Assembly (NCBI GenBank): GCA_002699145.1
Contig: PABK01000041.1
Coordinates: forward strand, 186,001-250,000
Direction: 5' to 3'
DNA: 64,000 nt
From: Halioglobus sp.
GTDB lineage: Bacteria; Pseudomonadota; Gammaproteobacteria; Pseudomonadales; Halieaceae
Shown: positions 1 through 64,000 of the stretch, in pieces
Layout: every line of letters starts with the position of its first letter
How positions within the stretch are numbered: position 1 is the stretch's first letter
Program-made: the position numbers and the translations under genes
The notes under the pieces: generated by a model
The model's database searches: none
The model's input: only the letters and a program-made list of their open reading frames with translations
What the model was told of the DNA's origin: nothing

Positions 1-529
1 AGCGCAGGCTGCCATCGGCGAAGGGCGGCGGCGCCGGGCTGCCCAGGGCGTCGCTCTCCGCGGCGGACAGTGCGCCCTGCCAGCGCCAGCGGCGCCACGG
101 GGCGTCGCCCTGCGCGCTGTCCCATAGCGAGATCTCCAGCTGCGCGCGCCGCGAAGACAGCGCTTTTGCCGCCACCTGCAGGCGCACATCCGGGCGCTGT
201 TCGCCCGCACATTGCAGCTGGTCGATGCTGCCTGCAGCGCCGGCGGGCAGTGAGTTGCCGACACGCAGCCGGATGCGCTCATCGCCCGCCAGGCTGTCCA
301 GCAGCACCCGGGCGACCGCGGCGTCCAGCGCCGTTCCGGAAGACGCCTGCAGCGCAACCGTCTCGCCGGCCAGACGGGGGTGCGCCGCCAGGAGTTGTTG
401 CAATTCCGGCAACGCGTCGCGCTCGACCCAGCGCGACAGCTGGCTCGCACCTGCCAGCGCCGCCGGGCAGGCCAGTGCCAGCATCAGCACGGCGACGATG
501 ATCGATAGCTTGCAAGGTGTACGCTGCAT
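1..529 (-). CDS. Secreted protein of unknown function, N-terminal part (runs off window)
   Basis: The ATG at 529 (minus) opens a frame with no stop before the window edge, so 176 codons are visible. The first residues (MQRTPCKLSIIVAVLMLALA, then CPAALAGA) form a Sec signal peptide with a likely AxA cleavage site; a lipobox is not clear. The mature part is hydrophilic and alanine-rich with no family I recognise. The gene lies 97 bp downstream of the sensor kinase gene on the same strand and has its own copy of the direct-repeat operator at 586-605, so it is probably a target of the adjacent two-component system. The reading frame and signal peptide are seen; function is unknown. Confidence 0.7.
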   Translation of the reverse strand, partial: MQRTPCKLSIIVAVLMLALACPAALAGASQLSRWVERDALPELQQLLAAHPRLAGETVALQASSGTALDAAVARVLLDSLAGDERIRLRVGNSLPAGAAGSIDQLQCAGEQRPDVRLQVAAKALSSRRAQLEISLWDSAQGDAPWRRWRWQGALSAAESDALGSPAPPPFADGSLR

Positions 530-585
530 TCCCGGGTAACCCGCTCCAGCTGAACTTCAGTGCTGGTCAGGGTTACACAGGCTGG

Positions 586-605
586 CTGAATGAAAACTGA
601 ATGAA
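586..605 (-). promoter_or_regulatory. Direct-repeat operator (PhoP/OmpR type), copy 1
   Basis: On the minus strand this reads TTCATTCAG-TT-TTCATTCAG, a perfect 9-bp direct repeat with an 11-bp period, the arrangement typical of PhoP/OmpR-family response-regulator sites. A TGTAAC hexamer lies 8 bp downstream and could be a -10, with the operator occupying the -35 zone. It is 57 bp upstream of the partial secreted gene. A matching copy lies at 3744-3761, so the flanking response regulator is the likely ligand (inference). Confidence 0.6.
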
Positions 606-625
606 GCGAAGAAATCGGCGCCGGG

Positions 626-2050
626 TCAGGACGGCCCGGCGGCGCGGTCGCGGGCGCCCGGGAGGTTGACGACAAACATGGCGCCGCCCAGCGCGGAGCG
701 GTCCGCGTGCAGGCTACCGCCGTAGGCGCTGACGATCTCGGCGACAATGGCAAGGCCCAGGCCCTGGCCCACGCTGCTGGTATCGGCCCGGGCGCCGCGG
801 CGCAGTATCTGGTTTTCGAATCCGGGCGGAATGCCTTCCCCATCGTCGGACACGCTGATGCTCAACCAGTCCTCGCCATCGAGATCGACGATGTCCGCAA
901 CCACCTCGATGCGCGCGCGGCAGTACTTCATCGAGTTTTCCAGCAGACTGCCGAACAGGTCCTGCAGATCGCGCTCGTCCCCGTGGAACACGGCGGCGTC
1001 CGCGATGCCGGCGACGTCGATCACAATCTCGCCCTGCCCCTGCAGCCGCGGCAGGCGGCGATAGGCCTCGACGATACGGACCAGCACGGGGCGCACAGGA
1101 ACGAACTGACGCATGACATCGGGCGCCCTGCCATCGAGGCGGGCGCGCGCCAGTTCTCCCTCCACGATACCGAGCATGCGACCGACCTGTTCCTGCACCA
1201 GTTCGCGAAACTGCGCTCCCTCCTCGTGGCTGTTGCGCAACAGCATGAGCGGCGTCTTCAAAACATGCGCCAGGCGGTCCATGGTATTGCGCACGCGTTC
1301 GCGCCGGCTTTTCTCGCTGGCCAGCAGCTGGTTGACGCTCTGTGTCAGCGGCATCAGTTCGCGCGGGACGCCGCCGTCGAGCCGCACCAGCTCGCCCAGT
1401 TGCAAGCGGCGTATATCCTCGGCAATCCGTTGCAACGGCGCCAGCCCCCAGCGCACCACCCAGGCCAGGGACAGCAACAGCAGCAGCGACAGCGCGCCCG
1501 ACAGGCCCAACAGGTACGCGCGGTAGCTGTCGCGGGCGGCGATGACCTCACGCTGGCTCTCCATGAGCAGGAAGGTCGCCCTGGGACCCGAGCTGCCCCA
1601 GGCGATGCCGGTGGCATGGCAAAAGTAATCGCCCTGCAGCGAGCATTCCCGGAACAGGCTGCTGCCCAGCCGCGCCTTGTGCAGACCCTGCCGCAACGCC
1701 AGCGCCTGCACCTCGGGCAGTGGCTCGGACAGGCTGCCCAGTTGGGACGCCGAGGGACTGTGCCACAACAACTCGCCGCTGGCGGACAGCACGAAGGCGT
1801 AGAGCCCCGAGTCGGGCAGTTCCAGGCGCGGTTCGTCCAGGCTGTCCAGGCGCCACTGCGTCCCGTCCCAGTCGGCCGCCTTGGCCAGCAGCAGGTGTTG
1901 CAACCACAGGCGCTCCCGCACGGCATCCTCCTGGTAGGCGGCGAAGGCCCTGTCCAGCACCCAGAACGTGACCAGCAGGAATAGCGGCAGTAACAGGAGG
2001 TTGGCCGCCAGCAGGCGCGAGCGGATCGAGCTGCCTGCGGCGCCCGGCAT
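626..2050 (-). CDS. PhoQ-like sensor histidine kinase
   Basis: Membrane-bound sensor kinase of 474 aa that phosphorylates the response regulator encoded just upstream. TM1 spans about residues 12-32 and TM2 about 180-200; between them is a periplasmic sensor region of about 145 aa containing two cysteines (CSLQGDYFC). A HAMP-like linker follows. The H-box is DRLAHVLKTPL with phospho-accepting H262, an arrangement like PhoQ. The N-box LLENSMKYC lies near 365, G1 DDGEGIP near 393 and G2 GQGLGLAI near 418. Its start shares one base with the stop of the regulator gene (TGATG), so the two are translationally coupled. The PhoQ-like assignment is strong; the signal sensed is not known. Confidence 0.92.
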   Translation of the reverse strand: MPGAAGSSIRSRLLAANLLLLPLFLLVTFWVLDRAFAAYQEDAVRERLWLQHLLLAKAADWDGTQWRLDSLDEPRLELPDSGLYAFVLSASGELLWHSPSASQLGSLSEPLPEVQALALRQGLHKARLGSSLFRECSLQGDYFCHATGIAWGSSGPRATFLLMESQREVIAARDSYRAYLLGLSGALSLLLLLSLAWVVRWGLAPLQRIAEDIRRLQLGELVRLDGGVPRELMPLTQSVNQLLASEKSRRERVRNTMDRLAHVLKTPLMLLRNSHEEGAQFRELVQEQVGRMLGIVEGELARARLDGRAPDVMRQFVPVRPVLVRIVEAYRRLPRLQGQGEIVIDVAGIADAAVFHGDERDLQDLFGSLLENSMKYCRARIEVVADIVDLDGEDWLSISVSDDGEGIPPGFENQILRRGARADTSSVGQGLGLAIVAEIVSAYGGSLHADRSALGGAMFVVNLPGARDRAAGPS

Positions 2051-2751
2051 CAGCCGCCGCTGTCCCGATCCGGCTCGCGGAACATGTAGCCACGGCCGCG
2101 GATGGTCTCGATGGGCAGCAGGCGTTTACCGGGATCGATCTTGCGCTTGATCCTGCCGACCAGGCCCTCTACCGAATTCGCCCTGGGATCGGCGCCGGGG
2201 TCGCGCTGGTAGGCGTCGGCGATGGATTTCTTCGACTGCACCTGCCCGGCATTGCGCCACAGGTGCTCGAGAATATCGTACTCGGCGCGAGTCAGTTCAA
2301 CCGGCTCCGAGTTCCTGGTCACCACGCGCTTGCGGGTATCCAGGGCGAGATCGGCGAAGCGCATGACGGGATCATCCAGGCGCGGGTCACCGAGCACGCG
2401 TCGCAGTACGGCCTCGATATGGGCGAACAACTCCTCGAAGTACACGGGCTTCTTCAGGTAATCGTCAGCGCCCGCCTCCATCGCCTGTACGATGCTCTCG
2501 ACATCATCGCGCGCGGTCAGCACCACGATCGGCACGTTGTTGGCTTCCCTGCGCAGCTGCCTGATCAGTTCCAGGCCGGACATTCCCGGCAGGCCCAGGT
2601 CCACCACCAGCAGGGTGTAGTCCACCTCCCGCGCCTCGAACAGTCCTTCCTCGCCGTTGGCGACGACCTTCACCCCGAGGTCGCGGGCGGCAAACCCCCT
2701 GGACAGCTGGTCCGCCATGCCCACGTGGTCTTCCACGATCAGGAATCGCAT
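2050..2751 (-). CDS. PhoP-like OmpR-family response regulator
   Basis: A 233-aa response regulator. The receiver domain (1-120) has acidic residues near the N-terminus (VEDHV), phospho-acceptor D51 in LLVVDLGLPGM, and the conserved lysine in DDYLKKPVYF. A winged-helix OmpR DNA-binding domain covers about 132-228 (ending GRGYMFREPD). Its start abuts the stop of the PepSY-like gene at 2751 and its stop overlaps the kinase start by one base, so four genes from 3693 to 626 form one operon. It is the likely binder of the 11-bp-period direct repeats at 3744-3761 and 586-605, which would give autoregulation. Confidence 0.93.
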   Translation of the reverse strand: MRFLIVEDHVGMADQLSRGFAARDLGVKVVANGEEGLFEAREVDYTLLVVDLGLPGMSGLELIRQLRREANNVPIVVLTARDDVESIVQAMEAGADDYLKKPVYFEELFAHIEAVLRRVLGDPRLDDPVMRFADLALDTRKRVVTRNSEPVELTRAEYDILEHLWRNAGQVQSKKSIADAYQRDPGADPRANSVEGLVGRIKRKIDPGKRLLPIETIRGRGYMFREPDRDSGG

Positions 2752-3080
2752 CAGTTGACCCGTCTGACCTTGCCTGTCTTTCTGTCGTACTCGTACCAGA
2801 TGATGCGCCCGTTGCGCAGTTGGGCCTTGATGCGCTGCTTGCCGTCACCGCTGGGCTGGCGCTTCAAAATCTTCACGCAACGGCCGCCGGAGCGTTCTTC
2901 CGCGGAGCATTTTTCCAGTTTTTCGATGGCGCGCTGGGGATTGTTGCCCTGGGCGTGGAAGGACAGCAACAGGCTTACGCAGATGGCGGCCCCCAGCGCT
3001 GCCGCACGCCGCGGGGGACCGGGGAGACGCCGGGTGGCGGCGGGTTGCTGGCTCGCTTCAGGTGGGCCTTTTGTCGGCAT
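2751..3080 (-). CDS. Small exported PepSY-like protein
   Basis: A 109-aa protein with a basic N-terminus and a hydrophobic segment (about residues 27-44, ending HAQG) resembling a signal peptide. It is followed by a short domain in which an amphipathic helix (AIEKLEKC) leads to a beta segment and ends in YEYDRKTGKVRRVN, which resembles the end of a PepSY domain (Asp-x-x-Thr-Gly). Such proteins often sit beside PhoPQ-like systems and may modulate the sensor in the periplasm. The start overlaps the end of the upstream gene by 23 bp and the stop touches the regulator start, so it is embedded in the operon. PepSY membership is inferred from pattern, not alignment. Confidence 0.7.
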   Translation of the reverse strand: MPTKGPPEASQQPAATRRLPGPPRRAAALGAAICVSLLLSFHAQGNNPQRAIEKLEKCSAEERSGGRCVKILKRQPSGDGKQRIKAQLRNGRIIWYEYDRKTGKVRRVN

Positions 3081-3693
3081 CCAGTTCTACCCACTCTCCC
3101 GGATGGTGTTCCATGCGTGTGCGATAGATCTGGCCATTGTAGCGATAGGTCACGACATACTCCACCGGCCTGCGCCAGGCGCTGTCACGCGCGGACACCC
3201 GGCAGGGGCCGCTGGAGCTGATGGCGCCCGCCTGCGCGTGGTGTCGCCCCACGTCCCGGCCGACCGCCGCCCCCAGTACGCCGCCGGCAATCGCGGCGGC
3301 GTCCGCGTCACCGTAACTGTCACCCAGGCTGTGGCCAACGGCGCCGCCAATGACAGCGCCGAGCACGGCCGGCGTCCAGGAGCGATAGCCCGCGCGACCC
3401 GAATCGCGCCGGATACAGGAGTGATAGCCGTTGTGCTGCTCGCGGTAGTGGTAGACAGGCTGCACGTCGACAACCCGCGCGCGGACCTTGTCGTAGTACG
3501 AGGCATGGCGCTGGCGCTGCCGCCAGTGCTGGTGCTGGCGGGTCAGCACGCGCGCATGGCGGTGGTGCTCATGGCGCACCTCCGGTCCGTGGGGCTCGTA
3601 ATAGACGACGCAGTTCTTGCAGATATCCGCTACAGCCAGGGTGGGAAGCAGGGAGGCCAGCCCCGCCAGCATTACCAGTTTCCGTTTCATCAT
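3058..3693 (-). CDS. Glycine-zipper 2TM envelope protein
   Basis: A 211-aa exported protein. The signal peptide is MMKRKLVMLAGLASLLPTLAVA. A His/Arg-rich region follows (residues 35-75), then a glycine-zipper segment (about 110-150) with repeated GxxxG spacing in AVLGAVIGGAVGHSLG and AIAGGVLGAAVGRDVG, as in 17-kDa surface-antigen-type outer-membrane-associated proteins. The C-terminal part (VTYRYNGQIYRTRM) is typical of the same group. A strong AAGGAGG ribosome site lies just before the ATG. It is the first gene of the operon carrying the PhoP/PhoQ-like pair, and the operator at 3744-3761 lies 51 bp upstream, so it is probably an envelope-stress output of that system. Confidence 0.85.
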   Translation of the reverse strand: MMKRKLVMLAGLASLLPTLAVADICKNCVVYYEPHGPEVRHEHHRHARVLTRQHQHWRQRQRHASYYDKVRARVVDVQPVYHYREQHNGYHSCIRRDSGRAGYRSWTPAVLGAVIGGAVGHSLGDSYGDADAAAIAGGVLGAAVGRDVGRHHAQAGAISSSGPCRVSARDSAWRRPVEYVVTYRYNGQIYRTRMEHHPGEWVELDADKRPT

Positions 3694-3743
3694 GAACCTC
3701 CTTCTCGCGGTTTTCGCGTGAGGTTCAAGTTACAACGGCGACG

Positions 3744-3761
3744 CTGAACGAAAGCTGAATC
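3744..3761 (-). promoter_or_regulatory. Direct-repeat operator (PhoP/OmpR type), copy 2
   Basis: On the minus strand this reads GATTCAG-CT-TTCGTTCAG, repeating ATTCAG/GTTCAG with an 11-bp period. It matches the copy at 586-605, and a TGTAAC hexamer again follows, here 9 bp downstream. It lies 51 bp before the glycine-zipper gene that heads the two-component operon, so the response regulator probably activates its own operon here (inference). Confidence 0.55.
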
Positions 3762-3851
3762 GGATGGGGTATTTAGCGCGGCCAGGGAAAAACGCCCCGA
3801 AGCCTGCGCTGGCTGGGAAAAGGCGCCGCTCTGTCGAACGGCGCCACCCGG

Positions 3852-4406
3852 TCAGAGCCCGCTGCGTTGCAACTTCCTGGAATAACCCAGGCCCAGCAGG
3901 CCAAGGCCCAGCAGCAAGATCGAGGCCGGAACCGGCACCGCCGCGAAATCCAGGTTCACCTGCACGCTGTCCACGCCGGTGATCTGTGCACTACCCCAGT
4001 TGATATACAGGGTGTCGCCGACATGGCTGATCATGGAATCCAGGTATCCGTCAGGATTGGGGCTGAACGTGGCGGCGACCAGGTCTGCCAGGACGCCGGG
4101 GTCGAAGATGAACTCGAAGCCGTTGTAGGCGGTAGGGTTCCACTGGCAACACGCGTCCGCGCGGAAGTCGAAGAAGATGTAATCATCGCCGATATCGATG
4201 AAATCGAAACCGTTCCAGTCGCCGGGAAACCCCGTGGGATCGACCCACTCCGGGCCGGCCCCCACGGTGGCTGTGCCCGTACCAATAATGTCGCCGAACG
4301 TTTCGAAATGGTAGTTGGCGCTGACATTGCTCCCCATCAGGCCGGCGTGACACACACTGCTGCTCAGGACGATGGCCAGGCAGACCAGCAATTTCCTCAT
4401 CAACAT
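3852..4406 (-). CDS. PEP-CTERM sorted exported protein
   Basis: A 184-aa exported protein with a Sec signal peptide (MLMRKLLVCLAIVLSSSVCHA) and a C-terminal sorting tail: VPVPASILLLGLGLLGLG followed by a basic end (YSRKLQRS). This is a V-P-x-P variant of the PEP-CTERM signal recognised by exosortase in exopolysaccharide-producing bacteria. The middle is acidic and aromatic-rich with no recognised catalytic domain. AGGGGGAAGCG precedes the ATG. No exosortase or polysaccharide genes are nearby, so the sorting enzyme must be elsewhere in the genome. The sorting signal is clear; function is not. Confidence 0.85.
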   Translation of the reverse strand: MLMRKLLVCLAIVLSSSVCHAGLMGSNVSANYHFETFGDIIGTGTATVGAGPEWVDPTGFPGDWNGFDFIDIGDDYIFFDFRADACCQWNPTAYNGFEFIFDPGVLADLVAATFSPNPDGYLDSMISHVGDTLYINWGSAQITGVDSVQVNLDFAAVPVPASILLLGLGLLGLGYSRKLQRSGL

Positions 4407-4654
4407 CGCTTCCCCCTATTGAAAGTAGAGTTTCCTAACCAAGACAGTTATGCAAAAAAAATGCCGCTTTTCATCTCATTGATTTTCCTCAACAAAATGA
4501 ATCCGCTGTGACAGCATGTAAAATTTTTCGACGGTGGCGCCCACAAGCGCCCGCGAGGACACCCTGTCAGGAGTCGCCCGCCAGGCCCCCCTTGTAGCTG
4601 CCCGCGTGGGGTTCGCGTTGCCCCGCTCGGGCCAGGGTTGGCCAACAACGCCGG

Positions 4655-5620
4655 TCAGTCCTCGCCGGGCGGCGAGTCGTTGTCACCTTCCAGGGAATCC
4701 GGCGGCGAGGCGATGAACAACTGCACACCGGCATCGATATCCGCCTGGTCGATACTGAAACGCACCGTGGGATACGTCACCCCGGCCTTCTCCGCGCTGA
4801 CCTGCCAGACCTGTCCCAGGGGCAGGTTGAGCCACACCACGCCGCCGTCCAGGGAGGTGCTGTCCCAGGTGATATCGGGGATGACCTGTTCATTGAAATA
4901 GATCGGGCCTATCGCATCCGCGCCGATCGCCGGCGCGATGGTCATGGTCGCCCCCGGGTCGCCATGCGGCAGGCGGTCGTCGTGCATGCTGCCCCAGGAC
5001 TTGCCCACGGTGACCACCATGGCGTTGCGGAAGAAAAAGTTCGGGTAGCCATTGCCGCGCAGCATGTCCTCGACGAAGGGCAGCATCAGCACATTGTAGA
5101 AGTCCGGGTCGATGTACTGGATGGCGAGGTCGGTGTCGTCCTCGTCCGCCACGGTGATGATATTGCTCTTGGTGGTGATCCAGCCTTCCTTGTCGTAGAT
5201 GAATGAAAACTCCAGGTCCTCGCCCGCGTCCTTGACGATATACATCGTCCACCAGCCGCTTTCATCGGTCTGGATACCATGGTCCCTGGTCCAGGGATAC
5301 TCCGCGATCCACACCGGCGTGTCCGGCACGGTGGCGTGGTAGTCGATGTAATCGCCGTTGAGATGACGCCCGAAATGATTGGTCTTGCCGCTGAGCTTGA
5401 CGATGGTCACGGGTTTGCCGTGGATCTTGCCGCCCAGGCGCAGCGCGGGGTCATCGGCACTGCGCTCGATCACGTCCTGTATGACTCTGGCGGGGATCTC
5501 ATGATCGGTGAACAGCAGCACGTTCGCGTCAAGTTCACCGGGATTGTCGCTGCCATCGCTACATGCGCCGACCAGCAGGCACAGGGACAGCAGCAGGCTG
5601 TAAATCACAGGTTGTTTCAT
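4655..5620 (-). CDS. Lipoprotein of unknown function
   Basis: A 321-aa protein starting at the ATG at 5620. The open frame continues upstream, but that part runs out of phase under the FG-GAP gene and is not coding. The N-terminus MKQPVIYSLLLSLCLLVGAC is a lipoprotein signal peptide with lipobox LVGAC. The mature protein is acidic and beta-rich with many Trp/Tyr/Asp residues, ending in an Asp/Glu/Pro-rich tail (DNDSPPGED). I recognise no catalytic family. GGAG lies before the start. The 119-bp leader has overlapping hairpins. It probably faces the periplasm or outer membrane; no function is assigned. Confidence 0.75.
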   Translation of the reverse strand: MKQPVIYSLLLSLCLLVGACSDGSDNPGELDANVLLFTDHEIPARVIQDVIERSADDPALRLGGKIHGKPVTIVKLSGKTNHFGRHLNGDYIDYHATVPDTPVWIAEYPWTRDHGIQTDESGWWTMYIVKDAGEDLEFSFIYDKEGWITTKSNIITVADEDDTDLAIQYIDPDFYNVLMLPFVEDMLRGNGYPNFFFRNAMVVTVGKSWGSMHDDRLPHGDPGATMTIAPAIGADAIGPIYFNEQVIPDITWDSTSLDGGVVWLNLPLGQVWQVSAEKAGVTYPTVRFSIDQADIDAGVQLFIASPPDSLEGDNDSPPGED

Positions 5621-5640
5621 ACCAACTCCATCAGGTTCAG

Positions 5641-5731
5641 GGCTACGGGCGACCACGCGTGGCCGGCATAGCCACACATTTTGTACTGATTTTGGTTTTG
5701 CCGTCAAACCGTGGGAGACTTCCTGGCTACC
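5641..5731 (-). promoter_or_regulatory. Possible structured 5' leader of the lipoprotein gene
   Basis: Read on the minus strand, the leader can form a hairpin GGTTT/AAACC (5694-5710) and a longer stem in which GGCTA (5669-5673) pairs with TAGCC (5641-5645) around a CCACG/CGTGG hairpin (5653-5662). A second TAGCC at 5725-5729 could compete for the same GGCTA. Competing pairings suggest a switch or attenuator. It does not match a riboswitch class I know, and the evidence is base pairing judged by eye only. Confidence 0.25.
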
Positions 5732-5739
5732 GCTGGCAG

Positions 5740-7140
5740 CTAGCGTCCAGGCGCCAGCGGGCGTTCCGGGCTGTCCCGGGTGCGCGCCCGCTGGAACGCC
5801 GCGCGCGGCTGCGGTGAGCGGACCTGCTCCAGCCAGAACACGCCGTCGTACGGAACGCTGTTGCCGCGGGTGCCGAGTAAGTCGATATCGCCGTCGCCGT
5901 CCAGGTCGCGGGGCACAAAGCTGTCGAACATGCCGCGCTGCCGGCGCGAGATATCGTGGCGCGTCCACGACGCGCCGCCCGCTGCAGCTTGTGTGGGCCC
6001 AGGATTCTCGAACCAGCCGATCCGGCCCATGGGCGTGGCGAGCGGAACCTGCACGTCCCTGTCGCGCGGACCGAGGCTGTAGCCGCCCGAGAGCATGTCC
6101 ATATCCCCGTCGCCGTCGATATCGGCGAGGGCGATGGAGGCCATCAGGTCCGGGCCGAAATCGCCAACGCGGTGGAAGGCCCAGGTCCCGTCGAGCGCCG
6201 CGGGCTGCTGCAGCCAGCCCAGGCCCACGTTCGACGCGCCGACAATGTCCAGCCGCCCGTCGCCGTTAAAGTCGTGAAAGGCGAGGTTGAAGCCGCCCAG
6301 GCGCGCGCCGCCCGGCGCGAGGGCAATTTCGCGGAACGCGCCGGCGTCGTTGACGAACAGGATCAGCTCAGCCGCAATACGCGCGCCGGCGACGATATCC
6401 ATATCACCGTCCGCGTCGATATCGACCGGGTGGGCGTTTTGGGGCACGAGGTAACGCCCCAGTTCCGTCTCCGACCAGTTCGCGCCGTCCAGCGGCGCGC
6501 CGTCGATGCGTAAAATCGACACCGGGCCGGGCGTCGCTGTCGCCGCCTGCGGGTTTTGTTCGCCCTTGTTGGCCGTGCTCACCTCCAGTTGCCCGTCGGC
6601 GTCAAAATCGGCGAGAAAGACGCGGATAAACGAGCCGCGGTTGCGCGTCAGCGGCACGACCAGCCGCGGCCAGGCGCCGCTGCGCACCCTGTCGGGGCCG
6701 GGGTTCTGGAAATAGATGAGGTGGGCCAGTTCCGCCGCGGCGATCACGTCCGGCAGGACATCGCCGTTCAGGTCACCAATTGCCGCGTCCTCCGGCGCAC
6801 CGGCCTCGGCGCCCTGCGCCAGCGTGACGTTCTCCCAGCGCTCCGAATCGGCGCTGGCGAAAGCGATGCGAATGTAGCCGTCCGCGACCCCGTCGTATTC
6901 GGTGTCGGACTCGTGCACCGAGACGATATCCTCGAGGCCGTCGCCGTCGAGATCGCCCAGCACCAGCCCGTCGCCGCCGCTCAGCGGCTGCCCGGTGGCG
7001 ACGTGGTCGTCGATGATATGCTCGCGCCAGGAAATGTAGCTGCCGTCCGGCGCCCGCGCCGCGGTCATGGCATCGCCAACGCCGACCGCCGTGCGCGGCC
7101 GCTGCGGCGCGACCTCGTCCGCGGCGACCGCGGCGGTCAA
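5740..7140 (-). CDS. FG-GAP/VCBS-repeat secreted protein (start uncertain)
   Basis: A protein of about 466 aa built from beta-propeller FG-GAP/VCBS repeats. Calcium-binding loops recur through the chain: DLDGDGLEDI, DLNGDVLPDV, DFDADGQLEV, DIDADGDMDI, DFNGDGRLDI, DIDGDGDMDM and DLDGDGDIDL. Such proteins are extracellular adhesins or scaffolds. The usable start in this frame is TTG at 7140, which would give no signal peptide. The same frame upstream encodes a hydrophobic run (IISGGLLLAALTAAVAA) that looks like a signal peptide, but no ATG or GTG precedes it. It lies 158 bp downstream of the DUF4340 gene on the same strand. Confidence 0.82.
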   Translation of the reverse strand: MTAAVAADEVAPQRPRTAVGVGDAMTAARAPDGSYISWREHIIDDHVATGQPLSGGDGLVLGDLDGDGLEDIVSVHESDTEYDGVADGYIRIAFASADSERWENVTLAQGAEAGAPEDAAIGDLNGDVLPDVIAAAELAHLIYFQNPGPDRVRSGAWPRLVVPLTRNRGSFIRVFLADFDADGQLEVSTANKGEQNPQAATATPGPVSILRIDGAPLDGANWSETELGRYLVPQNAHPVDIDADGDMDIVAGARIAAELILFVNDAGAFREIALAPGGARLGGFNLAFHDFNGDGRLDIVGASNVGLGWLQQPAALDGTWAFHRVGDFGPDLMASIALADIDGDGDMDMLSGGYSLGPRDRDVQVPLATPMGRIGWFENPGPTQAAAGGASWTRHDISRRQRGMFDSFVPRDLDGDGDIDLLGTRGNSVPYDGVFWLEQVRSPQPRAAFQRARTRDSPERPLAPGR

Positions 7141-7298
7141 CGCGGCAAGTAATAGACCGCCCGATATGATGTTGCGGTAGCCGCTGATAGCCTGGACGCC
7201 TCGCCGGAACGGTGGATGCTGGTTCGAGTATAGCGTGTAGCTGCCGGCTGTCGCGTCGGCGCGCTTTCTGCACGGGCCGCCGCGCGGCGGCAGGCGCC

Positions 7299-8276
7299 CT
7301 ACCCGGCCGCAGTCGCGGAATCTCCCGCTTGCCCGGCGTCTTCTTCCTCATGGGCAGCGGCTTCGCGATCTGCGGCGGGCGTATCGGTATCCAACGCGGC
7401 GTCATCGCCATGCGCCGCCAGCAGATCCGCATGCCCTACCCCGGCAATGCGCTCGTACTCGTACTGGCTCAGGCTGAACAGGCCCTGCAGGTCCGAGCGC
7501 GACACGCGGTACTGCTCGCCGTCGGAGAAAAAGCTGAACGTAAGCGGTGCGTCCGCCCCGGTTACGGTCACCGAGGTTTCCTGCACCGCGTCCGCCGCCA
7601 GGGCCTCCCCGACACCCGTGATCCGCAGGCTGCCGAACGCCTCGACCAGCGCCTGCGCACCGGCCGGGTCAGCCTCCCCTCCCGAGCCCAGCAGCCACCG
7701 GTCCTCGTCGCGTTGCAGTATGTAATCCTCTCCCTCGACCCTGGAAATGGAATCGACAGCCAGCAATTGCCGGTCCAGCCACTGCTGCGGGTCGGCGGGA
7801 TAGTCGAATACGTTCATTCTCACCGTATACACCTCATCCTCCCCGGTGCGTCGCAGGTGCAGCTGGCGAAAGCCCGGCGAGGTGCCCAGGTAGACGGCGC
7901 CCAGTGGCTCACGCCCCGCATACAACTGCAGGTGGCGCTGATGATTGTCGCGGGCGACCTCGAAGCGCTCGTGGGCGCTGCTGCTCGTGGTTACCGGAAA
8001 GCCGAGGGCGACCCCGCCAATCCTGTCGAGCGCGTCGGACACCCGGCGACTGTCCGCCGGGAGATTGTCCAACTGTTCGATGAGCCACCCATCGCCATCC
8101 CGCACCAGGGTCGTCTGCTGCTGCGCATCGCTGATGAGCAGCCGGTCCACCGACGCCAGCGCGGCTACGAGCGGTTCACGCTCCGTTGTCTCCGTCGGCC
8201 CTGCCCAGTACAGCGCCACCGCCAGGGCCAATTGCGCCGCCAGTGCCAGAGACAGAGTTACAGCAAGTCTGGTCAT
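7299..8276 (-). CDS. DUF4340 periplasmic protein of a Gld-type ABC system
   Basis: A 325-aa protein starting at the ATG at 8276, which has GAGGAGGGG directly upstream; a GTG five codons earlier overlaps the previous stop and is less likely. One N-terminal membrane anchor (about residues 5-26) is followed by a periplasmic domain of DUF4340 type, with the typical pattern of a Trp-rich strand region (DGDGWLIEQL) and R-x-W-L-L (EDRWLLGSG). The C-terminal 45 residues are low-complexity, Asp/Glu/Ala-rich. DUF4340 genes commonly follow gldF/gldG-like ABC genes, as here, so it probably works with the two upstream products in an export or envelope complex. Its exact role is unknown. Confidence 0.82.
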   Translation of the reverse strand: MTRLAVTLSLALAAQLALAVALYWAGPTETTEREPLVAALASVDRLLISDAQQQTTLVRDGDGWLIEQLDNLPADSRRVSDALDRIGGVALGFPVTTSSSAHERFEVARDNHQRHLQLYAGREPLGAVYLGTSPGFRQLHLRRTGEDEVYTVRMNVFDYPADPQQWLDRQLLAVDSISRVEGEDYILQRDEDRWLLGSGGEADPAGAQALVEAFGSLRITGVGEALAADAVQETSVTVTGADAPLTFSFFSDGEQYRVSRSDLQGLFSLSQYEYERIAGVGHADLLAAHGDDAALDTDTPAADREAAAHEEEDAGQAGDSATAAG

Positions 8277-8287
8277 ATCCCCTCCTC

Positions 8288-11200
8288 TCACGCCGCCAGC
8301 ATGGCCAGTTGTCGGCGCAGGCGCCTGGCCCGGTAGCGCCGCTCAAGCAGGGCCACCAGCAGGATTGCCACGACAGCAAGGCCGTAGTTCAGGTACTCCC
8401 AGAACGCCTGGGTATCCCGCTCCAACGGCGGCAGTGTCCTGTTGAAGTGCCCGCGGGAACGAATGGACAACAGTCCCGGGTCTTCCAGCGACCAGTCCAG
8501 TGCGTTCGCCGCGAACTGCAGGTTGGCCAGGAATTCCGTCTGGCGCCCCGCGCCGATGAGGCCGATCACCTGGTCCGAGAGAAAGTCGTTGGAACTGACC
8601 AGGATGATCCGCGCCGATTCCGCTGAGCGCTCGATGACCGGCGCGACCGAGAGGGGCTGCTCCTGGGTCTGCTCCTGGGTCTGCTCCTCCTGCGTCGCCG
8701 GGGCGACGGCCGCGTCGGCGGTAGCCGCGGGGCGCAGGGGTGGTTCCTTACCCTTGAAATAGGATTCGAAACGCCCCTGGCTGATCACTCCCAGCAAGTG
8801 GCTTGCCCTTTCTCCCCCGGCCGTATAGTTGCTGTTGCCGTACTGGTCCAGACGCGGCGCGATGTCGAGGTCGCTGGACAACCACGAACCGGGTGAGCTG
8901 CGCAGCAACTCAATAATTTCCCGATCACCCTGCTCCGGCGCCGGCACGATAGGCGACGCCCAGGCGAGGTTCATCTGGGGCAAGCTCGCGGTGACCAGGT
9001 TGTCGCTGTTGAGTCCGGCCCCGCGCACATCGGGAAAGAACGGATAGTCCAGCATGACCACTTCCTGCACCTGGAAGCCTCCCAGGTTGCGCGTGACCGG
9101 CAGCGGGAACGAAGTGTTTACCGGGTCCAGCACCAGGGTCTTCTGGATGGTTAGCCCGTGATGCGCCAGCCAGTCAGCGAGACCACTGTTGCGCGGCGCC
9201 AGGCGAATGCCAGCGCGATCGATGGTCGCACTGTACGGCGAGGTGGCGGCGATCACGGTTCCACCCTGCATGAGGAACTGGTCTACGGCCCACAGCGCTT
9301 GCTCATCGAGGTTTTCCGGCGCCAGCAACATCAGCACATCGGCGTCCCCGCTTACCGAGCCGTCGGACAGGTCCTCGCGCTGCACATTCATCTCGCTGCC
9401 GATAAAGCTCTCCAGCTGGGAAAATCGCAGCGCGGGCGGCGCGTAGGGGCTTCCCGCCGTCGGGGCCGCCGGCATCACCATCGCCACCGTGCGGGTAAAG
9501 CCGCTGGAGAAGCGCTTGATCGCCGCCTTGAGGTTGCGCTCGAAGCCCTCCCGGCTCATATCATCCAGGGGAATCTGGACGATCGTATCGCCCTGCGCCA
9601 GGGTCATGTAGTAGTAGAAGGTGTGCTGGTCGAACAGGCTGGTCGCCATGGGCTGGAAGCCGAAATCCTGCGCCAGGCGCACGGCCAGCTCGGAGCCCGG
9701 CGCGCCGGGATCGACGACGTTCAGGCTCAGGCGCCCATCGGACTGCGCCTGGTACTGCGCCAGCACCTCATCCATGTCCGCGCGGAACCGGGCCAATGCC
9801 TCGGGCAACACATCGCCGGCCGAGATGTACGCGGTGAACTCGAGGTCTCCCGATACAGTAGCGAACAGGTTACCGCCGGCCTGGTAGTTGCGCAGCACCT
9901 GCTTGATGGCCCGGGTGATGTCGTGCTCAGGATTGCGCAACTGTACTTCCAGCCGGGTGTCCGGGCCCGCTTTTACCTCGATCAGGTCGTCGAAGCCCAG
10001 TACCTGCGATTCGTCACCGTACTGCAACAGCACGTTGAAGTAGGAACTGACGATCGACGACTGGTAACGATCCGCCACCTGGAACGGTACGGGCTGGATG
10101 CCGAAGCTGCGGTTTGCCTCTTCCTCTATCTCGGGGTCTGACTGGGGGTCGACGATCTCGACCCGCACCGCGCCGTCACCGGCCACTTCGTATTCGCGCA
10201 ACAGATCCCGCAACTGCGGCACCAGCGGCGCCAGCAACGGGTGGGTCTGGGCGCTGAAATAGCCGCGGATCAACAGCGGCTCGCGCAACTGGCCCAGGTA
10301 GCCACGCGTGGCCTGCGAGATGGTGTACTGGCGACCCTCGGTGACATCCAGCCGCGCCCAGCCAATTTGCCCAAGCCACAGGTTGAGCGCCAGCGCGTTG
10401 GCCACGCACAGACCCACCACCACCTTCCAGTGCCGGTGCCGGGCGGCCCTGCCGCCTAGCGCCCAGCGTTCACGCTCCAGCACGTAGGTATTCAGGGCCA
10501 GGAAAACCAGGGTGAGCGACAGGTAGTAGGCCAGGTCGCGCAGGTCCAGTACACCACGAGTAATCGCCTCGAAGCGGGAGCCCGTACCCAGCAGGCGCAA
10601 CCACTCCGCAAGCCGTACGCCGAAGAAATCCGTGAGCGCAGGGTTGCCGAGCAGATAGAAGACACCGCCCAGGGCCACGGCGCTGATCAGGCTGACAATC
10701 TGGTTGTCGCTGCGCGCGGACACGAAAAGGCCCATGCTGAGGTAGGTCGCCCCCATCAACAGGGCGGCAACATACCCGGCCAGCACCGGGCCCCAGTCCA
10801 GTTCGCCGAGAATCGCCACCGTGGCAGGCAGCGGCAGGGTGATCAGCAGGGCGATGACCAGCAGGAAGAGACAGCCCAGGAACTTGCCCAGCACGAACCG
10901 GTGCAGGGGTACGGCCCGCGTCAGCACGAATTCCAGCGTGCCGGTGCGTCGCTCCTCGCTCCACAGACGCATCGTCAGGGTCGCGCAGAGAAATACCAGC
11001 AGTACGGGCATCCACTCGAACAGTGGACGCACATCGGCGATGTTGCGGGCAAAAAAGGATTCGCCCCAGAAAAAGGCGAACAGGGTAATCGCCGCAAAGC
11101 TCGCCAGGAACAGGTAGGCGACAGGCGAGGTGAAAAACAGCGTGATTTCCTTGACGGCCACGCGGCGCACGACGTGTTTTTCAATAGTGCTAGGCTGCAT
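8288..11200 (-). CDS. Fused ABC-2 permease (GldF-like) and GldG-like protein
   Basis: A 970-aa protein starting at the ATG at 11200 (MQPSTIEKHVVRRVAVKEIT). Residues 1 to about 245 are a six-helix ABC-2 permease resembling GldF. A further helix (VVGLCVANALALNLWLG) then leads into a large periplasmic GldG-type region (DVTEGRQYTIS, later VDPQSDPEIEEE), ending in a last TM helix and a basic cytoplasmic tail. In Bacteroidetes GldF and GldG are separate proteins; here they are fused. A Gln/Glu/Thr repeat (EEQTQEQTQEQ) lies near residue 845. The start overlaps the end of the ATPase gene by 11 bp. It should form an ABC exporter or envelope machine with that ATPase; the substrate is unknown. Confidence 0.88.
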   Translation of the reverse strand: MQPSTIEKHVVRRVAVKEITLFFTSPVAYLFLASFAAITLFAFFWGESFFARNIADVRPLFEWMPVLLVFLCATLTMRLWSEERRTGTLEFVLTRAVPLHRFVLGKFLGCLFLLVIALLITLPLPATVAILGELDWGPVLAGYVAALLMGATYLSMGLFVSARSDNQIVSLISAVALGGVFYLLGNPALTDFFGVRLAEWLRLLGTGSRFEAITRGVLDLRDLAYYLSLTLVFLALNTYVLERERWALGGRAARHRHWKVVVGLCVANALALNLWLGQIGWARLDVTEGRQYTISQATRGYLGQLREPLLIRGYFSAQTHPLLAPLVPQLRDLLREYEVAGDGAVRVEIVDPQSDPEIEEEANRSFGIQPVPFQVADRYQSSIVSSYFNVLLQYGDESQVLGFDDLIEVKAGPDTRLEVQLRNPEHDITRAIKQVLRNYQAGGNLFATVSGDLEFTAYISAGDVLPEALARFRADMDEVLAQYQAQSDGRLSLNVVDPGAPGSELAVRLAQDFGFQPMATSLFDQHTFYYYMTLAQGDTIVQIPLDDMSREGFERNLKAAIKRFSSGFTRTVAMVMPAAPTAGSPYAPPALRFSQLESFIGSEMNVQREDLSDGSVSGDADVLMLLAPENLDEQALWAVDQFLMQGGTVIAATSPYSATIDRAGIRLAPRNSGLADWLAHHGLTIQKTLVLDPVNTSFPLPVTRNLGGFQVQEVVMLDYPFFPDVRGAGLNSDNLVTASLPQMNLAWASPIVPAPEQGDREIIELLRSSPGSWLSSDLDIAPRLDQYGNSNYTAGGERASHLLGVISQGRFESYFKGKEPPLRPAATADAAVAPATQEEQTQEQTQEQPLSVAPVIERSAESARIILVSSNDFLSDQVIGLIGAGRQTEFLANLQFAANALDWSLEDPGLLSIRSRGHFNRTLPPLERDTQAFWEYLNYGLAVVAILLVALLERRYRARRLRRQLAMLAA

Positions 11201-12140
11201 CACTGAACTCCCCCGGCGCCGCGCCCTCGTTGATCTGGCGGAAGACCGTCTCCAGGTCGCGTTTTTCCCGCTGCAGCGAGTACAGGTTGTTACCCGAATC
11301 GACCACGGCCTTCGCCACGCCCGCCTGCAGTGCGCGGCTGTCCCGCGCCCCCTCGGACTGCAGCGCGTACTCGAACACACCCTCCTGCAGCTGGCGGCCA
11401 CGCACGGCACTGACACCGGCCAGCGCGGACAACGCGGCCTCCGCGCCCTGCCAGTCTGTGTGCAGCAACAGGCGGCCACTGGCCTGCAGTTCGTGCAGCG
11501 ACGCATCCAATGCCAGCGAACCGGCTCGCATGATCAACGCTCGCGAACACAGCGCGTCCACTTCCTGCATGATGTGCGTGGACAGGATGACTGTCGCGTC
11601 CCGCGCAATATCGGCGATCAGAGCGCGCATGTGCCGGGTCTGTTCCGGGTCGAGCCCGTTGGTTGGCTCATCGAGAATCACCAGGCTGGGGGACCCGAGT
11701 ATGGCCTGCGCCACACCCACGCGCTGGCGCAGCCCCCTGGACAGGGTATTGATCGGGTCCGACAGCCGCCCCGCGAGGTCGGTGGCCGCCACAGCGCGCA
11801 GCAGTTCATCACGCTTGGCCCGGCCTGCCAGTCCCTTCAGGTCCGCTGCGTAGTCGAGGTAATCGACAACGCTCAATTCACCGTAGACGGGCAGGTTTTC
11901 CGGCAGGTAGCCCAGCCTTGACTGCACGTCGAGGCGGCGGCTGGACAGGTCCATGCCGTCGAAGGTCACACTGCCGGCATCAGGTTCCAGGTAACCGGTG
12001 AGGATTTTCATCACGGTGGTCTTGCCGGCCCCGTTGGGTCCCAGCAGCCCGACGATTTCCCCGGTCTCGACGGAGAAACTCACGTTGTCCACGGCTTTGA
12101 ATTCGCCATAACAGCGCGTCAGCGCCCTGGCCTGCAGCAT
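11190..12140 (-). CDS. ABC transporter ATPase (GldA-like)
   Basis: A 316-aa ATPase starting at the ATG at 12140 with GGAGG 8 bp upstream; the open frame before it is not coding. Walker A is GPNGAGKTT, the Q-loop lies in RLGYLPENLP, the signature is LSRGLRQRVG, Walker B is LVILDEPTNGLD, and the switch His is in ILSTHIMQEV. The C-terminal ~100 residues are the extension seen in ABC-2 type (GldA/NatA/CcmA-like) ATPases. It powers the fused permease encoded next and is the first gene of a three-gene operon (ATPase, permease/GldG, DUF4340). Confidence 0.92.
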   Translation of the reverse strand: MLQARALTRCYGEFKAVDNVSFSVETGEIVGLLGPNGAGKTTVMKILTGYLEPDAGSVTFDGMDLSSRRLDVQSRLGYLPENLPVYGELSVVDYLDYAADLKGLAGRAKRDELLRAVAATDLAGRLSDPINTLSRGLRQRVGVAQAILGSPSLVILDEPTNGLDPEQTRHMRALIADIARDATVILSTHIMQEVDALCSRALIMRAGSLALDASLHELQASGRLLLHTDWQGAEAALSALAGVSAVRGRQLQEGVFEYALQSEGARDSRALQAGVAKAVVDSGNNLYSLQREKRDLETVFRQINEGAAPGEFSDAA

Positions 12141-12548
12141 GGTCTGCCTCCAAACACGAGCTTTGTTCAGGTGTATTACGGTTGTGGCTGGTTGAACGTC
12201 GCAGCGGGACTGCGCGGGGGACCCCGGCGCATGGAAGTGCAGGTACACAAATCGAAGCTCACTGCCTTACTCCTCGGGTAACGGGACAATTCCCTAAAGG
12301 GCTTAGATGAGAGTCGGCAAAAATTTATGGACTGCAGGGACAAAAATCAAGGGGGGCAGGCGGATTTTTCTGCGTGCAATATCGCCCCCGCAGCGCCTGC
12401 GTTAACTGCCCCTGCAGCGCGACGACGTTACTGTACAGCCCCGCCCCGCGTCGTCGAAAAAATTTCTACCGTGTTGTTTCATGGACATTTTTTCATTGCC
12501 GGAGCGTTTGCGTATACTGCTGTACCCCCGGCTGCGAATGTACCCCGG
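12141..12548. other. Divergent intergenic region, ABC operon / oxygenase
   Basis: This 408-bp region separates the ABC operon (leftward) from the oxygenase gene (rightward). For the oxygenase a TATACT (12513-12518) with TTTCAT 16 bp before it (12491-12496) could be the promoter. An 8-bp inverted repeat CGACGACG/CGTCGTCG sits at 12420-12427 and 12449-12456, followed by A6. A near-repeat of TGTACCCC-GG occurs at about 12521 and 12539, just before the chosen start. No convincing gene lies here; an open frame joins to the oxygenase frame but reads as non-coding. Confidence 0.4.
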
Positions 12549-13466
12549 ATGCTGCCCACCATCGATTGCCAAAGCCTGGACCACCGCGCCCTGCACGCGG
12601 CCTGCCGCGACTGGGGGTTCTTTATCCTGCAGGGCCACGACATCGACCCGGCGTTGATCGACCATGGCCTGGGCGTTACCAGCGAGTTCTTTGCACAACC
12701 CCTGGAGTATAAAAACCGCATAAGGCGCAGCGCCGACAATTGCTGGGGCTACTACGACGCGGAACTGACCAAGAACAGGCGCGACTGGAAAGAGATACTG
12801 GATATCGGGCCGACCGTCAGTGCAGGCCCCCTGCGGGGAGCCACGCCACAGTGGCCAGACCTGCCCGGGCACAGGGAAGTCCTGTCGCAGCTGGCCGACG
12901 CCATGCACCGGACGGCCCTGGCGCTGGTCAATGAAATCGCGCAGTGCCTGGATTCGCAGGTGGACCTGGCGGCAGCGTTCGGCGCCCACTCGAGCTTTCT
13001 GCGCCTGAATTTCTACCCGCCATGCCCCAACGCCGCGACCGACACTGACAATTTTATCCCTGCGGCCGGCGAACTGGGTATCAGCCATCATTCGGACGCC
13101 GGGGCACTGACCGTGCTGGTGCAGGACGGGCAGCCCGGATTACAGGTGTACCACGATGATCGCTGGCTGGAGGTCGACAGCAGGCGCGGCGCGATCGTCA
13201 TCAATATAGGCGACGTGGTGCAGGTCTGGTCCAACGACGTCTACCGGGCGCCGCTGCATCGTGTGATGGCCAACACACAGGCATCGCGCATCAGCATGCC
13301 CTACTTTCTCAATCCCGCCTATTCCTACAATTACGCGCCGCTGCAGGGCACGCCGCGCTATCGGCCTATCAACTGGGGAGAATTCCGCGCGCAACGCAGT
13401 GCGGGGGACTACGCGGACCTGGGCGCGGAAGTACAGATCTCGGATTACGCGCTGCCCGACGCGTGA
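12549..13466 (+). CDS. 2-oxoglutarate/Fe(II)-dependent oxygenase (IPNS-like)
   Basis: A 305-aa cytosolic dioxygenase of the isopenicillin-N-synthase-like superfamily, starting at the ATG at 12549 (MLPTIDCQSLDH). The DIOX_N-type N-terminus includes RDWGFFILQGH, and the double-stranded beta-helix core follows. Iron ligands are H181-x-D183 (SHHSDAG) and H237 (APLHRVMA). R247-x-S249 (RISMPYF) binds 2-oxoglutarate. NFYPPCP near 154-160 is typical of this family. It should use O2 and 2-oxoglutarate to oxidise a small molecule; the substrate cannot be read from sequence. It stands alone on the plus strand, converging with the selenocysteine genes. Confidence 0.9.
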   Translation: MLPTIDCQSLDHRALHAACRDWGFFILQGHDIDPALIDHGLGVTSEFFAQPLEYKNRIRRSADNCWGYYDAELTKNRRDWKEILDIGPTVSAGPLRGATPQWPDLPGHREVLSQLADAMHRTALALVNEIAQCLDSQVDLAAAFGAHSSFLRLNFYPPCPNAATDTDNFIPAAGELGISHHSDAGALTVLVQDGQPGLQVYHDDRWLEVDSRRGAIVINIGDVVQVWSNDVYRAPLHRVMANTQASRISMPYFLNPAYSYNYAPLQGTPRYRPINWGEFRAQRSAGDYADLGAEVQISDYALPDA

Positions 13467-13540
13467 ACGGCCGGAGCGCATGACGGCTGCACCTCATCCG
13501 CGTGGCGATAATCCCGTCGCCGGTACGCGATAGTCCATAA

Positions 13541-13632
13541 TGGCGGAAGAGGTAGGAGTCGAACCCACCAGGCACAATGTGCGCCTCACTGGTTTTGAAG
13601 ACCAGGCACCCCACCGGGGACGTCGCTCTTCC
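13541..13632 (-). tRNA. selC: tRNA-Sec (anticodon UCA)
   Basis: On the minus strand a 92-nt tRNA starts GGAAGAGC and ends CTCTTCCGCCA, giving a long acceptor stem with encoded CCA (13541-13543). The anticodon loop is CTTCAAA with anticodon TCA, flanked by CTGGT/ACCAG. A long variable arm follows, then a T-arm containing GGTTCGACTCC. Length, UCA anticodon and extended variable arm identify tRNA-Sec. It lies 14 bp downstream of selB and in the same direction, completing a selA-selB-selC set. Confidence 0.96.
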
Positions 13633-13646
13633 GCAAGAAAAAAAGT

Positions 13647-15563
13647 CTAGCCGCTAAACATACGCCCGGGTAGCTCTGCGTCGACTATTACACGAATTTC
13701 ATCGTCGCGGCGGGTAAAGCCGATGCGGTCGAAATACTCCAGCACATCTATCGCCACCTTGCGGCCGGTGCCCATGCGTCCCTTGAAGCTGACCACGGTA
13801 ACCGCTTCACTACCCGCCAACAGTTCGCGAACCAGTTGCGCCAGCTGCGCCAGTTGCGACGGCGTGGCGTAGCGGTTGTCGGTGAGTTTGTGCAGTCTGC
13901 CATCGGCGACCGCGGCGTGCACGAGCTTGTGCACAATGTCTTTCTCCAGACCCGTTGCCGAGACGACCTGGGAAAGGAGGGGAATGCTGTTGCCGCGCCG
14001 CTGCAGGAAGTCCTCGATCCTGTTCCAGCGCTGTACGTCGTCGTCCGACACCGACGCCCTGAACCCGGGCAGGGACAGGGCGCCATCCTTCAGGCGCAGC
14101 AGGGCGTCCTGTTGCAGTTTTTTCAGCGTCGCCGCCAGCAGCGGCGCCTCGAACGTATCAGCCAGCGTCGATTTCAGTTGCTGCACCGGCATACCCGCGG
14201 CCAGCGGGTGCTGGCGATGCCAACTGTGCAGAAGCCTGGGCAAGGTTGCCAGGCCGTGTTGCCAGCGCGCCAGGGACACCAGGTAACTGACGCCGTCGAA
14301 GCTTATGCGCTGCAACGGCGACGTGCACAGCGCCGCCATCTCGGGCTCGCGCAAATTCCAGCTCTGCCGGAATCGCTCCAGTTCCAGTAACCGGCCCTGC
14401 TCGACCACCAGCCTGTGCAGGGCGTCCGCGGGCGATGTGGTATCCAGGGCGCGCACGCAATCCAGGCGCTGTGGGCGACTCTTGCCCGCGCGCGGAGCAT
14501 AGGGGTCGAGCACGGTGCCCCCGCCCAGGGTGAAGCTTTCGCTATCGTCGCGCAGCAGGAACAACTCGCCGTGGCAGCAACTGACCGGCTCGTCCAGCAG
14601 CAGTTGCACCAGGGCGCTCGCGCCCGGCGCCAGGCGCGCGCCGCCCTCGAGGATAAACAGCCGTCCGGCGACGCGCCGGGCGCCCAGGTACACCTTCACC
14701 GGCGACCGGTGTCTGACCGCGCAGGGCGCGGCGGGAAGCATCTGCACACGCGCATCGAAACACGTTGACGTCGGCCCCGCATCCACATCCACCAGCCAGT
14801 CACCGCGCGCCACGTCGTCCCTGGCGACATCACCCACGATATTGAGCGCACAGCGCTGCCCGGCGCAGGCCGTGACCGCCTGCTCGTCCTGCACATGGAT
14901 GCCGCGCACGCGCAGTGTGGTCGCCGCCGGTTGCAGCACCAGGGAGTCGCCCACGCTGACCGACCCCGCGGTCGCCGTACCGGTGACCACCAGTCCCACC
15001 CCCTTGAGGTTGAACGCGCGATCGATCGACAGGCGAAAGCCGCCCGCGACGGCCCGGGCACTCAGGCTGCGGGCACACTGTTGCAGGTACTCCAGCAGTG
15101 GCGCCACACCCTCGCCGGTGGTGTTGGACACGGCGAACAGCGGCGCCTCGTTGTTTTCCTCTTGCAGCAACCCACGCGTCTGCGCCGCGACCTCCTGCAC
15201 GCGCCCGGCGGGCACACGGTCGATCTTGGTCACAACCAGCAGGAAGCGCGCCACACCGAGCAGGCGCAACACATCGAGGTGCTCAAAGGTCTGCGGCATC
15301 GGGCCGTCGTCGGCGGCCACCACCAGCATGCCGAGGTCGATGCCGCGCACCCCGGCAATCATGGTGTTGATAAAGCGTGTGTGCCCCGGCACATCGACAA
15401 AGCCGATCGGCTGGCATCCCTCCAGCTTGCGGTAGGCAAAGCCCAGGTCGATCGACAGGCCGCGACGTTTTTCCTCTGCCAGCCGGTCGGTGTCGACGCC
15501 GGTGAGGTGTTTGACCAGCGAGGTCTTGCCGTGATCCACGTGGCCCGCCGTGGCTACGATCAA
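13647..15563 (-). CDS. selB: Selenocysteine-specific elongation factor SelB
   Basis: A 638-aa GTPase that brings Sec-tRNA to the ribosome at UGA codons carrying a SECIS hairpin. The start is TTG at 15563 ([13 protein letters not shown], where SelB proteins begin), overlapping the selA stop as TTGA. G1 is GHVDHGKT, G3 is DVPGHTRF and G4 is TKID. EF-Tu-like domains 2 and 3 follow. The C-terminal ~270 residues hold the winged-helix repeats that bind the SECIS, including [20 protein letters not shown] typical of the last winged helix. Full length. Confidence 0.95.
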
Positions 15564-16960
15564 AGGCGTAACCCGTCCAGTTGCCCGAGAAACGCCTGCT
15601 CCTGGTCGAGGCAACGCAGGTCCAGCCAGAGGCTGGTTTTATGCAGCCTGCCGATCACCGGCAGGGGCAGCGAGCGCAGCACCTGCGCCAGCCTGCGCAC
15701 ATCGGCGTCATCACCGGACGCCGGGGTGATCCGGAGCGCGGCACTGGGCAGGGTCTCCACCGGCAGCGCGCCACTGCCGATCTGGCTGGCGCAGTCGGCA
15801 ATCTCAACCGAGTAGGTCGGCTGCAGGGCCCTGCTCAGCGCCGGCAGCAGGCGCCCGGCCTGGGCCGCGATATCTTCCGCGGGCCGCGTCAACTGGCGCA
15901 ACGTCGGCAGGCGCTGCACCAGGCTGTCCGGGTCCCGGTACAGCTTCAGCACCTCCGCCAGCGCGGCCAGGGTCATCTTGTCCAGGCGCAGGGCCCGCTT
16001 CAGCGGGTTGGTCTTGATCTGCCCGACCAGTTCCTTGCGGCCGGCGATCAGTCCCGCCTGTGGGCCGCCCAGCAACTTGTCGCCGGAGAAGGTGACCAGG
16101 TCCGCGCCGTTGGCGATCGCCTCGGCCGCCGTCGGCTCCGCGGGCAGGCCCAGCCTGGCGAAATCCACCAGGCTGCCGCTGCCCAGGTCGATAACAAAGG
16201 GCAGGCCCCGTTGCTGCGCCAGTTGCGCGAGCGCCCCCTCCGGCACCGCGCTGGTGAAGCCCTCGAGCTGGTAATTGCTGGTGTGTACCTTCATCAGCAG
16301 CGCCGTGGCGCTGTTGATGACCCCGGCAAAGTCTTTCAGGTGCGTGCGATTGGTGGCGCCGACCTCCACCAGGGTGCAGCCGGCGCGCTGCATGACCTCG
16401 GGAATACGAAAGGAACCGCCGATTTCCACCAGCTCGCCGCGCGACACCGGGACCTCGCGACCCAGGGCCAGCGTGTTCAATACCAGCAACACGGCGGCGG
16501 CGTTGTTGTTGACGGCGGTGGCCGCCTCGGCCCCCGTCAGTTCACACACCAGCGCCTCGATATGCGACTCGCGGTCGCCGCGCGCGCCGGAGTCGAGGTC
16601 GAACTCCAGGTTGCTGGGCGCCGCCGCCACGGTGACCACCGCGTCGAGCGCCTCCCGGGGCAGGCTCGCCCGACCCAGGTTGGTGTGCAGGACCGTGCCG
16701 GACAGGTTGATCACCGGCACCAGGCTGGCGCTGTTGCTGCGCTCCAGCCGCTGCGCGACGCGCTGTTGCAACGCCTCGGCGTCGGTCTGCGGGGTTTCGC
16801 CGCGGGCAATTTGCGCGCGCAGGTCGGCCAGTTCCGCGCGCAGCGCGTCGGTGACCTGTTGCCGACCCCAGTTCGCCAGGGCGTCGGGCATCTGTTGCAA
16901 CAGGGCGTCTACCGAGGGGATGCGGCGATGGGCTTCTTTTATCTGGCGGTCAGCTTTCAT
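15560..16960 (-). CDS. selA: L-seryl-tRNA(Sec) selenium transferase SelA
   Basis: A 466-aa PLP enzyme that converts seryl-tRNA-Sec to selenocysteyl-tRNA-Sec using selenophosphate. The N-terminal tRNA-binding domain (1-75) includes IPSVDALLQ. The core has INLSGTVLHTNLGRA (84-98), VNNNAAAVLL (150-159) and the PLP lysine K295 in TFSGDKLLGGPQAG, the same position as in E. coli SelA. The C-terminus is complete. It overlaps selB by 4 bp and starts 71 bp after the amidohydrolase gene on the same strand, so selenocysteine synthesis may be co-transcribed with a selenoprotein operon. No selD lies in the window. Confidence 0.97.
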   Translation of the reverse strand: MKADRQIKEAHRRIPSVDALLQQMPDALANWGRQQVTDALRAELADLRAQIARGETPQTDAEALQQRVAQRLERSNSASLVPVINLSGTVLHTNLGRASLPREALDAVVTVAAAPSNLEFDLDSGARGDRESHIEALVCELTGAEAATAVNNNAAAVLLVLNTLALGREVPVSRGELVEIGGSFRIPEVMQRAGCTLVEVGATNRTHLKDFAGVINSATALLMKVHTSNYQLEGFTSAVPEGALAQLAQQRGLPFVIDLGSGSLVDFARLGLPAEPTAAEAIANGADLVTFSGDKLLGGPQAGLIAGRKELVGQIKTNPLKRALRLDKMTLAALAEVLKLYRDPDSLVQRLPTLRQLTRPAEDIAAQAGRLLPALSRALQPTYSVEIADCASQIGSGALPVETLPSAALRITPASGDDADVRRLAQVLRSLPLPVIGRLHKTSLWLDLRCLDQEQAFLGQLDGLRL

Positions 16961-17031
16961 GCAGGACCGAGTATAGCGGCAATGCCTGAACCGGGGGCAG
17001 CGATTTCATGCGCCCACGCCAGCCGCGGGTT

Positions 17032-17898
17032 TCAGGGAACAGCAGCGGCCGGCTGCAGAACCGGCCACAGGCGTGCCGCCGTGCCTCCCATGCACAAATC
17101 GCGGTCCGCTGCCGGGAGCCCGGCGAAGGCCTCCCTGGCCAGGACCACCAGCTCCACGTAACCGGCGCCGTGGGTCTGGGAAAAGTCCGACCCCCACATA
17201 AGCCGGTCCGCGCCGAAATGCGACACCAGGTGCTGCACCCACTGCGATGGATGGTATCCCTGGTCGATCACGGAATGGAATACATGGGAAGTCACTTTCA
17301 GGTAGAGATTGTCGTATTCCACCAAATCGGTGAGCGCGGCCGAGTCGCTCCAGGGTGGGCCGTTAACCGGGGGAAACCCGCAGTGATCCATGGAGACGCG
17401 CACCTGCGGGTAACGCTGCAGCATGGCGCGCAACTGGGGAAACTGGTGCGGGAAAATCGTCACGATGACATGGGCGCCCAGTTCGGCCGCGCACTCCCAC
17501 AGGGGTTGCGCCACGGGCTCGGCCAGCCAGCCTGGCCCCTCCAGGTCCAGGGCGAACAGGCGCACCCCCTGCATGCCCCGCTCCTGCAACCAGTGGCGCA
17601 GTTCCGCACCCGGCTGCGGCCCGTTGACATCGACACAGCAGGCGCCGGCGAACAAGCCGGGGTGGGCCTGCATCGAGTCGGCGGTGTAGCGGTTGTCGAA
17701 TGAGTAGGCGCCCACGGGCTGTACCAGCACAGCCCGGTCGACGCCCGCATCGTGCATGCAGTCGATGAACGCCTCGGCGCTGTAGGGCGCCTCCCGATAC
17801 CAGGCTCCTGGCAATCCCGCCGGATTCAGCGGGTAGGCTTGCTCATCCTGCGCAACAATGTGCACATGCGTGTCGATTACTTCTACTCTGTCACTCAT
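17032..17898 (-). CDS. Amidohydrolase-2 family metal-dependent hydrolase
   Basis: A 288-aa TIM-barrel hydrolase starting at the ATG at 17898, which overlaps the selenoprotein stop as ATGA and implies translational coupling. The metal motif is DTHVHI near residue 10; later barrel motifs are TIFPHQFPQ, SMDHCGFPPV and LMWGSDFSQT (the last Asp is the catalytic/metal Asp of this family). The family includes decarboxylases and lactonases such as 2-pyrone-4,6-dicarboxylate lactonase, so the substrate may be a lactone or carboxylated ring compound. Its tight coupling to the UGSC selenoprotein suggests the two act in one step or pathway. Confidence 0.88.
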   Translation of the reverse strand: MSDRVEVIDTHVHIVAQDEQAYPLNPAGLPGAWYREAPYSAEAFIDCMHDAGVDRAVLVQPVGAYSFDNRYTADSMQAHPGLFAGACCVDVNGPQPGAELRHWLQERGMQGVRLFALDLEGPGWLAEPVAQPLWECAAELGAHVIVTIFPHQFPQLRAMLQRYPQVRVSMDHCGFPPVNGPPWSDSAALTDLVEYDNLYLKVTSHVFHSVIDQGYHPSQWVQHLVSHFGADRLMWGSDFSQTHGAGYVELVVLAREAFAGLPAADRDLCMGGTAARLWPVLQPAAAVP

Positions 17899-18437
17899 TC
17901 TCCGTTCTCTGTCGGAACAGGCACGCCGAACAGCGACAGCACCTCTTCGGCTTTGTCTTCCGCGCGCTGTTGCAGTATCTCGTCGGGCACGCCACCGATG
18001 GGGTGGGGCACCACCAGGATACGGGCCTGGGGCAGGCCCAGCGACTGCGCGCAACTGTGCGCGAACGCTTCAAAGTCCGCACTGGCGATTACCACTGCAG
18101 GCACACCAAGCGCCTCGAGCTGTACCAGGTCATGGAGACTCCACGACGTACAGGACCCTCAGTCGGCGGTGCCGGTGATCACATAGTCTGCGTCATTGAC
18201 GATCTCGGCGAGCAGGTCATCCTCCACCGGCGTCGCCGCGGTGCCCTTGGAGCGATTGCCCACCCAGGTGGCGCCGGTGATCTGCGCGATGCGTTTGGCG
18301 GCGCTCTCGATCAGCAGGGCCGCCCCGGGCTTGCGATTGTCCAGGCCGACGATGCGCGCCTCGCTCATGGGTTTGGGCGCTTCCGCCAGGCCGTGTATCG
18401 GCCTGCCGATAGAGCCCTCAGGTGCATAGATCTTCAT
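17895..18437 (-). CDS. UGSC-family selenoprotein (in-frame UGA = Sec93)
   Basis: A 180-aa protein read through an in-frame TGA at 18159-18161. Upstream 92 codons start at the ATG at 18437 (MKIYAPEGSIGRPIHGL) with GGAGG six bases upstream; downstream codons continue in the same frame to 17895. Around the UGA the protein reads VITGTAD-U-GSCTSW, the U-G-S-C redox motif of the UGSC selenoproteins described from marine bacteria. The Cys three residues after Sec (U-x-x-C) suggests a thiol/selenol redox site. A SECIS-like hairpin lies at 18120-18153, and selA, selB and tRNA-Sec are 1-4 kb away. An ordinary gene caller would split or truncate this gene. Its reaction is unknown. Confidence 0.93.
18120..18153 (-). 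promoter_or_regulatory. Bacterial SECIS element in the UGSC gene
   Basis: It begins 5 nt after the UGA. The outer stem is CTGTAC/GTACAG (18148-18153 with 18120-18125). After a 3-nt bulge on the 3' side comes an 8-bp inner stem: GTCGTGGA pairs with TCCATGAC with one G-U pair, closing on the loop GTC. The loop sits about 19 nt after the UGA, within the usual bacterial range, and carries the expected G and U. Pairing was judged by eye. Confidence 0.8.
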
Positions 18438-18486
18438 TTCTTCCTCCGTCGTTATCGACTGTTGCGCTGCCGGTCCGCCCCCCGCT

Positions 18487-19602
18487 TCAGACTGTGACCG
18501 GCAGGGTAACGCTCTTAGTCATGCCCCAGCTGGGGATGACGCAACTGTGCTTGCCTGGTCCCCCGGCGACCAGGACCTTGATATTCTGCGGATCATCGGT
18601 GATGTGCATCATCTCGTCGTCGTCCATTTCCCTGATGGTATCCGCCCAATTGGCGACCTGGAAATGGCGACGGAAAACACCCGCCCTGGTTTTGGCTTTC
18701 TCGTACAGGCAGCGCTGGACATCCGCGCAGGACCAGCCCGCGTTGGCCATGATCTGGGCATGTTCCGGCCCCAGCACCACGAAGAACTCGGCGAATGACA
18801 GCGGCGCATTGTTCGAGCCCATGGTCATCATGACACTCGCCGCCTTCTCCAGGATGATCTCGGGGTTGTCGGTCTCCATGTCGTGGAAGTTGTGCGGGTT
18901 CTCGCCGCAGGTGACCGTTACCGCGCTCTCGGCGTCGACGCCGTAGCGCTGCGGAAACGCTTCCCAGGGCGTTTCCTCGGTATTCTCCGCGATGCAGTAG
19001 CTGTACTTGGACGGCTGTCCCTGGGTGGACGCGTCGCCGTCGCCCACCGTGGAACCGGCGATATGCAGCAGGATCAGGCGGATGGCCCGCCCCACTGTCG
19101 CATTCGCCCTGCAACCCGGGCCGAAGGTGCCGCGCCCCGAGTTGAAGCCCAGCTTCTTCACCGCCTTGCCATGCACGATAAGCAGGGGCGCAACCGGGTG
19201 GGTGGTGGCGTTTACGCCCTGCAGGTTGATTTCCGGGCTGGTCAGCGCGCGCACCGCGGAGGTGATGACCGGCAGCACGCCGTTGGGACATCCGGCCAGC
19301 ACCGCGTTGACCGCCAGCAGGCGGCGTGTCGCCTGGCCAAAGCGCGGCGGCAGTGTGGCGACGATCTCGTCCGGTGGCGGGGCTTCCTCCCCCTCGCCGA
19401 CCGCGAGCATGGCCGCGACCCGCTCCTCGGTCGGCGCCACCAGCGGCAGGCCATCACCCCAGCCGTTGGCCTCGAACAGCGCCATCAGTTCCTCGGGGTC
19501 TTCCGTGCCCAGGTCGAGCTCGGGCCTGACCCCGGCGGACACCAGCGGCATAGCACAGACATCGTCTTCACATTCCATGGCGCCTCTCCCAAATTCACTC
19601 AT
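18487..19602 (-). CDS. Conserved protein of unknown function, partner of UGSC selenoprotein
   Basis: A 371-aa soluble protein (363 aa if the ATG at 19578, preceded by GGGAGAGG, is the true start). No signal peptide or TM segment. Recognisable blocks are GWGDGLPLVAPTEERV (about 47-62), AVNAVLAGCPNGVLPV (about 96-111), GFNSGRGTFGPGCRANATVG (about 152-171) and SKYSYCIAENTEETPWE. I recall this type of protein beside UGSC genes but know no assigned function. Several conserved Cys, Gly and Asn residues suggest an enzyme. It overlaps the dehydrogenase gene by 4 bp and is followed by the UGSC gene 49 bp on, so all three are one operon. Confidence 0.8.
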   Translation of the reverse strand: MSEFGRGAMECEDDVCAMPLVSAGVRPELDLGTEDPEELMALFEANGWGDGLPLVAPTEERVAAMLAVGEGEEAPPPDEIVATLPPRFGQATRRLLAVNAVLAGCPNGVLPVITSAVRALTSPEINLQGVNATTHPVAPLLIVHGKAVKKLGFNSGRGTFGPGCRANATVGRAIRLILLHIAGSTVGDGDASTQGQPSKYSYCIAENTEETPWEAFPQRYGVDAESAVTVTCGENPHNFHDMETDNPEIILEKAASVMMTMGSNNAPLSFAEFFVVLGPEHAQIMANAGWSCADVQRCLYEKAKTRAGVFRRHFQVANWADTIREMDDDEMMHITDDPQNIKVLVAGGPGKHSCVIPSWGMTKSVTLPVTV

Positions 19603-20651
19603 GCGAAACCCAGGGCCTGCATATCGACCCGGTTACGCAGGGGCTCGCCGCGCACGTAGCGCTGCAGGTTATCTTCGAACAGATCGAAGACATCGTCCAG
19701 GTAGCGATCCACCGACACGGACGAGTGCGCGCTAATGAACACGTTGTCCAGGTCCCACAAAGGGCTTTCCACCGGCAGCGGCTCCACTTCGAACACGTCC
19801 AGCGCGGCGGCGGCGAGCTGACCGGAGGCCAGTGCACCCGGTATCGCCGATTCGTCGACCAGCGAGCCGCGCGCGACGTTGACCAGCACCGTGGCGGGCT
19901 TCATCGCCTCGAACGCGGCGCGGTCGATGAGATGGTGGGTCTCCGGCGTGGCGGGCGCCGACACCACCACGGCGTCGCAGCGCGCGAGCATCTCGTGCAG
20001 CTGTGCGGTGGTGAACAGTTCGTGCGCCGAGCCCGCGTCCACACCCGGACGGCCGGCACTGCGCCGTGTCGCCAGTACAGTACAACCCAGTGCGCGGGCG
20101 CGCTGCGCCACGGCCTCGCCGATGGCCCCCAGGCCGACGATACCGATCACCGAGCCGGCGAAGCTGCGCCTGTAAGTGCGGGTGTACTCGTGCTGTCGTT
20201 GATACTGCTCGGCCTCCGGCAGGCGCTTCCACACCTGCAACAGGCGCGCGATCACGAACTCGGAAATCGAGTCGGCGCTCACCCCGGAGGCGTTGGTCAC
20301 TACCACCCGGTCACGCGACACGCCGGCCGCGGCGAACTGGTCGACCCCGGCGCCCATACCCTGCAACCAGCGCAGATGGGGCGCGCGCTCCATCAGGCGC
20401 CCGGGGGTATGCAGCTGAACCAGCACCTCGGCGCGCGCCAGTGCTGCGCGCCGCTGCGCGGCGAACCCGGCCGCCCAGGGCGGGGGCTCCTCATGGGGGC
20501 GGTCCGGGGGCATGGTGAGCCAGTCACCGCCTTCGTCCACCGGCAGTGTGATGACCTCGACGCGCGGATCGACAGCGCGCAAACGCTCGACAAAGCGCGC
20601 TTCCTGCAATGCGGGGTAGCCAATACAGACCACGAGCGGATCACTGCTCAT
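19599..20651 (-). CDS. D-isomer-specific 2-hydroxyacid dehydrogenase
   Basis: A 350-aa NAD(P)-dependent oxidoreductase. The Rossmann motif is GIVGLGAIGEAVA (about 170-182), with NVARGSLVDE and DVFEVEPLPVESPLWDLDNV as family signatures. The usual catalytic His region reads ISAHSSVSVDRY. It would interconvert a 2-keto acid (or similar carbonyl acid) and its D-hydroxy form in the cytoplasm. A GGAGAG site precedes the start. The gene follows the hydrolase gene by 33 bp and overlaps the next gene by 4 bp, placing it inside the selenoprotein operon. Substrate not determined. Confidence 0.9.
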   Translation of the reverse strand: MSSDPLVVCIGYPALQEARFVERLRAVDPRVEVITLPVDEGGDWLTMPPDRPHEEPPPWAAGFAAQRRAALARAEVLVQLHTPGRLMERAPHLRWLQGMGAGVDQFAAAGVSRDRVVVTNASGVSADSISEFVIARLLQVWKRLPEAEQYQRQHEYTRTYRRSFAGSVIGIVGLGAIGEAVAQRARALGCTVLATRRSAGRPGVDAGSAHELFTTAQLHEMLARCDAVVVSAPATPETHHLIDRAAFEAMKPATVLVNVARGSLVDESAIPGALASGQLAAAALDVFEVEPLPVESPLWDLDNVFISAHSSVSVDRYLDDVFDLFEDNLQRYVRGEPLRNRVDMQALGFA

Positions 20652-20684
20652 GCATCGCTCTCCAGGCCGGGTTCCGTGTCATTT

Positions 20685-21716
20685 TCATATTGTGCCCTGG
20701 TCCTCGTAAACCAGCTTCACTTCGTCGAAATCCTCGTCCGCAGTGCGCAGTTGCTGCAGGGCCTTCCCATCCTCTTTCAGGTACGCATCGAAGAACGCCA
20801 GGATAACGGACTGGACAATGGCCTTCTGGCGCAGCGGATCGATGAGGCCGCCGCGCTCCTCGCAGAGCGGCAGGTCCATGCCGGGCGCATGCTCCTCGAA
20901 CCACCCGCAATCTGGGTTGACGCCGTCGGCGGGTACATCGGTGCGATCGCCGAACCAGACGTGGGGCGCGCCCTCGATCATCACGTGATACCTGGGGCTG
21001 CGCAGGCGGGCGTAGTAGGCGTAGGGACCGCCGGTGGTGGAGTCGAATACATCCCGCGTGCCGGCGAAGATCAGCGCGGGCACCGGGACGTCGGCGTGCA
21101 GCGTGCCGTCGAAGCCCAGGCCGAAGGAGAGCGCCGCGTACGGGGGATCCGCCGTCGCGATCATCGCGTTGGCACCGATACGCGCATCGCGGGTCTGCAT
21201 CCCGTAACTCAGGAAGTAACTGGTTACGGCGCCCAGTGATATGCCGGTGGAGCCGATACGGTCGGCGTCGATGGCGGCGCCAAACTGCGGATGCGCGAGC
21301 AGCGAGTCGATGATGAAGCTGACGTCACCGGGCTGGTTGCCCGCGTCGCTGAGCTGCAGTTCCCCCGCCTCCCGGCTGGCGACAGAGACGCTGGATGTCA
21401 GGGGATAGGCCGCCGCCGCGACGACGTAGCCGTGGCGCGCCAGGTGTTTGGCGATATGCGACGCGTTGTCCGGGGTACCACCGGTGCCATGGCTGTAGAT
21501 CACCAGGGGCCAGCGCGAGCCGCCGGCGACGGGCGCGTCCTCGACGGGCTCCGCCTGCGCGTGCTCCGATGGATACCAGATCATCACGTCCAGGCGTCGA
21601 TCCGGGGTACCGGCGAACTCCCCCGCTGCAGCGGTGGGACGGCCGCTGTCGATGAACGTGGCGCGCGCCAGGCCAACACCGTGGGGGGCCGCTGTGGGCG
21701 ATGCGGATAACGACAT
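20685..21716 (-). CDS. Alpha/beta hydrolase (dienelactone hydrolase / PAF-acetylhydrolase-like)
   Basis: A 343-aa alpha/beta hydrolase. The oxyanion region is VIYSHGTGG, the nucleophile elbow GSTGISLGA (G-x-S-x-G), and a likely catalytic His lies in EGAPHVWFG. It would cleave an ester or lactone. The ATG at 21716 has no close ribosome site; AGGAGG is 19 nt upstream. The same frame upstream encodes WIAALLLTTGGAQAQTG, which looks like a signal peptide, but it is closed by a TAA without a start codon. The native protein may be exported, with the sequence here carrying a frameshift. First gene of the selenoprotein operon, downstream of the 43-bp element at 21908-21950. Confidence 0.85.
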   Translation of the reverse strand: MSLSASPTAAPHGVGLARATFIDSGRPTAAAGEFAGTPDRRLDVMIWYPSEHAQAEPVEDAPVAGGSRWPLVIYSHGTGGTPDNASHIAKHLARHGYVVAAAAYPLTSSVSVASREAGELQLSDAGNQPGDVSFIIDSLLAHPQFGAAIDADRIGSTGISLGAVTSYFLSYGMQTRDARIGANAMIATADPPYAALSFGLGFDGTLHADVPVPALIFAGTRDVFDSTTGGPYAYYARLRSPRYHVMIEGAPHVWFGDRTDVPADGVNPDCGWFEEHAPGMDLPLCEERGGLIDPLRQKAIVQSVILAFFDAYLKEDGKALQQLRTADEDFDEVKLVYEDQGTI

Positions 21717-21907
21717 GCCGGTCTGAGCCTGCGCTCCTCCTGTCGTGAGCAGTAGCGCGGCGATCCAGCCCGGTTACCGTCTGGCATCACGATGCACGCG
21801 CCACCTCCATTCTTATAGTTGCCGACGGCGCCAGGCTGTGCGCGCCAGGCCGCCGCCCGGCGGGAGATGACGCACCGGGCCTTCCATACTATGAACGCCT
21901 GAAACCT

Positions 21908-21950
21908 TATTCAAATGAGGAATCCACAAGCAGGCATAGCGTTTTGGCAT
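21908..21950 (-). promoter_or_regulatory. Conserved 43-bp promoter element, copy A
   Basis: This element matches 33637-33679 at 37 of 43 positions; the flanks do not match. Shared cores on the plus strand are TATTCAAATGA, AATCCACAAGCAG and TAGCGTT. Within copy A, ATTC-N7-GAAT is a 15-bp inverted repeat of LysR type. It lies 192 bp upstream of the hydrolase gene and just past the 3' end of the LysR gene, so it is probably the LysR-controlled promoter of the selenoprotein operon (inference). Confidence 0.65.
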
Positions 21951-21985
21951 GGCGCGCACGGCGCGGCGGCGGCAGGGACCGCGGG

Positions 21986-22912
21986 CTAGGGGGCTATACC
22001 CAGCTGCGTCATGACCAGGGCTTTCAGTCGCCGCCCGGCCGGCGACAACTGGCGCCCCTTCAGCTGTACCAGGTGGTAGGGCGGCAACTGTATCGGACCG
22101 CGCAGGGGCAACACGCGGAACTTGGCCCCGATACTGGGGCCGGTGAGGAAGCTGGTCACTTCACTGGACAGCAGTGTCATCGCCGAGGTGGATTCGACGA
22201 TGGCGAGCATGGCCAGCTCCGAGGTGGTTATGATGGTGTCACCGAGCAGGCCCACACTATCGGACAGGGAATAGTCCGAGGCCTCCTCGATGGGCTCGCG
22301 GGTGGTGTGCACCACCCACTCGTAGGCGGCCAGCTCTTCGACGGTGACCTCGCCCGCATCGGCCAGCGGATGATGCTTGCCCACCAGCACATTCTGGATC
22401 TCCGAGCGCCCCTCGTGTACCTCGAACTCATTCACGTCGAAGCTGGGCGGCAAGCGCGCCAGGACGAAATCGTTCCTGCCCTCGACCAGGCCTTTCATCA
22501 GGTCATGGCTGGTCTCGACATTCAGCTGCACCGTCACCCTGGGCGTGGCTTTCTTGAGCTGCCGCACCGCCGGAATGACGTAGGCCAGCGTCGCACCGAT
22601 CACCGAACCGACTGTGGCGACGCCGGTTTCACCGTTCCTGAGTTCGTCGACCTCCCTGGACAGGTCGTCCAGGTCCAGCAGTATGCTGTGTGCGCGACGC
22701 TCCAGGGCCTCGCAGATAGCCGTCGGCACCATACCCTTGGCCTGGCGCTCGAATAACTGTTCGCCGACGATTTTCTCGATCTCCGACAGCATGCGCGACG
22801 CACCGGACTGGGTCATCGCCAGGCTGTCCGCCGCCAGGCCCAGCTGGCGGTGCTGGCAGATGGCGCGAATCAGGCGCAGGTGGCTCAACTTCAGTTGTCT
22901 GGCGAGGCTCAT
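21986..22912 (-). CDS. LysR-family transcriptional regulator
   Basis: A 308-aa LysR regulator. The N-terminal helix-turn-helix (about 5-64) reads LSHLRLIRAICQ, then AADSLAMTQSGASRML. A linker and a substrate-binding domain (about 92-300) follow. It sits alone between the LuxC/LuxE operon (230 bp upstream) and the selenoprotein operon, on the same strand as both. The 43-bp element upstream of each operon contains LysR-type symmetry, so this protein is the most likely shared regulator. No inducer can be deduced. Confidence 0.93.
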   Translation of the reverse strand: MSLARQLKLSHLRLIRAICQHRQLGLAADSLAMTQSGASRMLSEIEKIVGEQLFERQAKGMVPTAICEALERRAHSILLDLDDLSREVDELRNGETGVATVGSVIGATLAYVIPAVRQLKKATPRVTVQLNVETSHDLMKGLVEGRNDFVLARLPPSFDVNEFEVHEGRSEIQNVLVGKHHPLADAGEVTVEELAAYEWVVHTTREPIEEASDYSLSDSVGLLGDTIITTSELAMLAIVESTSAMTLLSSEVTSFLTGPSIGAKFRVLPLRGPIQLPPYHLVQLKGRQLSPAGRRLKALVMTQLGIAP

Positions 22913-23142
22913 CTTCGAGTACTGGACGTCGCTTTTCCGGCAATGAGCAGCAAGTTATACACCATCCGCCCCACCTTCCACCATCAGCGACGGCAGGTTG
23001 CGCGCAGGCGTGGGAGGCGCTAGCGATCACCGGGCCAACTGGGGTAACCGGGCCCGGCGGGGCAGGCGACGCCCCTGGCGGTGTCGCAACCGCCGTACTC
23101 GATCACTCGTTACAGGGTCAGTGCGGTGCGGCGCCCGCTGCG

Positions 23143-24582
23143 CTACTGTGTGTCATCCACAATCCACTTGCACATCCTGCGCAGGGGCTCCAGGCCGTCC
23201 TGGGGCCCATCGCCCGGGGGATTGATGGCGCCGCCCAGGGACACCAGTCGCTGCCCGCCCTGGTAGGCCAGCCTGTCGCGAATTTCCGTCTTCAGCGACT
23301 CGGGGTAGATACCGATGGTTTGCGTGTACGCGTTGACCGACTGGATCGCGGTTTCCACGCTATCGATAGGCACCAGGTTGGCGACGCGGCAGGCGAGCTG
23401 GCGGGCAAAGTCCACCTGCTCGCTGTCATGGGAGACGATGACCGCGCCCTCGGAGCCCTTGCCGCCGATCACCGTGTAGTCTTCGGCGACAAAGCGCAGC
23501 CCGTCAATCTCCTGTTTCAGGTCGGGGTCGAAGCTGTGATGCGGTGTGCTGATCTCCTCGGGCAGCGCCTGGATAGCGTCGAACAGCGCCTGGCCAAAGC
23601 GCCTGGCCCTCTCCAGGCCGGCCTCGTCGGTCCCGCTGACGATATAGATGACACGCGCGTTCAGGCAGCCCTCCTGGTTGAAGCCGCCGACATCCAGCGC
23701 GGCCTTCGCGGCAACGCTGTTCATGGTCTGTTCGTCGGCGAAGGCCTCTTCCCCGATAATGGTCCCGCTCTGCTTGGGATCCAGGGTAATGAGGTCGATA
23801 CCCGGCTGCAGGTAGCCGGAAATGTGTTTGATACTGGCAAAGCCGCCCCAGGCAACGATCTTCTCGATATTCTTCGGCCGGTACAGCTCTGCCTCGAAGG
23901 AGGCGTCGCCACCCTTCCAGTAGGCTACTGACAGGTGTTTGGTCACCGGGTGATCCGGGTCCATGTCGATCATCGTTCTGGCCACAGCGGTCGTCGTCAG
24001 CGGGTCGTTGGACGGCGCCTTGACGATCGCGTCGCTCCGGGTGAGCGCATTCCTGACCACGGTGGCCACCCCGACCATGGGCGCGTTGCCCGCGATGACG
24101 TGCACGGTGCGCGCGCCGAATGCGCGCACCTGCACACCCTCCCTCAAGGAAACCCAGCCGTCGAGATAGTCGATACCAACGGTATGATCTATCGAATTCA
24201 ACAGGCTCTCCTTGACGAATGTCCCGGGCATGCCCTCATAAATCGAGCGCAGTATGGACTCGGAAAGGCCCGAGGTACGTTTGGACAGCTCAAAGGCCTC
24301 CTGCATGTAGGCGTTCTTCGAGAACTCCAGGCGTTCGCCGAGCCGGACCAGGTAGTCGGCGATCTCGTCAATGCTCAGCGAGTAGAGGTCGGCCATCGCC
24401 GACGGCCGCGTCATCACGATCCTGTCGATATAATCCACCGGGTTGGCGGACCTGAACTGGCTGCCCTGCTGGCGCCCGCCATAGTCTACCGAGTAGTCCT
24501 CGATGACTTCACCGCGTATGATCAACGGGACATTGAATACCTGTTGCACCGCCTCGTCTCCGTCCTGCTCAATCATGGTCAT
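23143..24582 (-). CDS. LuxC-like acyl reductase, paralog 1
   Basis: A 479-aa protein of the LuxC acyl-CoA/acyl-protein reductase family (aldehyde-dehydrogenase superfamily), which reduces an acyl thioester to an aldehyde with NADPH. The N-terminus has LIIRGEVIEDY; the cofactor region includes VHVIAGNAPMVG and IVKAPSNDPLT; catalytic Cys is C306 in FNQEGCLNAR. IVAWGGFASIKHI is also typical. Full length for LuxC (about 480 aa). It is the last gene of the operon, 15 bp after the LuxE-like gene that ends at 24598, as a luxC/luxE pair would be. No luxA or luxB is present, so light production is not its role here. Confidence 0.9.
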   Translation of the reverse strand: MTMIEQDGDEAVQQVFNVPLIIRGEVIEDYSVDYGGRQQGSQFRSANPVDYIDRIVMTRPSAMADLYSLSIDEIADYLVRLGERLEFSKNAYMQEAFELSKRTSGLSESILRSIYEGMPGTFVKESLLNSIDHTVGIDYLDGWVSLREGVQVRAFGARTVHVIAGNAPMVGVATVVRNALTRSDAIVKAPSNDPLTTTAVARTMIDMDPDHPVTKHLSVAYWKGGDASFEAELYRPKNIEKIVAWGGFASIKHISGYLQPGIDLITLDPKQSGTIIGEEAFADEQTMNSVAAKAALDVGGFNQEGCLNARVIYIVSGTDEAGLERARRFGQALFDAIQALPEEISTPHHSFDPDLKQEIDGLRFVAEDYTVIGGKGSEGAVIVSHDSEQVDFARQLACRVANLVPIDSVETAIQSVNAYTQTIGIYPESLKTEIRDRLAYQGGQRLVSLGGAINPPGDGPQDGLEPLRRMCKWIVDDTQ

Positions 24583-24597
24583 TCGCTGCCATCGCTC

Positions 24598-26013
24598 CTA
24601 GGCCGACGCGTTGATAAGAAACTCCAGGGCCTTGTCGTGCGCCTCGGGCGCCCCTGAGCAGTTGATCTTGTCGTCGCCACCCTCTTTCTCGCTGTAGCGC
24701 CTGATTTCGCCCTTCACATAGGCGCCCTGGCGGCCGCAGGCGCACACATTGTCATAGCCCGACAGCGTGACCTCGTCACCGCTGATGAAGCCGCCCCAGT
24801 AGGTCTCAGGCATGGTATCCAGGAAGGCGAAACGCCCGACCTGCTCGCCCGTCCGGGGCAGGGCCTCGCCGCTGATCGGGTCGAGTACAAACGGGATGAT
24901 GCTCGGCGGTATGTGGTAGTGGCCGTGCTCGCACTGCACGAAGGGCGTGGTCATCTCGCTCATCCCGTACAACTCGTAGGCACGCTCGAAGCCCGTCACC
25001 TCGTAGATCATTTCCTTCCAGCCCTGCGGCAGCTCGACACCCTTGTTGCCGCCCCCGGTCACCAGCACGCTGTCCGCGCCGAAGATGCCGGTATAGCCCT
25101 GCGCCTTTGCCTCGGACATGGCCTCGTACAGCATCGTCCAGACCGTGCACATGTAGATAGGCTTGCCACCGAAGCGCTCTACCGCCTCGGCATAGAATTC
25201 CCTGGTTCGCTGCTGCTTGACCATCTCCCGCTCGACAAAAATGTCTTTCTTGGCCAGCAGCTCCGGGCTGATCTCCAGTTCTCCCAACTCGCCGCGCGCC
25301 TCCGCCGCCCTGATGCGGCCCCCCAGGGAGGCGATATCGGCGCTGAGAATATCATCGTACAGGTACAGGCTGTTCTCGTCGGTAATGCCAAACAGCTCGG
25401 CCTGGGACTGGGAGGTGCGTATCATGGTCTGGTAGCCGCGTTTGTACGACGGGAACACCAGCGGCAGCGGGTTCTCAATCATGTCCGGCCCGGTGTTGTC
25501 GCCAAACCAGTCGCGAATCAGGTTTCTCATCAACACGTTGGGCACATGGCCCTCGGTCCTGTTCCTGGGCAGGAATGACAGCTTGCCGGTGGTGCCGGAG
25601 GAATGGCACAGGGTGAGGTTGGTCTCCTTCTCCAGTAGGTCGATCCATTCGTCGATGGACTTGCAGGCGCTGGCGTCGACAGCGGAAAGGTCCTCGGTGG
25701 TCAGGCCATTCAACCAGCGGGTGAGCTGCTTGAACTTGTTCTTCTCGAGGTAGGACAGCGGATAGGACTTGTACACCGTGTGCGGAAACAGGACCTTGAC
25801 CAGGTCGTCCAGGTTCTCGATCGAATCCACCCCCTGCTCTTGCGCCAGGCGATCCAGCGTGGACACCCCGCTCCGGAGCTTTTCGAACTTTCGCTTCGCC
25901 GTGACCAGGTAATACTCTTCCAACTCGCTGCCATGCACTTCGAACCCGGCGTTGTAGCGCTCCTCGATGAAACTTTTCGGCGCGGCTGCCAGCCTGGTCA
26001 GGTAGTCGTTCAT
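24598..26013 (-). CDS. LuxE-like acyl-protein synthetase, paralog 1 (canonical)
   Basis: A 471-aa LuxE-family enzyme, which activates a carboxylic acid with ATP and passes the acyl group to a Cys. The adenylation motif is intact: HSSGTTGKLSFLPR (137-150). Further blocks are ELYGMSEMTTPF and the C-terminal region CACGRQGAYVKGEIRRYSE followed by DDKINCSGAPEAHDKALEF, which contains the Cys equivalent to the acylated residue of LuxE. Of the three paralogs this one keeps both halves of the signature. Vibrio LuxE is about 370 aa, so this is a longer version. Clusters directly with LuxC-like paralog 1. Confidence 0.9.
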   Translation of the reverse strand: MNDYLTRLAAAPKSFIEERYNAGFEVHGSELEEYYLVTAKRKFEKLRSGVSTLDRLAQEQGVDSIENLDDLVKVLFPHTVYKSYPLSYLEKNKFKQLTRWLNGLTTEDLSAVDASACKSIDEWIDLLEKETNLTLCHSSGTTGKLSFLPRNRTEGHVPNVLMRNLIRDWFGDNTGPDMIENPLPLVFPSYKRGYQTMIRTSQSQAELFGITDENSLYLYDDILSADIASLGGRIRAAEARGELGELEISPELLAKKDIFVEREMVKQQRTREFYAEAVERFGGKPIYMCTVWTMLYEAMSEAKAQGYTGIFGADSVLVTGGGNKGVELPQGWKEMIYEVTGFERAYELYGMSEMTTPFVQCEHGHYHIPPSIIPFVLDPISGEALPRTGEQVGRFAFLDTMPETYWGGFISGDEVTLSGYDNVCACGRQGAYVKGEIRRYSEKEGGDDKINCSGAPEAHDKALEFLINASA

Positions 26014-26085
26014 AGGGGCCTCTGGTTATCGTCGGTTGTACAAGTGCATGGAAGGAACTGTGGTGCGGGCTTGCGCCCGCAGCCT

Positions 26086-27336
26086 TCAGCCAGCCCGCTC
26101 AGGATCGAAGGTGATCTTCATTTCCTTTATGCCGTTGACAAAGAAGTCGCGGACATACTTCACCGGTTCGGCGAACTGCGGATTACGCAGGCGCGGCAGC
26201 ACCTCGCTGAAGACCACGTTGAGCTCCAGCCGCGCGAGGTGCGAGCCCAAACAGAAATGCTGGCCGATACCGAACGCGCGGTGCTCACGATGCAGGTCGG
26301 GCATGCGCTGTGCACGGGTGATGTCGAACTCGAACGGCGCGTCGAAGACCGCGTCGTCGGTGTTGATCAGGTGCCAGTTGAGGATCAGCTTGTCGCCCTC
26401 GCGCAACTGCTCCCCGCCGATCTGGATATCCTCCATGACCGTGCGACGCATGCCGACGAAAGCCGGGTTGTAACGCAACACCTCCTCGATGGCGTCGGGG
26501 ATCAGTTCGGGCCTGTCGATAAGCAGTTGCAGCTGTTCCGGGTGCTCCATCAACAGGCGCATGCCGTGCGCCGTCACGGAGCGCGTGCTTTCATTGCCCG
26601 CCGCGATCAACATCAGGAAGAACATCTGGAACTCGTCGGTGGTCAGTTTCTCGCCCTCGACGATACCGTCGAGCAGGGCGCCGACAATGTTGTTCAGTGG
26701 CTTCTCCTTGTGACGGCTGGCCAGCTCGTCGGCGTAGAAATACATCTGTGCCGCGGCATTCTCGGCGCGCTCTTTCGGGTTGTCCCCGGCGAAGTCCTCG
26801 TCCTCCTGGAAAAACATTTCGTTCGTCCACTGGAAGATCTTCGCGCGGTCGTCCTTGGGAACACCGCAGAGATCCAGGATCGCCATCAGGGGCAGTTCCG
26901 CGGCGACTTCACTGACGAACTCGCACTCGCCACGCGGGGCGACCGCATCGACGATCTCCCTGGCGTAGCGCTGGAAGGTTTCCTGGTACGCGTCGACCGC
27001 TTTCGGGGTAAAGGCGTTCCTGGCGATGCGGCGGTATTTCTGGTGCTTGGGCGGATCCATGTTCACCAGCATCTGGGATTGCGCCGCCACCTGCTCTTTA
27101 CTCATCTCTGTCGGTATTGCGGTCTGCGCGGTGCTGGAAAACACGCCGGGGTTCTTGCAGATATCATCAGCCAGGTCCCGGCTGAGAACCGCCCAGTAGG
27201 GAACACCGGTGAGCGGGTCTTCGATCTTGATGATCGGGGCGCTGGTCGAGTCACGCAGTTCGCGCAGCGCCTCGTGATGCCCTCCTCTACCGTAGAGGTC
27301 GGGATCGAGCAGATTTCTGTACGGGCAAGCAGTCAT
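26086..27336 (-). CDS. Cytochrome P450
   Basis: A 416-aa soluble bacterial P450. The I-helix oxygen-binding motif is AAGNEST (245-251), the K-helix ExxR is E285-R288 (EEVLRY), and the heme loop is FGIGQHFCLGSHLAR with ligand C362. NMDPPKHQKYRRIARNAF (92-109) is typical of CYP124/125/142- and CYP111-like enzymes that oxidise terpenoid or steroid side chains, though the true family is uncertain. It needs ferredoxin and reductase partners that are not in this window. AAGGA lies 8 bp before the ATG. Placed between a LuxE-like gene and the ThDP enzyme, it probably oxidises a pathway intermediate. Confidence 0.93.
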   Translation of the reverse strand: MTACPYRNLLDPDLYGRGGHHEALRELRDSTSAPIIKIEDPLTGVPYWAVLSRDLADDICKNPGVFSSTAQTAIPTEMSKEQVAAQSQMLVNMDPPKHQKYRRIARNAFTPKAVDAYQETFQRYAREIVDAVAPRGECEFVSEVAAELPLMAILDLCGVPKDDRAKIFQWTNEMFFQEDEDFAGDNPKERAENAAAQMYFYADELASRHKEKPLNNIVGALLDGIVEGEKLTTDEFQMFFLMLIAAGNESTRSVTAHGMRLLMEHPEQLQLLIDRPELIPDAIEEVLRYNPAFVGMRRTVMEDIQIGGEQLREGDKLILNWHLINTDDAVFDAPFEFDITRAQRMPDLHREHRAFGIGQHFCLGSHLARLELNVVFSEVLPRLRNPQFAEPVKYVRDFFVNGIKEMKITFDPERAG

Positions 27337-27394
27337 GAGAGATTCCTTGTCAGCTATTACATGAATACAGCCGGCGACTCCCGCCGGTCTTCGC

Positions 27395-29110
27395 TTACTT
27401 GTAGAACTCCATCAACAGGTCGACCATGCCGGAACCTTCCGGGCAGACCATCAACTCGACGACGGCGGGCTTCTTCAGCGCTATCATCTCGCTGACCACC
27501 GACTGTACATCCGTCGGGTCTGTTACGCGTTTGGCAGTCACACCGAAACTCGCCGCCAGGTCACACAGGTTGAGCTCGCCGACGTCATAGCTGTTGCCAA
27601 GTTCTACCTCCAGCGGCGCTTCCACCTCGAAGGTGTGCATCATGAACAGCCCTCGCATACAGCCGTATCCGCCGTTGTTCATGATGATCATCACCGCCGG
27701 GATGTCGTATTTCGCCGCCGACCAGAGTGCCTGAACACAGAACATGGCGCCACCATCACCGAGGATGCCGACCACCGGGCGTTCCGGCGCGCCAAGCGCG
27801 ACGCCCAGGGTCGCGGGCACGCCCCAGCCCAGGGCCTCGCAGTGACCAAAGTAGCTGCCGGGCTCGTCAAATTTCATCACCTTGGGCAACTGGCCGTAGA
27901 ATGACGCCAGTTCATCCACGACAATGGCGTTCTCCGGCAGGGCGCTGGCGATCTCGCGAAAGGCTGCGCCCCAGCGCATCGGCGTATCCTGCCAGTCCTG
28001 GTCCAAGACACCCTGAACAAACTCCTCGCGCTGGCGGTACTCACCGGCCAGGCGTTCCATACGGGCGGCGCGCTTGCCCGCATCGACCATACCCTCGAGC
28101 CGTTGCTGCAAGGCGGGCAGGGCCAACTTCGGGTTGGCCAGCAGCGCCTGCTGCGTGGGGCAGAACCGCGCGAGCTGCGAAGAGTCGAGATCGATCTGGA
28201 TGACCCTGGTGGACTCGGGCACCAGCGGCGTGTCCGGCGCATCGGAGTACTTGAACAACTCGTTGCCGATGGTGATCAGCACATCTGCGGAGGACGCCAT
28301 ATTGCGCATCGAGTCCGCCTGCTGCATGACCATGCCACGGCTCAGCGGATTACCACTGGGAAAGATGACCTTGTCCTCGTTTCCCGTGTAGACCGGCGCG
28401 CCTATCGTTTCCGCGAAGGCGACCAGTTCGGCTACCGCGTCCACGTCCGCGACGGCGCGGCTGGCGAAGATCACCGGGGATTCCGCCGCGGCAATCATCT
28501 GCGCCGTCGCCTGCAGGGCGCTGTCCGACGGCAGGATATCCAGCGCCATACGACGCCCGTCGGGCGGCATCGCCCGGTAGGAAATGCGGGCTTTCTGCAC
28601 CGCGGTGGTCATGGACAGCACCACCGGGCGGGGCGAGGGAGCGCTCATGTCGCGCAGCGCCCGGTTAACCGACAGCTGCGCCTCATCGGCCGAAGTAATC
28701 TCCCAGCAACCTTTGGTGACCTGGCTGACCATCGGCGCCAGGTCGATGCCCATGAAACGCTCAGCCCATTCCCTGGGCGCATCCTGTTGCCCGACGATGA
28801 CCAGCACGCGACTGCCGGATGCGTAAGCGTTCTGCAGGTTAGCCATGGCGTAGGACAGACCGGCGGCGCTGTGCACAACCACAACACCGGGCTTGCCGGA
28901 TGTCCTCGAATAGCCATCCGCCATACCCATGGCCGCGGCCTCGTTGGCGGCGTGGATAAACCTGATGCCCTCCATGGCGTACAGGTCGTGCAACATGGGC
29001 ACATTGGTGATGCCACAGACACCGAAAATGCAGTCGATGCCCTCCTCCTGCAGCATGGTCCACATGGCCGTGGAGGCCGTCATTTCCTGTGCACTGTTAC
29101 CGTTGCTCAT
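27395..29110 (-). CDS. ThDP-dependent decarboxylase/lyase (benzoylformate decarboxylase-like)
   Basis: A 571-aa thiamine-diphosphate enzyme with the three-domain plan of the acetolactate synthase/benzoylformate decarboxylase family. The catalytic Glu is E57 in HAANEAAAMGMADGY; the central domain (about 195-340) follows; the ThDP/Mg motif runs from GDG (451-453) to NN (478-479). It could decarboxylate a 2-keto acid, or join or split aldehydes (carboligation). Beside two LuxC-like aldehyde-forming reductases, carboligation of an aldehyde is an attractive guess. AAGGA precedes the ATG. The acceptor and donor are unknown. Confidence 0.92.
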   Translation of the reverse strand: MSNGNSAQEMTASTAMWTMLQEEGIDCIFGVCGITNVPMLHDLYAMEGIRFIHAANEAAAMGMADGYSRTSGKPGVVVVHSAAGLSYAMANLQNAYASGSRVLVIVGQQDAPREWAERFMGIDLAPMVSQVTKGCWEITSADEAQLSVNRALRDMSAPSPRPVVLSMTTAVQKARISYRAMPPDGRRMALDILPSDSALQATAQMIAAAESPVIFASRAVADVDAVAELVAFAETIGAPVYTGNEDKVIFPSGNPLSRGMVMQQADSMRNMASSADVLITIGNELFKYSDAPDTPLVPESTRVIQIDLDSSQLARFCPTQQALLANPKLALPALQQRLEGMVDAGKRAARMERLAGEYRQREEFVQGVLDQDWQDTPMRWGAAFREIASALPENAIVVDELASFYGQLPKVMKFDEPGSYFGHCEALGWGVPATLGVALGAPERPVVGILGDGGAMFCVQALWSAAKYDIPAVMIIMNNGGYGCMRGLFMMHTFEVEAPLEVELGNSYDVGELNLCDLAASFGVTAKRVTDPTDVQSVVSEMIALKKPAVVELMVCPEGSGMVDLLMEFYK

Positions 29111-29164
29111 ATCCTTTCTCCACTGATGGTAGCCGCCAGGCGCCCAGGCCGAGGGGCGTCGAGT

Positions 29165-30481
29165 TCAGAGTCGCTCTATTGAAAGTTCGAGCAGCGGGCC
29201 GTTGTTCAGGCCGCACTTACACACCTTGTCCCAGTGTACGGTGCCGCGATCGCCGGTGATGATGCCACCCCAGCAGTCCTCCGAGACCAGCTCCAGCGCG
29301 GCGAGCTGCCCGGTCTGCGTGCCCTGCCTGGGCAGGGGCTTGCCCGTCTGCGGATCGAGGACGAACGGGATCGTGTGTACGTTGAAGTGGTACATGCCCT
29401 CGATACACTCGTTGGCCGCGCCCGTGGCGAGCTCCGACATGCCCCAGGCCGTGACAATCTTGTCCGTGCCCATCGCCTCCTTGAACTGTTGCCGCCAGTC
29501 GTCGGGCAGTACCGTGCCCTTCTTCACGCCGCCAAACACCGCGAATACCGAGTCGGGGCCGAAGGCGGCCGAAATGCCCTCCGCCTGGAACGAGCGCGTG
29601 ATATCCCAGGCATGCTCGAAGGTGCCCATGAAATAAATGCTCTTGCCCAGGTAGTTGTTCCTGATGTTTTCCAGCCATGTGTGGAGGCGCTGCGGCGCCT
29701 CCTCGCCAAATCGATTGACATCCTCGGCATACGCCGCCACAACAGGGTCGCGCAGGCATTCGTCCATGGTGTCGGTCTCCGCGGCCCTGCGCAGCCTGTT
29801 CATGGCGATGGTCATTTCCGGGCTGATGAACTGGTCGAAGGGTGAGATCACCGGGTTCTGCAGGTACTTCTCCTCGAGGCCATCGTAGACGACCTGGGGA
29901 ACGCGGTAGATGTAACGCGGGCTCATGGTGAAGAAGAACACATCCTCGTTGCCCTTGCCGCTGTCGAACAGGCCCAGGTTGGCGCGGGCCATCGCATCCA
30001 CGATCAATTCGCGGTCAATTCGCGAGCGCGGTACAAAACTGAGCGTCCCGCTGGTACCGGAAGAATGACAAACGAATATGTCGGCCTGTTCATAGAGCCG
30101 TTCACACCACTGGGTCAGGTTCTCACACCCGTTCATATCCACGCCGGACAGGTCGCAGGAGGTGAATCCGTCCAGCCACCGGGTCAGCTTGTCGAACTGC
30201 CTGTTCTCCAGGTAGGACTTGTCGTAGCTCTTGTAGTCACTGTCCACGTAGAGGAAAGGGATCAGGTCATCGATACTCTGGCAGGCAAGAGGGTCGCGGT
30301 CACCGAGCTTCCTGCCCAATGCCGGAATGCGCTTTGCCTGGCGCGCCAGTTTGCGCCGCGCCGCCTCCAGCTGGAAGGCCGCGACGTCTTCCCAGCGCAA
30401 GGCGGCGAGCTGTTCCTCGGAGAGAAACACCAGGTCCCGGGGCGAGTCCAGGTAGTCGTTCAGGTCAATTGAACCGCTCAT
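29165..30481 (-). CDS. LuxE-like acyl-protein synthetase, paralog 2 (short C-terminus)
   Basis: A 438-aa LuxE-family protein. The adenylation signature is intact: HSSGTSGTLSFVPR (139-152), with TAWGMSELATGA near the middle and KCGLNNGPLLELSIERL at the end. Compared with the other two paralogs it stops about 20-30 residues early and lacks the C-terminal DDKI-x-C-x-G segment with the presumed acyl-accepting Cys. It may therefore form the acyl adenylate but pass the acyl group elsewhere, for example to CoA, to a partner LuxE-like protein, or directly to LuxC-like paralog 2, which is encoded 15 bp upstream. The truncation is seen; the consequence is inference. Confidence 0.85.
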   Translation of the reverse strand: MSGSIDLNDYLDSPRDLVFLSEEQLAALRWEDVAAFQLEAARRKLARQAKRIPALGRKLGDRDPLACQSIDDLIPFLYVDSDYKSYDKSYLENRQFDKLTRWLDGFTSCDLSGVDMNGCENLTQWCERLYEQADIFVCHSSGTSGTLSFVPRSRIDRELIVDAMARANLGLFDSGKGNEDVFFFTMSPRYIYRVPQVVYDGLEEKYLQNPVISPFDQFISPEMTIAMNRLRRAAETDTMDECLRDPVVAAYAEDVNRFGEEAPQRLHTWLENIRNNYLGKSIYFMGTFEHAWDITRSFQAEGISAAFGPDSVFAVFGGVKKGTVLPDDWRQQFKEAMGTDKIVTAWGMSELATGAANECIEGMYHFNVHTIPFVLDPQTGKPLPRQGTQTGQLAALELVSEDCWGGIITGDRGTVHWDKVCKCGLNNGPLLELSIERL

Positions 30482-30496
30482 CCGCGCGCTTCCCGG

Positions 30497-31942
30497 TCAG
30501 GCCGTTTCGCGCCAAAGGGCGGGCGCATAGTTGGTCATGCAATCCTCGGACACCACCCAGGTGCACATCTTGCGCAGCGCCTCATTGCCGTCGTGGGGGT
30601 CGATGGAAGCGTTATACTCGCGCATATAGCCGAGCGAGGTGATTCTTTGCACGCCATGCAACGCCATGATCGTACGCAATTCATCGCGCAGGCTTTCCGG
30701 GTAGACGCCGACGGTCTGCACGTCGCGGGTGAAATAGCGCAACATGGTATCGAAATCGGGCACCGGCACGATGTTGATCGTGCGATAGCGCAATTCATCG
30801 GCAAAATCCACCTGGTCGCCGAGCAGGGAGACGATGACGCCACCGCGCTTGTCACCACCTATCACGTGATACTCGTCGTCAAGTAAAGACAATGAGTCGA
30901 CTTTCGAGACGAAGGTCGGGTCCATGTGGATCGCTTCGGAGCTGATCTCTTCGGGCAGTTTCTGGATTTCGTCAAACACCATCTGTCCGAACAGCTTGAT
31001 TCGCTCCAGTGCGTCGTCGCTCATATCGCACAGTGCATAAGTCACACGGGAGTTGGTACAGCCGTTCTGGTTGCCGTTGCCAACATCGTCGGCCAGCCTG
31101 ACAGCAGCTTCTCTCATGCTATCTTCCGAGGAGAATGTCTGCTCGCCGAGCACCGAGCGGCTGATCTTCGGGTCAAAGGCCATGAGGTCTATGCCCGGGC
31201 GCACATATTTGGCGATGTGCTTGATCGACTCGAACCCACCCCAGGCAACGATTCGCTCGACATGTTTCGGGTGATACAAGCTGGTCTCGAACTTTTCATC
31301 GCCGCCGCGCCAGTAGACAGTGGAAAAGGACTTCGTCAACGGATGATCCGGCGCCATGTCGATCGCGGTGCGGGCGATGGCCACGGCCGTACCCAGCTCG
31401 TTGGAGGGGATCTTGACCATGGCGTAACCGCGAATGAGTGCGTTGCGCACAAACGTCATCATGGCGGGCGCCGGACCGTTACCGGCAATGACATGCGCGG
31501 TGGGAACGCCGAAGGCATGTATATGCGCGATTCTTCCATTCGCGCGTTCATAGGGCGCCCAGCCATCGAGGTGCTCCCGGCCCACGGTATCGATCATCGC
31601 CTCGAGCATTTCACGCCGGCAAAAGCCCTGGTTCACCCGCAGCGCTTTCTCCACCAGGTCGGAGGACACATCGTTGAATACCCGGGATAACTCCAGCGCC
31701 CATTGCAGGTGCGGGTTGCTGTCCACGTCCAGATGCTTGCCGAACTCGACCAGGTAATCCACCACGTCGTCCAGTGATATCTGGTACAGCGCCTCCATCT
31801 CGCGCCGGCTCGGCAGCACGATCTTCGACAGGTACTTGTTGGGGTCCGGGCATTCGAAGCTGGCGCCGTAACGGCCCTCGCACGTCACCTCGTAGTCTTC
31901 GATGACTTCGCCACGGGCAACGATCGGTACTTGATACTTCAT
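30497..31942 (-). CDS. LuxC-like acyl reductase, paralog 2
   Basis: A 481-aa LuxC-family reductase. Like paralog 1 it begins with IVARGEVIEDYEV, has AHVIAGNGPAPA and MVKIPSNELGT in the cofactor region, RIVAWGGFESIKHI, and catalytic Cys C295 in GNQNGCTNSRVTY. It would reduce an activated acyl group to an aldehyde with NADPH. The two LuxC paralogs are clearly diverged, so they probably handle different substrates or form a mixed complex. An AGGA site lies 9 bp before the ATG. Flanked by LuxE-like paralogs 3 and 2. Confidence 0.9.
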   Translation of the reverse strand: MKYQVPIVARGEVIEDYEVTCEGRYGASFECPDPNKYLSKIVLPSRREMEALYQISLDDVVDYLVEFGKHLDVDSNPHLQWALELSRVFNDVSSDLVEKALRVNQGFCRREMLEAMIDTVGREHLDGWAPYERANGRIAHIHAFGVPTAHVIAGNGPAPAMMTFVRNALIRGYAMVKIPSNELGTAVAIARTAIDMAPDHPLTKSFSTVYWRGGDEKFETSLYHPKHVERIVAWGGFESIKHIAKYVRPGIDLMAFDPKISRSVLGEQTFSSEDSMREAAVRLADDVGNGNQNGCTNSRVTYALCDMSDDALERIKLFGQMVFDEIQKLPEEISSEAIHMDPTFVSKVDSLSLLDDEYHVIGGDKRGGVIVSLLGDQVDFADELRYRTINIVPVPDFDTMLRYFTRDVQTVGVYPESLRDELRTIMALHGVQRITSLGYMREYNASIDPHDGNEALRKMCTWVVSEDCMTNYAPALWRETA

Positions 31943-31975
31943 ACTGGTGTTCCTGGTTGTCGGCCTGGCCTGTCC

Positions 31976-33406
31976 TCAGGCCTTGAGAAGATACTCAGAG
32001 GCTTCCTCGACCGCGCTGGAGGTTCCCGCACAACCGATCTTGTCGTCTGTTCGCGAAACGACCTTGCTGATCGCCGTTTCGATGTAAATGCCCTTGCGCC
32101 CACACGCGCAGGACTCGTCGAACGTCATGGTGACCTGGTCGCTGGTGATGTAGCCGCCCCAGGAGGTGGTGGGCAACAAGTCAAAGAAGGCGAAACGCCC
32201 GGTCTGTCGCCCCGTGCGCGGCAACGGCTCGTCCGTCTCTTCATCGAGCACGAACGGGATGATGGTCGGCGGGACGTGATACTTGTCCTGGTCGCACGCC
32301 TGCATCGCCCACATGCCCTCCTGCATGCCGTAACCCACACGCAGCTGGCCTTCGTACAGGCCCAGCGCGTCCATGACCTCGGCCTTCCAGTTGGGCGGGG
32401 GCTCCTGGCCATCAAAGCCGCCGCCGCACATGATGAAGGAGTCGGGGCTGTAGGCGCCCTTGATACCCCTCTCCCTGAACTGCTGGGCCAGGCTGTAGAT
32501 CATTTTCATGCTGCCGTAGAAAATGATGCGCTCGCCGCGGTACTTGTTGATCATACGGTCCATCAGGCCCATGAACTGCCCGGGGAGTTCGGCGTTGCTG
32601 CGCGCCACCTCCTCCTTTCTTTCCAGGAGCTTCGGGTTGATCTGCAGGGAGCCGGCCTCGCCCTTGCGGCTGGCCTCGCGGATCCGGCCGGCGAGACTGA
32701 CCAGGTCGGCATCCACGTAGCCCAGCGGGGCGTCCACCGTGCCCTCACCGAACTTTTCCTCGTAGAAATCCATGAATCGCCAGCTGCGCGCACCGTGGCG
32801 GGCGCCAGGGTAGATCAGCGGCACCTTGTCCACCCCGGGGCGCAGGGCAATCGATTCACCGCTGGGCCCGACACTCCTGTTGAACCCGGCATAGGTGACT
32901 TGCATCAGCATGTCCCATTCCTGGCGTGTCCGCGGCAGGAAAGAAGCCTTGCCCTCCGCGCCGGCGGACATCATCAGGTCGACATCGGACTGCTCCTTGA
33001 GCACGCGAATCCAGTCCTCGATCAACTCGCAGGAGGAGGCGTCCACGCCGCTGAGGTCCGCGGCGCACAGCTTGCCCAGCCACTTCGTCATGCGCTGGAA
33101 GTCGCCGCTCTCCAGCCACGCCTGGGGGTAACCCTTGAAGGTCTCCTGGTTGTAGCAGACCGGCAACAGGTCATTGAAGTCGCGGATTTCGGTGATCCCG
33201 TTCTGCGCGGCCATGCGGCCGACCATACCGATGCTGTCCTTCGCCCTGGCAAACTTTTCACCGGCCAGGGACAGGCGGATGACATCCAGTTCCCCGGGCT
33301 CGACGGAGAAGATCACCTCGGCGGGGAAGTCGAGGTAGCTCAGCGGGTTCTCGGCGAAGCGCCGCTTGAACTGCTCCGTAGCATCCTGGTCATGGCTACT
33401 GCTCAT
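31976..33406 (-). CDS. LuxE-like protein, paralog 3 (degenerate adenylation motif)
   Basis: A 476-aa LuxE-family protein, first gene of the operon. Where the other paralogs have HSSGT-[TS]-G it has MMSAGAEGKASFLPR (145-159): the Ser/Thr-rich adenylation loop is replaced by SAGAEG. The C-terminal half is conserved, with CACGRKGIYIETAISKVV and DDKIGCAGTSSAVEEASEYL holding the presumed acyl-accepting Cys. It may be an acyl carrier or transfer subunit without activation ability, the mirror image of paralog 2. The 43-bp element lies 231-273 bp upstream. Loss of the motif is seen; loss of activity is inferred. Confidence 0.85.
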   Translation of the reverse strand: MSSSHDQDATEQFKRRFAENPLSYLDFPAEVIFSVEPGELDVIRLSLAGEKFARAKDSIGMVGRMAAQNGITEIRDFNDLLPVCYNQETFKGYPQAWLESGDFQRMTKWLGKLCAADLSGVDASSCELIEDWIRVLKEQSDVDLMMSAGAEGKASFLPRTRQEWDMLMQVTYAGFNRSVGPSGESIALRPGVDKVPLIYPGARHGARSWRFMDFYEEKFGEGTVDAPLGYVDADLVSLAGRIREASRKGEAGSLQINPKLLERKEEVARSNAELPGQFMGLMDRMINKYRGERIIFYGSMKMIYSLAQQFRERGIKGAYSPDSFIMCGGGFDGQEPPPNWKAEVMDALGLYEGQLRVGYGMQEGMWAMQACDQDKYHVPPTIIPFVLDEETDEPLPRTGRQTGRFAFFDLLPTTSWGGYITSDQVTMTFDESCACGRKGIYIETAISKVVSRTDDKIGCAGTSSAVEEASEYLLKA

Positions 33407-33796
33407 GTTCGCTGGCTCTCCGTCTTATTATGGAATCGGCCCGCGGCGCAGTCGCGGGCGCAGCATCGACTGCAGGCGCGCCGGGATGCGGGTGTGTGAC
33501 TGACCTCACCGGGTTGTTCGGGAGCAATCCGCATGGCGCCAGCGTTGCCTGCACGGGGGTTCGCGACCCGCCGGGGGCGCACCGTGCAGCCAGCCCGACA
33601 GCAGACACCGGACGATTCTAAGAACGGCCGACCGTCTATTCAAATGATAAATCCACAAGCAGACTTAGCGTTCTTGCATATCCCGGGCGTGACCGGCTGC
33701 GCCCGCGCCCGCTACGGCGGCCCTCGCAGGAATATCCCAAGGCTGCACACTGCCCGGTACGCACCGGGTAGCACGTGCATCGGCGGTGATGCGCGA
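33407..33796. other. Intergenic promoter region of the LuxC/LuxE operon
   Basis: A 390-bp gap between the operon head and the SDR gene, both on the minus strand. Besides the 43-bp element (33637-33679) I see no gene, strong hairpin or clear terminator. Open frames here on the plus strand have composition and length expected by chance. Confidence 0.5.
33637..33679 (-). promoter_or_regulatory. Conserved 43-bp promoter element, copy B
   Basis: It matches copy A (21908-21950) at 37 of 43 positions with no gap, while the surrounding sequence is unrelated. It lies upstream of the LuxE-like paralog 3 gene, in the same orientation relative to its operon as copy A. Conservation over four helical turns suggests a regulator site plus promoter, most simply for the LysR protein encoded at 21986-22912 (inference). 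Confidence 0.65.
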
Positions 33797-34627
33797 TCAG
33801 TCCAGCGGGGCCATCGGCGGCAATGCCTGTTGCATCAGGGCCTCGTATCGCACGCGCAGTTGCTCACGGAAACTGGGCCTGGTGGCGATGAGGAAAGTAT
33901 CGTTGCGCACCCCGTCCAGTACGGGCTGGAACGCCTCGTCGGGGTCGGCGCCGTCCTTCAGTATGGACTGCAGCGCCTCCACACAGGCGACACCGTCTTC
34001 GGTTGCATCGCTGCCCAGTGCCTGTGGCCGCAGGCTGCCCGTTTGCGCGATACCGGTATTGAAATTGCTTGGCGTCAGCACGCTGGCGCCAATCTTCGCA
34101 CCGGTCAACTGCAGGTCAAGCGCCAGGCACTCCGTCACGGACATCGCTGTATTCTTGGACACGACATAGGGGGCGGACATCGGCCCGGCGACAAAAGCGG
34201 CGACCGATGCCGTATTGACCACGTGTCCCTCGGTGTCCTGGGCAATCATGCGCGGCACGAAGGCCTTGATGCCGTTGATGATGCCGTAGACATTGACGCT
34301 GAAAATCCATTCCCAGTCCTCGCGGCTGCGCTCCCAGCTCAGGCCGCCCTGGAACACACCGGCGTTGTTGATCAGCAGGTCCACCTGGCCGTAGGTGTCG
34401 AAGGCGTGGTCTGCGAGCTCGCGCACCGATGCGTAGTCGGCGACATCAACGCGGTAGGGACTCGCCGCGGTACCGATCTGCGCGGCGGTCTTCGCCGCAT
34501 TGTCCTGGTCCAGGTCCGCCACGACCACCTGCATACCCTGGGCCGCGAAACCCCGCGCGAGGGCGGCGCCGATACCGTTGGCGGCGCCGGTAATCACGGC
34601 GACCTTGTCCTTGAATTCAGTGAGCAT
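33797..34627 (-). CDS. Short-chain dehydrogenase/reductase
   Basis: A 276-aa classical SDR. The cofactor motif is TGAANGIG (14-21), followed by DVADYAS, LINNAGVF, and catalytic S (TASVAAF) and YxxxK (YVVSK). DLDQ after the second strand (VVVADLDQ) suggests preference for NAD(H). It would oxidise an alcohol or reduce a ketone. GGGGGA precedes the ATG. It lies upstream of, and on the same strand as, the LuxC/LuxE operon but is separated by 390 bp and the 43-bp element, so membership in that pathway is only possible. Confidence 0.92.
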   Translation of the reverse strand: MLTEFKDKVAVITGAANGIGAALARGFAAQGMQVVVADLDQDNAAKTAAQIGTAASPYRVDVADYASVRELADHAFDTYGQVDLLINNAGVFQGGLSWERSREDWEWIFSVNVYGIINGIKAFVPRMIAQDTEGHVVNTASVAAFVAGPMSAPYVVSKNTAMSVTECLALDLQLTGAKIGASVLTPSNFNTGIAQTGSLRPQALGSDATEDGVACVEALQSILKDGADPDEAFQPVLDGVRNDTFLIATRPSFREQLRVRYEALMQQALPPMAPLD

Positions 34628-34833
34628 GGTGTCCCCCGTTCGTCAGAGGGGCAGAATATAGTGCACTTTCGCAGGCCGCAGAAGGCTTCACCGTGAATAT
34701 CACAGCACAACTGCAGGTGCCCGCAGCGCTATCCGGCGCGGCGCGACCAGGAGCGGGAGGGACTGTCAGCCGGCCCCGGCGGCCACTGGCGCGCACCCAC
34801 TAAGCCATTGTTTTTCCGTGAAATTAAATAGGA

Positions 34834-34862
34834 TTGTCCCGCTCTATCACCTAGAATATACA
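34834..34862 (+). promoter_or_regulatory. Sigma70-type promoter for the RIO kinase gene
   Basis: TTGTCC (34834-34839) and TATACA (34857-34862) are separated by 17 bp and lie about 40 bp before the GTG start at 34904. Spacing and hexamers fit a housekeeping promoter. Confidence 0.5.
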
Positions 34863-34903
34863 AAGTCGATAACGCGCTGCAGCAAGCGCCACTGCGGGTA
34901 CCC

Positions 34904-35773
34904 GTGAAAACCCCGAAACGTCTGCAACCCCTGCTCAACGACGGCCTCATAGACGAGGTCGTCCACCCGCTTATGAGCGGCAAGGAAGCCGACGTATTTG
35001 TCGTGCGTTGCGGTGACACCCTGCGCTGCGCCAAGATCTACAAGGACGCCGCCAAGCGCAGTTTCAAGAAGGCGGCGCAGTACACCGAGGGACGCAAGGT
35101 GCGCAACAGCCGGCGCGCCCGCGCAATGGAGAAAGGCTCCAGGTACGGGCGCAGGCAACAGGAAGAGACCTGGCAAAACGCCGAAGTCGACGCCCTGTAT
35201 CGGCTGGCTGGCGCCGGCGTGAGGGTGCCCCGGCCCTACGGCTGCTTCGATGGCGTGCTGCTGATGGAGTTGATCACCGAGGAGTCCGGCGAGGTCGCGC
35301 CCCGCCTGAACGACGTCGTCATGCCCGCCGATCAGGCCAGGGAAGACCACGCACTGATGATGCGGTACATCATGCGCATGCTGTGCGCGGGTATCGTGCA
35401 CGGCGACCTGTCCGAGTTCAACGTGCTGGTCGACGAGCAGGGCCCGGTAATTATCGACCTGCCACAGGCCGTGGACGCCGCGGCCAACAACAATGCCAAA
35501 GCGATGCTTGAACGCGATGTGCAGAATATCACCGACTACTACGGCCTGTTCGCCCCGGAGCTCCTGCACACCCACTATGCACAGGAAATGTGGGCGCTGT
35601 ACGAGGAGGGAGACCTCCACCCGGACCACGCACTGAGCGGCGAGTTCGAGCTGGATACGCACAGCGCCGATACCGACGCGGTGTTGCTGGAGATCAGGGC
35701 GGTGCTCGCCGAAGAGGAAAAACGCCAGGAGCGCCTCAGGGCCGCCGAGCTGGCCGAGGACAGCGGCCAGTAG
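34904..35773 (+). CDS. RIO-type serine/threonine protein kinase
   Basis: A 289-aa atypical kinase of the RIO1 group, starting with GTG. A glycine-poor nucleotide loop MSGKEADVF is followed by the ATP-binding Lys in CAKIYK (about 42-47). The catalytic loop is HGDLSEFNVLV (166-176) with D168 and N173, and the metal-binding Asp lies in IIDLPQAVD (D185), where RIO kinases replace the usual DFG. The C-terminal tail is acidic and charged. RIO kinases act on ribosome maturation in archaea and eukaryotes; the role of bacterial members is unclear. Stands alone with its own promoter. Confidence 0.9.
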   Translation: MKTPKRLQPLLNDGLIDEVVHPLMSGKEADVFVVRCGDTLRCAKIYKDAAKRSFKKAAQYTEGRKVRNSRRARAMEKGSRYGRRQQEETWQNAEVDALYRLAGAGVRVPRPYGCFDGVLLMELITEESGEVAPRLNDVVMPADQAREDHALMMRYIMRMLCAGIVHGDLSEFNVLVDEQGPVIIDLPQAVDAAANNNAKAMLERDVQNITDYYGLFAPELLHTHYAQEMWALYEEGDLHPDHALSGEFELDTHSADTDAVLLEIRAVLAEEEKRQERLRAAELAEDSGQ

Positions 35774-35871
35774 ACTGCGGCCGCGAGCAGGGCAGCCCGT
35801 GACAACGGCATCGCCTGGACCGGGCTATACTGGGCGCGAACGCCAGACACTCAAGCCAGGGATTGGTAGCG

Positions 35872-37251
35872 ATGTCGCGAGCAACAGGCAGCCACCGTGT
35901 GCAGGGAAGTCGGTCCGGGGCCGGGCGCGAACTTTCGCGCCTGCTATTGATCTGGGCGACGCTACAGGCAGCGCTTTTCCTGTACTTCTTCAGCTGCGCG
36001 ATCTATCCCCTGCCGCGCTGGGATCACTACGACTGGATAGCCGGGTATTTCGGCGCCGACTCCCTGGGGACCTGGCTCTGGCAGCCACACAATGTCCATC
36101 GCATTGTGCCCACCAAACTGGCGGTCCTGGTCGATATCGAGATATTCCGCGGCCTGCTGACCCCGATTGCCCTTGCCTCTCTCTTCATGCTGACCGGCTG
36201 GCTGGCCGTGCTCGTGCGGACCGCGAATACAGTCGACAACCTGGAGCACCGCTCCCGCACGGCCTTCACCGGATTGCTGCTGATCCTGTCCCTGCAGACC
36301 TATACCCTCGACAGCTACACCTATCCGGCAAACAACCAGTTCCCGGTCTCCATCTTTCTCCTGGTCTGTGCCGTGTGCTCCCTGCTGCGCGCCGCGCAGG
36401 ACAGCCAGCCCGGCCAGCGGAGAACGCCATGGTTGCTCGCCGCGCTGTGCGCGGCAATCGCCTGCACTTTCTCTTCCCTGAACGGCTTGTTCGTGTGGCC
36501 AATCCTCGCCTATCTGTGCTGGAAAACGCGACTGCGCGCCGGCTTGCCACTGGTGCTGGGTATCGCGGCGCCGGTACTCGCCCTGCACCTGACCGGGCTT
36601 GCCGGTGTGGCCGGCCATGGGAGTGACCTTCCGGCACCGGCCAGGTTCGCCGGCTATCTCGTTGCGTATTTCGGCATGCCCTGGGCTGCCGTCAACAGCC
36701 TGTCAACGGCCGGTGTACTGGTCGGCGCAGGCGTGCTGCTGTTGTGTGCTCACGCCCTGCTGGCAAGAGGCCTGCGCCGGGACCCCGCGACCGGGCTGGA
36801 GAATATCGGCCTGGCGCTGATCCTCTACGCGGTCATGACGGCGCTGATGACAAGCCTTGGCAGGTCGGCGCAGTTTGACATGCCCGCACACAGGTACACT
36901 GTTTTCGCCGTATTGGCTCACACGGGTCTGCTCTGTGTCTACTGGCGGCCGCTGTGGCGACGCCTGCAGGCGACGGCCCACCACACTGCCGGCTACGGCC
37001 TTGCCGTGGCGCTGGGCGTGGTCATTCTCTGCCAGCAGGTAGCCGTGGGGCTGTTCGCCTGCGAGCGGGCCGAGGCCTTCGCGCGGCTGAAAGCTCAGAT
37101 ACTGCGCGGCGACCGCTCGGCCGCGCTGATCGACCAGGTCTACTATGACGCGCGGCGCTACCCGGCTCACCTGGCGCTGATGCGACGGGAAGGCATCTAC
37201 CTGTACCGGCGCGGTGCGCACGGCGCGGCGAGTACGGACTCGAACCCGTAG
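35872..37251 (+). CDS. Polytopic membrane protein, function unknown
   Basis: An integral membrane protein of 459 aa from the ATG at 35872 (TTG at 35863 is an alternative three codons upstream). I count about ten to eleven hydrophobic helices, e.g. near 21-43, 85-105, 122-140 and 300-320. The large loop after TM1 holds WDHYDWIAGYFG and HNVHRIVPTKL; acidic residues after the first helix and several lumenal Trp/His recall membrane glycosyltransferases of the GT-C type, but this is only a resemblance. A TATACT lies about 40 bp upstream. Genes on either side give no functional hint. Confidence 0.75.
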   Translation: MSRATGSHRVQGSRSGAGRELSRLLLIWATLQAALFLYFFSCAIYPLPRWDHYDWIAGYFGADSLGTWLWQPHNVHRIVPTKLAVLVDIEIFRGLLTPIALASLFMLTGWLAVLVRTANTVDNLEHRSRTAFTGLLLILSLQTYTLDSYTYPANNQFPVSIFLLVCAVCSLLRAAQDSQPGQRRTPWLLAALCAAIACTFSSLNGLFVWPILAYLCWKTRLRAGLPLVLGIAAPVLALHLTGLAGVAGHGSDLPAPARFAGYLVAYFGMPWAAVNSLSTAGVLVGAGVLLLCAHALLARGLRRDPATGLENIGLALILYAVMTALMTSLGRSAQFDMPAHRYTVFAVLAHTGLLCVYWRPLWRRLQATAHHTAGYGLAVALGVVILCQQVAVGLFACERAEAFARLKAQILRGDRSAALIDQVYYDARRYPAHLALMRREGIYLYRRGAHGAASTDSNP

Positions 37252-37360
37252 CGCGCCGGTTGCCAGGGCGGGTGCGCGGACAGCACCCCACCCGTCCCCG
37301 GGGTTTTCCCCGAGGACCGTCAGGGCCTGCGGCGCTATTCATGCGTGGGTCGGACGAGGT

Positions 37361-38119
37361 TCAGCCGGCTGTCTTGCCCTGGTCCGCCATGTACACCGCG
37401 CCGTGCACCGCGCGGGCCTCGTCGGAGGCGACAAAGGCGATGACCGCGGCGATATCTTCCGCCTCGGACATGCCGCGGGCGCCCGCGGTGCGCATGATCA
37501 GGTCGAAGTCGGCGCCATCGGGCATACCGACCTTGCCGATCTGCGGCGTGTTGGTGCCGCCGGGACAGACCGCGTTGACGCGCACGTTCGTGTTGAGAAA
37601 CTCCACGGCCAGCGCACGGGTCAGGCCCAGCACCCCGTGTTTGGCGCTGCAGTAGGTGGCGGAGTAGGCCTGGCCCTCCACACTGGCCAGCGAGCCGATG
37701 TTGACGATATTGCCGCCGGTCTTGCGCAGCTCGGGCATGGCGGCCTGGCACAGGAAAAAAGCGCCGCCGAGATTGACCGCCAGGTCTTGCAGCCAGAGTT
37801 CCTCGGTGATCTCGTGCAGGGCGCGGAAAACGTGGCCGCCGGCGCAGTTGACCAGTACATCGAGCTGGCCGTAACGCTCCAGGCAGGCCGCGACCGCGGC
37901 CTGGCACTCACTGCTTTTGCCGATATCGGCGCTGTGCATGGTCGCCGTGCCCCCCGCCGCATCGATGGCCTGCGCGGTCGCGGCGAGGCCGTCCCCGTCG
38001 CGGCCCAGGCCGAACACGCGGGCGCCCTCCGCCGCCAGGCGCTGTGCGCTGGCGGCGCCGATACCCGAAGAGGCGCCGGTGATGAGTGCTACCTTGTCCT
38101 GAAAACGCTGCATGGTCAT
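37361..38119 (-). CDS. Short-chain dehydrogenase/reductase
   Basis: A 252-aa classical SDR. The cofactor site is TGASSGIG, with LVNCAGGH in place of NNAG, catalytic Ser in NIGSLASVEG and YCSAK as YxxxK, and CPGGTNTP near the C-terminal substrate loop. Likely a NAD(P)-dependent alcohol or keto oxidoreductase. GAGG lies before the ATG. It is isolated on the minus strand, between the membrane protein gene (convergent) and the porin gene, whose terminator separates the two units. Substrate unknown. Confidence 0.92.
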   Translation of the reverse strand: MTMQRFQDKVALITGASSGIGAASAQRLAAEGARVFGLGRDGDGLAATAQAIDAAGGTATMHSADIGKSSECQAAVAACLERYGQLDVLVNCAGGHVFRALHEITEELWLQDLAVNLGGAFFLCQAAMPELRKTGGNIVNIGSLASVEGQAYSATYCSAKHGVLGLTRALAVEFLNTNVRVNAVCPGGTNTPQIGKVGMPDGADFDLIMRTAGARGMSEAEDIAAVIAFVASDEARAVHGAVYMADQGKTAG

Positions 38120-38208
38120 GGTCGCTGGCCTCGCTGTGGGGAATGGCTTCGTTGCGCCGGGGCATCCGGCGCCGGCAGCACAATCCTATGCCCGCCTAGC
38201 CCTGTCAA

Positions 38209-38246
38209 CAAAAAAGGGGGAGAGCGCGAACAGCGCCCTCCCCCTT
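38209..38246 (-). terminator. Rho-independent terminator after the porin gene
   Basis: On the minus strand AAGGGGGAG-GGCGC, a TGTTC loop, then GCGCT-CTCCCCCTT form a long GC-rich stem followed by a T-run ending about 38209. It lies 20 bp past the porin stop. Confidence 0.9.
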
Positions 38247-38265
38247 CGGGGTTACGCAGTTGCGA

Positions 38266-39117
38266 TTAGAAGCGCAGCTCCGCCCCCAGTACGACGGCGT
38301 CACTTTCCACGTCGGTGTCGTCAACCTCTGAGTGGGCGTAGCCCAGGGACAGGCCGATGTCCTCATTGACGAACCACTCGGCGCTCACTCCGTAAGTGTC
38401 TTCCTCGATACCGAAGTTATCGAAACGGCTGTAGGCGAGACCGAAGCCCAGGTTGCGGTTGATATACCAGGTGCCACCGATGTTCCAGGAATCGATGTCG
38501 TCGCCATCGTTGACATCATTGTCGCCGACGTCGATCAGGCCGTAGCTGCCTTCCACCTTGATCGCGGCATCGCCATCGAGGTGCCACAGGTGCTCCACCG
38601 CCAGCTCGTAGGCGTCGATATCGCCGGCGTCGACCTCGTCGGACTCGTCGACGTCGCTGGTACGGTAGCTCAGTACGACCGTGGTGGTATCGGTGAGGTA
38701 GGCACCGAACCCGATGCGGAAGTAGTCGATATCGGAGAATTCAGGCGTTTCCCGTGTCCAGGCGCCCTCGAAGATCAGCGGGATGCTGTCCAGCGGCAGC
38801 ACGTAACGCGCATTGATCTCGTAGGTATCCCCGTCCAGGTCATCGACGATGTCGTCGAGGTCGGTGTAGACGTACCCGGCGCCTACATAGGAAGCGTGAT
38901 CCAGGAAGGCCGCTTCGCCGAGGGGACCGTTGCCGGTGTCCACGTCGTCGAAGTAGAAGCGCCCGCCGATACCAAACTGGTCGACATCGCCGTCATCGCG
39001 GCCCACGTCGATATTGGTGCGACCGGCCTGGCCATCGAGTTGCCACCGGTAGTCTGCCTGCGCACCAACAGAGAGTGTCAGGCCGACAGCGGCAGCTATT
39101 GCAGTTTTCTTGAACAT
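38266..39117 (-). CDS. Putative outer-membrane porin
   Basis: A 283-aa beta-barrel protein starting at the ATG at 39117 (AGGA upstream). The signal peptide is MFKKTAIAAAVGLTLSVGAQA. The mature chain is a series of alternating amphipathic strands with very acidic turns (DDIVDDLDGDTYE, DVDESDEVDAGDID) and ends in Phe (GAELRF), the usual beta-signal for outer-membrane insertion. Acidity of the loops fits a marine organism. A small hairpin (CCCCTTCTGCGAGGGG) lies in the leader at about 39160-39175. It has its own terminator. Substrate specificity not determined. Confidence 0.85.
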   Translation of the reverse strand: MFKKTAIAAAVGLTLSVGAQADYRWQLDGQAGRTNIDVGRDDGDVDQFGIGGRFYFDDVDTGNGPLGEAAFLDHASYVGAGYVYTDLDDIVDDLDGDTYEINARYVLPLDSIPLIFEGAWTRETPEFSDIDYFRIGFGAYLTDTTTVVLSYRTSDVDESDEVDAGDIDAYELAVEHLWHLDGDAAIKVEGSYGLIDVGDNDVNDGDDIDSWNIGGTWYINRNLGFGLAYSRFDNFGIEEDTYGVSAEWFVNEDIGLSLGYAHSEVDDTDVESDAVVLGAELRF

Positions 39118-39256
39118 AGTCTTCGTCCTTGCGGGTAGTGAATGAATATCCGGTTCCACCCCTTCTGCGAGGGGTTGATCGACTATGCTAAAGCCCCGCG
39201 CCTGTCGAGAAACAGGCCGAATCCAGTGAATAGTTGCGCTGGACGCCGGGCGCGCA

Positions 39257-40402
39257 CTATGACACGAGCGCGGCCCTGCCCCGGGACGCGGACAGGGCGC
39301 TCAGCGGCTCGGTAAAAGGGTAGCCCAGTGACTCGGCCACGGCCGCGTGAGTGACCGCTCCGGCATGGACGTTGAGACCATTGCGCAGGTGGGGATCGTG
39401 ATCCAGCGCCCCGGCCACGCCGCGGTTGGCCAGTTGCAGTGCGTAGGGCAAGGTCGCGTTGGTCAGCGATATCGTCGAGGTCCGGGCCACACCGCCGGGC
39501 ATATTGGCCACGCAGTAATGGACCACGTCATCCACGGTGAAGGTGGGATCGTCGTGCGTGGTCGGGCGGCTGGTAGCGAAACAGCCGCCCTGGTCGATGG
39601 CGACATCCACCAGTACCGCGCCTTTTTTCATGCGCGCGACCAGCTCCCGCGATATCAGCCGGGGCGCGGCGGCGCCCGGGATCAGCACGGCGCCGACCAC
39701 CAGGTCCGCCTCCAGCGCATAGCGCTCGATAGCGTCACTGGTGGAATAGACCGTGCGCAGCCTGCCGTCGAACTGCACGTCGATCTCGCGCAGGCGATCC
39801 AGCGAGCGGTCCAGCAGGGTCACATCGGCGCCAAGGCCGGCAGCCATGCGCGCGGCGTTCACACCGACCACACCGCCGCCGATCACCAGCACCTTCGCCG
39901 GTTCCACGCCGGGCACGCCGCCCAGCAGCACGCCCAGGCCGCCGCGTGACAGTTCCAGGTGATGCGCACCGGCCTGGATGGACATGCGCCCGGCCACCTC
40001 GCTCATCGGTGCCAGCAGGGGCAGGCCGCCACTGTCGGAGGTCACCGTCTCATAGGCGATACAGGTCGCGCCGGATTGCAACAGCAGGCTCGCCTGCTGC
40101 GGGTCGGGGGCCAGGTGCAGGTAGGTGAACAGGATCTGCCCGGGGCGCAGCATGCCACATTCCCCGGGCTGCGGCTCCTTGACCTTGATGACCAGTTCGC
40201 TGCGCGCGAAGACGTCCTGCGCCGAGGCGACGATCTCCGCACCGGCCTCGACGTACTGCGCGTCGGTAAAACCGATCGCGGCCCCGCCGTCCCGCTCCAC
40301 CAGCACGCCGTGACCGTGCTGCACCAGCTCGCGCACGCCCGCCGGCGTCATGCCGATGCGTTTTTCGTTGTTCTTGATTTCCCTGGGTATGCCGATCAGC
40401 AT
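39257..40402 (-). CDS. ald: Alanine dehydrogenase
   Basis: A 381-aa NAD-dependent enzyme converting L-alanine to pyruvate and ammonia (reversible). The N-terminus [20 protein letters not shown] and VKVKEPQ-type block ([11 protein letters not shown]) are diagnostic; the NAD motif is [17 protein letters not shown]; the catalytic His lies in TYLHLAPD. Normal length. It lies 49 bp downstream of the omega-aminotransferase gene on the same strand, so pyruvate used as amino acceptor can be regenerated from the alanine formed. Confidence 0.96.
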
Positions 40403-40451
40403 GATAGTGGTCTCCGCGGCGTGTCGCGCCAGTCAGTTGCTAGAAGAGGGC

Positions 40452-41801
40452 TCAGTCGCTGAGCAGGTTTTCGCGCTTCACATGCGCCAGGGTCTGGTCC
40501 AGACCGGCGGCCAGTTTGTCGACCAGTTCGTCGACCTGCGGCCGCGTGATAATCAACGGCGGGCAAAGCGCAATACTGTTGCCGCCCAGCGCGCGCACGA
40601 TCAACCCGGCGTCCTGGCAGGCGCGCTGGCAGAACGCACCCACACTATTGCCTGCGAAGGGGCGCCGGGTCTCCTTGCACGCCACCAGTTCCAGTGCGGC
40701 GATCATGCCCATGCCGCGCACCTCTCCCACCAGCGGGTGTTCGCACAGCGGCTGCAGGCTGTCCTGCAGGTAACGGCCCATCGCCGCGGCGTGTGCAAAA
40801 ATGTCATCGCGGCGGTAAATCTCCAGCACTTTCGAGGCGACAGCGCAGGCCACCGGGTGTCCGCTGTAGGTGTAGCCGTGGCCGAACACACCCATTTCCG
40901 CCCCTAGCTGCGCGACGGGCTCGTACATCTGCCCATCGATGAGCGCGGCGCTGATCGGCATGTAGGCCGACGACAGGCCCTTGGCCAGGGCCATCATGCT
41001 CGGCTGCAAGTCCAGAGCCGTGGCGCCGAAGTCACTGCCAAGGCGACCGAAACCGCAAATGACCTCGTCATCCCAGAAAAGGATGCCATGCCTGTCCAGC
41101 ACGGCGCGGATCTCGTTGTAGTAGCCCGCCGGCGGCACGATGACGCCGCCGGCGCCGCTGACCGGCTCGGCAATGAACGCCGCGATGGAATCCGCGCCCT
41201 GCGCCTGTATCAACGCCTCCAGTTCATCCGCGCGCCGGCGACTGAACGCCTCTTCGCTCTCGCCGGGCAGGCCGTCGCGGTAGAAATGCGCAGAACCCGT
41301 GCGCAGCACGCCCAGCGCTTCGGCGGGCAGGCCGAAGTGGGCGTGATTGGCCGGCAGGCCGGTAAGCGAGGCCGCCGCCACGGTGACGCCGTGGTAGGCG
41401 CGATCGCGCGCGATGATCTTGTACCTGCCCGGCTGGCCGATGGCGCTGAAGTAGTAGCGCAACAGCTTGACCAGGGTGTCGTTCGCGTCGGAGCCCGAAC
41501 TGCCGAGAAACACGCGCGCGTCGGCCATGGGCACCATGGCGGCGAGTTCATCGGCCAGTTGCATGGCGGCGGGGTGAGTCTTGCCGCCGAACAGGTGACT
41601 GTAGGTGAGCTTGCGCATCTGCGCCGCCGCGGTCTCCACCAGTTCCTCGTTGCCGTAACCCAGCGAGGTGCACCACAGGCCGGAGAGCCCTTCGAGGTAC
41701 TGTTTGCCCGTGTCGTCGTAGACGTAGACGCCCTCGCCGCGCTCTATCACCAGTTGCTCGGTAAACGCCGGATCGGTGGTGGGGTAGATCATCTGTGTCA
41801 T
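40452..41801 (-). CDS. Class III omega-aminotransferase (omega-amino acid/amine:pyruvate)
   Basis: A 449-aa PLP enzyme starting at the ATG at 41801 with AGGAG upstream. GSSGSDANDTLVKLLRYY (100-117) is the phosphate-binding block, YHG (136-138) the ring-stacking Tyr, DDEVICGFGRLG the PLP Asp, and K274 in LAKGLSSAYMP the Schiff-base lysine. The pattern fits the omega-amino-acid:pyruvate/putrescine:pyruvate group, moving an amino group to pyruvate and releasing a semialdehyde. Together with ald (same operon) and the SSADH-type dehydrogenase nearby it forms a catabolic route for GABA, beta-alanine or a polyamine. Confidence 0.92.
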   Translation of the reverse strand: MTQMIYPTTDPAFTEQLVIERGEGVYVYDDTGKQYLEGLSGLWCTSLGYGNEELVETAAAQMRKLTYSHLFGGKTHPAAMQLADELAAMVPMADARVFLGSSGSDANDTLVKLLRYYFSAIGQPGRYKIIARDRAYHGVTVAAASLTGLPANHAHFGLPAEALGVLRTGSAHFYRDGLPGESEEAFSRRRADELEALIQAQGADSIAAFIAEPVSGAGGVIVPPAGYYNEIRAVLDRHGILFWDDEVICGFGRLGSDFGATALDLQPSMMALAKGLSSAYMPISAALIDGQMYEPVAQLGAEMGVFGHGYTYSGHPVACAVASKVLEIYRRDDIFAHAAAMGRYLQDSLQPLCEHPLVGEVRGMGMIAALELVACKETRRPFAGNSVGAFCQRACQDAGLIVRALGGNSIALCPPLIITRPQVDELVDKLAAGLDQTLAHVKRENLLSD

Positions 41802-41923
41802 GCCGCTGGGTTCTCCTGCAATGGCCAATACGGGGGGCGCCGGCAAGCCCCGGTTTCCGGCGGCGTGCCCGGGATAGTGGCCAGGCGGGCCGGGGCCGCG
41901 CGTAACTGTTAGAGCAGAGTTTA

Positions 41924-41944
41924 TGGATTGTTTTTGTATCCACA
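41924..41944. promoter_or_regulatory. Operator repeat 1 in the aminotransferase/LysR intergenic region
   Basis: A 21-bp sequence starting TGGATTG, with TTTTTGTA in the middle and ending TCCACA; TGGAT/ATCCA forms an inverted repeat. A second copy begins 42 bp further right. LysR-type sites in divergent promoters are usually paired like this. Confidence 0.6.
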
Positions 41945-41965
41945 AGCAATTAAATTAGTCCGAAT

Positions 41966-41986
41966 TGGTATATTTTTGTAACCACA
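41966..41986. promoter_or_regulatory. Operator repeat 2 in the aminotransferase/LysR intergenic region
   Basis: Matches repeat 1 with the same layout: TGG at the left, TTTTTGTA in the middle, ACCACA at the right, with TGGT/ACCA as inverted ends. Starts are exactly 42 bp (about four helical turns) apart, placing both sites on one face of the DNA. It lies 21 bp before the LysR start, suggesting autorepression plus control of the aminotransferase. Confidence 0.6.
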
Positions 41987-42007
41987 CACTTGGTAGCCAG
42001 TCGTCCC

Positions 42008-42907
42008 ATGAGAAATCGCCTGCCACTGAATACCCTGCGCGCCTTTGAGGCGGTGGGCCGTCACTGCCATGTACGGCGCGCCGCCGAGGAACTGCACCTG
42101 AGCCACGCCGCCCTCAGCCGGCAGGTGCGCATACTCGAGGAACAGCTCGACACGCGCCTGTTCGACCGGGAACGCAACCGCATGCACCTGACCGCTGCCG
42201 GCCGGCGTTTTCTCGCCGTGGTGCAGGACGCACTGGAAAGGCTCTCTGCGGGGGTGTTGCAGCTGGACCCCGAGTCGCTGGCCGGGGAACTGGTGGTGGC
42301 GGTAACCCCGACCATGTCGGTGAACTGGCTGCCGGGCATCATCGGCAGCTATACGCAGCGCTACCCCGAGGTCGAGCTGCGTTTCGTCACCATCGAGCCG
42401 CACCAGCGCACACTGCCGCGGCGCTTCGACCTCGCCCTGTGCCTGGGGGCCCCGGACGAGCCCGGCCGGGTGCTGCGCAAGATCTATCAGGAATACTACT
42501 TCCCGGTGGCCTCGCCTGCGCTACTGGCGCGGGGAGGGACGGTGGAGCAGGCGCGGGACCTGCTGCAATACCCGCTGCTGCACGAGCGCTACCAGCACTG
42601 GGAGGAGTGGTTCGCCCTGCAGGGCGTGGCGGGCGCCAGCGGCGCGGGGGACATACACTTCGACTACGGCTTCCAGTCTATTGCGGCCGCCCGCGCGGGC
42701 CTGGGCGTCGTCCTCGCCGACCAGCTCGAGGTCGCCGCGGACCTGCGCAACGGCAGCCTGGTGCGCCTGCTGGGCGGCGTGCTGCCGGTAGACGACGGCA
42801 TCTACCTTGTGAGCGACCCGGCGCCGGCACAACCGGTGCGTGCGCGCCTGTTCGTCGAGGAGATCGAGCGCTACCTGGAGTCCCTGGGCATCGCGCCCGG
42901 CGAGTAA
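42008..42907 (+). CDS. LysR-family regulator (GcvA-like)
   Basis: A 299-aa LysR regulator starting at the ATG at 42008. The N-terminal domain reads LPLNTLRAFEAVGRHCHVRR, then AAEELHLSHAALSRQV, the GcvA-like form (LRAFE...). The effector domain runs from about 88 to 290. It is transcribed divergently from the aminotransferase-ald operon and convergently with the dehydrogenase gene. The paired operators at 41924-41986 are its probable binding sites. Effector likely a pathway amine or amino acid. Confidence 0.92.
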   Translation: MRNRLPLNTLRAFEAVGRHCHVRRAAEELHLSHAALSRQVRILEEQLDTRLFDRERNRMHLTAAGRRFLAVVQDALERLSAGVLQLDPESLAGELVVAVTPTMSVNWLPGIIGSYTQRYPEVELRFVTIEPHQRTLPRRFDLALCLGAPDEPGRVLRKIYQEYYFPVASPALLARGGTVEQARDLLQYPLLHERYQHWEEWFALQGVAGASGAGDIHFDYGFQSIAAARAGLGVVLADQLEVAADLRNGSLVRLLGGVLPVDDGIYLVSDPAPAQPVRARLFVEEIERYLESLGIAPGE

Positions 42908-42918
42908 GGGCGGCCCGC

Positions 42919-44382
42919 CTAGCTGCCCAGTCCTCCCATCAGCATGTACTTCAGCTCCACGTAATCGTCGATGCCGTAGCGCGAGCCCTCACGCCCCAGG
43001 CCCGACTGCTTGATGCCGCCGAAGGGGGCGACCTCGTTGGAGATAATGCCCTCGTTGACGCCGACCATGCCGTACTCCAGGGCTTCGGCCACGCGCCAGA
43101 TCCTGCCGATATCGCGGCTGTAAACATAGGACGCCAGGCCGGACTCGGTATCGTTCGCCATCTCGATCACCTGGGCTTCACTGCTGAAACGCAGTACCGG
43201 CGCCACGGGCCCGAAGATTTCCTCGCGGCAGATATCCATTTCCGGCGTTACGCCCGTGAGGATGGTCGGCTGGTAGAAACAACCACCGCGTTCATGCGCG
43301 CCGCCGCCCAGCGCCACCTGTGCCCCGGCCGCTACCGCCTGGCGCACACGCGCGTCGACCTGCCGCGCCGCGTCCGGGCTGACCAGCGGGCCGATATCGA
43401 CGCCGCTGTCCACGCCCTCGCCAACCACCAGCCGCGAGGTCGCCTGCAGCAGTTTCTCCACGAAGTGGTCGTACACGCCGTCCTGGACGAAAAAGCGATT
43501 GGAGCAGACGCAGGTCTGGCCCGCATTGCGGTACTTGGACGCCAGCGCGCCCTGTACCGCCGCATCCACGTCGGCGTCATCGAAGACGATAAACGGCGCG
43601 TTGCCGCCCAGTTCCAGGGAAACTTTCTTCACGCTGGACGCGCACTGCGCCATGAGCAGCTTGCCCACCGCCGTGGAGCCGGTAAACGTCAGCTTGCGCA
43701 CCAGCGGATTGGCGGTGAGTTCGCCGCCAATCGCCTGCGCCGGCCCCATCACCACGTTCAACACCCCCGGCGGTATACCCGCGCGCTCTGCCAGCGCCGC
43801 CATGGCCAGCGCGGACAGCGGCGTCTCCGGCGCGGGCTTGATCACGATGGTGCAGCCGGCAGCCAGTGCAGGGGCGGCCTTGCGCGCGATCATGGCGTTG
43901 GGGAAGTTCCACGGTGTAATGGCGGCGACAACCCCCACCGGCTGGCGCATACAGACAATGCGCTGGTCCGCGGCGGGCGCGGGAATGACGTCGCCGTACA
44001 CGCGCCTGGCTTCCTCGGCGAACCACTCCACGAACGACGCGCCGTAGGCCACTTCCGCGCGCGCCTCCGCCAACACCTTGCCCTGCTCCGCGGTCATGAT
44101 CGCGGCCAGGTCCTCGCGGTTGGCCAGCAGCAAATCGTGCCAGCGGCGCAGGTACCGCGCGCGCTCTTTCGCCGCGAGCGCCCGCCAGTCCTGCCAGGCG
44201 CGCTGCGCCGCCTCAATCGCACGCGCGGTTGCGGCGGCGCCGACCGTGGCGACCTCGGCGATGCTCGCACCCGACGCGGGATTGAGCACGGCAGTGGTGT
44301 CTCCCTGCTCGCCGTCGCACCATCGCCCGTCGATGTATGCCTGTGTGCGCAACAGGGAAGGGTCTCGCAGTGCCAGGGCCAT
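42919..44382 (-). CDS. NAD(P)-dependent succinate-semialdehyde-type dehydrogenase
   Basis: A 487-aa aldehyde dehydrogenase of the GabD type. [14 protein letters not shown] and FTGSTAVGK bind cofactor; the catalytic Glu lies in [12 protein letters not shown] and the Cys in [11 protein letters not shown] (around residue 288); the C-terminal [16 protein letters not shown] is typical of SSADH. It would oxidise the semialdehyde produced by the aminotransferase to succinate or a related acid. A GAGGA site precedes the ATG. Its stop is 12 bp from the LysR stop (convergent). Confidence 0.93.
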
Positions 44383-44526
44383 GAGTCGTCCTCAGGAGAT
44401 TCGCAAGGCGCGCAGCTTACGTCCCGCGCGCCGTGCACACCAGACGCTCGCGAACTTTTGCTGGCAAAATTTTCGCACCATGCTGGTCAACAAATTGTTG
44501 TACGCGCACAGCACGCCGAAGCGGCG

Positions 44527-45723
44527 CTACTGCCGCGTCTTGTCGAGCAGCGCGGCCGGGGCGATGAACACGACGACACCGGCGACCAGGGCCACCACCG
44601 CCAGGTTGACCAGCAACGCGTAGTTCGACTCACCCACCACCAGTGCGGCGACGAAGGGGCCGCTGGCCAGCCCCATCTTCGAAGCAAAGCCGCCCAGCGC
44701 CGCGGTCTGGCCCGTCTGGTCGAAATCGGCGCACATTCCCAGCAGGTAGGAGATAACGAACGACCAGGTGATGCCGACACCGACGTTCGCCAGCCAGTAC
44801 ATCGACGGTTCCTCGCTGTAGTGGAGTATCCAGGTGCCGGCGATGGTCAGCAGCATGGCCAGTCCCACCGGCAACAGCCGCCCGAAACGCGTCGACAGCA
44901 GGATCACCCCAACGGAGCCGGCGATGGCGATCCAGGCGGCCACGCCCAGGGTGGAGCTGATGAAGTCCATTCCCAGACCCGCCTCGCGACCCATGCCGAT
45001 GATATAGGCGTATATTCCCATGTTGGCGGCCTGGAACAGGAAGGTGGCCAGCAGCGCCAGGACGAGCATCTTCCTGTTTACGCCGTTGGCGTGGGAGTGG
45101 TGCGTGGTCGAGTGCTTGCGCGGGGGATACTCGGCAAGAAAAGGCAGCATCGACAGCGTGACCAGACTGAAGGCGATCAGCGCGAGAAACAGCGCCGTGG
45201 TGCCGTACTCCGGCACCAGCGGCGGCAGGTAGAGCAAGCCCACACCGCCGAGGCCGAACTGCACGGTCAACAGGTAGCCGAAAGTGCGGTCCGCTTTTTC
45301 CGTGCGCGAAATGACCGCAAACCCCACGCCCACCAGGATGCCGCCTATGGTGCCGTGCAGGAAGCGGGTGGCGATCATCACCTGCGCGTCGACCAGGTAG
45401 ATCGACAGGGTGTCGGTCAGCATCAGCCCCGCCAGCAGGGCCACCGCCACCGGCTTCCAGGCAATGTGGCGAATGATGAACACCGCGGTCAGCGAACCCA
45501 GGGCCGCGCCGTAGACATTGGCCGAACCCACCAGGCCGGCCTCGCGGTTACTGAAACCGAGGCCCTCTATCAGGCCGTCGACCAGCGCCGGCATGATATT
45601 GACGTAGAACAGGCCGGCGGTGGCCAGGAACGCCAGCAGGACGCGCGCGATTTCGCCGTCCGGCGTCGCGGTGGGCAGGATGCGCGACCGCGGCCCCGCC
45701 AGTGTTGCGCTGTCATCGTTCAT
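44527..45723 (-). CDS. MFS transporter
   Basis: A 398-aa major facilitator with about 12 hydrophobic helices. TM1 begins FLATAGLFYVNIMPALVDGL; NREAGLVGSANVYGAALGSL covers TM2; a central cytoplasmic loop rich in His/Arg (PPRKHSTTHHSHAN) separates the halves. No substrate-specific motif is recognised. The start overlaps the end of the serine hydrolase gene by 11 bp, so it is co-transcribed with that gene and the sulfotransferase and may export or import their substrate or product. Confidence 0.88.
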   Translation of the reverse strand: MNDDSATLAGPRSRILPTATPDGEIARVLLAFLATAGLFYVNIMPALVDGLIEGLGFSNREAGLVGSANVYGAALGSLTAVFIIRHIAWKPVAVALLAGLMLTDTLSIYLVDAQVMIATRFLHGTIGGILVGVGFAVISRTEKADRTFGYLLTVQFGLGGVGLLYLPPLVPEYGTTALFLALIAFSLVTLSMLPFLAEYPPRKHSTTHHSHANGVNRKMLVLALLATFLFQAANMGIYAYIIGMGREAGLGMDFISSTLGVAAWIAIAGSVGVILLSTRFGRLLPVGLAMLLTIAGTWILHYSEEPSMYWLANVGVGITWSFVISYLLGMCADFDQTGQTAALGGFASKMGLASGPFVAALVVGESNYALLVNLAVVALVAGVVVFIAPAALLDKTRQ

Positions 45724-47494
45724 GCGAGGATTCCTCTACCGCGGGGCAGAAACTCTTCAGGCGGCTGGATTCGCGCGCGGCATCGGCCCAGCTGAAACGA
45801 CCGCCGTCGCTGAAGTAGTAGTAGACAGTCTGGTTCGGCAGCAGTACGACGTTGATGCCGCCGTAGCCCAGCATGAAGGGCAGGGCCATCGGGGCCTCGC
45901 AGCCGGCGGGCTGGAAGTCCACCAGGGCCCAGAAGCCATGCTGGTAGCGAAAGCGCCGGTTCATCGCCTGCAGGCCCGGCTGCGCGGGATCGCGTTGCAG
46001 CGCGGCCGCGAGCATCGTGCCATCGACCTCGTCGCGAATCCCGGGCGAGAGAATAAAGCTGGCGAGCCGCGCAATATCGTCCGGCAACAGGGTCAGGCCG
46101 TAGCCGGTAAAGGGCTGCGCCACGCTGTCATAAGTGCGCCGGGTATGACGGCTGGTCGCGCTCAGGTGCAGTGGCTCCCACCACGGCAGGAGGATGTCCC
46201 GGTGCAGGTCGACGCCGGGCCCGGCTTCCCGCGCAAGAAAAGCGTTCATGGCCGTGCCCAGCAGGTAGGTATCGCTGGTGTGGTAGACCCAGCGCTCACC
46301 CGGGGCCACCTGGCGCGGATAGCGGGTACAGGCGAAATCGATTTTCGCCGCGTGTTCCGTCGGCGCAAAGAACGCGTCCTCCTTCTGCAGCGCCGCTTCA
46401 TCGTCGTTATAGGTCGGCGAGTCGTACAGCCCCGTCGCCATGTCCAGCGCGTGCAGGAAACTCGTGGCGGTCCAGCGACCCGTCTCCCGGCACGCGGGCA
46501 CATAGCGCTCCAGGGGAAGGGCGGCGACGCCGGGGAACAGCTTCTCCAGGCGCATCAGCCCCAGCCCCGCCACCAGGCTCTTGGCCAGGGAATAGGACGG
46601 CAGGTTCAGCGACTGGCAGTAAGGGTGTGGGCCGAAGCGCGTCTGGCAGCCGCCGAGGTAGTGCACCCCGTCGAGGACCAGGCCGTAGGCGGTCATATCG
46701 GCAGGAGCCAGCGCCGGGGCACCGGAAAACACCGCCGCGTCGGCCCCGGGGTAATCCCGCTCCAGTTGCTCGACGGGCTTTACCGGCAAGCGCGCGGCCA
46801 GCCAGCGCCGGTGTGCGCCGGCGACGCTCTCCGCCTGCGCCAGAGAACGCGGCGTGTAGTGCGCCGGCAGCCGGCCCCACAGGTCGAACTTGAAGTACAG
46901 GCAGGTCTCGCTGGCAATCTGCAAAGCGACGTCGGAGATAGTGCCGTCCTCGCGGTAGAGAAAGCTGAGCAAACCGTTGTGCACGCAGTTCTCACCGCGC
47001 TGCTGCAGACTGAAGGGCAGCGCCGCCCGGCTGTAACCGCGGTCTCCCGCCTCCCGCCACACGCGGCCCGGCTCCAGCACCCACTCCCAGTGCGGGTGCG
47101 CGCCGCGCACGGGGCCGCGCTGTACCGGTACGAGGTCCTCACCCACTGTGAGCAGGCGAAAACGGAAGGCCGGTAATTCACCGACGCGGCGCGCCTTGTC
47201 CGCCGCGTAACGATTGTCGTCGCGCAGCACGCGCATGGCGTATTCACCGGCTTCGACATCCAGCGCCAGCCAGCCTTCAAAGTGCGCGGCCGCGACATCG
47301 TCCGGCTGCAGCGGCGCAAAAGCCTGCGCCGCGACGGGCGCGTCGAGCGGCTGGCCATCGAGTAACTGTCCTGCTCGCAACGCCGTCCGCTCGGTGGACC
47401 CGGCGAACGCGACCGCGGCGAGCAGGCACTGCAGGCCGATGCCGATAATCCAGCACACACAGAGCGCCCTGCCGCCGATACGCATCTCGCTCAT
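45713..47494 (-). CDS. Serine hydrolase of the beta-lactamase/class C fold
   Basis: A 593-aa exported protein starting at the ATG at 47494, one base after the sulfotransferase stop (TAACATG). The signal/anchor is about residues 8-31 (CVCWIIGIGLQCLLAAVAFAG). A unique region of about 250 aa comes first, then the class C core: catalytic SxxK in YSLAKSLVAGL and the Tyr motif in YHTSDTYLLG (Y-x-S instead of Y-x-N). A C-terminal GYGGIN is near where HTG-like motifs occur. It may be an esterase, amidase or peptidase in the periplasm. Coupled to sulfotransferase and MFS genes; function unknown. Confidence 0.82.
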   Translation of the reverse strand: MSEMRIGGRALCVCWIIGIGLQCLLAAVAFAGSTERTALRAGQLLDGQPLDAPVAAQAFAPLQPDDVAAAHFEGWLALDVEAGEYAMRVLRDDNRYAADKARRVGELPAFRFRLLTVGEDLVPVQRGPVRGAHPHWEWVLEPGRVWREAGDRGYSRAALPFSLQQRGENCVHNGLLSFLYREDGTISDVALQIASETCLYFKFDLWGRLPAHYTPRSLAQAESVAGAHRRWLAARLPVKPVEQLERDYPGADAAVFSGAPALAPADMTAYGLVLDGVHYLGGCQTRFGPHPYCQSLNLPSYSLAKSLVAGLGLMRLEKLFPGVAALPLERYVPACRETGRWTATSFLHALDMATGLYDSPTYNDDEAALQKEDAFFAPTEHAAKIDFACTRYPRQVAPGERWVYHTSDTYLLGTAMNAFLAREAGPGVDLHRDILLPWWEPLHLSATSRHTRRTYDSVAQPFTGYGLTLLPDDIARLASFILSPGIRDEVDGTMLAAALQRDPAQPGLQAMNRRFRYQHGFWALVDFQPAGCEAPMALPFMLGYGGINVVLLPNQTVYYYFSDGGRFSWADAARESSRLKSFCPAVEESSHER

Positions 47495-47495
47495 G

Positions 47496-49124
47496 TTACG
47501 CGAGGTCACAGGCGATGCCGGCGCGATCCAGTACCTCGATCAGCGGTTGCAGCTCCTCGCGGTAGTCCCGCCAGCGGCCGATCGACGTGGCGTACACCGG
47601 TTCCCTGACCTGGGAGGCGCTGGCCGTGGTGGATGCCTGGCGGCTGCGGTGAAACTGCAGGCAGCGCTCATCCCAGTCCAGGCCGCAGAACGCCAGGGCG
47701 GCCGCGGCGACGCCGCGCAGGTCACGCACCAGTTCCTCGTAGTCGACGCGGTGAATGACACCGGGGAGCACGCGCTCCCAGTGCGCCATCAGGCCTTCGT
47801 AGCCGGCGTAGTAACGGCCCAGGTCCTGCAGGTCGTAGGAGTAGGGGTAGGCGTCCTGGAACAGGGTCTTGTAGATCGCGTAGCAGGTATCCAGCGGGTG
47901 CCGGGACATGCAGATTATGCGGGCCCTGGGCAGGGCCGCGTGAATCAGGCCGGCGTAGAGGAAATTCAGCGGCATCTTGTCGAGAAAGCGCGCCTGGCGA
48001 CCCGACGCGGGACGCGTCGTCTCGACGTAGCGCCGACCCAGCTCGCCGAAGTCGATCGTCGCGGCGCGTGCGACCAGTTCGCGTTTGCCGCGCCCGGGCG
48101 CACCCGCCAGGCGCGTCAGCTCTATTGCCAGGTTGTTCGACTCGCCGACGCTGCCAATTGCCGGGTGACTGGCCAGCACGCGTTCCAGCAGGGTGCTGCC
48201 CGTACGCGGCAGTCCCAGTATGAAAATTGCCTCATCGTTGTCGCAGCTGCCGACTTCGCGCGAAAAAAAGTCGGCGTCGAACTGTCCGGCGATGGCCTGC
48301 ATGGTCTGCAGGTCGTCCTCGACGTCGTAGCGCATCAGGTTCCTGCGCCGCGTCGCGCCGCGGCGCAGGTAGTGGAAAGACCGGCGGGGCTGCCCCACAT
48401 CCTCCAGCTCCTTGGCCAGGGCATAGCACAGTCGCACCTCGCCCCGCGCGTCCACCTCACCACTGCCAAGCAGGCTCTCCAGTTGCGCGACGTGATTGCG
48501 CTCCACTGTCTGTCGCCGCACCTGGGCGCGCAGGCCGTGCGCTTCCCAGTCTCGCGGGTTGAGTTCTATGGCCCGGTCGAGACTGTGCTCGCACTCTTCG
48601 AGCCTGCCGAGAAATCGCAGCACCGTGGCGAGATTGTAGTGATTTTCCGACCTGCCAGGTTCCAGTTCCACCGCGCGCCGGTACATCGGCAACGCCTGCT
48701 CCTGCATGTCCAGGCGCGACAGCAGCAGGCCCAGGGTGGCGTACTGGTAAGCGGTGCGCAGCCTGGACTCGGACAGGGCTTGCACGATGGGGCGGGCTTC
48801 GCCCACACGCCCTGCGCGCATCAGGCAGTTGGCCCGCTGCAACAGCCACGCCGGTTCGTCGGGCTGCAGGGCCAGCGCGCGGTCAATCGCCGCCAGCGCC
48901 ACATCGTTGTTGTTCAGGCGCATGGCCAGCTGGCTGGTGCTGTACCAGCCTGGCGCGTACGTCGGAAACTGCCGGTTCAGCTGCTGCGCCGCCAGCGCGG
49001 CGCGCTTGTGTTCACCCTGCTCGTACCAGCGCCAGGCGCGCTGTTCCAGCTCCCGGGCGGCGCCCGGTTCCGGGGCCTTCATCGGCGAAGGTGGCGAATC
49101 ATGCGCATCAGCAGAGGTTAACAC
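47496..49124 (-). CDS. TPR-repeat sulfotransferase
   Basis: A 542-aa protein with GTG at 49124 as start (ATG at 49082 also possible). The N-terminal half (about 25-205) holds tetratricopeptide repeats, e.g. WYSTSQLAMRLNNNDVALAA and ENHYNLATVLRFLGRLEECE. The C-terminal half is a PAPS-dependent sulfotransferase: the 5'-phosphosulfate loop is ILGLPRTGSTLLERVLASHP (about 309-328), and the 3'-phosphate motif lies in RARIICMSRHPLDTCYAIY. It would transfer sulfate from PAPS to an unknown acceptor, perhaps a peptide or glycan bound by the TPR. First gene of a tight three-gene operon. Confidence 0.9.
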   Translation of the reverse strand: MLTSADAHDSPPSPMKAPEPGAARELEQRAWRWYEQGEHKRAALAAQQLNRQFPTYAPGWYSTSQLAMRLNNNDVALAAIDRALALQPDEPAWLLQRANCLMRAGRVGEARPIVQALSESRLRTAYQYATLGLLLSRLDMQEQALPMYRRAVELEPGRSENHYNLATVLRFLGRLEECEHSLDRAIELNPRDWEAHGLRAQVRRQTVERNHVAQLESLLGSGEVDARGEVRLCYALAKELEDVGQPRRSFHYLRRGATRRRNLMRYDVEDDLQTMQAIAGQFDADFFSREVGSCDNDEAIFILGLPRTGSTLLERVLASHPAIGSVGESNNLAIELTRLAGAPGRGKRELVARAATIDFGELGRRYVETTRPASGRQARFLDKMPLNFLYAGLIHAALPRARIICMSRHPLDTCYAIYKTLFQDAYPYSYDLQDLGRYYAGYEGLMAHWERVLPGVIHRVDYEELVRDLRGVAAAALAFCGLDWDERCLQFHRSRQASTTASASQVREPVYATSIGRWRDYREELQPLIEVLDRAGIACDLA

Positions 49125-49186
49125 AGGCCAGGCCCTGCCACGGAAAGCGGTCGCGGTGACACGCCGCCCGTGGCGCGCTTTGTCGC

Positions 49187-51691
49187 CTAAAAGGCGTAGC
49201 TTACCGAGAGGCCCACGGTGCGCGGCTGGGTAATCATCTGGCGATTGCCATTGCCGTACCAGGATTCGAAAACTCCGGTGTCGTAACTCCAGTAGGAGCT
49301 GGGGAATGAGCCGGTCACGCCGTCCTCGTCACCAAGGTTCTTGCCGTAGAGCACGAAACGCCAGTTATCCTTGAACAGCGTCGCCGATGCATTCCACAGC
49401 CAGAAAGAGTCGAACTCCTCGCCCTGCAGGGAATCATTGTCGATGTAGTTCTCGGATTCGGACTGGTAATAGCCGCCGACACGGGACACGAGATCCATGC
49501 CCTGGTCGAGGTTCAGTGTGTGGTCAATGGAAAAGCTGAGCACATTCTCGGGCGTACCCGGCAGCGTGTTGCCGCTGTCGGCGATCACGCCACCCTGCTG
49601 CGCGCTGATCAGGTCTTTCTCCAGCTCTGCCTTGACGTAGGTGTAGCCAACCCGATAGCGCAGGTTGTCGGTGACGTAGCCGGTGGCTTCCAGTTCCAGG
49701 CCCTTGCTCGAGGCCTCATCGCCGTTCTGCGCGATGAAAAAGCCGTACCAGTCCGATGTCGTGTTCAGTTGCGGGTCCTGCCAGTCGACGTAGAACAGCG
49801 ACACGGTGTAGGCGATAAAGTCGTTGCGGCCCTTCACACCGATCTCGTAGTTGTCCGCGCTGTCGGAATCATAGCTGCGAATTGCCTCGGCGTTGGGTTC
49901 TCCGAAGTTGTCGCCGTTTTCCAGGCTCGGCACGGCGTTGTAGCCGCCCCGGCGATAACCCTGCGACCAGGTCGCGTAAACCATCGCGCTATCGCTGACA
50001 TCGTAGGAGACGTTCAGCTTGCCCAGCACGTCATTGTCGGAGCCGTCCGAGCTCGGCACCGGGTCAGACGTCCAGCCCACCACCAGGGGGAAGCCCATGA
50101 TGGTGTCGTTCTCGGACTCCACCTCGAACCAGCGCACACCGCCGGTCACGCGCAGGGCCTCGCTCAGGTGATAGGTCAGCTCGCCGTAGATAGCGATGTC
50201 GGTTGTCTCGACGTCGCGACGGTACTCGAAATCACGCTCGGTAAGACCGTCGTAGAAGCGCGGCCAGAAATTGTCACACACGGGCGAGCCGGTGGCGCGG
50301 CAGCTCTCGTTGAACACGTTCATGCCAGGGTTCCAGCTGTTCTGGTACACGGTCTGGTCCTCGTCCAGGTAGAAGACCCCGGCCAGCCAGTCCATGTTGT
50401 TCACGGTCTCGTTGGAGACCAGGCGGAACTCCTGCACCCAGGTGTCGGTGTCATAGCCGCGCTCCGCACGTTGCGCAGGGCGCGGCCAGCCGGCATAGCC
50501 AAAGGCGGCAATCCAGTCGCGGCTGGCGTCGGGATCGACCTCGCCGCCACTGACCCACAGGCCGCCATTGTCGCTGTCGCCTTCGCCACTGGTGTCGAAG
50601 TACGAGGTATTGGAGGTCAATGTGGCAAAGCCCAGGTCCCAGGACATATCCAGGGCGTACAGGTCCGCGGTGCGCTCCGACGGCTCCAGCAACACCTGGC
50701 CGCTCTCCAGGTCATCGTACTCGAAATAGGTGCCGTCCTCGGGCTGGTTGTTGTCCCCAAGGGTAGTCGCGCGGCGCGCGCCGACCTTGTCTTCCTGGCG
50801 CTGGAAACTGCCCAGCACGCTGAAAGTGTCGGTCGCGTCGAACTGCACCGCGATACGGCCCAGGTCGATTTCCACGTCGTCTGCGTCTTCCTTGTTGCGG
50901 TAACAGGCGCCGTTGTTCAGTACCTGCGCGTCGCTCGCCTCGCGCGGATCGACACAGCCGCCCTCGGTGGCAATCAACGGTTCACCGAAGCTGTTGAGCT
51001 GGTAGGCATTGACGTAGTCGATAACACCGTCGTTCTCGATGTGATTGTAGAAGCCGCGGACCGCGATGCGCTCCGTCACCGGGATGTTGATCATGCCGTA
51101 CAGGTCGTAGTTGTCACCGTCGGACCCTTCCGTCTGGCTGTAATCGGCCCGCACCTCGCCCTCGAGTGCTTCCATGTCCGGCTTGTTGGTAATGTAGCGG
51201 ACCGTCCCACCCAGTGAGCCCGAGCCGTACAGCGTGCCCTGTGGGCCGCGCAGCACCTCGGCGCGCTCGAGGTCACGCAGCACGAAGTTGGCGAATACCG
51301 GGGTATTGTCCACGTAGGTGGCGACGGTGGGTACGGCATTGAGTGATATGTCACCGTTGAGCCCGTTGTCGACATTGATGCCGCGAATAATGATGCTGTT
51401 GACCGTGCCGGAGTTGCGGTAGCCGCGGTCGACCACGGACACCCCGGACATCGCGCGCAGCAGTTCCGCCTGGTCGTTGATCTGCTGGTCGACCAGCTCC
51501 GAGCCCTGCATCGCCGAGATATTGTAGGGAATGTCCTCAACTGCCTGCTGCCGCGCGGTCGCCGTTACGATAACCTCCTCCAGCGCGGCCGGGGGCTGCG
51601 CCAGCCCGGGCTGCGCGTGGTACAGGAGCGGTACGCTGGCGGCGACGGCGGCGGCCAGGGTGTTTTTTCTGAAAAGTCGTTGGTTTTTCAT
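49187..51691 (-). CDS. TonB-dependent outer-membrane receptor
   Basis: An 834-aa receptor starting at the ATG at 51691 (TTG nine codons upstream is an alternative). The signal peptide ends near PGLAQ. A TonB-box-like EEVIVTATAR (about 38-47) is followed by a plug domain (DIPYNISAMQGSELVDQ...VLRGPQGTLYGSGSLGGTVRY), then a 22-strand barrel ending in aromatic VSYAF. The plug form is typical of receptors annotated for siderophores or complex organic nutrients. MocR-type direct repeats at 51798-51832 lie upstream, so it is probably co-regulated with the amidase: uptake of a nitrogenous substrate is inferred. Confidence 0.94.
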   Translation of the reverse strand: MKNQRLFRKNTLAAAVAASVPLLYHAQPGLAQPPAALEEVIVTATARQQAVEDIPYNISAMQGSELVDQQINDQAELLRAMSGVSVVDRGYRNSGTVNSIIIRGINVDNGLNGDISLNAVPTVATYVDNTPVFANFVLRDLERAEVLRGPQGTLYGSGSLGGTVRYITNKPDMEALEGEVRADYSQTEGSDGDNYDLYGMINIPVTERIAVRGFYNHIENDGVIDYVNAYQLNSFGEPLIATEGGCVDPREASDAQVLNNGACYRNKEDADDVEIDLGRIAVQFDATDTFSVLGSFQRQEDKVGARRATTLGDNNQPEDGTYFEYDDLESGQVLLEPSERTADLYALDMSWDLGFATLTSNTSYFDTSGEGDSDNGGLWVSGGEVDPDASRDWIAAFGYAGWPRPAQRAERGYDTDTWVQEFRLVSNETVNNMDWLAGVFYLDEDQTVYQNSWNPGMNVFNESCRATGSPVCDNFWPRFYDGLTERDFEYRRDVETTDIAIYGELTYHLSEALRVTGGVRWFEVESENDTIMGFPLVVGWTSDPVPSSDGSDNDVLGKLNVSYDVSDSAMVYATWSQGYRRGGYNAVPSLENGDNFGEPNAEAIRSYDSDSADNYEIGVKGRNDFIAYTVSLFYVDWQDPQLNTTSDWYGFFIAQNGDEASSKGLELEATGYVTDNLRYRVGYTYVKAELEKDLISAQQGGVIADSGNTLPGTPENVLSFSIDHTLNLDQGMDLVSRVGGYYQSESENYIDNDSLQGEEFDSFWLWNASATLFKDNWRFVLYGKNLGDEDGVTGSFPSSYWSYDTGVFESWYGNGNRQMITQPRTVGLSVSYAF

Positions 51692-51797
51692 GCAAAGGTT
51701 CCCGGTGTCTAGGCTCAATTGATTGGTGTTATCGTTTGCTCAATCAGGCTGTCATGTTTTCGTCACGTATCAACTTATAAGAGTCCCCGGACATCTC

Positions 51798-51832
51798 GTA
51801 GGGCCAGTTGCCGGCCCCGTATTAGTCCAGTT
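51798..51832 (-). promoter_or_regulatory. MocR-type direct-repeat operator upstream of the TonB receptor
   Basis: On the minus strand the repeats read AACTGGACTAATACG (51818-51832) and AACTGGCCCTACG (51798-51809 region), with their CTGG cores 23 bp apart. The same pair with the same spacing precedes the nitrilase gene. CTGGAC-T-A resembles the CTGGAC(C/T)TAA repeats known for the MocR protein TauR. The MocR protein encoded at 52813-54648 is the likely binder. Confidence 0.6.
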
Positions 51833-52699
51833 TCACTCCCACTGCTGCTCACCCTTGTCCGGCAGCACCAGGTCTCCCAGCTCGTCCAGTGCCGTGGACC
51901 TGCGCCGCTCGAGGTCGTAGGCAGGGAACTCCACCTCGCTGTCGCGAAAGCTCTTCAGGACCTGGCCCAGGCCGAGTACACCGCGGCTGCGGGCGCGGCG
52001 CACCTGCCCCAGGTCCACGTCCACCGGTATGATTTCCGGTCCGTCGCCGGCCTGGTGAACGACCGCGCCCTGCGGGTCCACGACAATGGAACGGCCATTG
52101 CCCAGCTCTCCCGCGACATTGATGTTAAAGAAGTAACACTGGTTCGTGATGGCATTGCTGCGCGCAAGGCACAGTTCCAGTTCCCTGTCGATGGTGTTGG
52201 TCATGGTCGGGCAGAGCACCACTTCCGCGCCCAGCCAGGCGAGCTGGCGCGTTGTTTCCGGAAACCACTGGTCGTAACAGATCGAGACCCCCATACGGCA
52301 GACGCCGGGCACATCGAACACCAGCGCCCGGGAACCTGGCGAGACGCCGGATTCGTAGGGCAGGAAGGGAAACTGCTTGCGATAGCGTCCCACGGTTTCA
52401 CCCGCGGGATTGATCACCAGCGCGGTATTGTAGACATGCTCCGCCGCGCGCTCGTAGACCGAGCCGGGCACCAGCCAGAGTCCATGCTCCCGCGCCAGCC
52501 CGGCGTAGAAACTCTCGGCCTCGCCGGTACCGGGCCTGGCCGTATCCCTGCTCGAGCCAAACGACGCCAGCTCTCCCAGCACAATCATCCGCACCCAGGG
52601 AAAGTCGCGTTTCACCCTGGCGATCTGGGCGCTGATTTGCTCGCGATTATCGCGGCGAAATACCTCGACCTGCAGGCCGGCGATAGCAAAGTGTTCCAT
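51833..52699 (-). CDS. Nitrilase-superfamily carbon-nitrogen hydrolase
   Basis: A 288-aa amidase of the nitrilase superfamily with the full Glu-Lys-Cys triad: E43 in VLGELASFG, K108 in YRKQFPF and C141 in SICYDQWFPE. It would hydrolyse an amide (or nitrile) to acid and ammonia in the cytoplasm. AAGAGG precedes the ATG by five bases. It sits between the MocR regulator gene and the TonB receptor gene, all on the same strand, with MocR-type operators before both it and the receptor. The amide substrate is unknown. Confidence 0.92.
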   Translation of the reverse strand: MEHFAIAGLQVEVFRRDNREQISAQIARVKRDFPWVRMIVLGELASFGSSRDTARPGTGEAESFYAGLAREHGLWLVPGSVYERAAEHVYNTALVINPAGETVGRYRKQFPFLPYESGVSPGSRALVFDVPGVCRMGVSICYDQWFPETTRQLAWLGAEVVLCPTMTNTIDRELELCLARSNAITNQCYFFNINVAGELGNGRSIVVDPQGAVVHQAGDGPEIIPVDVDLGQVRRARSRGVLGLGQVLKSFRDSEVEFPAYDLERRRSTALDELGDLVLPDKGEQQWE

Positions 52700-52778
52700 T
52701 CATACCTCTTACAGGGTCTGGCCGCGACGGGCGTTGGACCGACGCCCGGCCCAATGTAAGTAACTCGTGGGGGGAAGA

Positions 52779-52814
52779 AATAGAGCCAGATGGTCGGGAC
52801 GTATGAGTCCAGTT
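52779..52814 (-). promoter_or_regulatory. MocR-type direct-repeat operator upstream of the nitrilase gene
   Basis: On the minus strand the repeats are AACTGGACTCATACG (52800-52814) and ATCTGGCTCTATT (52779-52791), with CTGG cores 23 bp apart. The first differs at one position from its partner before the TonB receptor, where the spacing is identical. It overlaps the MocR stop codon and lies about 100 bp before the nitrilase start. Confidence 0.6.
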
Positions 52815-54648
52815 ACGCCGGGGCGTCCTGCGCCTGCGTGCCGCTGCGCAGGATCGCGCGCTCGATCAGGCGGCCCTCCTCGTCGAACAGCTTGATGACC
52901 TCGCCATCCATGACAACGTCGAACTCGAAGGCTTCGCCCCATGTCCACCGCGACCATTGCCGGCACCACTTGTTGCGCTCGATCCACCAGGTGCCGGCAT
53001 CGCAATCCTCGTTCTCGTATCCGGCCCGGCCTATCATACTGCCGTCGGCGAACAGCTGAATGGTGCAGGGATCGCCGTAGGCGATCTCGGAAATCATGGT
53101 GGTGTCGGCGATCATGTCTTGCAGGTCCGGCTCGACGACATGGCGCCCGCAGGCGCTGGAGAAGTTCTCGATCTTGTTGCGCGTCAGGTCATAGAACAGG
53201 TCGCGCAGCTCCAACACCCCAGCGCGAATACGATCGTGGGGAATACTGGTGATACCCATGCGAAAGCAGTTGTCCGGCACCTTGGATGTCGCGTAATAGT
53301 GATCGATGGGCTCTATCAACACCCCGCGACTGGCCGCCTCCTTGACCAGGAACTTGACGTCCAGATCATCCGGCCCGCGCACCCAGAAAGACGAACCACC
53401 CTGCGCCGGGCTCATCACGACGTGGTGTAACAGGTAGTAGTTGAGGGCGCGGCGCAGTTCAATCCAGCGTGTGCGAAAGGTATCGTGCAGGTGCATCAGG
53501 AACGTATCGTAATGCCCGAGCGAGAGGAAGTAAGCCGCGGTGCGCTGGTTGTTCAGCGGCGGGTGGCGCACGGTAAGACGACGCAAGCGGCGCGCCGCGT
53601 CGACAAGCTCGCGGGAAGCGACCATGAAGCCCAGGCGCAGGCCGGGAGAGAGCACCTTGGACAGGCAGGACATGTAGACGACCCGCCCCTGGGTATCGAT
53701 GCTTTTCAGCGCTGGGTGGGGGTTGCCCAGGTAGTTGCTCTCCGAATCAAAATCATCCTCGATGACCAGCATATTGTGGCGCTGCGCCTTCTCCAGCAGC
53801 GCGCGGCGGCGATCCATGGACATGGTCACCGTCGTCGGCGCCTGGTGGCTCGGCGTGACGTAGACCAGCTGGCATACATCGAGTCGCTGGTCGACGACGA
53901 TTCCCTCGCGGTCCACCGGCTGGTACAGCAGCGGCGCGCCGCGGCGCTCCAGGAGACGGCGCATGCCCGGGTAGCCCGGCTCCTCCAGCCCGACCTGCAC
54001 CGTGGAATCCACCAGCAACTCGGTGACCAGGTGCAGGGCCTGCTGCGTCCCCACGGTAATGAGGATCTCGTCGGCCCGGGCCTGGATACCGCGCCGCGGC
54101 AGTATCTTGGTGCGAATCTCGTCGATGAGCATGGGGTCATCGACATCACCGGTCTCCCCCGCCCACTCATTGATATCGCGCACACCCAGGGCCAGGCGGC
54201 TGGCCTCACGCCACTCGCGCACCGGGTAGAGAGACTGGTCGAACTGGCCGTCGATGAACGGGTACGGATACTGCTGCCAGTTGTGCGGGCAGGTGTATTC
54301 AGGCCCGGCGGTGGCGCCTGTCCTGATTTTGCCACGCCACAGGGATTCCTCTGCCGCATTGCGCGCGGTCCCCGGGCTGCTCGCGACACGCTGCTCGAAC
54401 ACCTTCTCGTTGACATACAGGCCACTGCGCTCGCGCGAGATGAGGTAGCCCTCGTCGACCAGTTGCTGGTAGGCCAGCACCACGGTATTGCGCGCGACAT
54501 CGAGCTGATCGGCGAGCTTGCGCGAGGAGGGCAAACGACGCCCCGGGGGAAAAACGCCCTCCTGGATAGCCTCGACGAGCTTCTGGCGGATCTGGCTCTG
54601 CAGACTGAGATCGCTGTCCGGGTCGAGGTAGATCAGTGCGCTGGTCAT
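52813..54648 (-). CDS. MocR/PdxR-type GntR regulator with extra C-terminal domain
   Basis: A 611-aa MocR regulator: a GntR winged helix at the N-terminus (GRRLPSSRKLADQLDVARNT, 36-55) fused to an aminotransferase-like domain (about 120-490) with PLP lysine K331 in YMSCLSKVLSPGLRLG and PSHQAPT near 266-272. MocR proteins are usually about 450-500 aa; here about 115 more residues follow, with a Trp/Cys pattern (GTWWIERNKWCRQWSRW) and short beta segments, resembling a small beta-barrel ligand-binding domain of DUF995 type (weak). Likely senses PLP plus an amino compound and controls the amidase and TonB receptor genes. Confidence 0.9.
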   Translation of the reverse strand: MTSALIYLDPDSDLSLQSQIRQKLVEAIQEGVFPPGRRLPSSRKLADQLDVARNTVVLAYQQLVDEGYLISRERSGLYVNEKVFEQRVASSPGTARNAAEESLWRGKIRTGATAGPEYTCPHNWQQYPYPFIDGQFDQSLYPVREWREASRLALGVRDINEWAGETGDVDDPMLIDEIRTKILPRRGIQARADEILITVGTQQALHLVTELLVDSTVQVGLEEPGYPGMRRLLERRGAPLLYQPVDREGIVVDQRLDVCQLVYVTPSHQAPTTVTMSMDRRRALLEKAQRHNMLVIEDDFDSESNYLGNPHPALKSIDTQGRVVYMSCLSKVLSPGLRLGFMVASRELVDAARRLRRLTVRHPPLNNQRTAAYFLSLGHYDTFLMHLHDTFRTRWIELRRALNYYLLHHVVMSPAQGGSSFWVRGPDDLDVKFLVKEAASRGVLIEPIDHYYATSKVPDNCFRMGITSIPHDRIRAGVLELRDLFYDLTRNKIENFSSACGRHVVEPDLQDMIADTTMISEIAYGDPCTIQLFADGSMIGRAGYENEDCDAGTWWIERNKWCRQWSRWTWGEAFEFDVVMDGEVIKLFDEEGRLIERAILRSGTQAQDAPA

Positions 54649-54761
54649 ACCCGTGCATTCTAGGCGATTGACGCGGCAATGACACTGGGCGCACAGACCG
54701 CCTGTCAGCGGTTTCCGTGCACTCTTCCTGGCCGCGATCGCGTCGGCAGGGCTTTGCGCCG

Positions 54762-56222
54762 CTATTTCACCTCGCAGGCCTCAAGCGCGCCCAGCACGGG
54801 CACCGTGAGGTCCGGCGTGACCGCCGGTGCCGTCCCGCCCGGGCCGGCCAGCGCAATCGCGATGGCGAAAATGAACGCCTGCCGCGGCAGTGGTTCGCCC
54901 TCACACAGATAGGCGCGCCGGCCCAGCGCGAGGTTGTCCTGCACCAGGGTTTCCTCGTGGCCATGGATCCAGCGATAGGGAGCGGCGTTGCCGCGGATCG
55001 CCGACGTATTGCCGCGCAGCACCGTGCCGGTAACGGGTCGCCCCAGGACGGCTGTGCGCTCCGGCGTGCCGATAACCACGGCGTGGTATTGCGGCCCCGA
55101 GCCAAAGAACTGGTTGTCGATGACCTGGTTGCCGTCGTCTTCCACGCGGATCCCGTAGGTCACGTCGTGAAACACGTTACCGCGGACAATGTTGTCCGCG
55201 GCGAAGTCCAGCACCACCCGGCGCAACGGTTCAGAGATATACGCCTCGTCCGTACACTCCATGGGGAGGGTGTTCTCGGCCATGCGCGAACCCACCCAGA
55301 CGCCATTGCGGCCGCCCCAGAACGTATTGCCCTCGATCAGGTTGGCGTCGGAGGGAAAGCGGCGCTCGAAATAGCGCGGGCTCTCCGGGTACTCGCCGCA
55401 GTTCTTGTACAGCTGGATACCGGCCGAGCTGTTACCCGCAAACAGGTTGCCGCGAATCGTGTTCTCGTAGGAGCCGTCCACGGCGATGCCCTCGCGCCCC
55501 ACACCCCAGAACCAGAAGTCGGTACCGGCAAAGTGTTCGAGCTGGCCGCCGGGCCCGTTCTCGCGGTAGCCGTTGTAAAAAATGTAGTTGTCCTCGATCG
55601 TATTGCGGCGCGACCCCGTCTCGAGGTAGATACCGGCACTGCCCGTTTCCATGATGAGGTTGTTGCGTATGGTGACGTCCGCGACATAGGCGTCGATGTA
55701 TACCCCAACGCCGTGCGATTTGCTGAAGAAGTTCTTCTCCAGCAGGATGTCGCTGGTCGGCTGCAGGTACTCCTCGCCGCGCTCAAAGGTGCGAAACCCC
55801 TCGCGCAGGACACGCAGGTTGTTGAGGAAACCCTCGACGATGCAGGAGCGCACCGTGACGCCAGTGAGCGCAACGCCCTCCGGCGCGGCGATGGAAATTC
55901 CGCGCAGGCTGGTCGGGCCATCCGCGCGGACGGTGGCCTCGCGGCAGTCCAGGGTGACATTGGACGTCGAGATTTCGAAGCCGCCGGTGTACACGCAGGA
56001 GGGATCCAGGTGTGAATTCCCGCTGATCTGGATGCGTTCACCCGCGCGACTGCAGTCGATAAGTTGCGAGTCGGGGGCCAGCGGACTCAGTTTGCATCCC
56101 CACAGGCCGGCGAGGGCCGGCAAAACCAGGAGAAGCCGCGCCCAGTGCGATCGAGCCTGTGCTCTAGGGGCCTGGCCGCTGCGCGGCTGCAGGCTGCGTT
56201 GTTTTCTTATTCTTACGATCAT
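54762..56222 (-). CDS. Right-handed parallel beta-helix (PbH1) protein
   Basis: A 486-aa exported protein. A basic N-terminus and hydrophobic segment (about 28-43) end in LWGCKLS, a possible lipobox. From about residue 60 the chain has PbH1 coils: repeated N-x-(I/V)-x-x-N patterns such as NVTLDC, DILLEKNFF, DVTIRNNLI, NTIEDNYIF, NTIRGNLFAG and NIVRGNVF, as in NosD/mannuronan epimerase-like carbohydrate-binding proteins. The extreme C-terminus is hydrophobic. GAGGG precedes the ATG. It may be a surface polysaccharide lyase or epimerase, but no catalytic residues are certain. Confidence 0.85.
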   Translation of the reverse strand: MIVRIRKQRSLQPRSGQAPRAQARSHWARLLLVLPALAGLWGCKLSPLAPDSQLIDCSRAGERIQISGNSHLDPSCVYTGGFEISTSNVTLDCREATVRADGPTSLRGISIAAPEGVALTGVTVRSCIVEGFLNNLRVLREGFRTFERGEEYLQPTSDILLEKNFFSKSHGVGVYIDAYVADVTIRNNLIMETGSAGIYLETGSRRNTIEDNYIFYNGYRENGPGGQLEHFAGTDFWFWGVGREGIAVDGSYENTIRGNLFAGNSSAGIQLYKNCGEYPESPRYFERRFPSDANLIEGNTFWGGRNGVWVGSRMAENTLPMECTDEAYISEPLRRVVLDFAADNIVRGNVFHDVTYGIRVEDDGNQVIDNQFFGSGPQYHAVVIGTPERTAVLGRPVTGTVLRGNTSAIRGNAAPYRWIHGHEETLVQDNLALGRRAYLCEGEPLPRQAFIFAIAIALAGPGGTAPAVTPDLTVPVLGALEACEVK

Positions 56223-56431
56223 CGTCTGCCCTCGTTGCGGGTCGACGACCGCCCTGGCACTACCGCCGGCGGCGCAGGCCTCCGGCGGTGAACGCGATGT
56301 CGGGGCGGGCGACCCGGAAAACCAAAGGAATCGATCCAGTCATTGCCCAGCCCCGGCATGGTATGCAATTCAGCGGCGCATTGCACTCCCGCCCCGCAGC
56401 CGCAGCTGCGTGCTCGCGCGACGCCCGCGCA

Positions 56432-57427
56432 CTAGGACTCGACAGCGACCACCACCTTGCCGATGGCGTCACCGCTCTCCAGTCGCTGATAGGCCCGCCC
56501 CACATCCTGCATGCTGAAGCGGCTGTCATCGAGCAAGGGGCGCAATACGCCCGCCTCGACCAGTTCCGCCAGCCTGGACAGGATGGCGCCGTGCTCCGCG
56601 CGCCCGCGGTTGTGCAGCATGGGGATGAGCATGAACACCACGTGCAGCGACAGGCCCTTGAAATGCGCCGGCGTCAGGTCCAGTTCGACCATCGACACGG
56701 TCGTTACCACATGCCCGTTCAGGGCAGCGGCCTCGAAGGAACTGGCCATGTTCGCGCCACCGACGGAGTCGTACACGACGTCGAAACCATGCCCGCCGGT
56801 ATGTGCGTCCACGTAATCCGACACACTTTGCGCCCTGTAGTTGAGCGCGGTCACGCCGTAGCGGCGAATGGCCTGCAGGGAACGCTCCGTGCCGCCGGTC
56901 GCGTACACGTCCGCACCGAAGTGTTGCGCCAGTTGTACCGCGACGTGTCCCACGCCGCCCGCACCGCCGTGCACCAGCACCTTCTGCCCGGGCTGCACGT
57001 TCGCCCTGGTCAGCCCCTCGTAGGCGGTAATGCCGACCAGCGGCAGGGCCGCCGCCTCGCGCATGGACAGGGAGGGCGGTTTCCTGGCGATCAGTCGCGC
57101 ATCGACCGGCATGTACTCCGCCAGTGCACCGGGCAGGTCGGCCAGGCCGCCGGCGCAGCCGTACACCTCGTCCCCCGGGCGGAAATCGTCCACCCCGTCG
57201 CCGACCGCTGCCACCGTACCGGCGAAGTCCATGCCGAGCACGGCCGGGAGATCGGGTGACAGCGGCAACTCGTCCTGGCCCATGCGCCGTATCATGGTGT
57301 CGACGGTGTTGACGCTGGTCGCGGCCACCCTGACCAGCACCTGCCCGGCGCCGGGCTCCGGGCGCGGTAGATCGACTGCTGCAAACGCCGCGTCGTGGCC
57401 GTATTCGTTGAGAATCATTGCTTTCAT
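56432..57427 (-). CDS. Quinone oxidoreductase (zinc-free MDR family)
   Basis: A 331-aa medium-chain reductase starting at the ATG at 57427 (AGGAGG upstream). The N-terminal GroES-like domain has NTVDTMIRRMG and VLGMDFAGTVAAVGDGV; the Rossmann motif is VHGGAGGVGHVAVQLA. Zinc-binding cysteines of alcohol dehydrogenases are absent, so it is a QOR-type NADPH:quinone or enoyl reductase. It is transcribed divergently from a LysR gene whose probable site lies at 57653-57667, implying LysR control. Confidence 0.92.
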   Translation of the reverse strand: MKAMILNEYGHDAAFAAVDLPRPEPGAGQVLVRVAATSVNTVDTMIRRMGQDELPLSPDLPAVLGMDFAGTVAAVGDGVDDFRPGDEVYGCAGGLADLPGALAEYMPVDARLIARKPPSLSMREAAALPLVGITAYEGLTRANVQPGQKVLVHGGAGGVGHVAVQLAQHFGADVYATGGTERSLQAIRRYGVTALNYRAQSVSDYVDAHTGGHGFDVVYDSVGGANMASSFEAAALNGHVVTTVSMVELDLTPAHFKGLSLHVVFMLIPMLHNRGRAEHGAILSRLAELVEAGVLRPLLDDSRFSMQDVGRAYQRLESGDAIGKVVVAVES

Positions 57428-57652
57428 GCGCTGTTTTCCTCCTGCCCGCCAGCGGGCGAATTGCGGTGAATCCCCATACCATCGTTCTCGCCGCCCGCCA
57501 GGAGCGCCCCCCCTACGAGCCACCAGCGGCGCCAGCTTGTCGCTGCCGAGCGCGTCGTGGTGGGGTGTGGCGGGATGGCGTTGTCCATACCCGGCAGTGG
57601 TTAGCGCACTTTATTACCAGCATAAATAGCAATAAACAGGGCTTTCCATGAT

Positions 57653-57677
57653 TTAGAATTCGTCTAATCTATATAAT
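57653..57677 (+). promoter_or_regulatory. LysR-type operator overlapping the LysR gene promoter
   Basis: TTAGA-attcg-TCTAA (57653-57667) is a perfect 15-bp inverted repeat of LysR T-N11-A type, followed four bases later by TATAAT (57672-57677), a good -10. The LysR ATG is at 57704. Autorepression and control of the divergent quinone oxidoreductase are likely. Confidence 0.6.
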
Positions 57678-57703
57678 GACGAGCGATTGAATCGGGAGAC
57701 CCC

Positions 57704-58630
57704 ATGGAGACCGAGGCCCTGCGTCTTTTTGTCCTGGCCGCGGACATGCTCAATATCAGCGCCGCCGGGCGCCGCCTGGGACTGGCGCCCGCGGTCGCCA
57801 GCGCGCGCCTGGCCAAGCTGGAAAAACAACTGGGCGCCGACCTGCTGCACCGCTCCACGCGCAAGGTCTCGCTGTCACTGGAGGGCGCCGAGTTCCTGCC
57901 CTTCGCGCGCGAGATCCTGGCGCAGGAGGACGCGGCCCGCGCGGCGCTGGGCCAGGGTGACGCCGAGGTCAGTGGCACGCTGCGTTTTGCCGCCTCCAGC
58001 ACTTTTGCACAGCTGTACATCGTCCCGCTGCTGCCGGAATTCCTCGAGCGCTACCCGGGTGTGGGCCTGGAAATGCAGCTGTCGGATACGCGCATCAACC
58101 TGATCGAGGGCGGCTTCGACCTGGCGCTGCGCAACTACGCCATCGAGGAAAGCAGCATGCGGGCCAGGAAGCTGGCGGACGACAAACGCATCCTGTGCGC
58201 CTCGCCTGGCTACCTGGCGCGCTACGGGACCCCGCAAACACCACAGGACCTGGCCGAGCACCGGCTGCTCGCGTTCACCGACGGCCCCGCCAAGGCCCTG
58301 AAAGCTCCCGGCGACCTGCCCGGTAGCCGCTTTCCCCCGCCGCAGGCCCGCAACAGGATCGCCTGCGACGATGGCGCGAGCATGCGTATAGCGACCTGCG
58401 CCGGGGTCGGCATCTCGATGAATTCCCGCTGGAGCGTCTACCGGGAGATCGCCGACGGCTCGCTGGTACGGGTGCTGCCGGACTACGAGATCGACGATCG
58501 CTCGGCGATCTGGCTGGTCTACCCGAAATCCAATGTGCTCACCGCGAAAGTGCGCGTGCTGATCGATTTCCTGCTGGAGAAAATCGGCGATCCCCCGGTC
58601 TGGGAACGCGACGCGCCGCCGCCGGTGTAG
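57704..58630 (+). CDS. LysR-family transcriptional regulator
   Basis: A 308-aa LysR regulator. The helix-turn-helix begins LRLFVLAADMLNISAAGRRL and continues GLAPAVASARLAKLEKQLGA, the form of the LysR group (PA-type) that controls quinone/NADPH oxidoreductases and other stress genes. The effector domain runs about 90-300. GGGAG precedes the ATG. Divergent from the quinone oxidoreductase gene, with a symmetrical operator between them. Confidence 0.93.
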   Translation: METEALRLFVLAADMLNISAAGRRLGLAPAVASARLAKLEKQLGADLLHRSTRKVSLSLEGAEFLPFAREILAQEDAARAALGQGDAEVSGTLRFAASSTFAQLYIVPLLPEFLERYPGVGLEMQLSDTRINLIEGGFDLALRNYAIEESSMRARKLADDKRILCASPGYLARYGTPQTPQDLAEHRLLAFTDGPAKALKAPGDLPGSRFPPPQARNRIACDDGASMRIATCAGVGISMNSRWSVYREIADGSLVRVLPDYEIDDRSAIWLVYPKSNVLTAKVRVLIDFLLEKIGDPPVWERDAPPPV

Positions 58631-58640
58631 TATCCCCCAC

Positions 58641-58678
58641 CAGCCAACAGCCAACAGCCAACAGCCAACAGCCAACAG
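58641..58678 (+). repeat. Heptanucleotide tandem repeat (CAGCCAA)
   Basis: Five perfect copies of CAGCCAA plus a partial CAG lie between the LysR stop (58630) and the next ATG (58687), followed by A7. There is no usual ribosome site in this gap, so copy number would alter the leader of the rhamnosidase gene directly. Confidence 0.95.
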
Positions 58679-58686
58679 AAAAAAAC

Positions 58687-60459
58687 ATGCACAGACTGCT
58701 ACAGCACATGGTCCTTGTCGCCCTGGCGATATCCGCGCCCGCCCTCGCCGCCCCCACCCACCTGGTCGACGAACCGCCCCGGCATATCGAGGAGGTCGAA
58801 CCGGGCGTCTTCCTCGTCGACTTCGGCCGCGTGGCCTTCGGCAACCTGCGGCTCACCGCGCCGGACGGTTCACGCGCCAGGGTCAGGGTGCACTTCGGCG
58901 AGGCCTTGCGGGAGGAGCGTGTCGACCGCCAGCCGCCGGGCACGGTGCGCTACAGGGACACCGGCGCGACCCTGGAGGGCGGGGTGCCAAAAGTCGTCGC
59001 GCCCGGCAGGGACGCGCGCAATACCAGCGACGGGGATGCCGACGACCCGCCGGCCGTGTTGACGCCGGCGCAGTGGGATGTGCTCATTCCCTTTCGCTGG
59101 GTGGAGATCAGCGGCTTTCCCGGCCGACTGCAAGCGCAGCATATCGCGCGCAGGGCCGCCTACCTGCGCGCCTGGCGCGACGACGCCGCCACCTTCACAT
59201 CGTCCGACGAACTGCTCAACCGCGTCTGGGAACTGAGTCGCTACTCCATCAAGGCCACGTCCTTCGCCGGTATCTACGTCGACGGCGACCGCGAACGCAT
59301 ACCCTACGAGGGGGACGCCTACCTCAACCAGCTCAGCCACTACTACACCGACAACGACCGGCAGATGGCTCGCGACACATTCGACTATCTCATGCGCTAC
59401 CCGACGTGGCCGACGGAATGGGCCTCGCACATGATTTTCATGGCCTACGCCGACTGGATGCACACCGGCGACCGGCAGTGGCTGGCGCAGCGCTACGACG
59501 CCCTGCGGCAAAAGCTGTTGCTGCAGCGCGCCCGCGCGGACGGCCTCGTCACCAGCGATGCCGGTCATATCGACAAGGGTGACCTCGTAGACTGGCCGCC
59601 CGACGAGCGCGACGGCTACGTACTCTCCCCGGTGAACACGGTGGTCAACGCCTTTCACCTTAGGACCCTCGAGCTGATGGCCAGGATGGCCGCCGCGCTG
59701 GGGCACGCGGAGGATGCCGCGCGTTTCCGGGCGGACTACAGGCGCACCCTGGTCGCCTTCCAGGCGGCGTTTTACACACCGGAGACCGGCCTCTACCGGG
59801 ACGGCCTGGATATCGATCACAGTTCCCTGCACGCCAACCTGTTTCCCCTGGCCTTCGGCCTGGTGCCCCCCGGGCAGCGCGCCGACATCGCCGCCTGGCT
59901 GGCGCAACGCGGCATGCGCTGCTCGGTCTACGCCGCGCAGTACCTGCTCGAGGGGCTGTTCGAGAACGGCGCGGGCGCGCGGGCGCTGGAACTGATCACC
60001 GCGCCGGGCGACCGCAGCTGGCGCCATATGCTCGACAGCGGCGCGACGATTACCTGGGAGGCCTGGGATGCCCGCTACAAGCCCAACCTGGACTGGAACC
60101 ACGCCTGGGGCGCGGCGCCGGCCAACCTGCTGCCGCGCTACATCCTCGGGGCGGAGCCGCTGGCGCCGGGCTGGGAATCGGTACGCATACGTCCCGTCCC
60201 CGGCAACCTGGCTCACGCGAGTGGCAAGGTGCCCACCGTGCGCGGGCCGATCCGGGTCGACTGGCAACGCGGGGGGACATTTCAACTCGCACTGCGCCTG
60301 CCCGTGGGTGTCCGCGCCGTTATCGAACTGCCCGCGGACAGCGCATCGGCAACGGTCACCGTCAACGGCGAGACGGCGAACGCGCGGCGGGTCGGCGACC
60401 GCTGGGTACTGGACGCTATGGTGCAGGGCGACGTCAAGGTCGAGGTAGTCGGCGACTGA
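58687..60459 (+). CDS. GH78-type alpha-L-rhamnosidase, exported
   Basis: A 590-aa secreted hydrolase. The signal peptide is MHRLLQHMVLVALAISAPALA. An N-terminal beta domain is followed by the (alpha/alpha)6 barrel. The GH78 active-site block reads IYVDGDRERIPYEGD (general acid region Asp/Glu) and later TITWEAWD and LDWNHAWGAAPANLLPRYILG, which match alpha-L-rhamnosidases. A C-terminal beta-sandwich ends the protein. It removes terminal rhamnose from a glycan outside the cytoplasm. Its ATG follows the heptamer repeat and has no clear ribosome site. Confidence 0.88.
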   Translation: MHRLLQHMVLVALAISAPALAAPTHLVDEPPRHIEEVEPGVFLVDFGRVAFGNLRLTAPDGSRARVRVHFGEALREERVDRQPPGTVRYRDTGATLEGGVPKVVAPGRDARNTSDGDADDPPAVLTPAQWDVLIPFRWVEISGFPGRLQAQHIARRAAYLRAWRDDAATFTSSDELLNRVWELSRYSIKATSFAGIYVDGDRERIPYEGDAYLNQLSHYYTDNDRQMARDTFDYLMRYPTWPTEWASHMIFMAYADWMHTGDRQWLAQRYDALRQKLLLQRARADGLVTSDAGHIDKGDLVDWPPDERDGYVLSPVNTVVNAFHLRTLELMARMAAALGHAEDAARFRADYRRTLVAFQAAFYTPETGLYRDGLDIDHSSLHANLFPLAFGLVPPGQRADIAAWLAQRGMRCSVYAAQYLLEGLFENGAGARALELITAPGDRSWRHMLDSGATITWEAWDARYKPNLDWNHAWGAAPANLLPRYILGAEPLAPGWESVRIRPVPGNLAHASGKVPTVRGPIRVDWQRGGTFQLALRLPVGVRAVIELPADSASATVTVNGETANARRVGDRWVLDAMVQGDVKVEVVGD

Positions 60460-60581
60460 CGCGGCGCACCACCGCGGCGCCCGCGCAAAAGCGGTACTGG
60501 CGGGCAAAACAGCAGGCCCGGCTTGCCGGCAAAAGTTAGTACTGCTTAAATTACCGTCCCGTAAGGACGAGAATTGCTGCA

Positions 60582-62825
60582 ATGTCCCGGCGACGCCCCA
60601 CGCGAAACATATCCATGCTCTTTGCAAGGATACTGCCTGCCCTGGCGCTGTTGACGCCGGGCGGCCACGCCCTCGCCCAGTGCGGGGGCCCGGTGCCACT
60701 GCTGTGCGATACCGACGGCGATTTCGCGGTCGGCATCGAGGATATCCACGCCATCCGGCTCGCCGCCGGCAGCGCATCCTCGGGTCCGGGAGACCTGCGC
60801 GATATCGACGGCGACGGCATGATCACCCTGGCCGACGCACGTCAGTGCAGTACCCGCTGCGCGCAGCCGCAGTGCGCCAGCGCCGTGGAAGGCCCCTTCG
60901 CCGCGGCGCGGGAGGCGTTCGTCGACACCGTTATCGAGGAGCGCCGGAGCGGCACCTACGGCGCGCTCGCGCACCTCTACCGCGGGGTGGCGCCACCGCC
61001 GGGCAGCTTCGACGCCGATCTGGACAAGCTCAACAGCCGCGACGATACGGCGGACTTCGCCCTGCCTGGACTCATGACCGTACTGGCCAAACACGCCAAT
61101 AACGAGTCCCTGGACAGCGACCAGCGGCAACTGATCGAAGACGCGGTGCTCAATTTCAGGTACTGGCCGGACGAGCTGCGGGAGGTGCCCGGCACCACCG
61201 ACAAGCAGAACATGGTGAGCTGGACGGAGAACCATTACATCCTGTTCGCCGCAGGCGGCTACCTCGCGGGCCAGCTCTACCCCGAGCAGGTGTTCCCCGC
61301 CTCCGGCCGTACGGGCCAGGAGATGATGGCGGTGTTCAAACCGCGCATACTGCGCTGGCTAGAGCTGCGCTACCGCTCGGGGTTCAGCGAGTGGCTGTCC
61401 AATGTCTACTACCCCGAGGACATGTCGGCGCTACTGGCGCTGATAGACCTGGCGCAGGACCCGGAGCTGGTCGACAAGTCACGCATCGTGCTCGACACGC
61501 TGTTCGCCGATATCGCCCTGAACAGCTTCAACGGTTTCTTCAGTTCGACCCACGGCCGCACCTACCGCCAGCACAAGATGAACGGCAGCTACGACGCCAC
61601 GCGCGGCATCATGCACCTTATCTGGGGCCTGAACAGGCGCCATCCCACGAGCAAGGCCACGACGATGCTGGCCCTCTCGGAGCGCTACCGCGTGCCGGAG
61701 GTGTTGCGCAGGATCGCCACCGACACTGCCAGTACTCCCATGGAGAACCGCCAGCGCATGGGCATCAGGATGGAGCAGGCCGCGGACTGGGGCCTTGACG
61801 TGAACAGTGTCGATGACGGCATGGCGCTGCTGACCATGGAGCCTTACACCCACCCGTTGTTCATCGACACATTCCACCAGTTGCTCTACGCCTACGACTG
61901 GTGGGACAACAGCTCGTTCCGGCCTTTCAGGGCAGCCAGGGCGGAACTGGACAACCCCGACGTGCGCGCCTTCGCGGCGCAGTTCTTCGAGTGGGATATC
62001 ACGCGCAACATGCGCCCCGAGGTGAACATCTACACGTACCGAACGCCACACTACATGCTCAGCACCGCCCAGGACTGGCGCAAGGGCTTCGGCGGCGACC
62101 AGTCCTCCATCTGGCAGGCGACACTGGGCGCCGAGGCTGTCAGCTTCACCACCCACCCGGGCAGCGAGGACTACCTGGACGCCGGAACACCGAGCTACTG
62201 GGTCGGCTACGGCACCCTGCCGCGCGCCGCCCAGGTCAGGAACGTGGTGATTTCACTGTACGACGTGGACACGCGCGAGGGCCTGATTATCACCGAACAA
62301 CCGCTGTATACGCACGCCTTCCTGCCGCGCGCAAAATTCGACGACAGCGGCAAGGAGGGAAGCTGGTTTTTCGCGCGCAAGGGCGAGGCCTACCTGGCGC
62401 TGTGGTCCTCGGACCCGGACGCCGACTGGATTCCCGCCGCCGAACGGGGCTTCGGTGGCGGCGATGACTACGACATCATCGCCAACGGCGAGAAAACCAT
62501 CTGGCTGTGCGAACTCGGCGACGCCTCCGCCTACGGTGACTACGCCAGCTTCAAGGCGGCAATCAGAGCCGCGCCTGTCGAGGCGGACACACAGGCCCTG
62601 TCCATTCGCTATCGCTCGCCGTCACAGGGACTGATCGAGATGGGCTGGGACGGCCCCGTGCTGCACAACGGCGTCGCCGTACCGCTGGATGACTATGCGC
62701 GCTACGACAACCCCTGGAGCCAGGCCGCGTTCCCGGCGCGGGATATTACCTTCACCCACGGTGGCAGCTACCTGCGCCTGAACTTCGACGCCGGGATTCG
62801 CGAGGTCAGTGACACCTTCGACTAG
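60582..62825 (+). CDS. Secreted protein with dockerin-like Ca2+ repeats and a large C-terminal domain
   Basis: A 747-aa exported protein; the signal peptide ends at GGHALAQ (ATG at 60582; 60615 is an alternative). Residues about 40-85 carry two dockerin/EF-hand loops: CDTDGDFAVGIEDI and DIDGDGMITLADA. The remaining 650 aa contain helix-rich and beta-rich parts with many Trp/Tyr (NYYPEDMSALL-like region, AYDWWDNSSF, DWRKGFGGDQSS), suggesting a toroid-plus-sandwich carbohydrate-active enzyme such as a polysaccharide lyase, but I recognise no catalytic signature. Its stop shares bases with the stop of the convergent ceramidase gene. The neighbouring rhamnosidase supports a glycan role. Confidence 0.82.
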   Translation: MSRRRPTRNISMLFARILPALALLTPGGHALAQCGGPVPLLCDTDGDFAVGIEDIHAIRLAAGSASSGPGDLRDIDGDGMITLADARQCSTRCAQPQCASAVEGPFAAAREAFVDTVIEERRSGTYGALAHLYRGVAPPPGSFDADLDKLNSRDDTADFALPGLMTVLAKHANNESLDSDQRQLIEDAVLNFRYWPDELREVPGTTDKQNMVSWTENHYILFAAGGYLAGQLYPEQVFPASGRTGQEMMAVFKPRILRWLELRYRSGFSEWLSNVYYPEDMSALLALIDLAQDPELVDKSRIVLDTLFADIALNSFNGFFSSTHGRTYRQHKMNGSYDATRGIMHLIWGLNRRHPTSKATTMLALSERYRVPEVLRRIATDTASTPMENRQRMGIRMEQAADWGLDVNSVDDGMALLTMEPYTHPLFIDTFHQLLYAYDWWDNSSFRPFRAARAELDNPDVRAFAAQFFEWDITRNMRPEVNIYTYRTPHYMLSTAQDWRKGFGGDQSSIWQATLGAEAVSFTTHPGSEDYLDAGTPSYWVGYGTLPRAAQVRNVVISLYDVDTREGLIITEQPLYTHAFLPRAKFDDSGKEGSWFFARKGEAYLALWSSDPDADWIPAAERGFGGGDDYDIIANGEKTIWLCELGDASAYGDYASFKAAIRAAPVEADTQALSIRYRSPSQGLIEMGWDGPVLHNGVAVPLDDYARYDNPWSQAAFPARDITFTHGGSYLRLNFDAGIREVSDTFD

Positions 62826-64000
62826 GGCGCCACGTCAAATGCCCGCGAGGCGCCACTGAACGCCTCCCCGCCGGGGAGGTATCCCAGGTGCACCAGGCGA
62901 TAGCGACCCGCCTCGACATCGCCGGGAATATCCCACTCCACGCTGGCCAGCGCACGGCTGCCCTCGAAGCGCCAGCGCACCCGTGTGGACCAGTCGCTGT
63001 CACTGGCGATCGTGCGCCAGTCCTGCCCCGTGCGGCGCTGTACCTGCAGGAAGTTGTTCCCGGTCACGTAGTGCGCCCCCGGGTCCGCGGACAGGAACTG
63101 CACCACCACCGTCTCCCCGGGGCGGTAGCGCCTGGCCGGCCGGCTCAGCGCATCCCCGGGCGCGCCGCGTCCGTGCACGTGCGCGGCGCGGCGCGAGGGC
63201 AGGCCCAGGGCGGTCGACCTGCCGCGCCAGTCTTCGTAGTGAGCGCCGCCGGCGGGATCCGTGTCGCGCTCCAGCGCCGTGGCGAGCTGGCTGGCCACCT
63301 GCTGGTAGGCGGGCAGTGACCAGGGGCCGTGCAGGTTGTGCCCGCCCTCGTACTGTTGCAGGCGGTATTCCTCGGGAGTTGTGATATACCCGGCGAATTC
63401 ATTGGCGTAGCCCGCCAGGACAATGTGCCGGGCCCAGTCGCCCAGCTCGGCCATGACGCTGGCGCGCAGCCGCCGGCCGGACATCGTGGTCACCTCGCCG
63501 GGCATGGCGAGAATCACCAGTTGGCCGATACGCGCCAGGCTGACGGTGTGCACCTGCGACTGCAGCGGCGGGTCCTGGCTGCCGGTCTCGAACAGGATCG
63601 CCTTGGGGGCCTGGCAGCGCCGCACCTCCTCGGTCCACGCGGGCGTGCCGGTGACCAGGCGCACCAGCCAGTCCAGCCAGGTCTTCTGTTCGGTCATGCC
63701 CTCCTCGAAAAGGAAATGCCCGCCACCGTCCTCGGTGGAACCGCCGGCGAAAGCGTAGCCGTAGGCCGACGGGCAGGTGTGCTGCACACCGCGCCCGGTG
63801 AACCTCGCGGACACCGCGTAGTGCTCCAGGTCGACGTAGACCTGGCGCGAGGCGACCGGACCGCGCAACACCTCGCTGGCCGAGGCAAACAACTGTTGCG
63901 CCCGCTGCAACTGGCGCTCGCCCATGATGCGCGTGGTCTCCACGTCGCTGGCGCCAGGGCCGGTGTTGTCGAGATTCGTGTTCGGGGTTACGTCGCCGGG
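62822..64000 (-). CDS. Neutral/alkaline ceramidase, C-terminal part (runs off window)
   Basis: The last 392 codons of a neutral ceramidase. The frame is open to the window edge, where it reads PGDVTPNTNLDNTGPG, matching the D-V-(S/T)-P-N block near the middle of these enzymes. Later YANEFAGYITTPEEY and QQYEGGHNLHGP match the region with active-site Tyr/Gly-His residues. The C-terminal beta-sandwich (VVQFLSADPGAHY ... FLQVQRRTGQDW) is intact. It cleaves the amide of ceramide to sphingosine and fatty acid outside the cytoplasm. The start lies beyond 64000. Its TAG and that of the convergent gene share a CTAG. Confidence 0.9.
   Translation of the reverse strand, partial: PGDVTPNTNLDNTGPGASDVETTRIMGERQLQRAQQLFASASEVLRGPVASRQVYVDLEHYAVSARFTGRGVQHTCPSAYGYAFAGGSTEDGGGHFLFEEGMTEQKTWLDWLVRLVTGTPAWTEEVRRCQAPKAILFETGSQDPPLQSQVHTVSLARIGQLVILAMPGEVTTMSGRRLRASVMAELGDWARHIVLAGYANEFAGYITTPEEYRLQQYEGGHNLHGPWSLPAYQQVASQLATALERDTDPAGGAHYEDWRGRSTALGLPSRRAAHVHGRGAPGDALSRPARRYRPGETVVVQFLSADPGAHYVTGNNFLQVQRRTGQDWRTIASDSDWSTRVRWRFEGSRALASVEWDIPGDVEAGRYRLVHLGYLPGGEAFSGASRAFDVAP

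Follow-up and report, generated by a model that had tools for sequence, protein, structure and literature searches.

Among the described systems closest to the operon analysed here are the LuxC-LuxE pair of luminous bacteria (PDB entry 7xc6) and the GriC-GriD pair of Streptomyces griseus. In the former, the LuxE chain 7xc6_E is 373 residues long, and the acyl cysteine of P. phosphoreum LuxE is Cys364 according to the accessible part of PMC8301110. The operon has in common with this pair the LuxC profile, the catalytic cysteine and the adjacency of the two genes, and its protein E3 also has the ATP loop, the GG-x-K motif and the C-terminal cysteine. However, the E proteins of the operon (438-476 aa) are longer than the LuxE of 373 residues, and an essential LuxE feature is missing from both E1 and E2, a different one in each. 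GriC-GriD, which belongs to grixazone and consists of an AMP-binding activator and a separate reductase that convert an acid to an aldehyde (accessible part of PMC10179220), works in the way proposed here, with an activating protein and a reductase, the likeness being one of description alone. As far as that text describes it, GriC-GriD yields an aromatic aldehyde with a single pair and no divided partner, whereas a divided partner is proposed for E1/E2-C1. The earlier note had called the route undescribed. In agreement with it, no similar operon, E-C branch or divided LuxE was described in the papers searched, which included PMC10318755, were partly available as excerpts and covered subscription journals thinly.

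Layout and surroundings of the operon

The window, that is, the whole stretch of 64,000 nucleotides that was analysed, contains the operon as seven open reading frames on the minus strand, to which all coordinates below refer. Their order is E1, C1, E2, T, P, E3 and C2, with intergenic gaps of 33, 15, 54, 58, 72 and 15 bp, so that the parts list and short gaps (15-72 bp) described earlier were confirmed. C1 (30497..31942, 481 aa), a LuxC-like acyl reductase with the catalytic Cys295 in the motif NQNGC, is flanked by the LuxE-like E1 (31976..33406, 476 aa) and E2 (29165..30481, 438 aa). The ThDP enzyme T (27395..29110, 571 aa), the cytochrome P450 P (26086..27336, 416 aa), the LuxE-like E3 (24598..26013, 471 aa) and the LuxC-like acyl reductase C2 (23143..24582, 479 aa) follow. 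None of the seven genes is luxA, luxB or luxD. Elsewhere in the genome, 31 proteins matched the luciferase-like monooxygenase family; among the nine of them checked, seven matched F420-type LLM models (one below the curated cut-off), two had no model match at 1e-40, and none received the name LuxA or LuxB. The description "luciferase-free" is true of the operon, which lacks the luxA/luxB of a lux bioluminescence operon.

A gene for a LysR-type regulator (21986..22912), possibly connected to the operon, lies directly downstream, and a gene for an SDR oxidoreductase (33797..34627) lies 390 bp upstream. The latter is a possible aldehyde/alcohol enzyme of the pathway, and its relatives with 35-43% identity were present in four E-C loci (L045, L098, L107, and L110). 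The seven genes have a GC3 of 0.76-0.86, within the span covered by the remaining window genes for which it was determined, and horizontal transfer as judged by composition was rejected, since the operon genes were not outliers. Among the window genes compared with the flanks of relatives, one of which was represented by a 10-kb stretch, the RIO-kinase gene alone exceeded 50% identity to four relatives; the other matches (SDRs, a P450 and one 843-aa ORF) reached at most 47%, and no empty site without the operon could be defined from these flanks. The promoter and terminator scan of the operon gave results at chance level. The window also contains tRNA-Sec, selA and selB.

The LuxE-like and LuxC-like proteins

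E1 matched the Pfam family LuxE (PF04443) with 30.3 bits (cut-off 24.9), and E2 and E3 had no Pfam match at 1e-3. Against the LuxE equivalog, E1 scored 21.9 bits (cut-off 550), and E2 and E3 were not listed at 0.01. The best PDB match of a profile built from 14 E proteins was 7xc6_E, the LuxE chain (2.9e-7). Pairwise identities were 34% for E1-E3, 30% for E2-E3 and 29% for E1-E2 over 432-475 aligned residues. On these similarities, the three proteins probably belong to a remote branch of LuxE.

The finding that is new here is the complementary loss of motifs in E1 and E2, the proteins whose genes flank C1, among 101 aligned LuxE-like proteins. The alignment consisted of 102 hits, minus two identical and two short sequences, plus the three proteins of the window, and at least 25 of the 98 other rows were from Pseudomonas, so the 101 rows do not represent 101 independent lineages. 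In E1, the phosphate-loop motif (family pattern [ST][ST]G[TS][TS]G) has changed from SSGTTG to SAGAEG (32951..32968) with loss of the Ser/Thr residues of the ATP loop; Ala at loop positions 2 and 4 and Glu at position 5 were found in E1 only. The sequence GGFDG of E1 (32408..32422) carries Asp in place of the Lys of GG-x-K-G, which was present in the other 100 proteins. E1 keeps the tail DDKIGC (32030..32047) with the presumed acyl-acceptor Cys459. In the NCBIfam LuxE alignment, residues 289-460 of E1 corresponded to positions 189-359 of the 367-position model, and if the end of the alignment is ungapped, Cys459 lies 9 positions from the model end. This spacing would match that of Cys364 in the 373-residue LuxE and support Cys459 as the acyl acceptor. 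E2 has an intact phosphate loop, SSGTSG (30047..30064), and is the only one of the 101 proteins without the C-terminal acyl-acceptor cysteine, its whole C-terminal tail being absent; no tail sequence was found beyond its stop codon in any frame, and a frameshift as the cause of the loss was rejected. E3 combines the loop, the Lys and the tail Cys (DDKINC, 24658..24675) in one protein. Among nine extra loci, three were already in the set and the six new ones all kept the loop, Lys and Cys, although these six belong to one genus and perhaps overlap genomes already used. The earlier note had spoken of triplicated LuxE-like genes; three paralogues are indeed present, but simple copying does not describe E1 and E2, from which different halves of LuxE are missing.

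C1 and C2 belong to the LuxC family PF05893, as indicated by their scores (141.5 and 154.7 bits, cut-off 21) and by the catalytic Cys. A profile from 12 C proteins matched LuxC (7xc6_A) in the PDB with 1.6e-53, and the Cys aligned with that of 7xc6_A was kept in all 98 aligned C proteins (99 hits, minus two identical and one short, plus the two of the window). Their scores of 107.6 and 152 bits place both outside the LuxC equivalog NF052251, the long-chain fatty acyl reductase (cut-off 750). The earlier view of the LuxE/LuxC pairs as acid-to-aldehyde reductases is borne out by homology, through this cysteine and the intact motifs of E3.

In the tree, E1, E2 and C1 formed long branches with unbroken reading frames, and C2 fell in a supported set of nine rows. 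Topology tests on tree subsets of 36 and 34 rows rejected C1 and C2 as sisters (p-AU 0.020) and E1, E2 and E3 as a single clade (p-AU 0.012); E1 and E2 as sisters were not rejected (p-AU 0.198).

The ThDP enzyme, the P450 and the proposed reactions

T contains the N, M and C domains of TPP enzymes in Pfam and matched benzoylformate decarboxylase (BFDC) in the PDB with 1.2e-58. Like BFDC and the ThDP carboligases, it has the three ThDP domains, the GDG...NN motif, Glu57 and His80; unlike them, it carries Ile and Ser at the positions of Ser26 and His281. These two residues are among what we take to be the four catalytic positions of BFDC, two of which T keeps; in 4juc, the entry used for the alignment, position 26 is Met. 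T is not assigned to the benzoylformate decarboxylases, since its score against NCBIfam PRK07092 (292.7 bits) is below the equivalog cut-off of 493 and two catalytic positions are replaced. T may act as a carboligase, a decarboxylase or a lyase, and the acyloin-type product suggested in the earlier note stays hypothetical. No relative of T above 30% identity was found at 1e-60 in 369 genomes.

P is a cytochrome P450 (Pfam p450, 97.9 bits, cut-off 22.8) with the heme-ligand motif FGIGQHFCLG and the I-helix motif. Its best solved relatives are CYP125MRCA (2.3e-97) and CYP125 (7.2e-69), steroid C26-monooxygenases with which it has the heme Cys and the I-helix motif in common; what sets it apart from CYP125 is its membership in a group that is frequent in this bacterial order. 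P450 genes of its kind were found in 44 of 293 genomes of the order at 1e-80, and because of this P may be incidental to the operon. Its co-occurrence with E-C genes weakened to p=0.047 by genus once the window's own genus was excluded, under cut-offs chosen after the lists had been seen. The surroundings of the P450 relatives at L148 and L149 had only the P450 in common. Steroid catabolism as the purpose of the operon was rejected, the CYP125 match being its sole hint, and the papers searched held nothing on LuxE/LuxC with a P450 and steroid degradation.

The most likely role of the operon is to convert two carboxylic acids to aldehydes, which are then joined or oxidised. From the gene content, motifs, relations and co-occurrence observed, we infer the reactions, the complementation in trans, the substrates and the product as follows. 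E3 would adenylate an acid with ATP and bind the acyl group in a thioester to its C-terminal Cys, and C2 would accept it on the active-site Cys and reduce it with NADPH to the aldehyde. E1, C1 and E2 would make up another unit, which has diverged on its own and splits the work of LuxE: E2, with intact ATP motifs and no tail Cys, would make the acyl-adenylate, and E1, with the lost ATP loop and the kept tail Cys, would accept the acyl group in trans and hand it to C1. T would receive the aldehydes, in the reading we prefer for a crossed acyloin-type carboligation, and P could hydroxylate a precursor or a product that is lipid-like or a terpenoid. Two acid reductases of the LuxE/LuxC type, E3-C2 intact and E1/E2-C1 with divided LuxE work, are our best explanation, held tentatively and well short of an even chance. 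If it is right, the crossed acyloin step has a somewhat better than even prospect; the complete scheme, in which E2 only adenylates, E1 only carries, C1 reduces, and two different aldehydes, one of them from E3-C2, are joined by T in a crossed acyloin condensation, is improbable. Since no characterised enzyme of the E/C branch was found, even the acid reduction rests on homology. E2 may be inactive alone, because the tail, with K/R before the Cys, may aid adenylation. The weak link of the E family to LuxE was counted against the best explanation. E1 and E2 had no orthologues in the samples searched, and their co-occurring losses have no second locus for comparison. If the division of labour is true, the half-reactions of LuxE, activating and carrying, are separable into paralogous subunits, the operon is a natural experiment on the LuxE-LuxC transfer mechanism, and it offers a short path by which free acids become products coupled through carbon-carbon bonds.

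A doubtful but serious alternative is that the working acid reductase consists of E3-C2 only, together with the P450, and that E1, C1 and E2 are diverged paralogues that now regulate, serve as scaffolds or are in decay. Such decay or repurposing is suggested by the off-consensus residues of E2 and E1 (13 and 8 of the 38 best conserved columns among the 101 E proteins, the next highest count being 5) and by the long branches, and no orthologues were found in the 293 genomes of the order, the 398 genomes of the phylum or the GTDB-scan loci kept. However, frames of 438-481 codons have stayed open with a GC3 like that of their neighbours despite long divergence, C1 conforms to 67 of 74 conserved columns and still has its catalytic Cys, and the functions lost in E1 and in E2 do not overlap.

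It is rather unlikely that the operon is catabolic, with the P450 and dehydrogenases oxidising a branched or sterol-like side chain and T cleaving an alpha-hydroxy ketone or decarboxylating a 2-oxo acid; the LuxC proteins would then work in the direction of the acyl thioester, or remove inhibitory acids by reduction, during the degradation of hydrophobic compounds. The CYP125-like P450 fits this, as do the many P450 and LLM genes of the genome and the Pseudomonas locus L049, the single Pseudomonas locus annotated in detail, where an E-C pair lies amid acyl-CoA dehydrogenase, thiolase, AMP-ligase, alkyl-sulfatase and MMPL genes. The operon itself is without beta-oxidation genes, though, and the ATP-dependent acid activation of LuxE would be expected to favour the reductive direction.

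Read-through of the TGA between E2 and T to give one selenocysteine-containing fusion is very improbable: although the two genes share a reading frame, with only one TGA and 18 sense codons between E2 and the start of T, and the selenocysteine genes named above are at hand, Rfam gave no match at E 5 in 28900-29400, the folding 3' of the TGA was ordinary (z 0.06), the TGA is not at a family Cys position, and T has its own start, a same-frame spacing being expected in about 1 in 3 cases.

The E-C module in other genomes

Whether the idea of a divided LuxE is wrong or not, E3-C2 appears by homology to be a member of a scattered "LuxE-like + LuxC-like" module, which would be a testable family of two-component carboxylic acid reductases with possible use in biocatalysis. 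In the literature searched, seen partly as excerpts and with thin coverage of subscription journals, no member of the module is characterised. E3 and C2 share up to 54% and 63% identity, respectively, with pairs annotated as "hypothetical + acyl-CoA reductase", of which E3-C2 is a direct member and which occur in Pseudomonas, Paraburkholderia, Sphingobium, Mycobacterium, Pseudonocardia and Hodarchaeota. Most of those loci hold a single pair, and an alcohol dehydrogenase or SDR often comes next, whereas the operon has two putative reductase sets, and its E1-C1-E2-T-P450 arrangement was found in none of the E-C loci read.

A scan of 84,980 GTDB species genomes with two peptide patterns gave 387 LuxC-like relatives, and loci were examined from the best 80 of them as ranked by the C1 match. 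All 79 loci kept contained an E gene, which by BLAST positions adjoined the C gene in 75 (the exceptions being L046, L094, L101 and L113); the gene calls of the script, with ORFs filtered by codon-position scoring against antisense ORFs for neighbour-gene clustering, yielded adjacent E-C in 69. An alcohol-dehydrogenase-type gene was next in line after 23 of these 69 pairs.

No second copy of the seven-gene set was found in these 79 loci, nor with E1 in 293 genomes of the order, with T in 369 genomes of the class and in plasmids, with E2 in 398 genomes of the phylum and in plasmids, or with C1 in plasmids, the genome samples being drawn from larger groups. E1 matched in 16 of the 293 genomes, its own included, and the surroundings were read for nine of the other 15, the remaining six being weak matches. 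The earlier note had proposed conservation of the gene order in relatives as a check; by that measure, the order, unconserved in these samples, makes a fixed pathway in wide use less likely.

Some other loci were counted in favour of the best explanation. In genome G047, a P450 relative (69%) is divergent from an E-C-SDR set; a ThDP gene lies directly before C-E at L106 (26%) and another near C-E at L115 (27%). Genome G286 contains three E genes on three contigs, with C adjoining E on two of them and cut at the contig end on the third.

Composition of the operon

The seven open reading frames that the earlier note had claimed on one strand at 23143-33406 were borne out by ORF calling; they lie on the minus strand and encode, in order, E1, C1, E2, T, P, E3, and C2, with intergenic gaps of 33, 15, 54, 58, 72, and 15 bp. 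The Pfam and NCBIfam calls identified C1 and C2 as LuxC-like, E1 as LuxE, T as a three-domain ThDP enzyme, and P as a P450. No Pfam match at 1e-3 was found for E2 or E3, and both were homologous to E1 (29-34% identity over 432-475 residues). A profile of 12 C proteins matched the LuxC of 7xc6 at 1.6e-53, and the LuxE of 7xc6 was the best of four PDB sequences for a profile of 14 E proteins (2.9e-7). All three E matches in the window's own genome lay inside the operon, and its LuxC-family matches consisted of the two operon genes and one weak additional match (21.1 bits). The same genome contained 31 matches to the luciferase-like monooxygenase family, 7 of the 9 checked matching F420-type subfamilies; our impression is that 31 is many for such a genome.

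Complementary losses in E1 and E2

LuxE adenylates the acid and then holds it on a C-terminal Cys, which is Cys364 in P. phosphoreum according to PMC8301110. Among 101 aligned E proteins, this tail Cys was present in 100; the sole exception was E2, which ended just ahead of the tail, and no tail was found for it in any frame. Three residues of the E1 phosphate loop, SAGAEG, were each found at their loop position in no other of the 101 proteins (Ala at position 2, Ala at position 4, and Glu at position 5), and only E1 missed the Lys of the GG-x-K-G motif, with Asp in its place. Seven further proteins broke the strict loop pattern at one position each, and all seven kept both the Lys and the Cys. 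Over the 38 columns with a conservation of 95% or higher among the 98 outside E proteins, the departures numbered 8 in E1, 13 in E2, and 2 in E3, with an outside maximum of 5.

E1 has thus lost the ATP part and kept the carrier part, E2 has done the reverse, and the two flank C1. From these motif losses we infer that E1 would serve as the carrier part and E2 as the ATP part, a division of labour that is the simplest functional reading. A scaffold role for E1 or E2 is a possible alternative, and the LuxE tail may also participate in adenylation. Four Cys/His columns (Cys371, His377, Cys433, and Cys435 of E1 and their counterparts) were invariant in a 39-row alignment and kept in E1, E2, and E3, and both Cys of the CxC were kept in 95 of the 101 E rows; these four columns look like a possible metal site.

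The E-C module and the probable origin of the operon

A pattern-based scan with the C alignment, using one genome per GTDB r220 species, gave 387 relatives, of which the best 80, representing 79 distinct loci, were retained. Every one of the 79 loci contained an E gene, and in 75 of them it was an adjacent, same-strand neighbour of the C gene. The order was E-C in 68 of the 69 pairs called by the gene caller. The names of the retained records included Pseudomonas, Paraburkholderia, Cupriavidus, Variovorax, Sphingomonadaceae genera, Mycobacterium, Nocardia, Myxococcota, and Hodarchaeota (L073, L076, and L113, contigs of MAGs so labelled), and the plasmid-borne relatives included Pseudonocardia, M. 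avium, Caballeronia, and Sphingobium. A gene from a cluster represented by a zinc alcohol dehydrogenase came next on the same strand after 23 of the 69 called pairs. The module has the look of a carboxylic acid reductase with two components, and its likeness to GriC-GriD, as described in PMC10179220, is one of working principle.

Several loci showed particular surroundings. The Pseudonocardia plasmid pLS1-1 (L031) carried a type I polyketide synthase followed by the E-C pair, a hypothetical gene, and a P450, which suggests a role in natural-product synthesis for this pair. In Pseudomonas sp. GM84 (L049), an E-C-alcohol dehydrogenase set was surrounded by MMPL, YCF48-like, alkyl sulfatase, DUF1214/1254, acyl-CoA dehydrogenase, AMP-ligase, and thiolase genes and looks like a hydrophobic-compound cluster. 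A Paraburkholderia sprentiae plasmid (L036) had two E genes, both with intact loop, Lys, and tail Cys, and one C gene, another case of E genes outnumbering C genes.

Trees were built from subsets of the two alignments, with 36 of 101 rows for E and 34 of 98 for C. E3 fell within a supported set of nine (bootstrap 100, SH-aLRT 99) and C2 within a set of nine (96/94), with the same five nearest rows (L016, L088, L095, L106, and L115). E1, E2, and C1 formed solitary long branches (1.63, 1.78, and 1.53 changes per column), a length at which the program warned that placement is unsure, and their best identities were 36%, 32%, and 46%. C1 as sister to C2 was rejected (p-AU 0.020), as was a single clade of E1, E2, and E3 (p-AU 0.012); E1 and E2 as sisters were not rejected (p-AU 0.198). 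Because of these long branches and rejections, E1-C1-E2 probably forms a second lineage with its own history of divergence, as opposed to a local copy of E3-C2.

Recurrence of the seven-gene order in other genomes, which the earlier note had named as a check, was not found by searches based on E1, T, or E2. The E1 search gave no E match in the 11 other members of the window's family and no seven-gene set around the match in the nine matching genomes examined, and no second operon was found via T in 369 genomes or via E2 in 398. Among the flanking genes that were compared, only one was common to four relatives at >50% identity. Since no second operon was seen and only that flanking gene was shared, the operon looks like a singleton assembly of the widespread E-C module with unusual partners; as far as its sequence can tell, it is real and coherent, and the complementary losses of E1 and E2 make it more notable than a duplicated lux set would be, yet it is a single example without conserved order.

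Partner enzymes and neighbouring genes

The best solved relatives of T were benzoylformate decarboxylases (BFDC; 1.2e-58), and its score was below the cut-off of the benzoylformate decarboxylase equivalog. T keeps the ThDP motif (GDG...NN), Glu57, and His80, and has Ile and Ser at the positions that we take to be Ser26 and His281 of BFDC. Of the 368 other genomes searched in the class, three had a relative at 1e-60 (29-30% identity), and the sole plasmid match at 1e-40 was 28.6% identical. ThDP genes of other kinds (26-27% identity) occurred immediately before C-E at L106 and, together with an FMN-dependent dehydrogenase gene, near C-E at L115; therefore, ThDP chemistry has met the E-C module on more than one occasion. 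The reading that we favour, though unproven, is that T joins the two aldehydes by carboligation.

The closest solved relatives of P were CYP125-type steroid C26-monooxygenases, and relatives at 1e-80 were present in 44 of the 293 sampled genomes of the order. With cut-offs set after the lists had been seen (E match of 1e-27 or better, P relative of at least 60%), a P relative was found in 6 of 10 genomes with a strong E match, four of the six belonging to one genus, vs 9 of 283 others (p 1e-6). Under these post hoc cut-offs, the count by genus was 3/6 vs 7/112 (p 0.008), and 2/5 vs 7/112 (p 0.047) without the window's genus. In one genome (G047), a 69% relative of P stood divergent to an E-C-SDR set. 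The window's own genome had at least six P relatives (6 of 27 candidates scored), including at least five P450 genes besides P that were 49-65% identical to it, suggesting broad oxidation of sterols, terpenoids, or branched lipids.

E2 and T share a reading frame, with one TGA and 18 sense codons between them (29110-29168), in a genome that has selenocysteine genes; no SECIS-like signal was found at this junction. The region 13542-16960 is a selenocysteine insertion locus, containing selA (15560-16960), selB (13647-15614), and, directly beside selB, tRNA-Sec. The 371-residue protein encoded at 18487-19602, which had no Pfam match at 1e-3, is flanked by D-2-hydroxyacid dehydrogenase-like and amidohydrolase genes.
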